From positions 885,194-949,193 of the forward strand of contig CM026432.1 in assembly GCA_014871385.1 (NCBI GenBank): DNA of 64,000 nt. The letters are read 5' to 3'. This document shows, in pieces, positions 1 to 64,000 of this stretch (position 1 is the first letter of the stretch; every line of letters begins with the position of its first letter). Both the position numbers and the translations under genes were made by a program. This stretch comes from Ceratodon purpureus. Taxonomy: Eukaryota; Streptophyta; Bryopsida; Pseudoditrichales; Ditrichaceae. The notes below the pieces were generated by a model that saw only the letters and a program-made list of their open reading frames with translations, had not been told where the DNA came from and searched no databases.

Positions 1-300
1 TTTACAATCCCAGCCGTCGAATTCAAAGATTATGAACCGCTAGATGTAACCGCTGACCTTCGTTGGATCTTTTTTCCATCATCCACTCGATTTTTTCTTT
101 TTTGACCACACGATGTTTACAATCCCAACCGTCCAATTTGAAGATTATCAACCGCTAGATGTAACCGCTGACGTTCGTTGGATGAATTCCGCCACCACCG
201 TTCGATGCTTGCTTTCCTAACCGTCGGATCGTTCTGGCGCGGGTTTACATATTGCAATCTCAGCCGACTGTTGGAGTCGACGTCAGCCGTCCGATTCCGC
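1..300. repeat. 115-bp tandem repeat with CCGTC-type motifs
   Basis: About 68 bp at 1-68 recurs at 116-183 with few changes, a period of 115 bp. A short motif of form RCCGTCSRATY occurs near 12, 127, 219 and 285, with a variant near 197. A third diverged relative of the repeat start (TTTACA...CAATC) lies near 243. Clusters of short subterminal motifs are known from CACTA elements, where they bind the element's own protein; that role here is inference. Confidence 0.6.
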
Positions 301-941
301 AGAATGCATGCGAATTTTTGTGCAGAAATGACGCGAATACTATCTACACGCACTGCATCCCGAAACTTTTGCTGAAAATCCGGAAAGAGGAACATATAGC
401 GGCATCCAAATCTGTCGCGTAGTATCTCCTATCCTGTCGACACGTGGTCGTCGTACGCGAATCTTATCCTAGCAGAGTCGGTGTAGGTGATTCTAATGCG
501 GCGATATTTCGAGAATTCAGTTTTGTCTAGCGTTCCGTTTTGCGGATAGTATACGATGTGCCACTCGAGCGGGAGGTTTTGTAGCGTAGCGCTTGTGAGC
601 ACACACTGTGAAATTTGAAGAGGGTGTGTGAATTAACCTGGATGACGGGGATTACTGACGACAGCCAAGATGAGACATGAGATGATGCCAAACGACACTT
701 CAAGTAGTCTTTTATTCCCGACATGCAATTGAGATCGTACATTCAATTTACACATCTCCGATCCGAATCATGGAGTATCTGCAAGGAAGGGGCGATTGCT
801 TACCTCCACTAGATGTAGATGTGGTAACCCCCTTCTACCTCTAATGTCAATCAGACAACCTGGTAGCCCCTCCATACAATCCGGACACGGTGAAGTGGAC
901 AAGCATTCGAACGCCACCATTTGTAACGGGACAGAACTGCT
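301..941. other. Noncoding stretch, probably subterminal transposon DNA
   Basis: No open frame here looks like a protein. It lies between the left repeats and the last exon of the minus-strand gene, so it probably holds that gene's 3' untranslated region and terminator. Confidence 0.4.
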
Positions 942-3900
942 CTATGCAATTTCCAATAGGTAGTCCGTGTTCCACATTACCCACGTCGCGTTCTCGCTGC
1001 TTGTTTCCAGCGCGTCCTCGAGCACCCGCACATGTCCCTGCTTTCCTGCGTACATCGGAGCAACGCCCTGTAGGAACACGTCTTGCACAAGCACCCACTG
1101 CATGCCTGGTTCGCATGGCCTGTCACGAGGGAGTTTGGACTTCTGAATCTTATAGTGTGCCCCTGCCCGTCCTCTCGCCACAGCTCGTCCGTAGTGTTCT
1201 GGATGCAAAACCCAAACGTCTTTGTGCATCCTCACTGGGTCCTGCACGACGTTGTACGAGTAAGTTTCGCAATGAGTGTCAACCTTCACCCAGTATGTGG
1301 GCAATTTGTGAGATGTATAGTGAACATTCCATCTCGCTTGATCAATCGTATGCTCAGTGTTCAGAGTTCATATGATGGGTGGAGCGAACATTACCTGCCC
1401 ACTCCTAGGAGCCAAGGTCTGTGTTGGATCGCTTTCCGCGAGACGCCTCGGTCGTCTCTTCTGCCTCGACATCTTCTGCGACAGTTCTGTCAGCGCCTGC
1501 TCTACTTCCCGGTCTTCGTCCACGCTATGTCCAGTGGTGTCTGCCGCATTCACGTCGTTCACTTTCTGACGCCTCTTCCTCATGTTCCCCGCTCCTGGCC
1601 CGCCAATGTCTGCAACTCTCGCATTTGATATTCCATCAACGGGCCCTGTCCAGACACACCGCCACCCCCTTAGCATGGATCAGAACTATACTGTCAACCG
1701 GATGTTCTGTTAGTTCAGAATATGGTGAGGTCGGAATTCGGTTCTGCGTATCACTTACCGTCTAAAATGTTTTCGGCGACGTTTCGCTCCATCTGCACAT
1801 TGTCATGAACAGAATTTCCCGGCGTTGGTGGGTCGCGTACGACCTCGGCGATGTACTCTACATCCATTCCACCTGCTGCAGTTCCGACTACGAGATCGGA
1901 AAACCGCACGGTATCCGATTCGATGAGTGCGTCCACTGTTGGAAGCGGCGGGGTCTGCAAAAGAGTCAGTACGTTAGATTCACCTATATCGGACTCCGGC
2001 GATTGCGCGTACGATTTCGAAGAACGGAAAATGTTGGTGTCGACGGGTATGTTCGACGAGATTGGCGTTCTGTCTTTCACTGACAGTTCCTGAACTGCCG
2101 TCGTTAACGCTTCTATCTGACGCTTCATTGCGTTGCATTCCGCCACTTTACTCGAAACCGTCTGTCGTGTAAGTTCGCTCTCTGTCGCCAACTCTGCAAA
2201 CTTGTTTTTCGTGTCGTTCATTTCGATTAAGGCGGCGTTCAACTCCTTCCTCAGATTCGCCACAGATTCAGAAAATGTAGCACTGCCTCCAGAACCAGAG
2301 CTGTGGTTAACGTTTACCATTGAAGTAGGGGGTGTCCCCATCCTTTCGGCCACTAGGGAGGACGCCGGGGAGTTGTCACCGTAGACACCGTCGTTGGCAT
2401 GTACGTCTACTGATGCTCCGATAGAGGATTCACCTTGTGTGTAATCGTTATAATAGGTATCCTGCGAACAGTCATTGTCGTCAATCTTTAAAACAAGCAC
2501 TCCAGTTGAGAAAAGGATACTACCGTGATGTCAGCGGGCTATTAATGTACGTCCTGTGCATGTTCATCCCACTTTCCGAAGCCTCCCAACAACAAGTCAC
2601 ACATTAACTGCTGGAGTGTCCACGTAAACTGCACCTTCGCATTCATACATCTAGCAGTTCTATCTTGCTTACCTCGTTATCCGGGTCGTCCTGGTCCATT
2701 ATACCCTCCACAACATTTGCACGCTGGGACGCATTCCTCCGCGGCGCCCCAGGGCGTCGTTGTCGCCGGACAGTAGACATGTGCTCACTCTCTACTATGG
2801 ATGCATCAGAGGACCACTGAGCCACAAAGGTAGAGTACCGTTTTATCGGGCACTGGGGATGTCTTTCCTTCTTGATAATCCAGTGTTTGCGCCATTGGTA
2901 CCTGCTCCAACTGAGAGCCTCCTGTAGATAAGTTTTGATGTATCCCTCTCGAAGCGGTGGGTCGAACGTGAACTTCGAGTGGACGTCTAGCTCTATGAGT
3001 TGGAAGGCCATTGGGGAGTGCTGGTTGAACTCTCTCACGCTCACATCCAAGACACGCCCCGCGACGTCTCTTATGGCTCTATGCAACACAGATTTCAGTC
3101 CAATCACGTCCCCCGAAGCATCCGTCGGAATAACTGTCTTCGCGTCTGGTCCATTCTGACCTCGTTGATTACGGTTGTATTCATTTCTCTCACGTCGTTG
3201 GGCGTTCCGCCGATGGTTGGGGCTGACCCCAGTGGTGGGCGAGTACACAGCTCCAGGAGGCGGCGACGTCCTAGACGGTGACTGAACACCCCTCGCGTGG
3301 ACGCCAGGATGTTCGCCATGCCGATTCCCGCCGATACCAGGATATTGCAACATCCGAGCTGTAATGTCTCCAGTGTCCGCGCTGCGTGTTGGTGTTGCAT
3401 GCCAGCTCGTGTTTGGCGGCAGCAACTCTGTGTGCCCCGGGCCGTCGGATGTTGATGCCTCATGGAACGACCCAGATGTCCTCCCAGCCAGAGGGGTGTA
3501 GTCCGTCTCAGAGGACCGGTGGCCGAATCGGACAGCATTCACATTACCTCCACGGTGAGTGCCGTGCTCCCCGCATGCGTCGACGTGCATATTAGCCGCT
3601 ATTACCTCAGGTACTGCGGGACCTGCTGTCGTCTTACCTGCTTGGGCTGCCGTGTACATCTTCATGGCGGCATGGAAAAACGGGTGAGACATGACAGCAG
3701 CCATGGACACTGCCATGTCTTCCATACCTGGTCCAACTGGCCCGGCATGTCCAGACATTGGAACCGGACGAGGCGGGACTTCGTTGTTCGCCAAAGAAGA
3801 TATTCCCTGCGCATGGAGACTCCCGGCAATAGCCATCACGTCCGCGCTCTGCGAAGTTGCAATAATACCACGCCTTGTTCATGGAGCTGGACAATGATGA

Positions 3901-4060
3901 CATTGAAGTGCACAACCGCGAACACATGTATGAATTTTGCGTAAGTAAGGAAAGCTATGAGATTGTATTATGCATACATCACCCATTCCTATGACAAATG
4001 CAGAGGATATACATAACCCGGAATCGAACTTACTGCACTGCACTCCCCCGCGTACGCCAT
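942..4060 (-). CDS. Ptta/En/Spm-like transposon protein, five exons
   Basis: Proposed exons on the minus strand are 4060-4034, 3848-2673, 2485-1759, 1645-1395 and 1352-942. All phases close, giving about 863 residues. The large second exon has a Gly/Pro/Arg-rich N-terminal part. It is followed (about residues 245-390) by a domain resembling the plant Ptta/En/Spm transposase family: a conserved FDPPLREGYIKTYL stretch, a WRKHW motif and a later QWSS motif before a basic tail. Exon 3 contains a heptad-like coiled coil (about residues 473-538). The last exon has a compact Trp/Tyr/His-rich segment (TYWVKVDTH) that I do not recognise. In CACTA elements such proteins bind subterminal repeats and help the tnp2 transposase; that role is inferred. 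The ATG at 4060 has good context (AAATGGCG), but the open frame continues upstream without an ATG, so another 5' exon is possible. The gene is divergent from the F-box-like gene at 4714. Confidence 0.6.
2542..2646 (-). CDS. Short ORF inside the intron of the Ptta-like gene
   Basis: This 34-codon frame starts at an ATG overlapping the read-through stop of the large exon and has a protein-like composition (FTWTLQQLMCDLLLGGFGKW). It lies wholly in the proposed intron 2672-2486. It could be an alternative exon, a separate small gene or chance. I do not recognise it. Confidence 0.2.
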   Translation of the reverse strand: MNAKVQFTWTLQQLMCDLLLGGFGKWDEHAQDVH

Positions 4061-4713
4061 TTCCCTGGTCGACTCAGAGACTGCTCGGAGGAGACCTTCT
4101 GCGACGATAGAACCTGGCACAAGCGCTTCGAAGACGGCGAGAATGGAGCCTCGTCTGGGACAAGAGGTCAGGGAAGGAAGTGCCTTCTCTAGATTATCGG
4201 GGTAGGCACTCTTAGTCAACCTCAGTTAACTCCAGTTCACACAACTGGGCATCCTTTACTTTCGGTACACCTCGGCGAAGGCAGTCGTCATTTACGGTTC
4301 ATATCCCCTGATTAATCTGCGCCACTGAATGCTTCGCAAATGGCTCTCTGGACTGCAGTTCAATCCACACATGTGGAGACTAGGGACGAACATGTGTCCA
4401 TATCAAGTTTTCCAAACCTGCGTGATGTCAAGCTAAAGCAATGGCCATTTTCATGCGCACTATCTGATGTTCCCCTAACCGTTCCTAACTCGTGGAGAGG
4501 TTTACCTGTTTGGTCGGCATCGCGGAGGGGATCACATCGCGTTGCAGCGTTGATAAGGTGCGATTATGTACTCGACATGATTCCATTATAGACTACTGGT
4601 TCCCTCACATACGTGTTGTGTCACGTTCACCTTGTTTGCGACGTTGACGTCGGTCCTCCTAGAAGTTACCTGTGTCTGATTTTGTTTTAGGGTGAGAGAG
4701 TCGTCCTCCCGGG
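4061..4713. promoter_or_regulatory. Divergent intergenic region
   Basis: This stretch separates the 5' ends of the minus-strand Ptta-like gene and the plus-strand F-box-like gene, so it must hold both promoters. An open frame on the minus strand up to about 4219 continues that of the first Ptta exon without an ATG. An acceptor-like TTTTGTTTTAG ends at about 4691, just before the ATG at 4714, so the F-box-like gene may have a 5' leader intron. I see no clear TATA box. Confidence 0.35.
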
Positions 4714-5154
4714 ATGGCGATTGCAGGTCACATTTGTGACGAGGAGTCTGAAGACTGGCTAGTGGGCGATGGTCAAGTAGCGGTAGAGGACTACTTACAG
4801 TCCGTGCACGAGCACAATCATGCACTGGCCTTGAGAGACTCCGGCGTCCCCCTCCCCGATGGTCACTGCACCGGCGATTTGCCGATATCGTCTTTGACAT
4901 TTTTAGATAATTTGCCGCTGGATGTCGTGTCGAAGATAATATGGCCCGCTGTAATGGATAGTGGATGCCACCTACAAAATTATCGTACTTGTTGTGAACT
5001 CCGACGCGTATCTTCAGGCTGGAAGGAGTACGTGGAGAGACAAAGAGAATGGACACTAGGGATGGTGGCTAGTGCCCGTCATAAACAGTATGTGCAGGAC
5101 GTTCTCTACGCCGATCTCCAGAGATTACGATGCCGGTTACGTCCTGCATTTTGA
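4714..5154 (+). CDS. F-box-like protein, copy 1 (transposon cargo)
   Basis: This single-exon frame encodes 146 residues. An acidic N-terminal part (EESEDW) is followed at about residues 65-115 by an F-box-like helical block: LPLDVVSKIIWPAVMD, then YRTCCELRRVSSGWKEYV. This has the LP-x-D/E, hydrophobic, LR-V-S/C and W pattern of F-box motifs, which dock on SKP1 in SCF ubiquitin ligases. No substrate-binding repeat (LRR, Kelch, WD) follows, and the C-terminal tail is short and basic. The same block recurs in the gene at 19376, so the two are paralogues inside one element. F-box identity rests on pattern resemblance only. A DNA-binding or other helical fold is possible. Confidence 0.5.
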   Translation: MAIAGHICDEESEDWLVGDGQVAVEDYLQSVHEHNHALALRDSGVPLPDGHCTGDLPISSLTFLDNLPLDVVSKIIWPAVMDSGCHLQNYRTCCELRRVSSGWKEYVERQREWTLGMVASARHKQYVQDVLYADLQRLRCRLRPAF

Positions 5155-5846
5155 AGAGACGCGAAGTAGGACTCACAACAGAAGCTGGGTCAAATTAGGA
5201 TATATAATCAGATCGGTTCGAGAAACGTAATTTGCATACTACATGTGAAGTAGTATCTTCTCTGCTCTGTTCAGTGTTCAATAGAAGCTAGAACGCATAA
5301 CGTTCACACTGCTCGGACGGTAACTAGTATTAGGCCTTTCTAGATCCTTCCTACGCACACCACGTGTTCAATTCCCATGTTTACAATCTGAATAATTAAA
5401 CGGCCACGATGTGCCTATTCTAGGTCAATTGACACACAGCTCTGTACAGTACTTTCTTTTTGGGTGCGTGTACGTGTTTTGTGTGGAGCTGCCCGTGCCC
5501 ACTGTTTTAAGAGATACAATGTTGTCCGCGCATATGCTTTTCTCCATTCACATTTTATATTCACCAATTGGGTCTGTATGAGCTTTCTACGACTGTAGAG
5601 TGTCAAAACCCTAGGTCGAGTTGAAGATATCGATTCGAATTGTGCGCTGTAGGAATGGTTTTGGGTTGATTGGAACTGGGTTGTAAGCATTCTGTATTGG
5701 GGTTATCTCAAGAAGTGCGCCGGATCCGACGATTGTGTCCACGTTTTCCACCTCTCACTCGTCGCATTTTCCACTCTCCGCTCGTTGTTTGTATATGGGA
5801 CTGACGTTGATTTTAAATTTCTCTGCAACAGCATTAGAGGGTTGCG
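5155..5846. other. Intergenic, promoter side of the transposase gene
   Basis: No convincing coding frame. It contains the 3' flank of the F-box-like gene and the upstream region of the tnp2 gene. An antisense frame at 5415-5690 has no recognisable features. Confidence 0.35.
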
Positions 5847-8800
5847 ATGCCTCCAAGGCGCACTCCGGGGAGGCTCCCGTTAGAACACATTGCGAGACAA
5901 AGAGATAGGGATAAAAAGCTGTTAGACAGAGAAGTATTGAGGGCACGTTCTGCTGGAGTTAGTCGGATTCGATGTCCTTGCCGGATATGCAATCGCGGAG
6001 TGCGCACACTATATTCTATCAAAACATTTGTCCGCCACGTCCGAGAGTATGGGTATCATCCGTGGCAGCGGGGACCCTCGGAGGTAAGCTTATTTCCAAT
6101 GCGTGTTGCGGTTATCCTTCTGAAGTGTAAAGATACGGCATTACCTGAGTCATTCTGCACACATAGGGTTCCACCGCGATGTTTCACTAAGTCCTGCTTC
6201 CACTTTAATACCTCGAAATGCACTAAAGTCGACTTGTTCCCCAGGGATACGATCAGGATGATTCGGATGGGGAGTGGGAGGCTCATATACAGAGTGAGTA
6301 CGGAGAGGTTTCAAGGAGGGAACAGGAATTTATGCGCGATCCGACAGTGGCCAACGTCGATGTGAATCAGATGTTGCGGCAGACCTTCGGATTCTGGGAC
6401 GAGATGCAGCCCCCTGCTGCAGATGGTGCAGATGAACATGATAACATCGACCCTACGCATGAGACTGATCTATACCCTGAAGACACAGATGCCAGGGTTC
6501 ATAGTTCATACGATGGTGGCGACAGTGTAGAAGACTCTGCAGGGAGTGAGCCAGAGTTTGACACTGAAGACGACGAGGACTTTGAGTGGGGCGACCCAGA
6601 TGCAATGGACCAGGAAGTAGCAGCACATATGGAGCGCATAGAGGAGGTGGCCAGGGTACCGTTGTACGAAGGGTCGAAACTGTCAAGCTTGGAGGCCACT
6701 ATCCTAATGCTCAACCACCATAGAGGAAACAATGCCACGAATGTCCAGATAGACCAAGCCTTCGCTCTGAATCACAGGGTACTTTTGCCGCAACCCAACA
6801 CGTTGCCGGACTCCGAATACGCAGCATCTCTGATGTTGAGCAAGTTAGGTCTGGATTTCAAGTGTATCGATGTATGTCCGAACAATTGCATCCTCTACAG
6901 GGGTGTGTACGCTGAGCATTCGCTGTGTCCAAGTTGTGGTTCTCCTAGGCGCAGAAGACACGGGAACTCCTGGGTTCCTCAGAAAGTTCTAAGGCATTTT
7001 CCCCTTGGAGAGAGATTGAAGCGTATTTTCCGTAGCCCGCTGATGGCAGCTTCGATGACTTGGCATGCTCGGGAGAGACAATCCGATGGCATGGTCCGGC
7101 ACATTTCAGAATCTAAGCACATGGCTGACATCCGAGAGAAGGAACCAGAGTTTTGCAGGGACCCCCGGAGAGCATTTTTCGCATTGGCCACGGACGGCAT
7201 GAACCCGTTTTCAGAAAAGCGAAGTGTCTATTCCACGTGGCCGGTGACTTTGATGAATTATAACCTACCTCCGTGGTTGACCACGAAGCGTTACTGCATC
7301 ATTCTATCTCTTTTGATCCCTGGTCCCAAAGCCCCTTCTGGTGACGACTTCGACACTTTCATTGAACCGTTGGTCGAGGAGCTGGAGGTTCTCTGGCGCG
7401 ATGGTATCATGATGGAAGATGCTGCTCGTTTTCGAGGCGAGAGGTATTTCCATATGAAGGCGATGCTAATTTTCTGTATCCATGACTTTCCAGCCTATGG
7501 AATGGTCGCAGGTTGCGTTACAAAGGGTTACCAGGGCTGCCCAATCTGTGGTCCCAACACTGTGTCGAGGAGGTCCCAGTACTTAAAAAAAAATGTCTAT
7601 GACGATCAGGCTCGTCGTCACCTCCCACAGTCCCATCCCATGCGTGCAAACGCCCAAGACTTTCGAGGTCGCGTGGAGCTACGATCAGCTTCTCCGAGAT
7701 TGACTGGTGCGGAAGTTCTAAGCTACGCTGCTCACAGACAGCAATGGCTAGATGATGGTGGACAAGCAGGCGCTCCTGGAGATCCAGTTCGTGTCACGGG
7801 AGTCAAAAGGCGCTCAATACTTTTCCGACTCCCCTACTGGGAGGTAAGGCATTAAACCATCAGTTAACCCTATATCGCACATCAGTTTCAGTGGAGTCAA
7901 CTTGGAGTTATATTGTCATCATGTCTGTGTAATACATTGTACATTCTATTCCATCATTGACTCTATGATGTCTGACTATTTCGATTCCCATGTTTTTCAG
8001 AAATTAAAAATACGCCACACGTTAGATGTTATGCATGTGGAAAAAAACGTGGCAGCAAGTGTGTTGGGGTTTATCATGGGCGAAAAAGACACTGTGGCAT
8101 GCCGAAAAGACATGGAGGCTATAGGTATAAGGCAGGAGCTACATCTGCAACCTAGGCCAGGGGCGGGGAACTTCATAAAACCCCAAGCACCGTACTGCCT
8201 GACACAAGCTGAGACCGTGAAGTTCATGAAGACTGTTCGGTCTATAAAAGTCCCTACAGGTTACAGCTCGAGCTTGACTCGAAATGTTAGCGAAAAAAGA
8301 TTCCAGGGCCTGAAAAGCCATGACTATCACGTTTTGATACAGGACATTCTCCCAGCAGCGATCCGTGGTCTCTTACACCCTGGAGCGCGGGACGCTGTAA
8401 TTCGTCTAGGGAACTGTTTTAAAAAAATATGTGCCAAGTACGTGGATCCCGGCACCATAGGACAACTCCAAGAGTATGTAGCGGAGACAATGTGTCTTCT
8501 CGAGGTATGGTTCCCCCCCGCACTATTTGACATCATGCCCCATCTGATGCTTCATCTCGTGGAGGAATTAGATTGGCTAGGGCCCGTTCACTCCAGGTGG
8601 TGCTACGGCGCAGAGAGGTACCTGTACGTTTTGAAAAAATATGTCAGAAATCGAGCCAAGCCGGAAGCATCAATCGCTAAAGGGTACCTGTATGCGGAAT
8701 CCCTTGGTTTCATGAGTGAGCACTTATCACTATACCCTGGACACGCGAAGATATATGACCCCGAAGACAATGAGCGTAACAACGGCGAAGTTCTGGAGGG

Positions 8801-10075
8801 AGCTGCAGTGAGATTAAATCTCCCGGAGAACGAGCTCCGCGCAATTCACGAGTTCATAATCTGCAACCAGAAGACCACCGAGCCCCTTCGACTGTAAGTT
8901 TGAGTGGGATTTGACATGTTTATTTCAGAGGCGAATGTATACAGTAACTGTTTTGTGAAATTGATGAGCATGTTATATGTTAGTCGGATCATGAGCTTTA
9001 CTTGTCTAATGATTCTGGGAAGTGGTTGTGGCTCTCAGAGAATATGAAGAGGCCAGCAGACTTCACCGATCTCGCCATCGGACTCGTCCATTTGAGCCCT
9101 TTTCGAGCTGGTTGGAAATGCGAGTGGATAACATGCGAGCAGCGCATGAATATGTTTCTCCGGAATTGCGTAACCTATCTCAGCTTCCTCTTCCCGTGGT
9201 TCACGAACACAAACGCATGTGGGCGTTCGGGAACCATTACAGGACGCAGGACCCGGTGATGGGGAACTCGTTTGAGACTTTCGACTCAGGCGTTGGATGT
9301 GTGGCTGCTACTCTGTGCCAAGCATCCGCTTCCGACCAACGGCCGGTGGAGGCGAACCTAACATATGTTGGAATATTGCGCCGCATACTACAGGTCAATT
9401 ATGTTGTAACCCAAATCAATGTGATGGAGTGTAGTTGGATTAAACCGAATGTTGCTGGTAACCCAACTATAAAACAAGATGAGTACGGTTTCTGGACGTT
9501 CCAAAAGGACGCCTTTCAAGGGCCTCGTGCAGAGCCGTACATCCTACCCGTTCATGTGACTCAGGTGAGCAATTTTAATCCTGCCGATGTTCATTTATAG
9601 GCAGTGTCGAAAGTGTGTCTTCAACTCCTGTTGGTGTCGCACACTACCGAATGAGATATGTCATCGTCTTGTACAACGGATAACAGGATCCAGCCACCAT
9701 GTGTTACAGGTTTTTTTTGCCGAGGATCGCGACAGACCCAATTGGATGGTCGTCATACAAAAGGAACCGCGATCTCGACGGGTAGAGGATGATAGCGACC
9801 AGTATGTCATTGGAGCCGGTGGTTTGGAGTCTCCAGTGACTTCCGAGGATGGCGGCGGTGCCGACTTGCGTGGACACAGAGGAGAAGTCCCTACCGGAGA
9901 GACTGTTGCAGTCGAAGTGGTGGCCGCGGTGGATGATTTCAGAGAGCCCCCGTATGCCGCTGATCCACTTGCAGCACTCGATCATGTAGACGACGACGAC
10001 GAAGACGACGTAGAGGGCGACGAGGTGGAGGCAGACGACGAAGACACGTCCCAGGCTCCATTCTCTTATTCGTAG
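5847..10075 (+). CDS. tnp2-family CACTA transposase, intact, five exons
   Basis: Exons are 5847-6083, 6245-7843, 8001-8893, 9039-9564 and 9710-10075. Phases close exactly to a 1206-residue protein with no stop or frameshift. Domains in order: a transposase-associated Cys-rich motif (CPCRICNRG, near residue 45); an acidic linker; a CxxxC...CPSC region near 287-311; the tnp2 core; a DUF4218-like segment ending around SLGFMSEHLSLYPG; and a DUF4216-like segment split over exons 4 and 5 (VFFAEDRDRPNWMVV). Candidate catalytic acidic residues are in TDGMNPF (about 395), HDFPAYG (about 493) and LDVMHVEKN (621), the usual places for the DD(E/D) triad. The C terminus is a strongly acidic D/E tail. The protein should bind the terminal repeats and cut and rejoin the element. 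Intact coding capacity suggests recent or continuing activity. Confidence 0.9.
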
Positions 10076-10658
10076 TTGCCCACTTGCACTCCACTTAGGT
10101 GTCCCCCTCGGTACAGTACTTCCACACCAGTGTTGATGAGTCAACGCGCGAGAGGTACAGCAATCGTTTAACACCATATAATACGGTGTAGGATTTAATA
10201 TTGGAAACCAAGTATGCCACGAGAGTGTCCATCGCTGTAACTTAGGACAACGGCGGCGCAGATGAGGTTGAGTGTTAGTACATGTGGATGCCAATTCGGC
10301 TTCCGTCGATGATATAAAAACTGCCTTTCCGTATGTGAAGTTGTCACATTGTGTAAGACGAATTTGGCAGACATCCGTGATTGCATTCTGTGCATGTTCT
10401 TTACTGTCGACAAACATGGTGTCATAAAGGAATGTTGAGGATGCAGTACTTTCGCTGAATATCGACAGGTGTCATTCTGGACGTGTTTTTTCCTTTCGTG
10501 ATCGTTCCATATTAATGACAGTGCAGTTGGAACCGCAGGAACTGCCGGACTAATCGGTCTTCCGTTGAAGGTGGGCGTGCAATGCGGCAGGACTACGTGG
10601 AGTACAGTCGTTTGACTGGATAGAGACGCCTGTTCAAAGACACCCACTCCATTCAGAA
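10076..10658. repeat. Transposase 3' tail, first copy of a tandem duplication
   Basis: This tail of the transposase gene resembles 11606 to about 12140. Matching blocks include the CAGTACTTCC/CAGCATTCCC area after the stop, the GATGATATAAA/TTGATATAAA block, and the CTAATCGG-CTTCCGTTGA block. The duplication joint lies near 10658, where sequence like exon 2 of the transposase begins again. No gene is seen; minus-strand open frames here look like shadows. Confidence 0.5.
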
Positions 10659-11605
10659 GTTGAGACAGGGCAGGAGTTTGCTCTCAATCATAGTATACTC
10701 TTGCGGCACCCCAATCTATCGCCAGACTCACAATACGTAGCATCTATAATGTCGAGCAAGTCAGGTATGGATCCAAAATGCATCGATGTCTGCCCCAACA
10801 GTTGCATCCTTTACTGGGGTTTGTACTCTGAGCATTTGCTGTGTCCAATTTGCGATTTTCCTCGGCGCAGAAAGAATGGGAGGTTCTTGGTTCCCCAGAA
10901 AGCCGTAAGGCATTTTCCTCTTGGTGAGAGGTTGCAGTTGATTTTCCAAAGCCCGCTGATGGCTGCTTCGATGACTTGGCATGCTCGTGAATGGCATTGT
11001 AATGGCATGGTCCGCAATACGGTGAAGACGTTCGGAAGAGATGCATTCAAGGGGCAATGCGCAGAGCCGTACAACGTTCCCCTTCATGTGACGCAGGTTA
11101 GCAATTTCAATTCCTGTCTTTGCTCATTCGTTAGGTGCGCTGAATTTTAATTTTCGACTGGTCAAGGTAGTGCTTAGTATTGATTGAAATTGGATATCAT
11201 CATGTACAACGGGTAACGAGTTCTAGCCACTATGTTTTAAAGGTTTTATTTGGCGAGGATCGTTTCGGCCCCCATTGGATGGTCGTCAGACAGAAATACC
11301 CCTGCTCGCGACGAGTAGAGCGCGAACGCTATCAGTATGTTATTGGAGGTGGAGCGTTGGTGTCATCAGTGACCATGGAGGATTCCGGCCCTCTCGAGGT
11401 GGGTGGACACAGGGGAGAAGTCCATTCCAGAGTTAGTGTGGCAGTCGAACTGGTGGCCGCGGGAGATGATTTAATAGCACCCCTCTATGTCGACGCTCCA
11501 ATTGCAGCATTAGACTACATACATAACGACGACGAAGAGGAGGTGGAGCACGACGAGGTTGAGCATGACGACGAAGACGCGTCTAATGTACTCCTGTACT
11601 CCTAG
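10659..11605 (+). pseudogene. Internally deleted transposase copy, frame retained
   Basis: 10659-11016 matches exon 2 of the transposase (from about 6743 to 7110). The sequence then jumps at about 11017-11030 to the end of exon 4 (from about 9490), removing the catalytic core. A donor at 11096/11097 and an acceptor before 11243 match the parental intron. The remaining two exons (10659-11096 and 11243-11605) stay in frame for about 266 residues, ending in the same acidic tail. The parent's three catalytic acidic residues are all missing. The copy lacks an obvious start codon and first exon, so it may be a remnant, or it may encode a truncated regulatory product. Divergence from the parent is substantial, so the duplication is not recent. 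Confidence 0.7.
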
Positions 11606-12140
11606 TCGATCTGTTACACATCGCGTAGGTTCCCAACTTGGTGCAGCATTCCCACATCGAGGTCGAATGAAACACATGATCGGGCGATTGTACATGTTAA
11701 ATGCCACATGAGATCGAGTGATGGTACATATGGATGCCGTCTTCGCGACATCATTGATATAAAGATTGCCTATTATTATGTGACATTGTCTGCATGTTTG
11801 TGAAGAACTAGTCGAACAACTAAGATTGCACTCGATGCTGCTCGGTTTCAGCCGACGAAGGTGGCAAAGAATATACAAGATGGCAGCAAGTGTCATAATG
11901 GACGTGATGCTTGAACTCTGTTATTTTGGAGCTTGAAGGGGATATTTATCACAGGGAGCTTTAAAGTGGAATGTCGACAGCTGTCTTCTACGCCGAGTTA
12001 TTTCCATAATAATGACACTGCAGTTGCAACTGCAGTACCCTCCGAACTAATCGGACTTCCGTTGACGGTGGGCTTCCAAGGCGGCGACACTTTGCGGAAT
12101 ACAGTGGATGAGTTTGAGATAAACGCAAGTTTGAAGACGT
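11606..12140. repeat. Transposase 3' tail, second copy
   Basis: This is the homologue of 10076-10658, following the deleted transposase copy. Similarity is patchy but collinear. Together with the previous entry it shows that a unit from inside exon 2 to about 580 bp past the stop was duplicated in tandem. Confidence 0.45.
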
Positions 12141-12478
12141 GCCGTTATTTGGGACGCGCCCATACTGCCGATATTGGGAACTTCCGTTAAGCTGTGAAGT
12201 GGAGTTACGAGTATACCGTTCTGGGGGTCCGTTTCCTGAGATTATGAAGAAAGGAAAGGGGATTTCAAATAACACTGCTTATAATGGATTTTTCGACAAT
12301 CCATTGACATTGCAGCCTATATTATTTTTCTGCGGTACGCTCTTACACCCCATACTTTGGATGTCTACGACATTCCATCCTTTACAGCACATTAATGCGT
12401 GGACATAGTGTTGAATGCCTCCGTTTGCAATATGGATTACTGGCCTAACGTAGGAATTCCCGTTTTTGTATACCGCAG
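12141..12478 (+). other. Possible upstream exon region of the Cys-rich gene
   Basis: A frame running through about 12120-12320 has protein-like composition (CEVELRVYRSGG, then PFPEIMKKGKGI). I could not find splice sites joining it in phase to the exon at 12479. Its first ATG is near 12245. It may be the 5' exon of the next gene or noncoding. Confidence 0.25.
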
Positions 12479-13139
12479 GCAACAGTTGTTCAGATGTCAG
12501 GTTGTGCGGTATCTGTCCTCGACGACAACGGTATTCCGCTTCCGTATGGCCAGGCTGGGAATGTCAATCCATTCAGAAAGGTATGATTGCGTGTCTACCC
12601 TTTACAATTCAGATTCTATGTGTATAACTCATTTCTCAGTCATATGAGCCGTTTGCGTCATTGTCGTATGAAGACGAAGCTATCGTGAGGACTTCATATT
12701 AAAGTAGATGTGATGTGCCTGTGGATGTCAGCCTGCTCAAGTTGATCTTCGCACTAGGGGGCCGGAGAAGTACCAGTACCCACGGGATTTAACATCTGTT
12801 TGGAATGGACCTAATCACAAGCATTGTTGCAACGACTGTCGATGTTTGTTCTGCACCGCTTTGAGATGGGTGATTTTACCCCACTGTAATTGTAGGCTAG
12901 GTCGCTCCACCATTGGAATGCCACTGGACGCGCGAGTGCGCCTCAAGCGCCGGATGTGTCCTCATCTACCGAGACATAAAACTACAAAGTTCTATGAGTG
13001 CTTATGCGTATCTTCAGGTGAAGGGTGGCGGGCTTCTTTGGTGATTAAGGATTGCGACCTGACTTTGGGGAATCCATCTGGAGAAATACCAGAGGAGGAT
13101 GTTTTCATTGATTTTGAGTCCTCTTTTCGGAGCGCATAG
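12479..13139 (+). CDS. Cysteine-rich protein, gene structure tentative
   Basis: Three blocks look like exons. 12479-12580 lies between a good acceptor (TATACCGCAG) and a donor (AAG|GTATGA). 12640-12702 starts after an acceptor (TTTCTCAG) and either ends at TAA or splices at 12684. 12732-13139 ends at TAG. If the second block splices to the third through a very short (47-nt) intron, the frames join in phase. The last block is Cys-rich near its start (HCCNDCRCLFC, then PHCNC) and has further CxC motifs (ECLCVSS), with an acidic C terminus. Paired cysteines suggest metal binding. No family was recognised and the 5' end is unknown. Two separate small genes is the alternative reading. Confidence 0.4.
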
Positions 13140-13453
13140 TAGGTTACCTTGTCCGACGATGCATCGGAGTGAAATGTCTTGCACTCGCCGGATCGTAGAT
13201 AGTAGACTTTACTCCGCATCGCATGGTTATGATTTAAGTCACGTAATACGAAGTCAAGGCACTAGATTTCCTCTCTGATATGACCATGTCTTCTACCGAC
13301 AGGATCGTGGATAATGTAATGTGCATCGTCTATAGCGTAACATGCAATGAAGCGCCTTCATACTTAACGTACATTTTACTGGTTGGTACTATAAGGATGT
13401 TCTTGAAGTTACCACTCAGGGATTACAATTACCGGCAGCAGCGATCTTTAAGC
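13140..13453. other. Intergenic spacer
   Basis: This runs between the Cys-rich gene and the tandem duplication. I see nothing convincing here. Confidence 0.3.
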
Positions 13454-14208
13454 TATGAGGGAGTGATTTCTATATTTCTTGTCTTGAAAGTTCCATACTT
13501 GTACTGATCCATCCTTGACACTAGTTTGAGAGTCTTTAAAATTATTCATGCAGTACATTGAAGTTGGTACTCTAATTGGGTGCCATGGAGTTTCTTTTTT
13601 GCAGGGCTGACATTCTTTTTCTACTGCAGCCAGGATGGAAGGACGATGGTGATGCATGCACCAAGAGAACGTGTGGGGGCGTTCAATCACATCACTGCTG
13701 ATTATTACTAAAAGGTAAGCAAATCTGACAGAATCTAGTACAAAATAAGTACAAGATCTATGCTGTTACTTGTACAGTGTACGAATGTCCGTATATACGG
13801 TTACTGTCTTCCTCTAAAGAGCCCACCGTTATCCTATAACCAGCATTTCATGCTAATTTCGAAGTGTCGTTCAGGTAAGATGTGGAGTTGCAGAGCTTTT
13901 CACATCGGCATAGTTAAGCATCCAGACACCCCCTCTTGAATTAGAGCCACCTAGTATTTGGAATCCTGATATCGTATTTACGTATTTGACATGTAGTAGA
14001 TGATGAGTGTGAAAGATGGCCTGTAGAACTTAGAAGTTACGCTTGACATTCGAAATGGACTTCCACTTCTGAACTGAACCGCACTTCCACTTTCAAACCA
14101 TGTCTGTAAAATATCTCCATATGTGGATGTGAGGACATATGCCATTTCCAGTGTCTGTTATACAGGTTAAACAGATCACGTAAACTGCCCTTGTTTTTCA
14201 CCTATAGA
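13454..14208 (+). repeat. 755-bp tandem duplication, unit 1
   Basis: This unit is repeated directly and adjacently at 14209-14980 with high but imperfect identity along its whole length. It contains a 107-bp exon-like block at 13605-13711, preceded by a strong acceptor (TTTTTTGCAG). The block is open in one frame, ending ...FNHITADYY-stop, and is followed at once by a good donor (AAAAG|GTAAGC). Confidence 0.85.
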
Positions 14209-14980
14209 TACGAGGGACCGAATTCTATATTTTTTGTCATGAAGGTTCCATATTTGTACTGTTCCATCCTTGACACTTGTTTGAGAGTTTTTAAAATACT
14301 TATGCAGTACATAGAATTTTTTACTCTAATTGGGTGCCATGGAGATTTTTTTTTGCAGGGCTGACATTCCTTTTCTACGACTGTGGGGATGGAAGGACGA
14401 TGGTGATGCATGGACCAAGAGAACGTGTGGGAGCGTTCAATCACATCACTGCTGATTATTACTAAAAGGTAAGCAAATCTGACAGAATCTAGTACAAAAT
14501 AAGTACAAGATCTATGCTGTTACTCTTACAGTGCACGAATGTCCCTATATACGGTTAATGTCTTCCTCTAAAGAGCCCACTGTCATCCTATAACCAGCAT
14601 TTCATGCTAATTTAGAAGAGTCGTTCGGTTATGATGTTGAGCTGTAGAGCTTTTCACATTGGCATAGTTAAGCATCCAGACACCCCCTCTTGAATTAGAG
14701 CGACGATTGGAGCACCTGGTATTTGGAATTCTGATATCGTATTTACGTATTTAGCATGTAGTAGATGATGAGTGTGAAAGATGGCCTGTAGAACTTAGAA
14801 GTTACGCTTGACATTCGAAATGGACTTCTACTTCTGAACTGAACTGGACTCCCACTTTCAAACCATGTCTTGGAAATGTCTCCATATGTGGAAAGGTGGA
14901 CATATGCCATTTCCAGTGACCATCTATACAGGTTAAAAAACGTCTCGTAAACAGCCTTTGCTTTTCTCCTAAAAGTATAT
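14209..14980 (+). repeat. 755-bp tandem duplication, unit 2
   Basis: This is the second direct copy. It is somewhat longer than unit 1 because of a small insertion near 14702-14715 (GATTGGAGCA region). The exon-like block is at 14359-14465, again 107 bp. Its acceptor, stop codon and following GTAAGC donor are conserved, although six codons in the middle differ without shifting the frame (YCSQDG in unit 1, YDCGDG here). Confidence 0.85.
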
Positions 14981-16220
14981 GGTAATTAACTTTTCCTAGA
15001 CAGTAGTGAGTGGAATTGATAGTGACTAACTACTACTCTGTCAAGGATTACGTGACGTATTGTGGAGCTTGCAATACTCATTGAGAATTATGATTCCAGC
15101 CGTTACAGACTGATGGTTTTGATGTTTGGAGAGTGTCGGAAATGACAGGGAACAGGACATCATGAGGAGTGGAATATCTGATGAGGAGAGGGGGCTCGAT
15201 CTCATGATGGGAGGCTCGAAGGTGGGCTACGGGAGCCATATGGTCTATCCCTAGGATCCAGCGAACAGGTGGTTCTGCCATAGACCCGGAGATTGGCGTC
15301 CATAAATTCATCACCCCCCACCAATTGCTTCCCAGTTGTTCTGTGTGGATTCATTTTCTCTGGGGTTTTGCATGTGGGTGTGTTGCTTTGCCTGCGCATG
15401 GTCATTCCTTGTGGTAATTACACCCGTTGTCGTTCATGGGTCCAGCTGTTTGAGGGCAGCTTTGTCTTCGCTATTACGCACTTGTTCGTTATCTGTCCCC
15501 TTCTCTATCGCAAACTATGACTTTGGCGAAACTGGGTTCCGCAGGAGTACGTAGGGCATAGAATGTTTGCGAAATTCAGAGAGGGTCTGAGACGCATTCG
15601 TGTCTTGCGAACATAGCCGGCACAATTTGTAAGTAGAATGGTTGAGTGTTTGAAGGGAAACTGCAAGCGTTGTGGTCGATAGCTAACCGGGACATGGGTT
15701 GTGGGTTTGGGCCACGCTGATAGAGTTACAAGCCTGGAGCTTGAGGTCTGAGCCTGTGCAGCAACTCCTGGAAGAGCAACACGATTTAATCTTAGCCGAG
15801 GAAGACAAAACGAGGCCTTCGCGTGGAGAGCAGCAATTGTGGCTGAAGGTGAGTATGAGAATTTGTATGTTTGGTAGGGTCAATTGCACTCTTTGTGGGG
15901 TAGAATCTGCTGGTGCGTTGACGGCATTGTAAGTGGAGGTTCTGTAAGTATGTAAGTCGAGGTTCTGTAAGTATGTATCCAAAAGAGATTGGTTTTTCAA
16001 TGCTGCTGGAGTTGGGTTCATGAGGTTCGCTGACATTGCGCTCCGTGGTCGTTTAAGCTAACATCAGAATTCCCTATTGTATACCACTGATACGTTCGTA
16101 GTGCATTAGCGACCGTACATTTATTTTTTCTGTTGAAGGACTCCGTGTGCTTAGTGCTGTAGTCGGTGGGAATGCTGCTTGCAGGTTGGCATCGGAGTTT
16201 GCAAAACCCATTAATCGACA
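14981..16220. other. Spacer with one possible exon (about 15717-15848)
   Basis: Most of this stretch shows nothing convincing. About 15717-15848 on the plus strand looks coding (VQQLLEEQHDLILAEEDK) and ends at a good donor (AAG|GTGAGT). It could splice to an acceptor at 16184 (CTGCTTGCAG), after which the frame stops within nine codons. I could not find a start codon or an upstream exon. Confidence 0.3.
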
Positions 16221-18257
16221 ATGGTATGCACGCGCGGAATGAGGGACACATGGGCTGTTCCAGTACCCGCGTCGGTCAAGGAGGAACCAGATCGAAGCGA
16301 AGGATCCATTTGGTGGTTTCATCACGATCAAGGACTTAATTGCCATGGCGTTATCCCCGGTACGAACCTGGGAGATGAGCATTGCTCGAAAGCGGAGTAT
16401 GTCGCGTTTTGGGGGAAGAAGAACTATCACAACGGCGGTAGATATAAGAGAAGGGTATCCCCGCGAATGGTTCGCCGAATCAGAGGTCTGTACCAGCGTT
16501 GCTTCCAACGACCAATTGGAGCGTCTGATTCAATACCGTACCACTTTGGACGGGGGCTGCTGGCAGAGCGTAATGGACACCCAGTGAATTGGGCCGCCTA
16601 CGGACGCAAAATGACCCACAGGGGGACGGGGGACACAGCGCATCTGGGAGACAACCTGCGCCAACCTGGGGAACTACGGCGAAAGGGAAACGCCTTCGAA
16701 TTTCTGTCCATGGAGGAGCTTCGAAGGACCACAAGGCCAACTAAGTGGCCTAAAAACGAGGTGGGGTCGGATACTGAGGACGAAGAAGGGCACCTGTCCG
16801 ACTGGGACGTGAACGTTATGTTTGAACAGGACTCCGAAGATGTCACGCAATACGTTCGAATGACCGCAGATACTAGGGAGGCGACGGTTCAGCAAAGAGG
16901 TCCTCCACCAGATGATGTTGTGCCTACAACTGTGGACTCATTTGAAGGTATGGATAGCCCTCCTGTAGGTCGTTTTCTGTACTTATGGCATCCAAAAGAG
17001 AAATGGGACTATGTTAATGGACGAAGATGGATATACTACCTTGGCTATCATATAAATTTCAAACACGTCTTTATCATCGCGTAAGATAATGTGGTTAATC
17101 AAACTACATGGAATTGCAACAGGTACCGAGACTCCTCAAGCAGGACACTCTGTCCCAGCTGGAGAAGATGTTCAGGAGATCGGGCAGAAGGTGCTCTGCA
17201 CATGTGGCGGGAAACGCCCTAGATCACTCGATGCCCCGGTGAAAACAGAGGAGCTAGGAGAATCAACGGCAAAGGTATTCGCCGGTAAGTAAAATTAAAA
17301 ACGGTTTGCTACTGTAAAACTACTTTGCATTCTGCCGGAAGTCCAAAGGAGTGTCTTCTGAATAACGCAATTGAACACCATCCGCAGGCGGGGCACCAGC
17401 AAATGTTCGCGTGAAGAGGGAGGTGGAGTCGAACGAGGGTATTCCGGTGAAGTCACTTCTATCCGCAGGGGGGGATGCAGCTCATCACAGTGTGTATCTG
17501 CAAAAGTCGGCGGCGACAGGTAAGGGATGGAACGGTCAGAATTCGCCCAGTGGGAGCTCCAGTAATCATACACCGTACACCTTTGCTTCCATCCGCTTCA
17601 AATTTCACCAGACTGAACCGCAAATGAACACTTTAAAGCAGCGAAGGATAGACTTACTATCATTGCATGGATGTGTAGATACTAACACTCTGCGAATGGG
17701 CTTGTGCAGGCAATCGAACGCTGTCTGAGGAGGAATCGTTGCGGCTGGATTACTGTCGGAAGTATGTGGACTCCAAAATCAATCGGGGCGTAGAGGTTCA
17801 CAAGAAGAAGATGGACCTGCTGAAGAAGACACACGCGGAACTCGAACTGTCCATAGCGAAAATGAGAATGGAGGATCTTCGGGCGGAGCATTTCAGAAGG
17901 GAATACGAGATGGAGCAAGCAGTTAGCAAGCACAAGAAGAAGGGGGCGTCAACTAGCCGTGCCGTCGAGGCTAGCCCGGGCGAAATGGAGGCGCTAATGA
18001 AGAAGCTGGAGGCGGAAGAGATTGGCACACAGGCATGGGCGAGAAGTCGTACATTGGCTGCCAAGTTCCATCTCATCGAAGGTGAACTCCGCACATTGGA
18101 GAAGATCATGTCCACATGGGTGGAGAATCCGGAGGTTTACATAGAAACTCTGTTCGAGCTTCTAACAAGCGACCTCGTGGAGTTCGAGAATGCCTTTCAG
18201 TTGGCGGGGTTAGACTGTAGGTGCAGCGACGCAGAATGTGAATTCCCGTTTGAGTAG
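16221..18257 (+). CDS. Coiled-coil protein, four exons, transposon cargo
   Basis: Exons are 16221-16947, 17123-17284, 17388-17519 and 17710-18257. All introns are phase 1 with GT-AG ends, and the frame closes to 522 residues. The start ATG follows an in-frame stop (TAA upstream), which supports it. The N-terminal half has a Trp/His-containing globular-looking part (SIWWFHHDQG, later VSPRMVRRIRGLYQRCF, NGHPVNWAAYGRK), then an acidic region (SDTEDEEGHLSDWD). The last exon is a highly charged coiled coil (about residues 368-420), followed by a helical C terminus ending in a small Cys cluster (DCRCSDAEC). No family was recognised. Its position between transposase sequences and the CACTA right end makes it element cargo. 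A role in DNA binding or oligomerisation is only a guess from composition. Confidence 0.75.
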
Positions 18258-19375
18258 GTGATGCACATCAACATTTGTAAGAAGTACACCGTGGTTGCAA
18301 CATCCAACGTGAAAACATGGCTCGTGGTTGTAAATAGTCGAGAGTTGTGTAGTTTGTTCCCTGAACATAAGTTTTGAAATGCTTTGAAGTTCGCGAAGGT
18401 GGGTCACACTCAAAGTGCGGCAACATATGATAGAGCGATAGTTTCCTAGACCGCTGTGAGGTAGAACCTGGTCTGGAATTACAATTGGGGCTCAGAACTA
18501 TACCCTATTCTTTTGTAAAATTTTCATCACCTCAACTGCAGACGCCCATGCTGGGTGTCGGTTTTGTATTAAGATGATTACCTGGGCGTTTAAGATATAA
18601 TACGAGCAGACTTATGCAATGTTTAATTTTTAAAAAACTGTGTTGCAATGTTTGCTTTCATCGCTATGCATTGGTCGAAACGATAATGAAGACCCTGAAT
18701 ACAGTCGGAGACACGGTGGGGTGGAAGATGTTTTACAGAACCACGCATGGATCTCACCTCAGAATTGACACATGAGGGAGATCTTGAATGCCCGTAAGTC
18801 TGCCAAATACAAACCCATAAATCTGTGGCACTGTATCAAGCACAATCCGGTCACTTGGAAAAACACACTCCAATCCTCAATTCCCCTCTACATTCAAACA
18901 CAGAAATTCCCAACACCAACATTAGTTGGGTGACCGCTGCAATACTGCTCGCGATATGGGAAACTCCATATGGCACTCGGATGGGAAGCTTAACTGCCCT
19001 TTCGCGACAGATGTAACTTGGCCCCACCTACCTGCAACTTGAGTTCCTATTAAAGCAGGCCCTTAGAGCGCGGATGAGGCACCTCGAGCGCCGCCCACTG
19101 AAGTGCACAAACAACACAATGGCATCGCAATCCCATTATCGAAGGGACATGGCTGCAGCAGCGGACTCTAAGTCAGGTTAGTCACTTCCATCGTAACCCA
19201 CTCTCACCCGTTCAGCTACATTGATTTTATGTTTGTGCATATATCGTTGTAGACAACGTCACCGAGCTCTGTCAATGCCTTGTGTTACACAATCTGTTAC
19301 TCTGTCTTGTATTCGCCGCGAGAAGGTGTTGACACAGTCTACTTGGGTGATGTAGGAAGGTAAAAGTACTCCATC
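18258..19375. other. Intergenic, with promoter-like sequence for the second F-box-like gene
   Basis: This is mainly noncoding. A TATA-like TATTAAAG near 19049 lies about 70 bp before a short frame starting at 19121 (MASQSHYRRDMAAAADSK), which ends at a donor-like CAG|GTTAGT. This could be a leading exon of the gene at 19376, but I could not join it in phase, so it is left unassigned. Confidence 0.35.
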
Positions 19376-20011
19376 ATGGAAAACTGCGATTTCATACCGT
19401 ATGAGCTGTACGAGGCAGGGGTGAAGAGCAAGTTCTGGTCGAACATGTCCTTGATCATACACGATGATATGGCGTGTATTTCCGAGAGCTCAAGGCTTCG
19501 CATGGAGAGAAACCTTATGGAAGAGGAACAGCGTCTGAGATCAGTTCCCCAAGGTGAGAGAGTGGATATGTTCTCGCAGGGTGTGGAATCCTTTCTCCCC
19601 GAGCTCGGAGAAGACATTGTCCTGACATCGCTGTGGCCAAAGCTTATGGACGGCAGTACAAAGGTTGCGAACTTCCAAACGTGCTGCCATTTGCGGTCCG
19701 TATGTTCGGGGTGGAAAAAGTTTGTGGAGGACCGTGATGAATGGCAGAAGGGCCTCCTATCATGGTCTGCAGGGGAACATCGCAGTTGGCAAGTGCTCCC
19801 TGTGGAGTACGTAGAGTGCCTGCAGAGGAGGACAGATTCTGAGTCAGCTGAGTCCGAGGACGGCTCAGAATACGAAGAGGACATAGCGCTCGGCTCAGAA
19901 GACGAAGTGGGCATTGCCGACGGCTCAGAAGACGAAGGTGACATAGCTCCCTTCTGGGATGAAGCAGAATTGGAGTCGCAGTCTTCACAGAATGACACGA
20001 GGGATATGTAG
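19376..20011 (+). CDS. F-box-like protein, copy 2 (transposon cargo)
   Basis: This frame encodes 211 residues. Residues about 75-125 repeat the block seen in the gene at 4714: LGEDIVLTSLWPKLMD, then FQTCCHLRSVCSGWKKFV and DEWQKG. Shared positions include the WP-x-x-MD, TCC-x-LR, SGWK-x-x-VE and EW residues. Beyond it is a long acidic tail with repeated GSEDE units (about residues 155-205) that copy 1 lacks. It resembles an F-box domain with an acidic tail and no substrate-recognition repeats. It lies 780 bp inside the CACTA right end, in the same orientation as copy 1 and the transposase. An upstream coding exon is possible. F-box identity is inferred from pattern. Confidence 0.55.
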   Translation: MENCDFIPYELYEAGVKSKFWSNMSLIIHDDMACISESSRLRMERNLMEEEQRLRSVPQGERVDMFSQGVESFLPELGEDIVLTSLWPKLMDGSTKVANFQTCCHLRSVCSGWKKFVEDRDEWQKGLLSWSAGEHRSWQVLPVEYVECLQRRTDSESAESEDGSEYEEDIALGSEDEVGIADGSEDEGDIAPFWDEAELESQSSQNDTRDM

Positions 20012-20772
20012 AGACCTAGGAACGGCCAAAATTATGACATTTGTGCCCGTGACATCAACATTACGTTGATATCAATTGTACCTTCGTAATCACATTAATT
20101 GAAAGACATGGAAGCCACTTGTCCATGTATCCTTGCAGAAACAGGAAACCCCCAGTGTTGCAAATTTCATGCGGTTAAACTGTCCTTCACAGCCAGAATG
20201 GTGTATGTGCACAGAAGGTGTGGTGTTTTGAGACGAGCAACTCCACCCCAATGTTGGTAATGACGAGGTCCTCTTGCTTGTGTGACATCTCGATCGCCTA
20301 GTCCACGAACTTAGAGAAACGTTATGTACAATATGAACCAGCCAATGCCGAAGAACGAGGTCATTTCCCATCTCCGGAAGTCACTGAAAACAATACAAAC
20401 GCTGCCCGGGTGTGTGGGTAACGGTAAGAGTGAAAAACATCAGCCGAATACCCCGACCCAGGTTACAAATTGAACCCAATGACTTCGCAAAAAACTACCT
20501 GGTAAACTTTTGTACACATTTATAACCCCATCCAAGTATCGCGACACGGGACATAGTAAATCTACATCTAAACCTAGGTAACTCACACAGTCGTATGATC
20601 TGAAGAGGGTAAAAAAATCGAACGATACCAGAAGACAACACATGATATAGCACTGTGAATGGCGGGAACGCAAACGCAGGTCCGATAGAACAGGGACATC
20701 ATAAAATGGGGGTACTTTTTCACTCCGACTGGAGAAACAGTGGAAAGGGACCTCCACAATGGAGAGAAAAAT
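20012..20772. other. Right subterminal region of the CACTA element
   Basis: No convincing coding frame between the second F-box-like gene and the terminal repeat. I could not identify an obvious repeated subterminal motif by eye. Confidence 0.4.
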
Positions 20773-20790
20773 CCCGTTTTTCTACTAGTG
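20773..20790 (-). repeat. CACTA right terminal inverted repeat
   Basis: The plus strand reads CCCGTTTTTCTACTAGTG, whose reverse complement CACTAGTAGAAAAACGGG matches the conserved start of plant CACTA terminal repeats (CACTA followed by a short A-rich run and G residues). The three bases after it, GTG at 20791-20793, would be the right copy of a 3-bp target duplication. The matching left copy is not in view. Confidence 0.75.
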
Positions 20791-21429
20791 GTGCTTAGTA
20801 AGTGATGTAGGATTTGACACATTGGAGTTTGTATAAATGTCTCAAAGCTGATCAGGGAATGGAAGTGTTCAACATCGTGTGTTACACAGCTTTCAATCAT
20901 TGCGTAAACTTATTTTTGACGCACACCTAGAAGTTATGTGTTCGGCATGTTCTTTATAGTGCTTTGGAGATTTGAGGTACTGTTTGAATTTTATCGATGG
21001 CTTTGCAGGCTCTGGCTTTGTGTTTCCCTGTTTGTTTTTTTTTTTGGGGGGGAGGGGGCGGCGGCGCGGGGAAGAAGGGGACGAACAGTTCCTTAACGCA
21101 CCGAGGAGGCGCTCTTACAGCGAAAGGGAGTCTCCGCTATCAGTGAAGTAGTCTCTCTCGAGTAAAACAGTTGTAGAAAAGAAAATCAGTTGTGTGCACT
21201 CCTGATTGGCAACTTGCAAGGTTTCTAAATTTATCTAACTTGTTTTTGCACATGCCAGCAACTCGGCAAGGAGTACAGGATCTTGTTGTTGATGCACGAA
21301 GAAGTAATATGTTGAGATTTAATTGAGTAGCTCAACTGTTGAGGCGAAGTGATTTTGATATTGCGCTTACGTCCTTGTTCCCGGTCCAGAATCATGTGCA
21401 ACGTCTACTATACAATAATTGTAGTCAAA
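20791..21429. other. Host flank of the transposon
   Basis: Noncoding. It includes a poly-T tract running into a G-rich, purine-rich stretch at about 21030-21085. Confidence 0.4.
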
Positions 21430-21837
21430 TTAAGAGGTCAGCAAATGGGCAGGAGTTCCTAGAGATCGCAAATTTCTGACATCGGTACGACTCAAGCATT
21501 GTCGTCGGAACGGAAGTGTGCACAGCTGTTCACAATTTGCTATAAATGGAGCTGAGACAGCCAACACTGCAAAGTATTCATCAAGCTGGTATTTTATTTC
21601 AGCAATATTGTCACTGGTGACTGGATAGGTTAACCAAACAACAAACACTTCAACATAATCACACGCTAATACTTGGCCGACTTCATCTTCGGAGGAGATC
21701 TCGAAGAAATGCTTACAAACACTCTTAGACAACTCCAACGACTTATTCACTACCATATGATCTGTAGTGTACTTTCTCTTCTCTCCAAGCACCATGAAAA
21801 CATCAGGCCTTCGCATTCTCCAAGTTTTCTTCTGCAT
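21430..21837 (-). CDS. Hypothetical protein, overlaps the next ORF
   Basis: This 135-residue frame has protein-like composition (EISSEDEVGQVLACDYVEVF, later EIKYQLDEYFAVLAVSAPF). It overlaps the end of the frame at 21803-22402 by 35 bp in a different phase. No family was recognised. Together the two could be one gene broken by a frameshift, a two-exon gene, or unrelated chance frames. Confidence 0.3.
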   Translation of the reverse strand: MQKKTWRMRRPDVFMVLGEKRKYTTDHMVVNKSLELSKSVCKHFFEISSEDEVGQVLACDYVEVFVVWLTYPVTSDNIAEIKYQLDEYFAVLAVSAPFIANCEQLCTLPFRRQCLSRTDVRNLRSLGTPAHLLTS

Positions 21838-22402
21838 GGGGTTTCATCATGCGCGGCTCCTGCATCACGACTGTTGAGTAGTTGCAGCGCGGCAGCTCCT
21901 CATCTTCTCCATCCGCCAGATAACCAGATTCTACGCAGCATTCACGCATCTCATCACTCTCCCCCTCCGAATCAGATATATCCCCGACCGGATCAAAATT
22001 TGCGACGATCAGCACGCTGTCGCAGGAGTCGTATCCGGCCACCTCCTGCTCGACCTCGATGGGCATGTTATACTTTCGCTTCTTCACCGGTAAAGTGGAC
22101 ATACGTGCGGTCTCCTCAGCTTCGGTCAATCCCACGTCCCCCGTCCTCCTCTTCCTCCCGTCCACGAGAGCGTCGCTCTTACATATTTCCATCTTGCTTC
22201 GTAACCGCAAACCCCGCAGATGGAAACCAAGTCTCGCAGGACTGAGCGCATAAAGATGAAAATGCAAATGGAGAGCGCCACAGCGGGTGTTAGAAATGGA
22301 ACGGTGATCCCCTTTAAGTGCCCCAGCTTGTTGAAGGCGCCGGCGGAGCTTGTGAATGTATGTGCGTCCGTGGCGTGCAAGCAGGGGGACCGGGGCAGCC
22401 AT
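21803..22402 (-). CDS. Hypothetical acidic protein
   Basis: The frame allows 199 residues from an ATG at 22402. The part from a second ATG at 22192 (MEICKSDALVDG) is the more convincing, with a KKRKY basic motif followed by acidic stretches (DISDSEGESDE, then ADGEDEELPR). No domain was recognised. The upstream part is Arg/Leu-rich and may be untranslated leader. Confidence 0.35.
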   Translation of the reverse strand: MAAPVPLLARHGRTYIHKLRRRLQQAGALKGDHRSISNTRCGALHLHFHLYALSPARLGFHLRGLRLRSKMEICKSDALVDGRKRRTGDVGLTEAEETARMSTLPVKKRKYNMPIEVEQEVAGYDSCDSVLIVANFDPVGDISDSEGESDEMRECCVESGYLADGEDEELPRCNYSTVVMQEPRMMKPHAEENLENAKA

Positions 22403-24986
22403 GGACGTACGTACGATCGGGCCATGCAGCAGGGATGGCGTTGAGCACCCTCAGCTGTGAGTCGACTCGATGGAGACACCCGCACCTCCGCACCTCCGCA
22501 CCTCCGATCAGTATTCGATGATCCCTTCCCATCCTGGTCCAGTTTTCTTAGAAAACTTAGTGATTATCCTATATTTTCTGTAAACAACCAGTCTCACCTA
22601 CCAGTTCCTCATCCGGTTATTGTCTTAATATTGTGTAGGTATCACCCAAGTATCACATGTTTATTTTGGTTGCTAGCCAAAAGCTTTCATTATCAATTGG
22701 ATTTTTGTAAAATTCGACGCCCAATGTATAACTAGCCGCCGTTTCTTCTGAGACAACTGTTCAACCACGAAAAGCATCATACTCAAATCCGGAATCTTGG
22801 ATGGTAATAGCCTTTGCTTGAAGGAAGGGGTAAGGTTGACGTATCCATAGCCGACCAGGTATCCAAAAGTAGCCTATATAGACTATGCGAGAATCAAGTC
22901 ACGGGTTCAATCTGTCACCAACTTGGATGTGTCAGTTGTGATTTTGCAGCTTTGATTAATAATAAATGATCATGGTTACATGTCTACTCCCATTTGAAAT
23001 AAGGATGCTTGCTTGGTCTGAAATCAGTGAAAACCTGGTTGGTAATGGGGCAGTTTGACAGCTGTGTATGGATATATGGAATGATCTTAAATGGTGACTG
23101 CAAATTCAATTGATATACATGCTTATCAACCATAACTCATTGCTTATCAATTATGATTGGGTGTATGAACAATCACTTAGTAGTTTTTAGTCGTAAAGAT
23201 GGTCGACTTTAATGAAGTGATGGTTGGCATGCAGGCACTATATTAAATCAGAATAGTAGCATTAATGGTTAGCCATTTTGAAAAATTAGTGGTTAGAAGT
23301 TAGTTTTTACGTGGTCGGTTTTAGGTGGGCCTACATATTGGTTATATGTATTACAAAAAAAATGGCTTTCAAAATTCATAGTTAATTAAATATTGAAGTA
23401 ATAATGAAATTTAAAGTTGCATTCCTATTTAAAACTATTTCGCCTTCAAGGAAAAATCTCCCTTTACTTATACACCTTAAATGTCATTGGAAAATCTCTT
23501 AACTAGTCGGTTTTAGGTATGTCAGCTTTACTAGTAGAAAAATGGAACTTGTTCATCTAATATAACGTGGAATGGTACAGTTAGACCTTGCTACGTGTTT
23601 AGAGTTGGGAGCATAATTTTAGTGAGGATTAGTTTCATCAAGATCATTATCTTTGTGTTCACTATCCTATTGTTGAGATAGGAAGCATTTTAATAATGTT
23701 TTCAATTGTGGGCTAATAAAGGTTATTCAAATCAAACTACAACTCATAATTTAAATACTCTTGATCATTCATGTTAGGGGTCTCAATCTCAAAAATTATC
23801 AAACTTAGTTGTTCCAACATAACAGCAACCTCCTCTACATCTTTCCTTTGCTGCTATTGAAGGACTTCATTTTCTACAAGAAATGAAAGAATATTTGTAT
23901 GTCTCTAAGAATTTTGAATTGTTGTTGTAGTCAGCCCGTTATGCCAAGCCTTCATAAGCATGGTCACATTTTGGTACACATCAAAGATTTTATTTTTTTA
24001 TATGTCATAGTTGAAACTACAAAAGAAAGCTACTTATTTATAAGACAAGAAAGTCATCATTATTGTAGTCTTGTAGACGGACTCTTTTTTGCACTTCTTT
24101 TCAAATGTCGCATATATAAACATTATACAAGGCCTTAAAGTTGTGCACCTTAATTATGATTAATGTATAGTAATTACAAGGGCAAACACTTTTATTAAAA
24201 TTAGCACCAACATAGAGACTTGGAAGAATACACTTCAAAAACATTTATGGAAAGCCTAGAATGAGGACTTCAAGTGATGAGCATGAATGTAGCCTGAGAT
24301 CAAACAATGAAGGAAATGCGTTGAGCATACCCAAGCTTCACTTATAAGTCAACCTAATGGAGACAACCGTACCTGCAATCAGTATCCGATCATGTCCCTT
24401 TCCTTTGTGTCTCTGCTTGACACTATTCTAGATAGTTTGAGGAAGAAATACCACATCTCTATCCATCTAGCCATTTCATAGACCAATAATAACCAAACGT
24501 CTAAAGTTATAAATAAAACGGTTGATGATAAAACATTAAAACAATATAGCAACGCGTCAAACTACAGTTTTCAAGACCTTGCTTCTGATCAAATGTTACA
24601 ATGGATGTTTTTATAAGATTATAATATTTGAGCTATTATTGAAAATTTAAATCCAAAAATATTTAAAATATTTGGGATCAAATAGAATTTTTGGTGAATT
24701 CTCAAAGGCTTAATTGTTAAAGTCATGATCATCAATAGTAGATGGTTCCGCAAAAAAAGTCTTTTATTACAAAGAGTGTCTAGTATTAATTGAACCATAA
24801 TCTATCGACGAAGGTTGAAAGTACTATCTTTGTTAACAATTGATGTGTCCTTTGAATTAAGTTGTTTTTAATGCTGCAAAGTTATTACTTCTGCTAATTA
24901 AAATTAATACATGTAGTAGACCAAGTTTGATGAAGGAATTCTTCTTTTTTCACAATTACTAGTGCAATTACTTTAGAGTCTTTTAA
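22403..24986. other. AT-rich intergenic DNA
   Basis: No gene recognised. Near 22488-22513 the 8-mer CGCACCTC is repeated three times. A phrase GTCGGTTTTAGGT occurs near 23307 and 23507. A CACTA-like fragment (ACTAGTAGAAAAATGG) lies at 23530 but lacks the leading C. The rest appears to be old transposon or spacer DNA. Confidence 0.45.
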
Positions 24987-25902
24987 CCCCTAAAAATCCA
25001 GGAAAGCCGAAATGGGTTTTTGCTGTTTTGGGCAGCCACGATGAGGGGGTTAAAATTCATATTTTTGCCTAAGATTTTTACTGGATACTCCCTATACTGC
25101 AAAGTGTATGTGGTAAAATTTTCAAAGCCAAATTCCAATTTTAAAACCTTCATCTAGAAATTTTAGGTTTCAAGTCCAAAACGGGCAGCTTAAAATTAGG
25201 GTTTTCTTAATTTTTTTTTCTTGAAATATTTTCATAACCAAACCACCACTCAAATTCCAAAGAGACCCAAGTCAAAAAATAAACCAATTTTACAAGGGCA
25301 ACCTCCAAAAATTACAATGACAAGCTTCAAATTTTTGAATTATTTCTTTCAAAATTTGTCAAAATTTGAGATTTTGAAATTTTTCAAAAATAATTGCGCC
25401 TAAAAATAAAAAATGTATAAAGGCACCTAACCACCGTTTAGATTTTTCAAAAACCAAGTATACATAACGTCATACATGTTTTACGATATCAACGTTTTTA
25501 GACCCGCTTCTAGAAAATAATTTTTATGAAGGTTCTAAAAAAGGAATAACTCTCTAAAATTTTGCATGGAGGTACCCAACTTGATTACCTACATGGAAAG
25601 AAATATGAGCAAAATGTTCGGGATAATGAACATCAAGTCCCCATTTTCACCATTTACCCTATGTCGTTCGGTTTATACCAAAAAAATGTTTTGCTGCAAC
25701 TTTAAACATTATAATCTCACAAATGGTAAACATCCAACACTTGAAAATTTCATCAGTATTTTAAAGAGGGTAAAGTTCAAGATCTTACGGTTAGATGTCT
25801 AAAAAAAGGAAAAAAACTGGTCCAAACCGTCATTCCCACAAAGCGGTAAAAAATGACAGTTTTGGAACTTGGAGCTTCAAAAAACGGCTGGATTTTTAGG
25901 GG
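24987..25902. mobile_element. TTAA-flanked inverted-repeat element 1 (916 bp)
   Basis: The element begins CCCCTAAAAATCCAG, and its other end is the exact inverse of those 15 bases. It is bounded on both sides by TTAA (24983-24986 and 25903-25906). TTAA target duplication with termini starting CCC is the hallmark of piggyBac-type elements. No transposase frame is present, so this would be a non-autonomous copy. Superfamily assignment is inference. The interior is AT-rich and noncoding. Confidence 0.65.
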
Positions 25903-25906
25903 TTAA

Positions 25907-27038
25907 AAGTACAAATTTAAAAGTAATTTATTTGTATTGGTAAGTCCTATTCTTACATCCAAGACAACCAATTTCCAAAAAATACTTGAGTTTTTGATGA
26001 ATAAATTATTTATTTTTTACTATATGATATTTCTAATTAAAGTCATATAGGATGTTTGGAAAAATCATTTCATTTCAAAAATATCTGCACATGTGGAATT
26101 TAGAGTGAAAATTTTAAGTTTATTATTATCTTTATAATAAATATTTTTATTCATTGTTTTATGAATCATTTAGATCCCTATGTATATTAAAATTATATAA
26201 TATGCTTTAAAAGAATTTATTGGCAATATGCTGTTCCAAATGATATCAAAGTTCTTTAAATTTTTTAAAAAATGACAATGATGCAATTTATTGTTTAACA
26301 TTAATATGTCATTTTGGCCTCATTTAAATTTAACACCAACAGATGTCATAAGTCATTTATTGAATCATTTTTTTTCATAATTAAATGTTAATTTTACATT
26401 TTTCAATATCATTCCTCAAACTACTTAAAGATTCTCATAGTGATAATCATATTAAAATTTAACATATTGGATAAAGCTTACCACTTAATCTTAAATCCAC
26501 TAGAATGACCTTACAGTAATAAAAAACATAAAGAATAGAAAAACTTGATTTCTTTCATCATTTGCTCTAATCTAAAATTCTATAAATAAATAATCAACAA
26601 CATAATTTATTAATTTACACTTAATAAGTTAATATTAGGCATGAGATACATGGCTTTAATTCAGAAAAGTAATACATTGTCTAAATGTAATTAATGATTG
26701 CTTAAATAGAACCATGTTTCTTTCTTAGAAATCAAATATTTTACACTCTCTGATAATGTACTACTAAGCTAATTAAAACTTTAGTCATTACAATTTCAAA
26801 AGAAATTTGTGACAACATTAGAAATGTACGTTGAATTACGAATTCTTGTGGAACAACGGAAGACCGACTGTTAGACGCTCGCCAAGTGCACGCCTAATTC
26901 ACGAACGACCGAGACATGGTCGCTGAATGGCCGTAGTCATCATCACCGACCAGTGGGCGCTCATCAGTGCTCTGTCCCTTGAGCCCTAATTTCTTCGCAT
27001 GATTCTATTCTGGCTGATCTTTAATTGCATGGCATTGC
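25907..27038. other. AT-rich intergenic DNA, upstream of the succinyl-CoA ligase gene
   Basis: There is no coding signal. From about 26840 the composition turns GC-richer, probably the promoter and leader of the following gene. Confidence 0.5.
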
Positions 27039-27095
27039 ATGGCACGTACTTGTTTTCCATCCCACTGGCAGCAGCGCTCATCGGCCACCATCGAC

Positions 27096-30000
27096 ATGGT
27101 TCGCCATGCAGCCTGCCGACTCCTGGCTCGCCTTGCAACTAGTGCCGCAGCCTGCAACCCATGCCTCCATCAGCAATCGAGATCGTTGAATGTTCATGAG
27201 TACCAGGTCTGTGTGCTTCACATCTCTGCTCCATGACCAGTGCTTGATTCATTCTGCTGATTGATGAGAGTAAGAAATTTATAACTTAGTGTTATTCGTG
27301 AACTTAAGATTCTTTCTTCGGTGCCCTAAATCTCGCCCTTCTCGACCTCGTGTGTGGGTGATCGTAGCACATATTATTTCAGTGCAAGAATTTTGGGTCG
27401 TCATCTCCCACTTACTGAAGCAAACAGGGTCAGTGTACCAAGTAACTGCCTTGACTGCAAGATTTTTTCTTTCAATTCATGTACTATGTTGTGTGAATTT
27501 CGTCTTGTTTCAGGGTGCGGCATTGATGGCAAAATTTGGGGTCAATGTGCCCAAGGGCATCGTCGTCTCTTCGAAGGGAGAGATCGCCAAGGTTCTGAAA
27601 GAGCATTTTCCCCAGGATACAGAGGTGAGAGGCTAGTTGTTTGAATTGCATCTATTGATCACTTTCTAGGGTTTTTGTGTGGATCCGAAGGAATTTTGGT
27701 CTTCAGTTTTTGCTGGTAGGGTGCAGTTTCAGAGATTTTGTGTTACTTGCAGGTGGTGGTCAAGAGCCAAGTGCTGGCAGGAGGTCGAGGATTGGGTACT
27801 TTTAAGAATGGACTCAAGGGAGGTGTTCACATTGTCAAGAAAGAGAAGGTGGAGGAGATGGCAGGTACTTCCTTCTGTATGACAGAGAGGTAGACCGTAC
27901 CAGCGGCACTATGTTTTGTCTACGTTTTGGAGCCTGAGTTGCAGTCCGGCGTCATTTTTACAGGCAAAATGCTTGGGCAGATTTTGGTGACAAAGCAGAC
28001 TGGAGCGGAGGGAAAGCCAGTGAGCAAGGTGACGATCTATCAATTGCATCAGTCCAATTAACTCCACATGTTGACTGATGCTTTTGCAACTACCCATCTG
28101 CACTATTTGTGACTATTCAATCAGTTTCATGTTAGGAAAGAATTTTCTTACATATCAGAAGACCACAAGGAGAGTAGTTTCTTTCAGCTTTTGTGGGGTT
28201 TTCTGATCTGATACAGTACTGGTCTTGCACTATTGCATTTTCCTGCTTTCGGCTCTTTCTCGACCATTGCAAGTGTAAGATTGTTTGTGTTGACTTTGTT
28301 GAATGCAGGTGTTTTTGTGTCAGAAGCTTAACCTAATTAACGAGATGTATTTTGCCATTGTCTTGGATCGAGTCAGTGCCGGTCCGGTAAGTACACCTCT
28401 CTGGTTTTATGTCTTACTCTTCATTCTACCGTGCTACTCACACAAATGTTCTAGATTGTTGTATCTTACCCGTTCGTTCCTGCATTTCTTATCTCTTTAA
28501 CCATGTATGTCCCTGCATCTGTTTTCAGTTTCGAGATTGAGATATATACTTCTCTAAAGCCACGAGGTAGTTATGTTAGGACTCACCTTGAAGATGATGT
28601 AAAGGCAGGTCATGATTGCATGCTCCAAGGGCGGCACCAGCATAGAGGATCTTGCTGAAAAGTATCCAAAGATGATCATCAAGGTTTGGATTTCGTTCTT
28701 CTGTAATCTGTTTGCAGAATAGAACGGGAGACTTGATTTTGCAATGACCGTTTCTGTTTCGTGATAGAACATGTGTTTCCCTTTTATCGAATGAGCATTA
28801 TCAGACGTTGAGGTGATATTGTGAGCTCAAGGGTGCAGGTCCCAATCAGTATCCAGAAGGGAATTACAGATAAAGAAGCCGAAGAGGTTGTAAAAGGATT
28901 GGCCCCAAAGAAGGTCGACATGAAGCAAGGAATTGATCAAATTAAGAAGTTTTACAAGCTTTTCACAGAGACGGACTGCACACAAGTTGAGGTGATCTAT
29001 TGCCACGTTAGGAAAATCCTTTTCTAAGATGCTGTACCATTTCGTTATATCTCTGGCAAGTTTTCTTGCTAGTTGTTGTGAATTTTCCCCTTTGCCATTG
29101 TTGGTTATGATAAAAGAGACGAATAGTTTCTTGTGTGGATGATTACATCTGTTTCAAGTCCCAGTTGTTTCTGCAGCTTATAATGCCGCTAAAGTTATTT
29201 TGTGGTTATGATGGCTCGTATTGTTCCTTGTTACTGGCATGATCACCCTGTGAATTGTAAGAAAATCATTTTTCCTGTGAGGAGTTTCCTGTTTGGAGTC
29301 TACAAAGGGCGCGCTCAAGTATATTGCTTTACCTTCATGTGGCCGCAGATCAACCCCTTGGCAGAAACTTCAACAGGAACCATGATGGCTGCTGATGCGA
29401 AGCTCAACTTCGATGACAATGCTGCATTCCGGCAGAAGGAAATTTTTGCCATGCGAGACACTAGTCAGGAAGACCCTCGTGAGGTAAATTGCGGACCTAC
29501 GAGAGAATAGATGTTGATTTAGTTCCAGGTTATAATTAGCTGCAGCAGAGGCTGTATGTTGCCGACTGTGCTGACACCATCAGCATCCTCTATTTGCACT
29601 TTTAGCAGTAGGCCCTTCTGATTTCTGCACTTCAGCATTGTGTTTTTTCATAATACTTTTGTTAGATGTTCGTCATGTTCAGGGTTCGTGGGGATATGTT
29701 CTATTGGCTAATAGGTGTGGGTGGATTCGTCAGGTTGCGGCTTCAAAGGTGGATTTGAATTACATTGGATTGGATGGTGAAATTGGATGCATGGTCAATG
29801 GTGCCGGGCTTGCCATGGCAACGATGGATATCATCAAGCTCAGTGGAGGCACACCCGCCAACTTCTTGGATGTGGGTGGCAATGCCACAGAGCAACAGGC
29901 ATGTTTATGGCTTCGTCTCTCAATCTGTGGTTTACACTGATCATTGACCACCGTCCAGTTTATGGCTTTTAATGTATATCATCAAATGGCAAGATCCAGT

Positions 30001-30738
30001 GATTCAAGTACACAGTATTTGATGATTCTAGTCTAGCCGAGTCGTGTCATTCTTCTTGCCTTCTTGTTGCCTTCTTGTTGCCTTCTTGTATACAGGAGTA
30101 TTCACTTGGCTTGGAAACAGTAGTAATTATAGCTGTTGTGGAGAAGTTGACTGACAATTTTGTCGGTGATCGACTCACTTTGGGTGACTAGGTTGTGGAA
30201 GCTTTCAAAATTCTAACAGCCGACTCGAGAGTGAAAGCTATCCTTGTGAACATTTTTGGCGGGATCATGAAGTGCGATGTTATTGCTGCTGGAATTGTAG
30301 CTGCTGCTAAACAGGTGAATCAGTTGAAGCTAGAAGAGCAACTTTATCACTGTCAGATTTTCGAGATACTTTTTGTTCTCTTAGAACCATCTCAAGCCAG
30401 GATACTTTGTGGATCTTGCTCTGAAATGAATGAGGTGAAATTTGCAGGTGAAATTGAAAGTTCCACTAGTTGTGCGTCTGGAGGGTACAAATGTGGATGT
30501 TGGGAAGACCATTCTAAAGGTACTGTAATGCCAGTATTCTCATCATGATCATATGACTTGAAGTTGCTCTTGAAGGTCCCCTGTGTTGCACACTTGAGGT
30601 GCACAGCTGTTGGTGTTGTCAATAATCCAATTGTGGAGTCTGTTTTTCTGCTTGATGCAGGAAAGTAAAATGACTATCATTACTGCTGATGATCTTGATG
30701 ACGCAGCGAAGAAGGCAGTTAAGGCTACGAAGAAATAG
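27096..30738 (+). CDS. Succinyl-CoA ligase [ADP-forming] beta subunit, mitochondrial
   Basis: Twelve exons: 27096-27206, 27514-27624, 27753-27864, 27964-28028, 28309-28386, 28609-28683, 28839-28991, 29349-29483, 29734-29898, 30192-30314, 30448-30519, 30661-30738. The product has 425 residues, the usual plant length. An Arg/Ala-rich mitochondrial presequence ([19 protein letters not shown]) leads into the mature start [17 protein letters not shown]. The ATP-grasp part includes [20 protein letters not shown], and the substrate-binding part includes [20 protein letters not shown]. The CoA-ligase half has [34 protein letters not shown] and [11 protein letters not shown]. With the alpha subunit it converts succinyl-CoA to succinate in the TCA cycle, making ATP. 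An in-frame ATG at 27039 would add 19 residues. The intron after 29898 starts with GC, not GT; all others are GT-AG. Confidence 0.96.
30053..30090. repeat. Short tandem repeat in an intron
   Basis: The 11-mer TTCTTGTTGCC (or a close relative) is repeated about three times in the intron that has the GC donor, about 100 bp upstream of its acceptor. Confidence 0.6.
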
Positions 30739-33700
30739 GTGATTTTTTTTTCCTTCAAATTTTCTGCACACTTACAACAGGAATTCGTGGGGTTAACAGG
30801 GATAGTACCTGATGTTGGTAATGATCCGCTTTTTAAAAATGTGTCACCACAAGTAGAAGGGGAATAAATTACATTTGCAAATAGAGAACCGTCTTCTAGA
30901 ATAGTCGATGTTCCCTGTGCAAATGTTCCCTGACTTCCTTTGAATTTTATGATTCTTACATCCTCAGAGATTAGGATCAGATCCCACTCTTTTATGTACT
31001 ATGTTAATACAGGAAGATGTTACTATCCTTCGACCATAAGGTTAAATACAGGACTGAAAGTGCCCTGGACCTTGAAAGGTCGAGGCACCTAAAACCTATC
31101 AGTGAAGAGAATTATCATGAATATTGGAGGAGTATTAATGTTGGTGATTTTTCCTTCAAAGAGAAATAGATGTTTTTAGGAATGTATTTTTTTTTGGTTA
31201 CTGCAATATGTAAATTACTATAAATTTTGAAAGTGAAAATGTTACTACAATGCTTAACCAATATGTAGGTTTATCTAAAATTGATAATATAAGCACTAAA
31301 TTTTGGCCACCAATCTCTTTAAAATGGTCAACAACTACTACGTACTATTACTTCATTGTTGTATCTTCCTATAAATACCTCTCGTTGCCAAATTTGAACC
31401 GGGAACCACGTGGATCATGCCGGAGTTAATATACATGTTTTTACCACCTCACATGGAAATTTTTACTACGTAAGTCATGGAAAATTTACTACGGATGAGG
31501 TTGTGCATCCTCTGTCATTGGATATTTACTATATTAAAGTTAATGATGTACGTAATTACTCTTGTACTATTGGAGTTACTTTGTCTAGCTAGATTGAGAA
31601 CTATGTTAGAATATAATTAAGTGAGCATCCAATTGCGTGTGGGAAGGAAGGTGAGGTCAAAGTTTGAATATAAGGTAAGTGACATTTTGTGCGCAATGCA
31701 TATGGGACTTATATAAGTCACTGAACAAGTGAACTACGTGACCATTGTCTACCTTTGTTTACCAGGTTCCAAATTAAAACTATCTTCTGACTCCATAGAC
31801 ATAGTCCCAAAATAAACCAGTTGCTCATTGGGTGATGGAAGAACCTATGAACAGCCTCGCCCCGCCCAAATCCTTGCTCTCTCTCTCGTAGACCCCACAA
31901 CTTAACACCGAAAAATCCCTTTGGCCAATCAGAATCACAAGCTAGATTATTTGAGCACCATTAGGATTTTTCCGTGTAAACCACCGGTGTACTTGAGGGT
32001 TGTTTCTACTAGTGAACATTGAAGGGGTGGCCTCAATAGGAAATGCAACATAGACAATACAAGGATAGAAAATCCTTAAAATGAGAGATGCGTTGCTAAA
32101 AGGTGTAGCAACTCCACAATCTGCAAGGTGAGGTCAAAGATATGTAGTTGCTGCTAGATCCTACACATTAATCACTAGCCAAAGTCCTTTCCAAAGCATA
32201 CTGCAATGGAGTTGTCGCCTTTCTGCCCTCTTTGTTGCTCTTGCAAGAATTTCATTTGCTCAGCAAGCCTTCTCGGCTGGCTTCCTTGCAAGTCTGTCCC
32301 TTAGCCAATACTTGCTTTGTCTTTTAATTACCAATGTCTATATTCCATCTTTGTCACTTAGGTTTGGATGTTCTCATGTGTGATGCCTCGACTATGCAAG
32401 TCTCTTTCTTTGCACAAAGTTTCTTACATAGGGCAAGCTTCTGGATGCCCCTCTACATTCTCTATGGCCTAAGCCTCCTTTTACATTTGCTCTAACTTGC
32501 CGTCAATCTCCTTTCGCTTTCTCCTCACATCTTATTCCATCCTTGCAATTTCTTTCTACCTTGATACATTTGCTTTTAATTCTTCAACTCTAAGGCTGTA
32601 GACAATGTGTACTGCTCCAATATGAGGATGATGGACTTGATGAAATCCATGATCAGGTCATGGTTCCCTACATTTACCTCAACTGCAATTGTTGAGAGGG
32701 TTAGGAATCGCGTAATAGATCCTACTTTAATTTATTGCCATGAGTCTCCAATCCAACTACCTAGTCTAGAGCTATTGCAATCGGTTGTCCACTACAAAGA
32801 AGTGCTTCAAATTATATAGCCTGGTTCATTGATAAATATAGCTTCAAGTCAGCACCTTTCCACTCATGTACTCTATACTGTCATCTTTTTTGTACGGTGC
32901 TAGCATGTTAATGAAGAAACCAATGGTTCCAAAAAAAAACATCTAGCACTTGTTAAAGTATCGGATGTTGAAAGAACAGAAATTCTTTAGATGAGGTAGG
33001 CAAACTAAAGCCTATAACCATGGAAAACATGGCTAAGAGTTCAAAAGTTAGTATATTCCATTTACAAATTATGGAAGTCCAAAAAAGCTCAGTACGAACA
33101 TTATCTCAATAATTTTACTAAAAACTTGTCTAGTGATGCAAGCTCACTGGTTCTAGTTTATAGCTACGATCAGTGCCAAATGCTACATATCTCAGGTCAA
33201 CGTATGCTGCGTATGGCTATCAATCAGAGTTGCCATCCACAACATCAATAGCAAGCTAAAAATATGATCCAAAACTAGGAACATAAGAATGGTTCAAATG
33301 TGTTTCTACATTTGCCTTCTTTGTTCCACTATCAATGCGCATAAATGATCAAACATTGTCCTAACTCCAGTCAATTTGTGCCTTATTTGTCTCAAAGAGT
33401 TGATTCATTTATTCATTGTCAGATGATATGTCAACCTCTTCGTTGGTCACTAATATCCGTCCTCATGGTTCACACTCTACACAAACTTCTCCATCTCCTA
33501 ATTAAGCCATCGCAACGCTTCATGTTACAATAGATATGAAAAAAATATTTGTAATTTCCACTGCACCATTGTTGGACTCCTCTGTGAGCATCTAATGCAA
33601 GTAATATCAAAATCTCATATCGAGTAAGCAAAACAATTATCGATCATATACAACTTCATTACTATATATTTGAGAAGGCCTAAAACCGAAGCCAATTATG

Positions 33701-34008
33701 TGACCAATTTTCAAACAAAGAGTAAGGAAAATTAAGTGCACCTTAAGCATCTCTGGATTAGAAGCAATAGCTAATCACAAAAAATAATTTATTCTATTTT
33801 TGTTTTTTTATCTTTGTAATTTTATAATTTTCACGTTTTCCACTTTAGAATTATTATTGGACGAACCTGCATTGGGACAACAGTATTATTCCAACCCAGA
33901 ATCAATATGATTGAGTAGATATTAGATAAGGTAGAAGCACCCATTCATAACGGCGACCGAATTGTAACAGCTATAATATCACCAGAAAGTGCCTGGCTCT
34001 GAATTTAA
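30739..34008. other. AT-rich intergenic DNA
   Basis: The first 300 bp or so should hold the 3' untranslated region of the succinyl-CoA ligase gene. Beyond that no gene is recognised. Parts of 32200-33600 have more balanced composition and may be old transposon remnants, but I could not identify a protein. Confidence 0.45.
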
Positions 34009-35076
34009 CCCCTAAAGCATCAACTCAACAGTTTTGATATGATTGAGGGTCCGGTCAGGCTCCCTATAAGTCAAATTTTACAGGATGTGGTTGTAACTTT
34101 GGCACAACGTGGGAAATTGTCATATCTTTCTAACAAGACCAAATTTTACTTTCATCGGGCCCGTAGTTAAGAAATAATTAGAGTTTAAAGATCAAAATTC
34201 AATTCAAGGCAGCTAGGGCAGGTTTGTGGCTGATGAGAGTGGTGTACCAAATCTATGACAGTCTATAGTAATTTCCAAATGATCATTTCTGAAATCGTTT
34301 CAATTTTTTTTAAAACTTGATTTTGAAAAATTCAACCGTAGGATCTTGTTTGGAGCCATCCAATTAGTCTTCGTACCAAGTTTTGTAAATTTTGACCGTA
34401 CGGATCTTGAGATATATTTAGTCAAAGTTCCAAGTTTTCAGATAAATAGTGACTGGGTCACCTTCGTCACCCATTTTTCCTTCACCATTTTCTCCTCCTA
34501 AACGACAGTATATGCTGTAAAATTCATATCTATTTTGGATTTATTTATTTATTGGATTTCTTTCCTCTACAATTTCTTTTCCATACAAATGCACGTATAT
34601 ACCTTTCGGATTTCAAAAAATAGATGATCTTCTTAGGCAATTGTATTGTGGAAAAAGAGGTAGTGTATATGCATTTCATTTGACTCCCGTCACTGGAAAT
34701 GTGGTTTTCCAATGCTTCTGTGTGTTGTATTGTCTTTAATTTTTTTGAGCATACTTCCAACTCACTTCACAATCCAAAACTAAAGAGCCTTCAACCACAC
34801 GATCTCAAAAAATTGGCTGTTTCACTCTTCGAAGGGTGGCTGTCCCTGCTGGGCAGTACCCAAAAAAACTTTTATCTCAAGTTCAAACCTTATGATCTTC
34901 CAAACAATGAAGAGATACAATCTAAATTTTTTTGTACACATACATGTACAAGTTAGGTACTAGATCCTATGGTTAGATTCTTTAAAATACGTTCAAATTT
35001 GCATAATTCTACCTTGAACTAAAACAGGGCAGAATTGAGGGAGAATTTGGGATTTAATGGCCAAAAACTTTAGGGG
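34009..35076. mobile_element. TTAA-flanked inverted-repeat element 2 (1068 bp)
   Basis: The element begins CCCCTAAAG and ends in the exact inverse CTTTAGGGG, with TTAA on both sides (34005-34008 and 35077-35080). Its first eight terminal bases are the same as those of the element at 24987, but its terminal repeat is shorter (about 9-10 bp). No transposase frame was seen. Both elements probably belong to one non-autonomous family. Confidence 0.55.
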
Positions 35077-35080
35077 TTAA

Positions 35081-36510
35081 ACTTGGACACAACTTTACTA
35101 AAATTTCACTTGAACCAATGAGATGGAAGCATTAACAAGTTTTTTCATGATTTCTTTTGGATAAATCTAGAGTTTTGAATAGGTGTACCTTCACTTCAAA
35201 AATTTGTATAAAATTGCTTTAGCCTCCAAAATTTTTGATTCCAAGACCAAACACTTGGTCTCTGATTTGCTAACACATTCATGACTTCCCTTCATGCTCT
35301 TTGCACTCACACTCACAGGTTACCAATTCCCTTATACTGACATAAATGGGTGTTCATACCTTATTACCAAATTTGGCAGTTCTGTGTATCGGCCTCCCAT
35401 CAACCCTCCTAAAACCGACAGTCCCCAATTTCTGGCATATTTATGTTCAGATGTACACCTCAGACAGACAGAATCGGTATTGGGGGTACCGAGACGGGTT
35501 TGAACTCCAAACCTCCCAACACAGCATACCCAAAACCAACACAATCTCAAAATCATGGAATTCCTCCAGTAAAATCTATATAAAAGACAGATAGACTTCC
35601 CTGCAGAACACAATACCGGCTCCAAGATGAAGTGACGCCTTTGTGTACCTTGTGATCGACGCCCAATTCGACAACATCTCCATCGGATCATCCGCCCGAA
35701 GCCGACTCGATCGATCTCGATTAAACCACGATTAATCCAGATTAGGAAAGCAGATCAGATAACTCCGTTGCAGGCGCGTACAGTACAGTACCAGCAAAAG
35801 CACGAGAGTAATCCCTTCGCGAGAAAGATCTCCATTCGCGAGATTTCCAGTCTCCAGCGAGGCGGAGAGTGCCAATCCAGGAACTACGCTTGTTGCCGCT
35901 TTTGATCTGCTTTCTCTGCGGTCCACAAATGCCATCCCAGTCATTACACAAATTATGAATAACTCCACTCACTCCCTCCCTCCCATGGCCGCACATCGTC
36001 TGCTTGCATCTCACGGCAACCCATTTTTACTAAGTTACATCTCATGACTTTTCTTGAATCCTATCCAGTCTCTCCATCTTGCTGGGAATCGTTGTAACTA
36101 AGATACATACGTCGTGGTAAAGTTGTTCTTGAAGGTGGTGTCTGTGTTGGATAGATTGGACGAGCCCTAGTTTTGTTTTATCGTATTTTTTTTTTCAAAA
36201 CTGTTATCTTTGGTACCAGTGTGTTTCCATGCTTTTGGGATCCAATAGAAACAGTGAGGGTAGTCCAGGTGGGTGAGGGGGTGGGAGAGTGTTGATTATG
36301 AGCTCAGATCATCAGTTGGAAACTTAGCTGTACATGTGTGAGAGTTGAATCACGTTTTTGGTTTTGAGGTTTGGTTGTGAGTCTGTGTAGAAGGCTTGAC
36401 GAGGAGTGGGCTCTTGCTTGCTGGAGTTGAGAGTGGGTGAAGCGGTGGAGGTGGGAAGTGGGGCGTCGCGGGGATCAGTGAGGTAGGTGCGGGGAGTTTT
36501 TGCTGAAGAT
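35081..36510. other. Intergenic DNA, upstream of the DnaJ-type zinc-finger gene
   Basis: No confident gene. The last several hundred bases are likely promoter and leader of the gene starting at 36511. Confidence 0.4.
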
Positions 36511-38716
36511 ATGGCAGCGGCTGTATGGGACCTGCAGAGATGTACATTCTGTTGCAGTTGTGGGTCGTTAGCGTCGACGGCAGGGTGCAGCAGGGTTGAG
36601 CTTTCGGGTGTGGCGGGGCAGAGTCTCCGGTCTGGTTTCCCTGTTGGAGGATTGCTGAAGCTTAGTCTGAGGAGGCGTTTTGTGGGGAAGCAGCTGAGGA
36701 ATGGGGCAGTGACGAGGTTTGTTCTTGCTTCTAGGTTTTTGCGTGTGTAGGATGCAGGAGTGATGTATGTGAATTGGGTTTTGTGAGAGAAGGGTGCTGA
36801 GGGTGTCGTAAGCTTGTCCACGATTGAGTGGCCGGAAGTGGTTCGGTGGAAGGTATAGTCGGAAGTTGGAAGCTTATCAGTACGTGAAAGAGATATTAGT
36901 TAACATTTCTGAGTACCGTTTGCCGCGGAGTTGGCTTCGGGTTTATTGCCTTGTACATCTTATGTTTGTCCGCCATAGCTTGTGGTATATGAGGCGAATG
37001 GTTTTCAAGGGATGTAGTAAGGTTTGAAAGGATAAGCTTTGGCGAAATAAGGGAAATTCTTTGCTTGGCATACTTATAGAAGTTTAGATCTAGCAACTGG
37101 TCCTCTTTAGCTAAAACCGGCCTCCACAGTGGTTTCTTTGTTCAAAGTTAAGATCCTACAACGTGATTATCGTATTGGAGCTACTCGATACAGCAGTCTA
37201 CACATGTCCTTGTTAAAAGTTTCCTTTTTTGCGGTATTGTAGACCCTCTCCGGTGCACTTGTTTCTTCCATTTAATGCTTCTTTTGGCACTCATAATCCG
37301 TGGTTTGACTATCAGGTCGTTGTACTCTCCACTGGTTGAGAGTTTTGAAAATGCCAAGCGTAATTCATCTAATAACCTGAATTCTGAAAATAACCTAAAC
37401 GATTCTGGAGCATGGCGCACTTCCTCACCTACAGATACCCCAACTGAAGATCAGGAACAAGCTGGGCCTGTTGTTAATGAAGCAGAAGGTGGGGATGACA
37501 GTAACCAGTCCACACCTCAAGATCCCTCAACTGCTGCATATGGGGATGGAGCTCATGCTGAGAAATTAGCAGGTTAGTGACCATTTATTCATCAACTCAT
37601 TCACAAGCAGATATCATTTGTCAAGGCCATCCAGAGAGGAAGTTTTGCTGGTTGCCTATGAGACTCGATGAAACTGCGTTTCTAAGCTGTTGGCCTCTAA
37701 TTTTCTTTCAGACATTGGACATGATATTGATGTGAAGAAAGGTGCAAGAGGAAGAGCAAGAGCACGAGCTAGGCCACCCTCGATGTCATTATCACAAGGA
37801 TTCTCGTCAGTTGGAAGACGTGCAGTGTCTCACACAGTGGGTGCAGTCGGGCATCCTTTGAGGTCAAAGGTTCCAGGTATGAAATTGATACAGCTTAAAT
37901 CTTTTATTTATTTTGATACGGGAGTCATATCCCTGTTTACTATTTTTTCCTTTTCCCTTGCAAACTGTATTGCTTAGCGATAACTTCCTTGTTAGACCCG
38001 ATTGCATGCGCTTACGAACGCGTTGTGTTTACAGGGCCAATAGGCTTCGTTATGGCATTTGCAGTTGCAGTTCTTGGAGTGAAAACCGCTGTAGAGAAAC
38101 AAGGGTTGTTGCCTGGAACGCCACAGGTAATCACTTCGGCTTTTTTCCACCCAACTGTCATTGTTCTAGATACCTTATCTTGAGAGATTGTCGGCTTAGT
38201 ATAAGCATTGAGCGTTGGATTTCCCGATTCCATCAAGTCAGGCACTCGCAATCAGTCAATCCATTTCGTATGATTCTTGACAGCCGAACTATGGTTTGTG
38301 TGTTTCCCGTTGCAGAAAATTTGCGAAAAGTGTGATGGCTACGGAGTGCAACAGTGTCATGTTTGCAAAGGCAGAGGCGTTCTTACTTGGGAAGGAAAGC
38401 TTCTACACAAGAACGATCCTTGTCCGCTCTGCTTCGGACGCTGTGTGAAGAAGGTGGATCTCTTTCTCTTTCCTATCACTAATTGTGTTGTAACTAGAAG
38501 ATTTTCTTGTCTTCGGCATTCATGAAGTCATAGTGGTTGAATTTGTAGTACGTTCAATATTTAAGAAACAGTTCCATTTCCTTTATCCGGTAAACGTGAC
38601 TTATGCGCTTATTCCTGTGTTTTCAGTGTTCGAGCTGTGGGGGAATGAAGATAAAGAAAGGTCTACCGCCAGCTATGTCAGAGCCGCAACTTAAAGCGGG
38701 CTCAAACAGGAAATGA
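36511..38716 (+). CDS. Plastid-type membrane protein with DnaJ-like Cys-rich zinc finger
   Basis: Six exons: 36511-36716, 37316-37572, 37712-37876, 37996-38126, 38316-38453, 38627-38716. Phases close to 328 residues. The N terminus is Ser/Arg-rich and acid-poor, like a plastid transit peptide. A Ser/Thr/Glu-rich linker and an Arg-rich stretch (GARGRARARARP) follow. A probable membrane segment is at about 224-240 (GFVMAFAVAVLGV). The C terminus carries CxxC motifs at 256-259, 267-270, 289-292 and 300-303, the pattern of the DnaJ central zinc-binding domain, without a J domain. Related plant DnaJ-type zinc-finger proteins act in thylakoid assembly or thiol chemistry; the exact role here is unknown. 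The intron before the first zinc exon is phase 0. Confidence 0.85.
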
Positions 38717-41700
38717 GAATCAGAAGATGACTCTGGTTCGTTCATTGTCTTATGTACAATGCCATAGTAAATGTATATTATTGTATACGCCGATGTACGG
38801 CAGATTTATAGCTTGTGCAGCACACACGTATAGGATAGAATCATAGTATGCGTCTCTAGATTAGACGCGGTAAACATTCAAAGGCTTGAAAATCCGCTGA
38901 CGCTGAAGTCTGAAATAAACCTACATCAAGGGAGAATGCTAATTTTCCTTCTTGGTTGTAATTTCAATGACTATGCACATACTCATAATGTCTGGCATAC
39001 TCTTATGCAGTGCAAGCACCATATTTCATTCCTAGGCCTAAAAATTACACATCTTGGGCGAAGATGGTCATGAGGAAGAGCACCATATAAATGTCTAAAG
39101 TTTGCCATTATTTCTTTTTGCAATCCAGAATGCGAGGCTGGAGATGAACTTGCTCGTGCTTGCTTGCTCTTGCTTGGTTTTTAGCGCGTCTGAACTAGTG
39201 CTCTTTTTGGTCACTTAATGATGTTTCTGAAAACGGAATATATTTTAAGAGGTCGACTACAGAAGATTAGGGCTGTAGTGCTTTAATGGTTTATATGTTT
39301 CTGGATTTACGCTGTTTCTGCTTTAGTTTCATGACACTGATCCCAGCTTCGATTAACTCTAAATCAATGGGAACAGTGACCCAAGTAATGGTTTGTCGTT
39401 GAAAGATAATTATGGGAGCTGCATGCCTCTCTAGGTCTGTTGCTGTTTTCTTACACAGGATTAGCTATGGATGACACTCCTGTGTTCTCTGGTTTTGATC
39501 TTCACAGCTTGGCCCCCTTCTATCCAATCCAGAGTACTTGAAAATGGCAATGTTCACGAACCGGTCGAATGCTACGTTTCCTTGATGAGAAATTGGCTTT
39601 GTTGAGGTTACATGGTTTGGGCTGTTTTGCGAACTTATTTTCTCTTGGCATTACTCAGGACTTAGGCCGTGAATCAAGTGGGATTCTATGAATCACCTCC
39701 AAACAGGAAGAAATTAGCTCTGGTATCAGTATTGTAAGCTGCCTTTTCAACGGATGGCTGATTTGATAATCTGCGGTAAGCACACTTTCATTGATGATTG
39801 TTGCTATCTGAACTTTCTTGGAAATCTTAGGAAGGATGTACGTCATTTGATTATCCTTAGACCAGCTTTGAGACATAAATTTATTTCATTCGATTCATTG
39901 ATCTAGGAGCAATGTTGACCAATTCAGAGATATATCGCTGTTCCAACGCAATCGTCAGCATTTCAAAACCATCAGGAGATGGGCAATGAAGTCCACCGAG
40001 GTGTTTCTTGGTTCAACAAACGAGTCTAATGCAGCAATATATCATACATCAATTGAGACACGGTCTCAGGTTTTCTCAGCGACATCCAGTGTTGAGTCTG
40101 AAAACATCAATTTTGGTAGCGTTTGAGATATTGAAGTGGGTTTAGTGACAGCTTGCCAGAGATCGTCAATGAGGTGGTGGAGGAAAATTAAGACAAATGG
40201 TTCTACTGGAGCAGGTGGTTGGATGGGTCAATGCTAGGCATCTTTGATGCAATGTGCCAGTGGCGACACGGTCCAAGTGGATTCTTTAAGTTTGCCCTTG
40301 TATGACTCTACCCTACACCCGATTGCAATGCAAATACCTAGCTTTGTCTGATCAGTGGAGGCACTCGTTGATGGAGGAATTGGAAGCCATGAGATTGCAA
40401 TTAGGGCTCGTACTAAGGGAAAGGAGAGCGCGTGATGGTGAGGGCCCCGGGATGGAATTAGCATAATGTGCTTCGGAAATAACTGTATGGAGAAAGTGGG
40501 GCAGGAGGCCTACAAAGTTTCAAAAGGAAAAAGTGGATCTACAATTTGGGGGTAGATATTAGCAAAGGGAAACCAAAGGACGAAGGCAGAGATGACGTTA
40601 AAAATGGGGCTGATGGCCATGTTACGGTACTTTTGTCTAAACATGTTGAGTCCTGACACCCGAGAGGCTCAACATGCAAAGCATGGGATGATTCGGTAAG
40701 AGTACAATTATGCTAGGTCTAGCACGTACCACAAACATTCAAACGTACATTTCCTTTACTCTTGCCTTACTCTGACAAATTATCCCCTACAAAGAATCGG
40801 AGATAGAATATCAATCAGCATGTGTCGAACCACTGAAGTAGCAACGTTGGAAACACACTAAAAAATATGTAGTTTCTCTGGACTCTAACTACCACCAGAG
40901 ATAAAATCAAACAAGTTAAAATAAAAGTACGAATTGAGTCAAGCATCAAAATCTCAAGTAGATGCGGATAATGTGGAAACTACAGGAATATGAGGGAGTC
41001 GGGACAGGGAGTCGCGGCGGGACAGGCAGTGGGAGTGGGAGTGGGACAGGGAGTGGGAGTGAGTGGGCAGCATCCTCTCCTGCTGTGTCACTGATTCCAG
41101 ATTCCCAATAAGAGCCATGCTAGAGCACTGACAACGAAGTTGAAGCAATCCGACAAGGGAGCGACATCAGTTTTTTAGGTTAAATGAATCGGATAAGAGC
41201 AATTTGTTTAAACTTTAGCTGATCGACCTACTAATACCGCAACTACAAAATTAGCGCTTTCGGTATAAAAAGACACATAGACAAGCTTCAGTCTCATCTC
41301 CACCAAAGTGCCGATTGTCATGTAATCACTTCCATCGCAATCTTCTTGCCTCAAAGACTTCCATCGCACAGGAGCAGCAGGATCGGGACCAGGCAGCAGA
41401 GCTTTTGAGCTTCTCGTGATCAAAGAGGAAGGTGAGAGCTCATGAATCACTTGAGAGTGGCGTTACGAGACCTGGGTCATGCAGCTTGTGGGGTGTGGTT
41501 CCGTTGTTTGTGGTGCCGTGGCATGTGTACTTGAGTTTCTTGGAACACACATGAGCTCTGTGTTGCATGAGCGTCTTTATGATCGTCTTGTGCCTTCGTG
41601 ATCCGTGTTGTTGTGCATGTTGGGTTAGTCTTCCTTTAATCCTGTACAGATTGCGTGGTGTCCCACGTAAGTTTCCCAACGATCCTAATTTGGTTAGTCC

Positions 41701-42138
41701 AGCAACGTACCTTGACCATGGAGGTGATAGTTTACAGACTAGGTCTTTGTGGAGGATATCAAGCGTTTGTGTTTTCGGTTTTGAGTTTTTTCGTGTATGA
41801 AGTTGAAAACCAATGATACACGAATCAGTTTTCAGAGTTGGAGGTTATGATGGATCCGATCGTTTGATGCAACATCTCTCGTCTTTTTATCTCTGTATTT
41901 CGGTCTAGGATTCAGTTTTAGCACTTGTTCACGATAGCCGGTGGTTTCTCATGTCCCCAATGAGGCTGTGTGCCAAAAGGAGACTCGATTTGGGTTCACT
42001 ACTATAGCGGTCAGTGACACATCCATTGTTCGTACACCAATTGAATCACGAAAACAGTTGTGATGGCTAATTTCAAGTTTACAATCCTTTGTTGAACTTG
42101 TAACTTGGTTGTTGATGCTTTTCATGGTATTTGCAGAA
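38717..42138. other. Intergenic DNA, leader side of the SMP-30 gene
   Basis: An open plus-strand frame at 39902-40126 (72 codons) has protein-like composition (SIETRSQVFSATSSVESENI), but no start or splice partner was found. A GGGAGT-type imperfect repeat occupies about 40997-41070. Just before the SMP-30 start, a branch-like and acceptor-like sequence ends in TTTGCAG at 42136, so that gene probably has an upstream leader exon here. Nothing else was recognised. Confidence 0.4.
40997..41070. repeat. Imperfect GGGAGT/GGGACA simple repeat
   Basis: Repeated six-base units of form GGGAGT, GGGACA and close variants run along the plus strand (purine-rich) for about 75 bp. Confidence 0.7.
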
Positions 42139-43372
42139 ATGGCAGAAGCGGCAGAAGTGGCAAAAGTGCCAGAAGCGCCAGAAGCGCCAGAAGTAGCAGA
42201 AGTAACAAAGGTGGCCGAAGTGGCACCTACCAAGTGTTGTGATCCGAAGATCACTACGTTCTATGAAGCCGGTGCGGTTGTCGGTAAGGGTGGCATTTGG
42301 GACCCTGAGACCGAGAACTATTACTACACCGACATCACCGGGATGACTATCCATATCCTGCACGTTCCGACACAAAAGCGGAAGGATTACAAACTGGACA
42401 CTCAAGTTGGGTCCATGGCCTTGATAGAGGGGGGCGAGGGGCTTGTGCTGGCATTCGAAGATGGCTTTGCCAAGTGGAACTTCTCGGAGGAGAAGTTTAC
42501 TGTTTTGGCCACCCCTTACGGCGTGAACAGCGGCTGGCGCATGAACGATGGTGCTTGTGATTCCAAGGGCCGGTTCTGGGCCGGCAGGTTGTTCAAGACA
42601 GACGAGAGCAAGCCAGGAGAGATCTACAGACTGGAGACTGATGGCAAGACTGCCACCAAGGTCATTGACGACATTTGTTGCACCAATGGCCTGTTGTGGA
42701 GTCCTGACAACAAGCTCCTGTAAGTTACATAACCCCTTCACAAATCCTTTCTGAAATTCCTGTAAACTCTACTAGAAATGACATGTGGCTTCCTTTTCAA
42801 AATCAAAACTTAGAATTCATGTGAATAATCTACTGGACATAAATTGAATAAGGATCATTGAGATGTAAAAGATTTTTTCCTTTTTGATGCTTGTGGGAAT
42901 AAAATTAAGTCCATTTGTGTGCGTGTGGGGGATGGTTGTGAACTTGTGAAGGTACTGTGGCGACAGCACATTGAAGAAGATCTTTGTGTGGGACTATGAT
43001 GAAGAGTCGGGAACTCCAAGCAACCGTCGTCTGTTCTTGGACACAGCTTCGTTGTTTGACGGAGTGCCGGATGGAGCCAACATTGACAAAGAAGGCTACT
43101 TGTGGGTGTGTTTCTTCGATGGGAATAAGTTGGTGCGCATCTCACCCGACGCTAAGCCCGTCTGCACTATTGACATGCCTGTGAAGAGACCGACTCAACC
43201 TGCGTGGTATGGTGAAAATCTCGATGAGTTTCTCGTGACCTCTGCAAGCCTGGGAGTTGATATGAACGAGTGGCCTCTCAGTGGCCATATATTCCATCTG
43301 AAGCCTGGAGCACAGGGCCAGTTGAAGGCTAAGTATCATTGCGAAAAGACATTGCCGGAAAAATTGCCTTAG
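42139..43372 (+). CDS. SMP-30/gluconolactonase-like protein
   Basis: Two exons, 42139-42719 and 42952-43372, join in phase 2 to give 333 residues. The fold is the six-bladed propeller of SMP-30/gluconolactonase/LRE enzymes. Family landmarks are GGIWDPETENYYYTDI (first metal-ligand Glu region), GWRMNDGACDSKGRFWAG (Asn/Asp ligand region), NGLLWSPDNKLLYCGDS, and GVPDGANIDKEGYLWVCF with a further Asp. Such proteins are calcium- or zinc-dependent lactonases; the substrate is unknown. The first 30 residues are an unusual run of short Ala/Glu/Val/Pro repeats (EVAKVPEAPEAPEVAEV). The start ATG lies three bases after a TTTGCAG acceptor, implying an upstream leader exon. The frame is open through that intron, so an earlier start cannot be excluded. 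Confidence 0.9.
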
Positions 43373-44293
43373 ATGATGGATGCATTCAACAGGACTTGTA
43401 TAAGAGGCCTGCGAAGAGTATGCAGGGGCAAGTACATCGGTATATAGGTAGTGTGTAAGCTCGATTTTAGTTACAATCCAATCCTACTGGCTTCCAGTAT
43501 TCAGGTGTAGTGATATTGCATTTTGAGGATAATTTTTGTGATTGCATAAAGCTTTGTGAAACCTTTTGGCTTGATAAAGTATGACCTTAAATGCAGGACA
43601 CCTTACAACAAGTTACATGACTGAGTTGAATGACACCCTATTTCAAAAGAAAAAAACGATATGCCAACAGTACACTATACCTGGTTCGAAAGAGACTATG
43701 TTTTTGATGCTATTCTGTGACAGGCTACAGCCATGTTTTTTTATCTAAGATTAGAGGGTGATCATCTGTGCCTGAGGAAATGTGAAGGAAACAAATATAT
43801 TATCTTCACAAAATCTGTGAATTGAATATGGGTATTCACCTCCACCTTGCATTGCAGTCGACTACGAATAGTGTACTGTAAAATCCAAATCACACATCCC
43901 TAACATGGAAAGGATGATGGCTCTATGGATATCCTAAAAATGACAAGAATTGCTTCTGGTAGCCCCAACGGTGGCGCATGACATGAGTTTGCTTGAATCT
44001 CATTTAGAATCAATGTTCCTTTTACAAATTGTTTCCAAATTTGATGTACTATACAGCGAGGGTGTTGTAAAAGCTGTTCCCGGGACATCACTACATGCGA
44101 AAGAATAAATACTATCTAATATTCACTTCTGTGATAAATACCAAAACCAACCTTATGTTGAATCCTAGCCAGATGAATCAAAAACGATAGGACAAATCAA
44201 CGTCTTCATCCAGCACTAGCATTGCTTCTTCGTTAATGCTGTTCGGTTATATGCTTTCCCGAGAAGCTCCCCGTAGTGCTGTCAACCGAAAAG
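43373..44293. other. Convergent intergenic region
   Basis: This contains the 3' ends of the SMP-30 gene (+) and the phosphoglycerate mutase gene (-). No coding signal. Confidence 0.5.
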
Positions 44294-46781
44294 TTAAACC
44301 GAAGTAGTACTTGTGTTCATAGCCATGTAGTGCTTGATAACGCCCATCATCTCGCTCCCCGTAAACCGCCCAAGACACCCCCGAGCTGCCGCAGTTTCAC
44401 CAAATCTTGCCACAGAGTCACCGGCAACAGCCTTCATACTACCTGAGCTCTCGTCAACAACAATAGTAGCCTTCGCGGCGTCGGCAGCTTGAGGCAAATT
44501 AAAAGGGGTCAGATCAGTAGACAGGACCACATGCTCGCCACCTTTAGCCTTGACAAAATCTTTCACTTGGCAAATGGTGAATGGCACAGGCTCGTAGCTG
44601 TGGTCTCCGTACTCCACGGGTGTGGAATGATCGCCAGTAATGCAAATTGAGTATTGCACTCCCCCTTCTTTCTCCGCTTCCCACAAAAGACGCGCCAGTT
44701 GGGCAACCATGGTGTCTACTGCCTCGAATGCCTTCACTTTCAGCTTCATTGCCTTGTCGTGTCCACAGTCATCAATTGCCTGTAGTCACCAAATATTGAT
44801 CACAGTTGCCTTTGTCAAACATTGCTCCTTATATGATTGAGCAGACTTGCAAAAGAAGGATTAATTCTGGATGCCTACGGTTCACCAGGCACCTTCGAAG
44901 TTAAAACAGTGAGGACCCTGGAAAGTACAAGGAAGAGTTTTGCCCCACAAGGTTACCTTGACATGTAAAAAACCAAAGTCGTAACCACCCGCAAATCCTG
45001 GTTTAGGGTCTTCTTCGCCAGGAACGAAAACGTTGGGCGGAGGGGTCAAAGGAGCGGCCAACGCTTTTGCTATGGCAGTGGCCTTGTTAGTGAGGAGCGT
45101 TCTGTAATCACCTGTAGTACCTGGTGCTTCTAGGATGTCAATCCCGAGCGACAGCCCAAGTCCGGCAATAATCTTCGTTGGTGCAACCATGCATGGTCGC
45201 AGCCCTTGAACCTCCATGAAGGTTGGAACCTGTTCAGAAAAAAAGAAAAAGAAAAACCTCTCAGAAGTCATTCTCCTGTCACTCTCCTGAATTGCAGATG
45301 ATCGAGAAACACAAACACGCAAATTCGGGGGAAGGGGAAGATGGGAAGGGGTTAATGATTTACATCAATGCGGATACCACAGCCTCGCAGAAGGACGAGA
45401 TTCGCAATAGCCTTGCCCTCCTTTAGACGCTCGGCGTTCAGGGGATGCGATCGCAAGATCCCACGAATCACGTCAGAAAGCTCGTTCACGACATTGGCAG
45501 TGTGTGCTGCCTCCTTGGTGTCGTCCAGTGGCTTCACCTTAAGCAGCAAACGGTGGTCCTTCAAAGGATCAGATCCTGAGATGTTGCCACTCAACCCAGG
45601 TCCGCTCACCACCACTCCACATCTGTGCTCAGTTGCATACCTGCCCATATCCACATGTAGACAACGTTATGTAATGGACGCTCCGGCACACACAACTCTC
45701 GATGACCCAACATCATTGCTACTCTACTACCTCCCAGAGATCACATTGCAAAATGCCATGGAGAAATTAAAATACGACCATCCTCTTTAAAAAAATCCCC
45801 TGAAATTCCTTGAAAATTTATATCGTATTAGAATCCAATCCATCAAGAATTCACCGAATATCGATTAAAGATTCATGTTCAACATCATCACTAAAAAAAC
45901 GATTTAAAAATCAGCAATTCAATAGGAGAATCACGATATAAAAACATAATTTGCAACAAATAATTCGCACCTCACAGAAACTTTGTACTCAGGATATGAC
46001 GGCAGCTTCAGGCCATTGAGAGCAGCACACAGAATCGGGCCAGGCCCTTCGAAATGCCGATCCGCTCGCCGGCTTGTCACCACTCCTGACTCCTCATCTA
46101 TGGTTGCAAAGTTACTCTGCCAACAACACATCCACATTCAACAAAAAATCCCCTCAAAGTCAAATTCAAAAAAAAAAAAAAAACAACCAATGCAACGACA
46201 TCTGCTACATCCCACCACAACGATAGTAATAAGCTAAAAACGCAGTCTACATTCTTCCCAACAAAAGAGACCTTTCACCAACCCGCTGATCCACTCAGGA
46301 CAACCATCTCGCGTCCCAAAACCCAGAGACCCCTAAACTCAAAACAACCAATTCGCAGCGAGTTCTGAGTCTTAAGGTTAGCCCTTTCCGGACTCCACTC
46401 CAACAAACACTCACTGCTCAATGAAAGCTCATCTCCACAACTCGAGCATATCCTAGAGTACATAGACTACATTACCTTGAAGGCGATATCGCCCGGGACC
46501 ATCGCCAACCCAGCACCCAAAGACTCGAACGCGCCGCGCCCGCGGTAGTAGATCCGGGGGTTGTACCCGAGCAACGACAGATGTGCAGTGTCGCTCCCGC
46601 ATCCAAGCCCCGGCTCCACGGGATCCATCAGCCCGCTCACGCCCCCGCTCGCAAGCGCATCCAAGTTGGGCGTCTTCGCAGCCTCGGCTGGGGACTTGAA
46701 CCCCAGCGAGGGGATGCCCACATCGCCCAGCCCATCCACCAAGATGAACGCCACCCGCGACTTCACTCCCGCTTCCCCCAT
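44294..46781 (-). CDS. Cofactor-independent phosphoglycerate mutase, ApgM type
   Basis: Five exons on the minus strand: 46781-46476, 46116-45971, 45640-45364, 45229-44957 and 44779-44294. The product has 495 residues. It belongs to the alkaline-phosphatase-like ApgM family (archaeal-type iPGM), found in plants beside the classical enzyme. Visible landmarks are LVDGLGD with metal ligand Asp16, LDALASGGVSGLMDPV, and the phosphorylatable Ser63 in GLGCGSDTAHLSLLGYNP. Near the C terminus are the second metal site DDCGHDKA (337-342) and the closing metal motif TGDHSTPVEYGDHSYEPVPF (Asp384, His385). It should interconvert 3- and 2-phosphoglycerate in glycolysis, probably in the cytosol. The open frame extends upstream of the first ATG without another ATG, so the start at 46781 is preferred. 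Confidence 0.93.
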
Positions 46782-48629
46782 CGCGACCACAATTCCTTCC
46801 TGCGACGAGAGAGATGTGAGGATGGCGCCGGATACGCAAATTTGAGCGGAATTGCGAGCGGTTTCGGGGGTGGGTCGGGAGCCGGATGGATCTGCGAAGC
46901 GTGGCGAAGCGCTGCGATGCGAGACTCGTTCAATTCGCTCCGCTCGTGGCGATCCTCGTGCTTGCGCGTGCGCTACAGCGCGCGCTCCTCGTCTTCCTGT
47001 TCCTCGGCTTCTGCGATTGTCGACCTCGCACCCTCGGTCGTAGAGCGTCTATTCTGGGACCGCGTGGGAGTGTATGACCGTGCTCGGATCTTGGTGCGTA
47101 CAACTCTGGAAGGACCAAAACCAAGATGTGTTCAAATATGTATGTAGGTTATGTAGTTATGACAACAGAAAGGAAAAGCATGATGTTTAGAGAGTATTTA
47201 TGGGTTTCAATTTCAAAGAGTATTTTTTTCATGGATCTAGAAGTGTTTAACTTTAAGAATTGCCTAAAATTTAAATGTTTATTTTTAGTAGTTTTGATTT
47301 AATTGGTTTCATTAAATGTGTTAAGATATAGAAAGAGAAAATTTGGGGTGATTAGAACAGCATTGCTTCTGTCAAATAGTGATTTTTTTAAACATAAAGA
47401 TTTTATTGAAGTGTTTTACTTTGAAAGAATCTCATATGTAAAGTTTTACTTTAATTGAAAAATTCAAATTGGGTTCAAAAGTAGAGTTGATTTTCTAACA
47501 AAAAAGAAATTTTTAAGTCCGAGGTAGCATATATGAAAAGGGGAGCAACTAGAAAATTGTTGCTTGGAAACTTGGAAGTTCATTTCTTTTATATTGCAAT
47601 TGTTTATATCACCAAAATAGGCTAATCTACATGAACGTCCATCATTATTAGTTATTTTTGAGATATTTTGACACACTAAACTTTTGAAGCACTATTGGAA
47701 GCCATTATCTTCATTATCATTGGTATTTAAAAGGTGTAATAGTAACGAGGTTTAAATTCTTACAAATATAAAATTGATATGATAAGGAACTTTATAATAA
47801 ATTTTGGAATTTTAATGCACATTCTTGCTGTTGTAGGCTTCCACGTGTCAATGTTAAAAATATCAATATAGATGACAAACATAATTGATATATTTTCTTT
47901 AGAATTCAAAGCATTTCTGCATTGTAAAATAATGAAGTCAACAAGGCTACATATGGGCTGATTTTTCATCTGTAAAGAATTTGATGTAATTTCTCATCCA
48001 TCTACTAATTTTTGTTTGTAATTGAACCACATATTTTACCATGTAAATCATGTACCTAATTGTTAGAAAAAAGGTGAGATACTAGGGGAATCTTTAAGTG
48101 GCAAAACACATGTCTCTACAATAACTCTAAGCTACATGTACTAGATAATAACTAGAATTATACAACACTCGCTTGACAGTTGGTTTGAAATCAGAAATAA
48201 AGTGCACACTTGGGCGGATTCTTCGACATGCCATATAAATGTGCATCGAAATTGTTTAATTTTTAAGTGGCAGACTATATGACGAAATTCATAGTTGCAT
48301 AAGATGAACTACCTTCCTCTCAACAAAACGTTGTTAGTAACACGAGCCTAAGATAAATTGATTATATTTTGCCGAGTGTTACTGTAACACAGACATAATC
48401 AAATACCAGCAATGATACAATCTTCAAAGAGAAACAGTAACCAATTCACCAAATGCAACTGATTCTAGAACCAAATTTAACAGCAATTCTAAAATTTTAA
48501 AATATATTCACATATGAACAGCCCTGAAATGACACCAAGGCTGGCAAACAACAAACTCTCACAATATAACAAATGCTGCACAGAAGAATTCTCTCCTTAA
48601 CTTACATAGGGACTCAAACAGCCTTTTAC
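46782..48629. other. Intergenic DNA between phosphoglycerate mutase and aldo-keto reductase
   Basis: About 46782-47110 is GC-rich and is probably the promoter and leader of the phosphoglycerate mutase gene. The rest is AT-rich with no gene seen. The last part holds the 3' untranslated region of the aldo-keto reductase gene. Confidence 0.45.
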
Positions 48630-50233
48630 TCACTCGTCCCACAAATCCTCCAAAGTCTTGAACGGACCACAATCAGGTTGAATGAAGTCCCTTCCGTGCA
48701 CAGCTTTCTTCTGCTCCGAAATGCTATCCATCATCTGAATGTCTGCAGCCGAAAGGGTGCAGTCAAGGACATTGAAATTCTCCTCTAGTCGTGTCCTGGT
48801 GTAGCTTCGCACTACGAAGCTCACTCCTTTCTCATACAGCCACCGCAAAATAACCTGCGTATAATACCTTTCTCTGGTTAGAAAATCCTGCTTCAATTCA
48901 AATAAAATAAAAGCTGGTCAAGATGTGCTGTTTAGTGACGTAAGTACCTAATCAGGTGCCAGATGAGGATTTGAATATTTGAAGATTACAAGAAGCGTGT
49001 TGATGTTTACGGGGTTCAGACCTGAGCGAGTGTCTTGTTTAACCTTTGGGCAATCTCGTTGATGGTGGAGTTGGTGAGGACGTCATTGATTCCATAAGAA
49101 TTGTTGGGAGCTCCCAGAGGTGAATATGCTGTTATCACTATGCCCTTCTGTTTACAATACTCACGTAGCTTCTCCTGTCGCCACAACGGATGAACCTCCA
49201 CCTGCAGTGACTTCCACACCTTACACCAAAATCTATTCTGGATCCGAGAATTGAAAGCCTGGCTAGAAGTTCAGATAAGGAAAACCAAGTAGAAAAGCAA
49301 CAGGTTGAACGAATGGTTGGTGACCAACCATGTCAGCCTTTCGACTAGTTTCAAAAACACCCGAAGCCATGCCTGGAAGAGGTTACCTGGTTCACGGCAG
49401 GTGGAATGCGAGCGACACTTAGAAGCTCTTCAAGTTTTTTGATAGACCAATTGCTCACACCAATCGACTTCGCCAACCCAGCATCAACGCAGCTCTCCAT
49501 TCCCGGCCAGAACGTCTTCGGGTCGATGGTCGTAAGGTCCCCTGGTTTTAAATTCCTATAGTCAGCACCCTTCTTGACTTGCAGAGGCCAGTGCACCAGA
49601 AACAGGTCAACATAATCCAGCTGCAAGTCACTGCACACATGAAACCCGGGTGCCACCCAATTACAAGGAATTCCCTGAAAGATGCCAAAACCTTCTTCCC
49701 CTCTTTCTCGAATTCAAAACACAGAAGAACAAGACAGAAAAATCGTGACTGATTGAATGCCAAGATGAGGCAGAGAGGGAACTAACCTGAGACTGCTCTT
49801 TAGAGCCGTGACAACATCTGCGTCCGCGGGAGACAACTTGGTGGTCACGAAAACATCCTCCCGCTTCACAAGCCCTGCCTTGAAAGCCCTCCTCAGAGCT
49901 TCTCCCAGAAGTGGCTCAGTACCATAGTGCCTCGCCGTGTCGAAACATCGATACCCAATCTGCCAACCATCCCCAAATTAGGTCTAGAAAAACACTAGCC
50001 CACAGAATTGAACACAAAACTAACATGATCCCAACCATGATACCATCATCATACTACCAATCTAGCACCAAAAACCCATCTCCTAAGTAACATCATCATC
50101 ACCATGGACTAGCTGATGGCAAACTCACCTCAATGGCTGCGAAAGCTGCGTCCACTGTGCGGTCGTTCTTCACTCCAATGCCCATGCCAATTGTTGGCAT
50201 CACCGCCCCGGAATTGAGCTTGAATCCTTCCAT
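48630..50233 (-). CDS. Aldo-keto reductase, plant AKR4-like
   Basis: Five exons on the minus strand: 50233-50129, 49959-49787, 49630-49387, 49201-49022 and 48854-48630. The product has 308 residues, the normal length for the family. The catalytic tetrad is visible: Asp42 and Tyr47 in FDTARHYGTE, Lys76 in FVTTKL, His106 in FLVHWPL. Further family motifs are GLAKSIGVSNWS (helix after strand 5), VEVHPLWRQEKLREYCKQ and ITAYSPLGAP, with the NADPH-site region VVRSYTRTRLEENF near the end. It reduces aldehydes or ketones with NADPH in the cytosol; the substrate cannot be told from sequence. The family usually has a Lys in the segment that here reads VVRSYTR, a possible difference in cofactor contact. 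The ATG at 50233 is the first in the frame. Confidence 0.93.
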
Positions 50234-52321
50234 CACTGCTGCTTCCACCACCGCAACCTCAAGAGCTCCAAACAGCCTGAGTACTGCCAATGACTACTTG
50301 AATTCTAGCAAAGTTCCAAACTTGAAACACTCATCTATACATAAAGCTGCAACTACAGGACACTGAATCCACTCCGAACTAAACTCCTAACTTATACATG
50401 AGCTTGAGCTCGGTGTGAGCTCGGTTTGAGTGATTCCTCACATTTATAAGAATGGGCTCACATGAGCTATCATAAGTGTTGATGGAAGGAAGTTTCTAAT
50501 GCAGCTGTGTATGGATTTAAAAAAATGAGAGAATTGGAACCATACATGTGAGTTTACACAAAGTGTGTACTCCAAGTGTAGTAACGTGTCAACAAGGCCA
50601 ATCATATGAACAAAGATGAAACTCATCAAGAAGATTCTTTTTAATACTGAGTCAGTGGCTCTTGGTGGAAGTTATGATTGAGACATTAATGCTGTTTACA
50701 GTAAGTTAGTACGGCACCTACCCTCATTTGGAGGAATGTGGAATGTGGATTGCTGCTTCGTTTGCTGCTTCACTGCACCATCCCCCGCCCGAGGAGAGGC
50801 AGTTTGTTTGAGATTTCATCTGCATAGTCTAGACTCTACACCAGGCTCAGCTAGGCACCATGTTTGGCCATCTGTGCTTTTGAGCAAGAGGTTCAATTAA
50901 GGTAGTGATACTGAAAACCGAGCGAATTTCAGGTGTGATTACTTAGAACAATGCTAGAAAAAATTTAGAATTTTTGCATGGTCTGCAAAGTAAGTTCAAA
51001 TCTATCCCAAAAAAAACACAATTTTTGAGTGAGTCTAAAATTTCCTACGAATTTTTGAAAGTGAAGTCATAGAGTGGCCATAAGCTGAGCATAGAGTCTT
51101 GACATTCATGAGAGGTTGGATTCTGAAAATAAATCGCTTCTGCACCAATCGGAAGCATTCAATTCTTAAGATATGGACAGTTTTAGCAGCACTCTTCAAC
51201 AGTTTTTGGAAAACAGTCTGCACAAGTTTTTGGGACCCTACATTAATGGCTACTGCTCGGTTTTTGGAACCGCTCGGTTTTTAGTACCACTACCTTATGG
51301 GCCTTACCCCCAAAATTTCGTTGATGCCAGAAAATGTTGTTGCAGCCTATTTTGGATAAGATGTTATGGTGACAAAAAAATCATTATGCTTTGAGATTTC
51401 GTATGTAGAAATTTTGTTTCATTACTTACATGTCAATCTTTGTTTTATAAGATCGTGATAAGTCATGCAAAAGTTATGAAGGATTTAAAACTTAACATGT
51501 ATAACCAAATAATTTCTAAATGTTTTTAAGAAAAAAAAGGCAGTGTGGTCAACTTTTCATAAAAAATAAAATTAACAATTTATTTGGAATTCAATTTTGT
51601 TAAATTTGACTTTTTGAGGAACTAAAAAACTTTAAGTTAAATTTTCATCCACAATTAGTGAAATTTTATTAGATGTTTGTTATTTCAATAGACTTCATGC
51701 ATTCACCCTTAACATTCTCAATTTATTTAATTTCCGGTTCATGTCTTAAATTCCAAGATATTTCATCACTCATCTAATCTTATCCATGGTTACCGGAGTA
51801 CAGAGAATATGCTGTACTTGTTCCAGGAATCTTTCACATACATACAAATGTTTTGTACTTAAAATCTAATGGTGGGTATTTACAAGTACAAAAAAATGAA
51901 AATACAGGAATAGTCCTGTACTCCGGTAACCAGATTCTCATCTCATATATTTTTTCTGACAAATTGACAATCAGAATAAATAAATTAGTATTATTATTAT
52001 TAATTTTAATCCGACATTTTTTATTTTGTTTGCCGAAGCTGGTTCACCTTCTTCGTCTGCTTCTGCATCTGCTTCTGCTTCCTCGTCCTGTTCCGCAGCT
52101 TGCTTGCGTCTGCCGCTGCAATTCTGCCATTCCATTCCATTCCATGCCATGCCACTCCGAGTGAAGTTGGTGATGTGAGTTGCTTGGATTGCTGGATCCT
52201 GAGATTGCCTGTGAAGTCGGTTTTGTTGGTGAAGTAACTTAGGTTGTTGCATCTCGTGATCAATTGGGATCCTCCATAGCGAGTGCCAGGCATAACTCTG
52301 TTTGGGAGGGAGGATTTCGCC
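50234..52321. other. Divergent intergenic region with a MITE-like palindrome
   Basis: This separates the 5' ends of the aldo-keto reductase (-) and LAZ1-type (+) genes. It contains the inverted-repeat element at 51787-51932 and a CCATT simple repeat near 52128-52150. No coding signal. Confidence 0.5.
51787..51932. mobile_element. Short inverted-repeat element (MITE-like, 146 bp)
   Basis: TGGTTACCGGAGTACAG at 51787-51803 is repeated as its exact inverse at 51916-51932. Some further inverted similarity runs inward (GTACTTGT and ACAAGTAC). No clear target duplication was seen. It could be a MITE or a hairpin-forming transcript. Confidence 0.6.
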
Positions 52322-54537
52322 ATGGATTTCAGCTCCATGGACGTGCGGACGATGACCCTGCTGGGGGCGGGGGTGAGCGCCATGGCGGCCATGCACTTCA
52401 CCTCGCAGCTCATCGGGCAGCACCTCTTCTACTGGCGCAACCCCGCCCAGCAGCGGAAGATCATCATCATCGTCTGCATGGCGCCCATCTACGCCATCAC
52501 CTCCTTCTTCGGTTTGGCGGAGCTGGACGGCGGGGAGCTCCTCTTCACCTTCCTCGAGTCCATCAAAGAGTGCTACGAAGCCCTTGTTCGTGGTTCATTT
52601 TTCTCCCCCTCCCCCTCCTTCGTCTAGGGTTAGTGTGTCTGGATGGGAGAATTCGGTGCTGTCTGGAAACTGGTATGAGATTTGAGAATTTTCTAGTAAT
52701 TTCGGGATTCTATGGACGGAGGAATTGGATGGTAACTAGCCTCAGTTGATATGAAATTTGACGCTCTATATGGAGGTTTTTTTTCCCCATGCATTCGTGT
52801 GGGTGAAATGGAATTAGTAGCTTAGGGTTCTCCTTCTTTGTAGACATCCAATTCTTTTGGCTCTAGAGTATGTATCAGCATCTGGGTCTGAAATCCCCCC
52901 TCCTCCTACCTGGAGATGCTGGTACTCATTTCTGGATCGGAGATAGGGTTTAAAGAACGTTCTGTATTTTCTCCTTTTTTTTCATTTTGTATTGGGTTTA
53001 GGTTGTTTTGTTTAGTTGATGTTTAGGTTTAGTTGTCCGTTTTGGAAATGATATTGGAATTTAGGTTATGAACGTGATATGTCTGGAGGGGGTTTATTAA
53101 AGGTGCATTGTAGGTGTAATAGGAGTAAATGGTTCTGATACTGGACTTTGCCGGTATGGGAAATTAGGCGTCTAGAGTAGATGCGTTGGGGTATTTTGAT
53201 TATGATATCAGGCTCTTACAGGCTCTTATTTTGTTGGTCTGTGCAGGTAATTGCGTCATTTCTAGGCCTGCTGTATGATTATGTGGGCATAGCTACACAC
53301 AAGCAAGTGGTTCCAGACGAGGTCAAGGGCCGGATTATTCACCACAGTTTCCCGATGACAGTGTTTGTGGTACGTATTCCCCCTTTTTTACTATGTGCTT
53401 TTCTGCCCGTTGGTTGAATACATTTCGTGTAGGTTTGTTGCGCATGTTCTGGGTTCAAGAATAACCTATTGTGGAATGGCTTACAGAATGTGTAACATGC
53501 AGCAGTAAATCATCCTACCATGTGTTGCATTTTACGACTGTTCGAATTCACTAGAAGTTAGTGGTATTAAGAAAGTTCACCAATGCTGATAGGGCTTGAC
53601 TTGTAGTTTTGGATAATCGGATTTGAGGATGCCCGTAAAACACTTGACCCAGTTGCTGCGGGTTCTTCTAAATTGTATTACCTAAGCTTCTATCAGTATT
53701 TTATTGTCTTATACACTTACTAGTAGGTATATGCTACTGTTTGAAATCAATGTGCTAATATGTCTGAAGTAGTGATTATTAGAGAACATTAGTAGCTGCA
53801 TTTTGTTGGAGGGCCAAATGTTGCAGTCTTTCAAAGTTTTCGGTCTCTTCGTGTTTTTTGCAGCCAAAAGAAGAAAAGTGTGACGTGAAATCATTGAAAC
53901 GCCTTCAAGATTGGACTTGGCAGTTCGTCATTCTACGCCCAGTATTATCTATTATTGTTATGTTCTTGGAGTGGATGGGTTGGTACGTGGGGCCTATTGC
54001 TTGGATTGTTACTATTGTTCTTAATGTCTCGGTATCTCTAGCGATGTACTCGCTTGTTTTATTTTACCACCTGTTTCATGCCGAGCTGGCTCCCCACAAA
54101 CCACTGGCGAAGATTCTGTGCATCAAAGGCGTTGTTTTCTTCTCCTTCTGGCAGGTAAAGTCTCTGTCTCCATTATGCAACATTGGAAAGGTTGTTTGTT
54201 CTGGACTGATGCGCGGTTAATTCAATCAGAACCATTAGGCCTCATGCTAGTATCTTGTGGACAAGTTTTTGGTTTGTTGATAGCATTCTGTTTTTTGGTC
54301 TATTCTCTTCAGGGAGTGGTGTTGCAATTGCTAGCAACAGCAGGAATAATCCGCTCAGAGCATATTTGGCTCGAAGTCAGCCAAATAGAGGAAGCATATC
54401 AGAATCTCTTTGTGTGCGTGGAGATGGTGGCATTTGCTGTCATTCAGCAGTACGCATTTGGTGTTCAAGAGTACTCGGGAGATCTTGACAAGCTGTTGGC
54501 GGATGCTCAGCGAAGAAGAGAAAAGAAAGATCATTAG
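52322..54537 (+). CDS. LAZ1/TMEM184-type membrane protein (organic solute transporter alpha-like)
   Basis: Four exons, 52322-52585, 53247-53369, 53864-54154 and 54313-54537, give 300 residues. The protein has several hydrophobic segments: near residues 10-30, 48-65, 88-100, 150-185 and 195-215. It carries family landmarks of the DUF300/Ostalpha group: HLFYWRNPAQQRKIIII, CMAPIYAITSF, an ECYEAL segment in the second exposed helix, LFYHLFHAELAPHKPLAK and LCIKGVVFFSFWQ. The C-terminal part is charged. Arabidopsis LAZ1 proteins reside in the vacuolar membrane and affect brassinosteroid signalling and cell death; TMEM184 is the animal relative. The first donor (CTT|GTTCGT) is weak but is required by frame and by family alignment. 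Confidence 0.9.
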
Positions 54538-55199
54538 AGCACAGTAAGGAAGGTTTACGAAAGTTTGAGCATCCCCGATGTATATTCATGATATGTTGGT
54601 ACGAGAAGGTAATCAATAGTGTACATGATGTGCAGTTAAATTTGTACTTCTAGATTGTTGGGGATAAGATGTGGCCAGTGTGCTGTCGAAGCAGCGAAAG
54701 AATGGTCCTCGAAAGAATGGTCCTCCTTATGATGAGTAGGTTATAGAGGAATTTCATTTTAGACACAGGGATTTCTCCGTGAGTGGGTTGAATGCAACTC
54801 ATATAAAACTGGTAAAGCTTGTTGCAATAATTGATTTTGTGGATGAACTCCACCTTGGTTTCTTATAAGATCTCAATGCTGATCCATGTCACTGATACGG
54901 ACATGGTTTAGAGTACTTTACAACACGCCGAAAATACTTTACTTTTACAAACTGGCAAGGCACTGAAGGCAGCAAAGCTTTGCGGTTCATACTGAAATGG
55001 ACTAGAGCGGGGCTCGGTGCGAACACAAATCTATCCGAGCCTACCGTGAGTTAACTTAGTAGTGATTTTCGAGCGACTGATCAGCAGGTCTACTGATCAA
55101 TGAATACTGTGTAGGACTTGAAGCACTTTTTACACGACTTGCATGGTCCATGGAAATTTGTGGAGCATACTTTTTGTGGTTAAGGGCGTTGTATTGGTT
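54538..55199. other. Convergent intergenic region
   Basis: This contains the 3' ends of the LAZ1-type gene (+) and the sulfate transporter gene (-). No coding signal. Confidence 0.5.
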
Positions 55200-55656
55200 C
55201 TAAGCATCTTGGTGGTTCATAAGTATGGAGCAGACTTGAATGGCCTCGCCAACCGTCATGAAGACCCACTCAGATCCCAACCGTGCCAAGAAGTCTGAGT
55301 TATCCAGTTTCCGAAGCACGCTGGTGCCTGGATTTGCGAAAGCCAACTAAGCAGAATAAATTCAGTTAGATCCGGACAGAGATGAAGCTGAATTCGACTA
55401 TGGTATACTTTCAAGGATTGAGCTCGTTGAATTTGGTAGGTAAGAGTAGAACAACCTGAACAGGAGGCAGAGGATTGATATAGAATACCTGAATACCATG
55501 CTTCTTCATTGCCTTCTCAATCCTTTCAAACGCAATGACGCCATTGGTGTCTATGTTAGTGACAGCTGCAGAGCACCGGCAATTGGGTTACTGGGCGCTT
55601 GGTTCCAAATGTTGTGAACTCATAGAAACTTGATAAATGCACTGTGAATTCATCGA

Positions 55657-55713
<57 letters not shown>

Positions 55714-58700
55714 CATGTGGATCTTACGAGTCAAATCTATGACGAGGTAACAAACTTTGGGGCCATCAATTTTACCGAGTCTCTGCTTCTCCTTCTCAAG
55801 GTATACCAGAATCTTATCATGAATGTAAGCAGAATTGGAGAAGTAAACAGCAGAGTCAATACGGATAGCAAGGATCCCTGGCACAGAGGTGGCTTTAAGG
55901 TACTGCGCCATATTACGGTAAACCGTCGTACCAGGGATTTTGCCTAAGATAGCTGTATGAGGTCTTGTTATGTTGAACAAAATCTTGACGAAGGAAATGC
56001 ACACCTGCGGCATCCATTGATGCACAGAATTTTAATCGATGATCACCATCATTGCTGAATTCAATGGCTGAATTGGAGATTGAGCTGTAAATACTCACAG
56101 CAGTAAGCAGACCGATCTCTATGGAGACGAACAAGGTGCCGAAAAAGGCACCCAGACTGGTTAGAAAGTCGAGAGTGTCGACTTTCCATATAAGCCACAA
56201 AGCCTTCAGGTCAATTATTGTAAGGACCGCCGAGATGACCACTGCAGACAGAATGCAACTGGGAGTGTAATAGATCAGGGGGGTGAGCACACTTAATGTG
56301 ATCGCCACAATGATCGCCATCACTATGTTTGACATGGGCGTCAGACCACCCGCATTGTAGCTCAGAGCTGATCTTGAAAACATTCCTGCGATAAGGAAAA
56401 ACAAATTGAAAAATAATCTAAATATGTTAGTCACATCCTGATGACCTAATTGTAAAGAACTTAACACATGGTGTAAGTCTTTTACACCAATGCAAAATAT
56501 ATGAAAATAACAAAATTTCAAAGTTTTGATTGCATGAATACACAAACAGTTGAGTGAAGAACAGTCTGGCCGGGTGTTGGAGTGAGAATCATCACCAGTT
56601 GAAACAAAACAAGAGAACAAAGATCCAAAGATGTTCATGAAACCGAATGACATCATTTCCTTGTTGCCGTCCATACGGTAGTCACACAACGTCGCAAATG
56701 TACGTCCAATTGCAAGGCCCTCTGTTAGTGCAACGAGACCCGTTACGAGACCGATCTTGACGGCTGAATACATGAACGGTCCGGAGAAGAAGATCTGGTG
56801 CGCTGAAGAAGGATTCATTCCCTTTTTCACGTATCCAACCTTCATGGCAGCAGTGAAAATTAAGGTGAGGGACAATTTTCAGGAAAATTTGTTGCAAATT
56901 CAGTCACGTTTGCAGTGAAACTCACAATCATAACGCCATGTTTGTCAGCTCTTGTCAGAAAAACCAATGCAGTGGAAATTATCACGGACACCAGAGGAGC
57001 AATAGCAGCCACCCAGAAAAGTCTTGGCTTCTTCTTGGCCTGCAAATCATAGTCATCTGTCACTCTCTCGTGATGAAAACTTGTCCTAAACTGTTACTTT
57101 TGACGTATCACAGCAGAAATTATCACAGGGTAGAGGTTTGGTCACACGCAGAATATGCTCAAGGGACGGTCAAATGATGTATCTCTTTCCTTAAGCTTTG
57201 CCGCTGAATATACTCCATAGAAAATGCATGAAATGTTGCTCTGTTAAATATAAAAGCTCATATTTTCAAAATTCAAAGTTCCAAGTTCAAGTAGAAGAAT
57301 CACAGACCAAGAATTTTGTCATGGACAAGAAGGCAAAAAATGCGATTCCCATGACGATCGTTCGCCAATTCCACTACAAAGCAAGCATATTAATGTCAGC
57401 GTCCAGAACACCAGGTATCATCAACAAGATATTTCAAGTGTTTCTAGAAAGATTAGGCGCACGACGAGATTCGATCGTGTATTTCAGCAATTACCTCATC
57501 AGTGTGATCAAGCACTGATCTCACAACCGAGACGAGATCGGTATGTCGGGAGAAATGTGCAGGTGCAATATTAAACAGACCTCTCAGCTGCTGCAGGGAT
57601 ATTATGAAAGCTGCACCAGCCATGAAACCCACTATGGATGCATGGGATAGAAACTCGGTGATGAACCCCAATCTGCATAAATCAGGTCATTGCTCCGAAT
57701 CATTTGAACAGCGAATATTCTGCTTGTATGAAAATCCAAGCGTACTACACGTGGAAAGTGAGGAGCTACACATACCGTAGAATGCCCAAGCCTGCTTGAA
57801 AAACACCAGCAAAGAATGTAGCAGTAAAGGCAAGGCGCAAATAATTTGCTGCATCTGCTGTTGGACTGATCTCTCGCTTCAGCATTTCTCCCAATAGGAG
57901 AGTCACCCCGGCAACAATCCCAATTGATGTATTTCGTGACGTTCCAAACACGGCATATACCAGAGGAGGTACGACGCTCGTATCTGTAAACATGAGAGAA
58001 CGACGGCATGTTAATGTTTAGTTAATCCTGCTGTAGGAGAAACGTCAAATTATTGTACCCTCTTTGACAACCTGCCGCTTTGAATTTTGAAATTAGATTT
58101 GGACGAATCAGAAAAATGTTGTCCGAAGGCATGAAGAGAATTGACTTACACAGTCCATAGACAGCCGGGATCCCTAAAAGCGATGCATAACCCAGGTCCT
58201 GCAAGCGATCAGGGAGGGAATAAAATAATATAGCCTGCTGGCATACAACTTCCAAGATAATGACGCCCTCTCATGATGCAAGACAATGTTGCTTACGAAG
58301 ACCCTGCTAGATGTGTAAGGATGCCTCAACATGCAAGATTAAAAAACAATATTGCAAACAATATTATTCTTCTAAAATCTGAGATGACGAGTTGCCAAAC
58401 ATGTTTCACCGAGCTAATCGAATTTGCCCTGGTCCGCAAAGATTTTTTGGAAGACCTGCAGCAACTGGAGATCAAGGCTCGTGATCTTCCGTGGCTTTGC
58501 TGATGGTGTCCGGGCCTGGTGCAGGGTGAAGATTCCTTTTGGGGGAGAAAACATGGATAGTTGCATACCTGGGGAATGGCCACACTTGCAGTCGTTACGC
58601 CGGCCAGCAAGTCGTAAAGAAAGGTGTTAAGCTTGTAAGTGGATAGCCAATCCACAATAGGAAACGCGTACTTGAGAGCTAAGAGACACTGCTGGCGTCG

Positions 58701-58868
58701 GGAAACACCCTTGAACCAATCCAGAGGGCCAACGTCATGAAAGAATGTTTCCCGCACTACTCTCCCTGTCTCGATTGCAAAGCTATCCTTGGGTGGCACC
58801 ACCACCTGGTGAACCAGACGCTTCCCTTCAGTCATGCTACTGTAATTCTTACTTTCAATTCCCGTCAT
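55200..58868 (-). CDS. Sulfate transporter, SLC26/SULTR family with STAS domain
   Basis: Eleven exons on the minus strand: 58868-58569, 58198-58150, 57983-57776, 57672-57495, 57373-57308, 57039-56926, 56839-56596, 56385-56099, 56004-55728, 55565-55489, 55346-55200. All phases close to 648 residues, the usual SULTR length. The membrane domain shows the family signatures: LLAGVTTASVAIPQDLGYAS near residues 86-105, SLLGIPAVYGLYTSVVPPLV, TSRNTSIGIVAG, ALTEGLAIGRTFA, DGNKEMMSFGFMNI, and RSALSYNAGG. A C-terminal STAS domain follows (about 515-635), containing NITRPHTAILGKIPGT and TNIDTNGVIAFE. It should be a proton-coupled sulfate importer of the plasma or another membrane; the SULTR subgroup was not resolved. 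One intron contains a 55-nt homopolymer. Confidence 0.95.
55658..55712. repeat. 55-nt poly(A)/poly(T) tract in a sulfate transporter intron
   Basis: The plus strand carries 55 uninterrupted A residues. On the gene's sense strand this is a poly(T) run starting 15 nt after the 5' splice site of intron 9. In a long-read or short-read assembly its length is uncertain. Confidence 0.95.
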
Positions 58869-59995
58869 GAGTCTTCTTCAACTGCCCAAGGTTCCAGAAT
58901 TATGGGTGCAGGATTGGCGAGTCAGTTCCTTTCGTTGCACTCCTCCATCAGATGGGATAGCTCATGAAATAGAGCTCGTAAAATACAAATCATTACTACT
59001 TCTACCTCATCAAGATGACCTCCAATTGAGTGCCACAGCAAAACTGCATCAAATAAATGACTTCATACAATCCTGCATCAAGTTTCTACACAGGTGTTAT
59101 ATGGATTTATTTTCACAAACTGATGAGTAATTTACCCTCGGGCCCAGAATAGTTCCCTAGATTCTGATGAGCTAATTAATATTCAACACAACAAACTCTT
59201 GTGAATGTTAATCTGAAGAATTCACAGGAGTAGTATTCAAAATCGAGTTTGATCGTACGTGATGTTACGCAAGTAACTCGCAGAGATATATGGCGTCTGA
59301 GTTAGCAAGGATCAAGACCCGCCACCAAAAGAGCCGAAGCCAGGCTGGTGCAGTTTCTGCTAAAACGTACATCATCCTTCACATCCAGACAATGTCGTGA
59401 ACAATCTTGAACGAACAACACCTCTTGCTGCTACCTCCGTTGTCATCACAAACATAAGTGTCAACGAGGGAGCAACTCCACCAAACACATAGAGACATAA
59501 ATAAAACCTTCACAGATTACTCCTCTTTTTTCCACCTTATAACGACAAACCGAAGAAAGCATGACAGACTTACCTTGCGCCTCTGTACAGACCTCCTAGG
59601 AGGCAATGGATTTGAAGTTCACTAGTGAGGCACTTTCGGCACGTTGTCCTGCTTCAAATGATGTTTTCTTGGAGCTGGCCATGTGCATACATGTGTGATG
59701 GATTGAATGATCAGAAAAATGCATTGTACGTCACAAGACCTTGACCCACTAGCAGGACGTGGACTGACATTATTTTCTAGAGAACGTCGAAAATCCATTA
59801 GCCTACGCTCTCGCCTTAAACCCTAAACCTCAGCTTGGTAGCGTTTTTCCTCCATCACGAACATGCTGTTTGAGTCAAGTCAATCTTTAACCTAGTCACA
59901 ATGAACTCCAGATTCTACAAGATGCACGGTCATGCCTAAAACATAGTGCCAGAATGTGGAGAACTTACGATGTGGGTTGACAAACCGTCCACTTC
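58869..59995. other. Promoter side of the sulfate transporter gene
   Basis: No coding signal was recognised. This stretch probably holds the promoter and leader of the transporter gene, which reads leftwards. Confidence 0.4.
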
Positions 59996-61499
59996 TTAAT
60001 TAAAAAACCGTACCATGCCAGCCCTCCCGGAGGAGAGTGCGACAATACGAAGTAGATTCAAGATCATGATCTCTGCCTCGACAAACGAAGGCAGGGGTCC
60101 CATGCCTGCACGTACAATGTCGAGGCCAGCTTTCAACGCTGCCAATAAGAACTCATGGAATTCGTTGCCAATGTTGACTCCAATTTCTTCTTTGCGAAAT
60201 CTGGTACTTTCTCCCATTCTGACGCCACCAAATGAAAGTAACCATCTGGTACCGTCCTGCTCCATGAACAATCGTCATGTGGTTAGATTCTTTATCACTC
60301 TTGCTCTTGATTCTCACATTCTCTAATCGGATAACCATCAAGGAATTGGAATGTGTTGCACTGCAGTAAATATCTTCATGTATCATTTCAACGGGAAAAA
60401 TGTCCAAGTACGGCCTCCCTTCATGACCAAGTACAAGTACAAGCACTACAATCAGAGACCAAAGCTTCAATCGCTTCTAACTGCAACTAAGCAAATGAAC
60501 AACGGTCGTTTCACTTCATGCTCTCCAATAACCTAGAATTATGCAGCATATATTTCAGAAATCCATTTATCAATACTTCCTTTGCAGTATTCAAATGTTG
60601 CAAAACCTAAATCTAGATTTGTAAGTGTAAGGTCAGGTCGTTCATTTCGAATTCGTTCCTAAGCCACCCGATGATAAGTCTTAGATACTACAGAGAAATT
60701 CACAGTGTATACTTTGAAATCAAGATTGGACCATCGCAGTATTAAGCATTCATGTTCATCTCTAAAGAATGTAAAAAGAAAAGGGAAATTTACTGATCTC
60801 TTGGCGCAAGTGCGACGAGACGGAGCTGAGATATAGCTACAAACCCATTTGAAGTGGCATTCCATCATGAATCGATGACTGGAATGAATTCCTGGCGAAT
60901 GACCCATTACTTGATGACAACCTCGATCTCACGCATCTGCAACCTGTAAAGCTCGATCCTTCAGTCGAATTGATGTCGTCTTCGCAATTCACTCGTGATC
61001 ATTGCCAGATGGTGGGCCGTCCAAACAGCATATCTACGTCCATACCTGGAATGAATTCGCTTATGAGCCTGGATTCAAACTTGTCAATCCAGTCTCCCAT
61101 GACTCCAAACAACTGGGCTGTAAGATCAAGGGCGGAACCCACTTGCATGGCATTGCCGTCAACGCAAATGACAGAGAGTACACTCCTTCCCTCCCATCAG
61201 ATTTGAACACTGTTGCGTCTCCGAGTGTTGATAATAGTACAATCCAAGGCATATCCGCGCATATCAACATTGATCATCATCGCATAACTTAGTTGAAAGC
61301 TCGCTCGGAAACAGCGAAAGCAAATGCATGCGTGAATATGATTATTGAGACGGGTTCTCTTCAAACTCCTGGCATTATTTCCATCCCCACCAATTCCAGT
61401 TCTGGCAGCATCACTAACAAGTTAGCTCACAATCTTCTTCACATCTACAAGCTCTCTCAAGCCCCATCTAACCACCAGGCTATGAATGAATTCAAGTAA
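59996..61499. other. Region of unresolved coding potential
   Basis: Several open stretches here have protein-like composition, but no family or consistent gene model emerged. On the minus strand a frame at 60153-60470 starts with a signal-peptide-like leader (MKLWSLIVVLVLVLGHEG) and overlaps a second frame at 59996-60271 (ALKAGLDIVRAGMGPLPSF). On the plus strand 60870-61206 reads as an acidic, Ser/Met/Asn-rich segment (DWNEFLANDPLLDDNLDLTH) resembling a transcription-factor tail, and 61293-61499 continues in another phase. It could be a decayed gene, or parts of genes on both strands. Confidence 0.25.
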
Positions 61500-61542
61500 A
61501 AGCAAACTATGTTTCAAAGTAAAAGTTGATTAAAGTTCTCTT

Positions 61543-61550
<8 letters not shown>

Positions 61551-61638
<88 letters not shown>
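61551..61638. repeat. (AT)44 microsatellite
   Basis: A perfect AT dinucleotide repeat of about 88 bp, 180 bp upstream of the YJU2-like gene. Confidence 0.98.
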
Positions 61639-61641
<3 letters not shown>

Positions 61642-61819
61642 TTCATTTTGTTATTACTTTAATTAGTTCAAAACTATTAGTTCTTAGAGTTTTGAGCTTC
61701 CATGCATTTAGTTGGTTTTGTTTGATCCATGATTTCTTAATTTCTTATTAGTAATAGAGAGTAGTTTGAACGTTATTAAGGTGGTTGAAAGATTAGAGGT
61801 TTGGGATTATTGAGGTAAG

Positions 61820-62587
61820 ATGGGGGAACGCAAAGTTCTAAATAAGTATTACCCAAATGATTTTGATCCGGCAAGCCTTCCTCGGGCTAAGAAGCCAAAG
61901 AATTTACAAACAAAAGTGAGGAGCGTGCTTCCATTTAGTATTTGTTGTCATGCATGCAAGAATTATATGTACGAAGGGAGTAAATTTAACATGAGAAAAG
62001 AAGAGGTAGTAGGGGAGGCTTATTTAGGTGAAATAAAAATATTTAGACTTTATTTCAAATGTAGTTGTTGTTCTACAGAGTTGACAATGAAGACGGATCC
62101 ACAACCTTTTTCGTATGTGATGGAAAATGGAGCATCTCGTCTTCATACAATCACAAATGATGAAGCTATAAATTCAAAGAAAGAAATGGAGGAAGAAGGG
62201 GGAAAATTCAAGGCATTGGAAATTCAAGCATTGAACAACAAGATAGAGGAAAAAGTTCGAGAAAATCTAGAAGAATTACAATCCTTAAGGTTTCGGCAAG
62301 CAAAAATGGACGCAGATGTTGTAAGATCTCATCTCAAACGCATTGAGAGAGGAAAGGAGCTTCAAGCCAAGGAAGACAAAGTTCTTGCAAAATCAATTAC
62401 ATTTCAAAGTTCAAATGTTCATAATGAAACTAGGAAAAGAAAAGGAATCGAAGAACTTGGAGGTGGCACACACACTCAAACACATAAGAAACCAGATCCA
62501 TTGCCCAAGTTTACTATAAAACCTAAAGAAAAACAATGGAAAATCAAACCATCAAACGAATTAGGTTTAGACTACGATTCTGATTAG
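61820..62587 (+). CDS. YJU2/CWC16-family splicing factor-like protein, intronless
   Basis: This single-exon frame of 255 residues begins MGERKVLNKYYPNDFDPASL, the conserved start of YJU2/CCDC94 (CWC16, DUF572) proteins. Zinc-type cysteines are present as CxxC at 43-46 and 81-84. Further family motifs are GSKFNMRKEEVVGEAYLG, FRLYFKCSCC and LTMKTDPQPFSYVMENGASR. A charged coiled-coil segment (about 125-180) and a Lys-rich tail follow. YJU2 joins the spliceosome at the first catalytic step. Several normally conserved residues around the first CxxC look altered (PFSICCHACKNYMYEG). The lack of introns, AT-rich coding sequence and AT-rich flanks differ from all neighbouring genes, suggesting a retrocopy or a mobile-derived duplicate. 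No poly(A) trace was seen. Confidence 0.8.
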   Translation: MGERKVLNKYYPNDFDPASLPRAKKPKNLQTKVRSVLPFSICCHACKNYMYEGSKFNMRKEEVVGEAYLGEIKIFRLYFKCSCCSTELTMKTDPQPFSYVMENGASRLHTITNDEAINSKKEMEEEGGKFKALEIQALNNKIEEKVRENLEELQSLRFRQAKMDADVVRSHLKRIERGKELQAKEDKVLAKSITFQSSNVHNETRKRKGIEELGGGTHTQTHKKPDPLPKFTIKPKEKQWKIKPSNELGLDYDSD

Positions 62588-63455
62588 TTTTTTCAAATAT
62601 ATCCAACATTTTTTATAATCCCACTTAATACATATAATTCATTTTCAACATCATATCTTATATTCTAATACATTATTTATTCACATAAAGAGCAAGTACT
62701 ATAATACAATAGCAATGTTGTCAACCTTAAACATCATATCTAATTCTTTAGAAAAAATAAGATCCCATCTCAAAAATTTAATTTTTTGATTTCAACATTA
62801 AGAAAGACACCTAAAATAACCTAAATTAACTTTAAAACACAATCATAACAATTTTTAAAATTTTTTAAATCTCATATTTTCATTTCTCTATCCTTATAAT
62901 TTCCGATTATTTATATTTTCATAATTATTAATTATTTATTTATGAATGAACCTGCTACTCAATACAGTATCTATCTGTTCCTCCCTTTCACTCACATAGC
63001 GTGTCCTGTAAATCACGAAGCGTAAATTCTCTAGCGTAAAGCACCAGAACGTCCCCAACGCTCCCCTCACGCTCCCTCGACGCTCCCTGGACGCTCCCCC
63101 AACGCTCCCCTGGTTCCCGCACTGAGAGGAACACTCTGTCTCTCTGTCTCTCTCGCTCGCTCTGGGAGGCTTGGTGTGCATGAGAGTGTGTTGCCTGTCT
63201 CGGCCCCCTCGCATCGAAATTTATCCAACTCTATCCAAATCCCCACCCCCACCACCTCACCACGCCCGGCATCAACTCCATCGTCATTTGCATTACCTCC
63301 GCCATAGCTGTTCCCTTCAACCAGGCTTGGTACCGCCACAGGGGAGGAGACACGACACAGGGAGTCTGGGGGAGCGGGGCCAAGGGGGAGGAGGGGAGGA
63401 GGGGAGGAGGGGAGGAGGGAGGGGGTGCCATTTGAGCGTATCGACCTTCGTGGCT
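62588..63455. other. Intergenic DNA with GC-rich promoter of the ClpT gene
   Basis: AT-rich to about 62960, then GC-rich. It holds CGCTCCC-type repeats near 63050-63112 and a GGGGAGGA-type purine repeat near 63386-63425 directly upstream of the ClpT start. These are probably promoter and leader sequence. Confidence 0.5.
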
Positions 63456-63967
63456 ATGGCGTCGTCCGCGCTGCTCCGCGCCTGCTGCACGCCGGCCACT
63501 GCTGCGGTGTCGGGCGTTTCGCAGCCTCCGCGGGCGTGTAATGGCAATGCTAGGTTGAGTCAATTGAGCTGGAGCGGGTGCGTTGCTGGGCCGTTGTTGA
63601 ATTCTGCTGTTAGGGTTTCGCGGAGGCAGGAGCGGGTTGGTGGTGGGGTCGTGGCTATGGTGCTGCCGGTTGGGGACGTCGCGTAAGTGTGCTTTGGTGG
63701 GTTTTGTTGGGATTGGTTTGAATTTGTGGGATTGCGGTTTTGGTGGTGGAGGGATGGATTGTGGTTGTTGGGGTTGGGGGTTGGGGGTTGGGGGGGAGTT
63801 GTGTTCTGAGGAGGTGTGTTTTTTGTGTGGTGGCAGAGTGGACGCGCCGAAGGTGAATTGGGAGGCTAGGGCTGTGAAGTCGTTCAGCATGGGGGAGTTG
63901 GAAGCGAGGAAGTTGAAGTACCCGAACACTGGGACTGAGTCGCTTCTGTTGGGAATTCTTACTGAAG
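63456..63967 (+). CDS. ClpT-type Clp protease accessory subunit, plastid (5' part)
   Basis: Exons 63456-63682 and 63837-63967 join in phase 2. The gene runs off the window after a donor at 63967 (GAAG|GTGAGG). The first 70 or so residues are Ser/Ala/Arg-rich and nearly free of acidic residues, a typical plastid transit peptide. Exon 2 carries the start of the double Clp-N domain (KSFSMGELEARKLKYPNTG, then ESLLLGILTEG), which matches plant CLPT1/CLPT2 more than the longer ClpC ATPases by its position right after a short N terminus. ClpT proteins stabilise the ClpPR core in chloroplasts. A ClpC-like ATPase cannot be fully excluded until the remaining exons are seen. Confidence 0.85.
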
Positions 63968-64000
63968 GTGAGGTTTCTTGTGGTGAGCAGCGAGGTTTGG

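Follow-up and report, generated by a model that had tools for sequence, protein, structure and literature searches.

A recurrent family of F-box-like genes, kept under selection, is carried as an accessory by some CACTA elements in one genome, that of the moss Ceratodon purpureus. Its members recur in many places, hold a conserved position in the mapped elements, fall into A and B clades and are under purifying selection in most of the pairs compared. Two of them, here called gene A and gene B, lie in the window, by which we mean the whole 64,000-nt stretch of DNA that was analyzed (contig CM026432.1). The first-pass annotation had placed these two open reading frames at 4714-5154 and 19376-20011, at opposite ends of a single transposon, and both are present there.

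The transposon is a CACTA (En/Spm) element, G000:C12:884796-905983, and its length of 21,188 bp follows from the GTG target duplication that flanks its left and right termini. The left terminus, CACTAGTAGAATCTGTG, is found at G000:C12:884796 with GTG just before it, 398 bp outside the window, and the part of the element inside the window (1..20790, unstranded) is delimited by the termini and the GTG duplications. The right terminus, CACTAGTAGAAAAACGGG, is located at 20773..20790 on the minus strand, has the 11 bp CACTAGTAGAA in common with the left terminus and is flanked by the right copy of the 3-bp GTG target-site duplication at 20791..20793. The assignment to the CACTA superfamily is based on CACTAGTAGAA at both ends, the 3-bp target-site duplication and a Tnp2 transposase matching PF02992 above cut-off. 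Thus, both genes do belong to one transposon. Their placement at opposite ends fits gene B, which ends ∼0.8 kb from the right terminus, but not gene A, whose start, flanked by a TnpA-like gene and Tnp2, is ∼5.1 kb inward from the left terminus.

For comparison we mapped ten element copies, picked for holding the domain and belonging to about five lineages: elements A (the window element), B and C; D and E; F and G; H; and the high-copy elements I and J. In the window element the TnpA-like gene on the minus strand is followed on the plus strand by F-box-like gene A and Tnp2, and then by a partial Tnp2 repeat, a third gene named G3, F-box-like gene B and the right end. The TnpA-like gene (942..3839, minus strand) consists of ORF pieces at 2643-3839, 1751-2500, 1368-1676 and 942-1304, and a Pfam scan of it returned no family above cut-off. 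Elements B and C have all four pieces, arranged in the same order, and the first piece is also matched in elements E, F, G, H, I and J and in a stretch at C9:2.44 Mb. A 3,514-aa open frame at C9:2443968 was discarded as an assembly gap. Gene A (4714..5154, plus strand) encodes 146 aa with the domain at 4897-5052. The Tnp2 transposase (5847..10075, plus strand; PF02992 E 5e-63, DUF4218 E 5e-30) has five predicted plus-strand exons, each open in one frame, at 5847-6083, 6245-7843, 8001-8893, 9039-9564 and 9710-10075; the end of the third exon at 8893 was set by inspection, with a frame-keeping GT one base after 8892. A partial second copy of Tnp2 pieces (10677..11583, plus strand), with DNA identities of 79% to 6761-7098 and 72% to 9495-10050, is likewise found in elements B and C. 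G3 (16221..18257, plus strand; ORF pieces 16221-17084 and 17739-18257), in which a Pfam scan found nothing above cut-off, is present in four mapped elements, recurring in B, D and E; its dN/dS between elements A and B is 0.25, though the matched stretch in B has two stops. Gene B (19376..20011, plus strand) encodes 211 aa with the domain at 19589-19744 and an acidic tail.

A second copy, at C12:446422-470091, has CTT on both sides, aligned pieces that are 71–94% identical to the window element, and both F-box-like genes. Between these two elements dS is 0.10 for gene B and 0.39–0.68 for gene A, Tnp2, TnpA and G3, and the right end is 89–94% identical vs. 71–85% for the other aligned pieces. 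As gene B and the right end differ in this way from the other pieces, ends may have been exchanged between elements. A tandem pair of ∼755-bp units, 89% identical, was also seen inside the window element (13451-14971).

The two genes had been read as paralogs on the basis of a shared block, and the residues of this block are exactly as described (WPAVMD/WPKLMD, TCCELR/TCCHLR, SGWKEYVE/SGWKKFVE and a common EW). BLASTP bears out the paralogy, with 25 of 58 residues identical (43%) without gaps and an E-value of 4e-17 for a single comparison. A blastn self-comparison of the window (E up to 1e-4) listed no DNA match between genes A and B, from which we conclude that the paralogy is old. When both proteins were compared with the window using tblastn, no further match better than E 0.087 was detected. 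In a quick tree of 81 columns, A-type and B-type genes form separate clades of 10 rows each, with SH-aLRT values of 97 and 99. The absent DNA match, together with the separate clades, rules out a recent duplication within the element that turned one gene into two.

To find further members we searched the genome (362.5 Mb, one genome) with genes A and B as queries. At least 150 places were scored per query (the best 150 of 452 candidates for gene A and of 475 for gene B). Among the matches listed, 146 of 150 were stop-free by eye for the gene A query and 126 of 150 for the gene B query, which gave longer matches. From 68 loci, some of them overlapping, and the window we obtained 66 ORFs with the domain, corresponding to 56 distinct proteins. 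Scans of viral contigs and genome contigs found no relatives.

The position of the genes is conserved. An F-box-like gene is located upstream of Tnp2 in all ten mapped copies, and in nine of them it sits between Tnp2 and a divergent TnpA-like gene; for element D, no TnpA was found in the fetched part. Upstream of Tnp2, two F-box-like genes are present in each of elements F, G and H, while in elements A, B, D and E gene A is upstream of Tnp2 and gene B comes after G3, near the right end. Among the matches listed, and compared with all 83 Tnp2 places, 13 of the 17 closest A-type genes (57–100% identity, the window's gene A counted) have a same-strand Tnp2 1,094–1,451 bp downstream. The chance of finding Tnp2 at such a spacing is ∼0.0003 per A-type gene. 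The remaining four comprise two with Tnp2 at 18 and 51 kb and two without a nearby Tnp2.

One CACTA element is present in high copy number (L023, L024); its F-box-like gene appears, by eye, with one and the same score at ∼64 of the best 150 matches listed. Matches to this element occur on many chromosomes as well as on small contigs. Identity between two copies that were compared is 99.96% across 6,973 bp, which indicates a recent burst.

The F-box-like gene is an accessory that is gained or lost among elements. Among the matches listed, and counting A-type genes only, such a gene lies no more than 3 kb upstream in just 13 of the 81 long Tnp2 places, which identifies it as an accessory module. 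We also read 11 other Tnp2 loci directly: five drawn from the 150 best places for PF02992, five that are more closely related to the window Tnp2, and L079, which has an apparent internal deletion. No domain was found upstream of Tnp2 in any of them (2.2–3 kb each; ORFs of at least 30–40 residues), and in three TnpA and Tnp2 are divergent with no F-box-like gene between them. As far as these upstream stretches go, this rules out the F-box-like gene as universal CACTA equipment, although a copy may lie elsewhere in those elements, and with the 13 of 81 places it shows that the gene is not needed for transposition there. In a tree of TnpA pieces (14 rows), three F-box-less elements fall among F-box bearers, but support for this is modest and two of the branches are very long.

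Selection on the genes was estimated as dN/dS by the Nei-Gojobori method for 29 non-independent pairs, of which seven were saturated in dS and 22 measurable. The upper 95% bound of dN/dS was below 1 in 18 of the 22 measurable pairs, in one of them barely (0.99). The four pairs compatible with a dN/dS of 1 are the window gene A vs. the copy at C6:101.78 Mb (1.02, nine changes), L033-L034 (0.56), L033-L035 (0.58) and L036-L038 (0.70). For element pair A-B we obtained 0.09 for gene A, 0.12 for gene B, 0.07 and 0.04 for Tnp2 exons and 0.31 for the TnpA piece. Pair D-E gave 0.17 and 0.20 for the F-box genes and 0.12 and 0.07 for Tnp2 exons, and pair F-G gave 0.14 for the F-box gene and 0.11 for each of two Tnp2 exons. 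The F-box-like genes are thus somewhat above the transposase level in these three pairs (0.09–0.20 vs. 0.04–0.12). In the young pair A-C the values were 0.17 and 0.28 for Tnp2 exons, 0.46 for TnpA and 1.02 for gene A. The window gene A, which has no acidic tail, is constrained relative to the copy at C12:464520. Neutral decay of both genes in all other copies, the outcome that the first-pass annotation had set against its own reading, is therefore not what we see: purifying selection acts in most pairs, and the dN/dS values rule out neutral decay as a general account. That selection keeps many of the genes intact suggests that the transposon uses them.

The domain that these genes share is probably homologous to the F-box. 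From its sequence, the central 50–60 residues are likely a divergent F-box in which the first helix and the V-x3-W core are set further apart. The family alignment comprises 46 proteins: the window gene A, which equals L001, and 45 of the 56 distinct proteins, with truncated and near-duplicate ones left out. W77, P78, W103 and W113 are invariant in it, and the LP motif has L in 41 and P in 39 of the 46 proteins. The LP motif and the V-x3-W and W-x9-W spacing agree with SKP2. The distance from LP to the first W is nine residues longer than in SKP2, and the LP-to-I spacing matches SKP2 in gene A but not in the family consensus. Compared with the F-box domain of SCF substrate adaptors (PF00646, PF12937), the moss domain is thus alike in the LP motif, the tryptophan spacing and a weak profile match, but unlike in scoring below the curated cut-off, in the longer LP-to-W stretch, in an invariant WP after the first helix and in being encoded by a transposon.

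The trimmed window domains match PF00646 with E-values of 0.014 and 0.015 (15.8 and 15.7 bits), below its gathering cut-off of 20.5 bits. In a Pfam scan of the 46 members none reached the F-box cut-off; PF00646 was nevertheless the commonest match (8 of 46 members at E up to 1, best 0.027), vs. three members for the next non-F-box families. For gene B the unrelated Melibiase_2 ranks marginally above PF00646 (E 0.056 vs. 0.076, and 0.010 vs. 0.014). When the extra loop was removed, the window domains gained ∼1 bit each, and the shortened high-copy domain matched nothing. Aligning 18 moss domains with 11 F-box segments by hhalign gave E 3.5e-4, a score of 21.98 and a probability of 37%; of these segments, that of SKP2 was confirmed by search. 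The best of 400 column-shuffled decoys scored 17.9 and none reached 21.98, column shuffling being a lenient control. No solved F-box was matched in sequence searches of the PDB. Of the F-box-like pattern noted at first, a weak resemblance in profile and in part of the spacing therefore stands, with no member above the Pfam F-box cut-off.

An AlphaFold model based on 46 sequences (pTM 0.58) has helices at residues 69-80, 86-97 and 101-108 and a block mean pLDDT of 86–92 over residues 71-120, while a model from two sequences only reached a pLDDT of 37. The structure prediction that had been proposed as a check thus places helices where they fit and is confident over the domain for the protein alone, but Foldseek and VIA-align, searched with this short domain in an all-helical model, listed no F-box chain. 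Outside the domain, the N-terminal parts are kept within subfamilies by eye, for example the first ∼61 residues of A-type genes, and several members are little more than the domain (e.g., 112–146 aa). A net acidic tail is found in 45 of 49 proteins with tails of at least 15 residues, so that a transcriptional or chromatin role would also suit them. In the window gene A and three of its close copies the tail is short and net basic, and in the other A-type genes it is acidic.

The explanation that we tentatively prefer, at somewhat less than even probability taken as a whole, is that these proteins are an accessory F-box-like family of several CACTA lineages that docks on SKP1 and redirects SCF to the benefit of the element. 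Each protein would dock on host SKP1, a step for which we judge the chances to be evenly balanced, and would present a target to the SCF ubiquitin ligase. The target would most plausibly be a host factor that limits the element, since selection on the element favors removal of what hurts it, and the two co-resident types, A and B, may have different targets or partners. The most serious competitor, doubtful but possible, is a helical domain that does not bind SKP1 and belongs to a transposon regulator. Such a protein could be an acidic co-activator or a chromatin factor that works together with TnpA and Tnp2, in the manner of VANC in VANDAL elements. The F-box scores below threshold, the structure searches without an F-box, the acidic tails in 45 of 49 proteins and the location within the divergent TnpA-Tnp2 region in nine of ten mapped copies all fit such a regulator; against it, more members match the F-box than any other Pfam family, the F-box profile match exceeds all 400 decoys, and the window gene A is constrained relative to the C12:464520 copy despite lacking an acidic tail.

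An F-box-like adaptor for the element's own proteins, tuning the turnover of Tnp2 or TnpA and so the copy number, agrees with the linkage to Tnp2 and with the absence of the gene upstream of other Tnp2 genes, as expected of an optional regulator, but a self-limiting gene would not obviously be maintained by selection on the element, and we regard it as improbable. It is hardly more credible, if at all, that the short proteins act as SKP1 decoys, without a substrate domain, competing with host F-box proteins: members of 112–146 aa would suit this, but the conservation of N-terminal parts in subfamilies speaks against it. Passive capture of host F-box fragments without function (Pack-CACTA type) has a precedent in host sequence captured by CACTA elements, as described in a review (PMC13317346), and broken copies do occur, with stops by eye in 4 of 150 and 24 of 150 listed matches. 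It is contradicted for most pairs by purifying selection in 18 of 22, and the separate A and B clades and the conserved position in mapped copies also oppose it, leaving it very improbable.

Classical En/Spm CACTA elements encode TnpA and TnpD. The moss elements resemble them in their CACTA ends, 3-bp duplication, Tnp2 transposase and second gene, but differ in the divergent gene order and in the presence of one F-box-like gene or two, with G3 in addition in four mapped copies. ULP1 is a SUMO protease. Its domain occurs in Kaonashi/KIU, Mutator-like elements among the plant DNA transposons (PMC13317346). This is a comparable case in which an accessory gene retains a host domain for protein modification, although superfamily (MULE) and domain are different. 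Neither the scanned ORFs of the element nor the 46 members of the family gave a Pfam match to the ULP1 (C48) protease domain. VANDAL21 likewise encodes an extra protein beside its transposition genes, VANC, which is an anti-silencing protein causing loss of methylation (PMC5735166). VANC-type proteins act in this way on related elements by binding specific sequences; for the moss genes such an activity would be speculation. In plant viruses, F-box-like P0 proteins act as silencing suppressors; the abstract of the study leaves open what part SKP1 has in this (PMC6593998). Polerovirus P0 comes from a virus rather than a transposon, and its likeness to the moss proteins would be one of function. 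A transposon-encoded F-box family was not named in the titles and starts of abstracts of the papers listed by our literature search, and the word F-box is absent from the main text of a 2026 review on how plant transposons capture genes (PMC13317346).

An anti-silencing role of the F-box-like proteins is speculation. The fuller scenario, in which a domesticated F-box diversified into selfish SCF adaptors, in some elements a pair of them, and these turn the ubiquitin ligase against silencing or restraint factors as a transposon counterpart of viral F-box suppressors, we consider unlikely. Of the new kind of countermeasure that had been suggested, what the evidence shows is a family of accessory genes in some of the CACTA elements of a single genome; a role as a countermeasure would go beyond it. 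Known transposon accessories include a few anti-silencing proteins (VANC) and domains captured from the host whose use is unclear (ULP1 in MULEs). If the preferred SCF reading is true, a selected, multi-lineage F-box-like CACTA family adds targeted protein degradation to the tools of DNA transposons, and it becomes testable which host protein, if any, the F-box-like proteins remove. A caution also follows for moss annotations, in which F-box-like genes that are counted may be transposon-borne.

Beyond the element, a second CACTA-like terminus, TACTAGTAGAAAAATGGA, is seen at window positions 23529-23546, and the stretch 23252-23518 is present again, inverted, at 31087-31349. Elsewhere the window has exons of genes usual for a eukaryote, among them sulfate permease, CoA-ligase, Saf4/Yju2, SMP-30-like and Ost-alpha.
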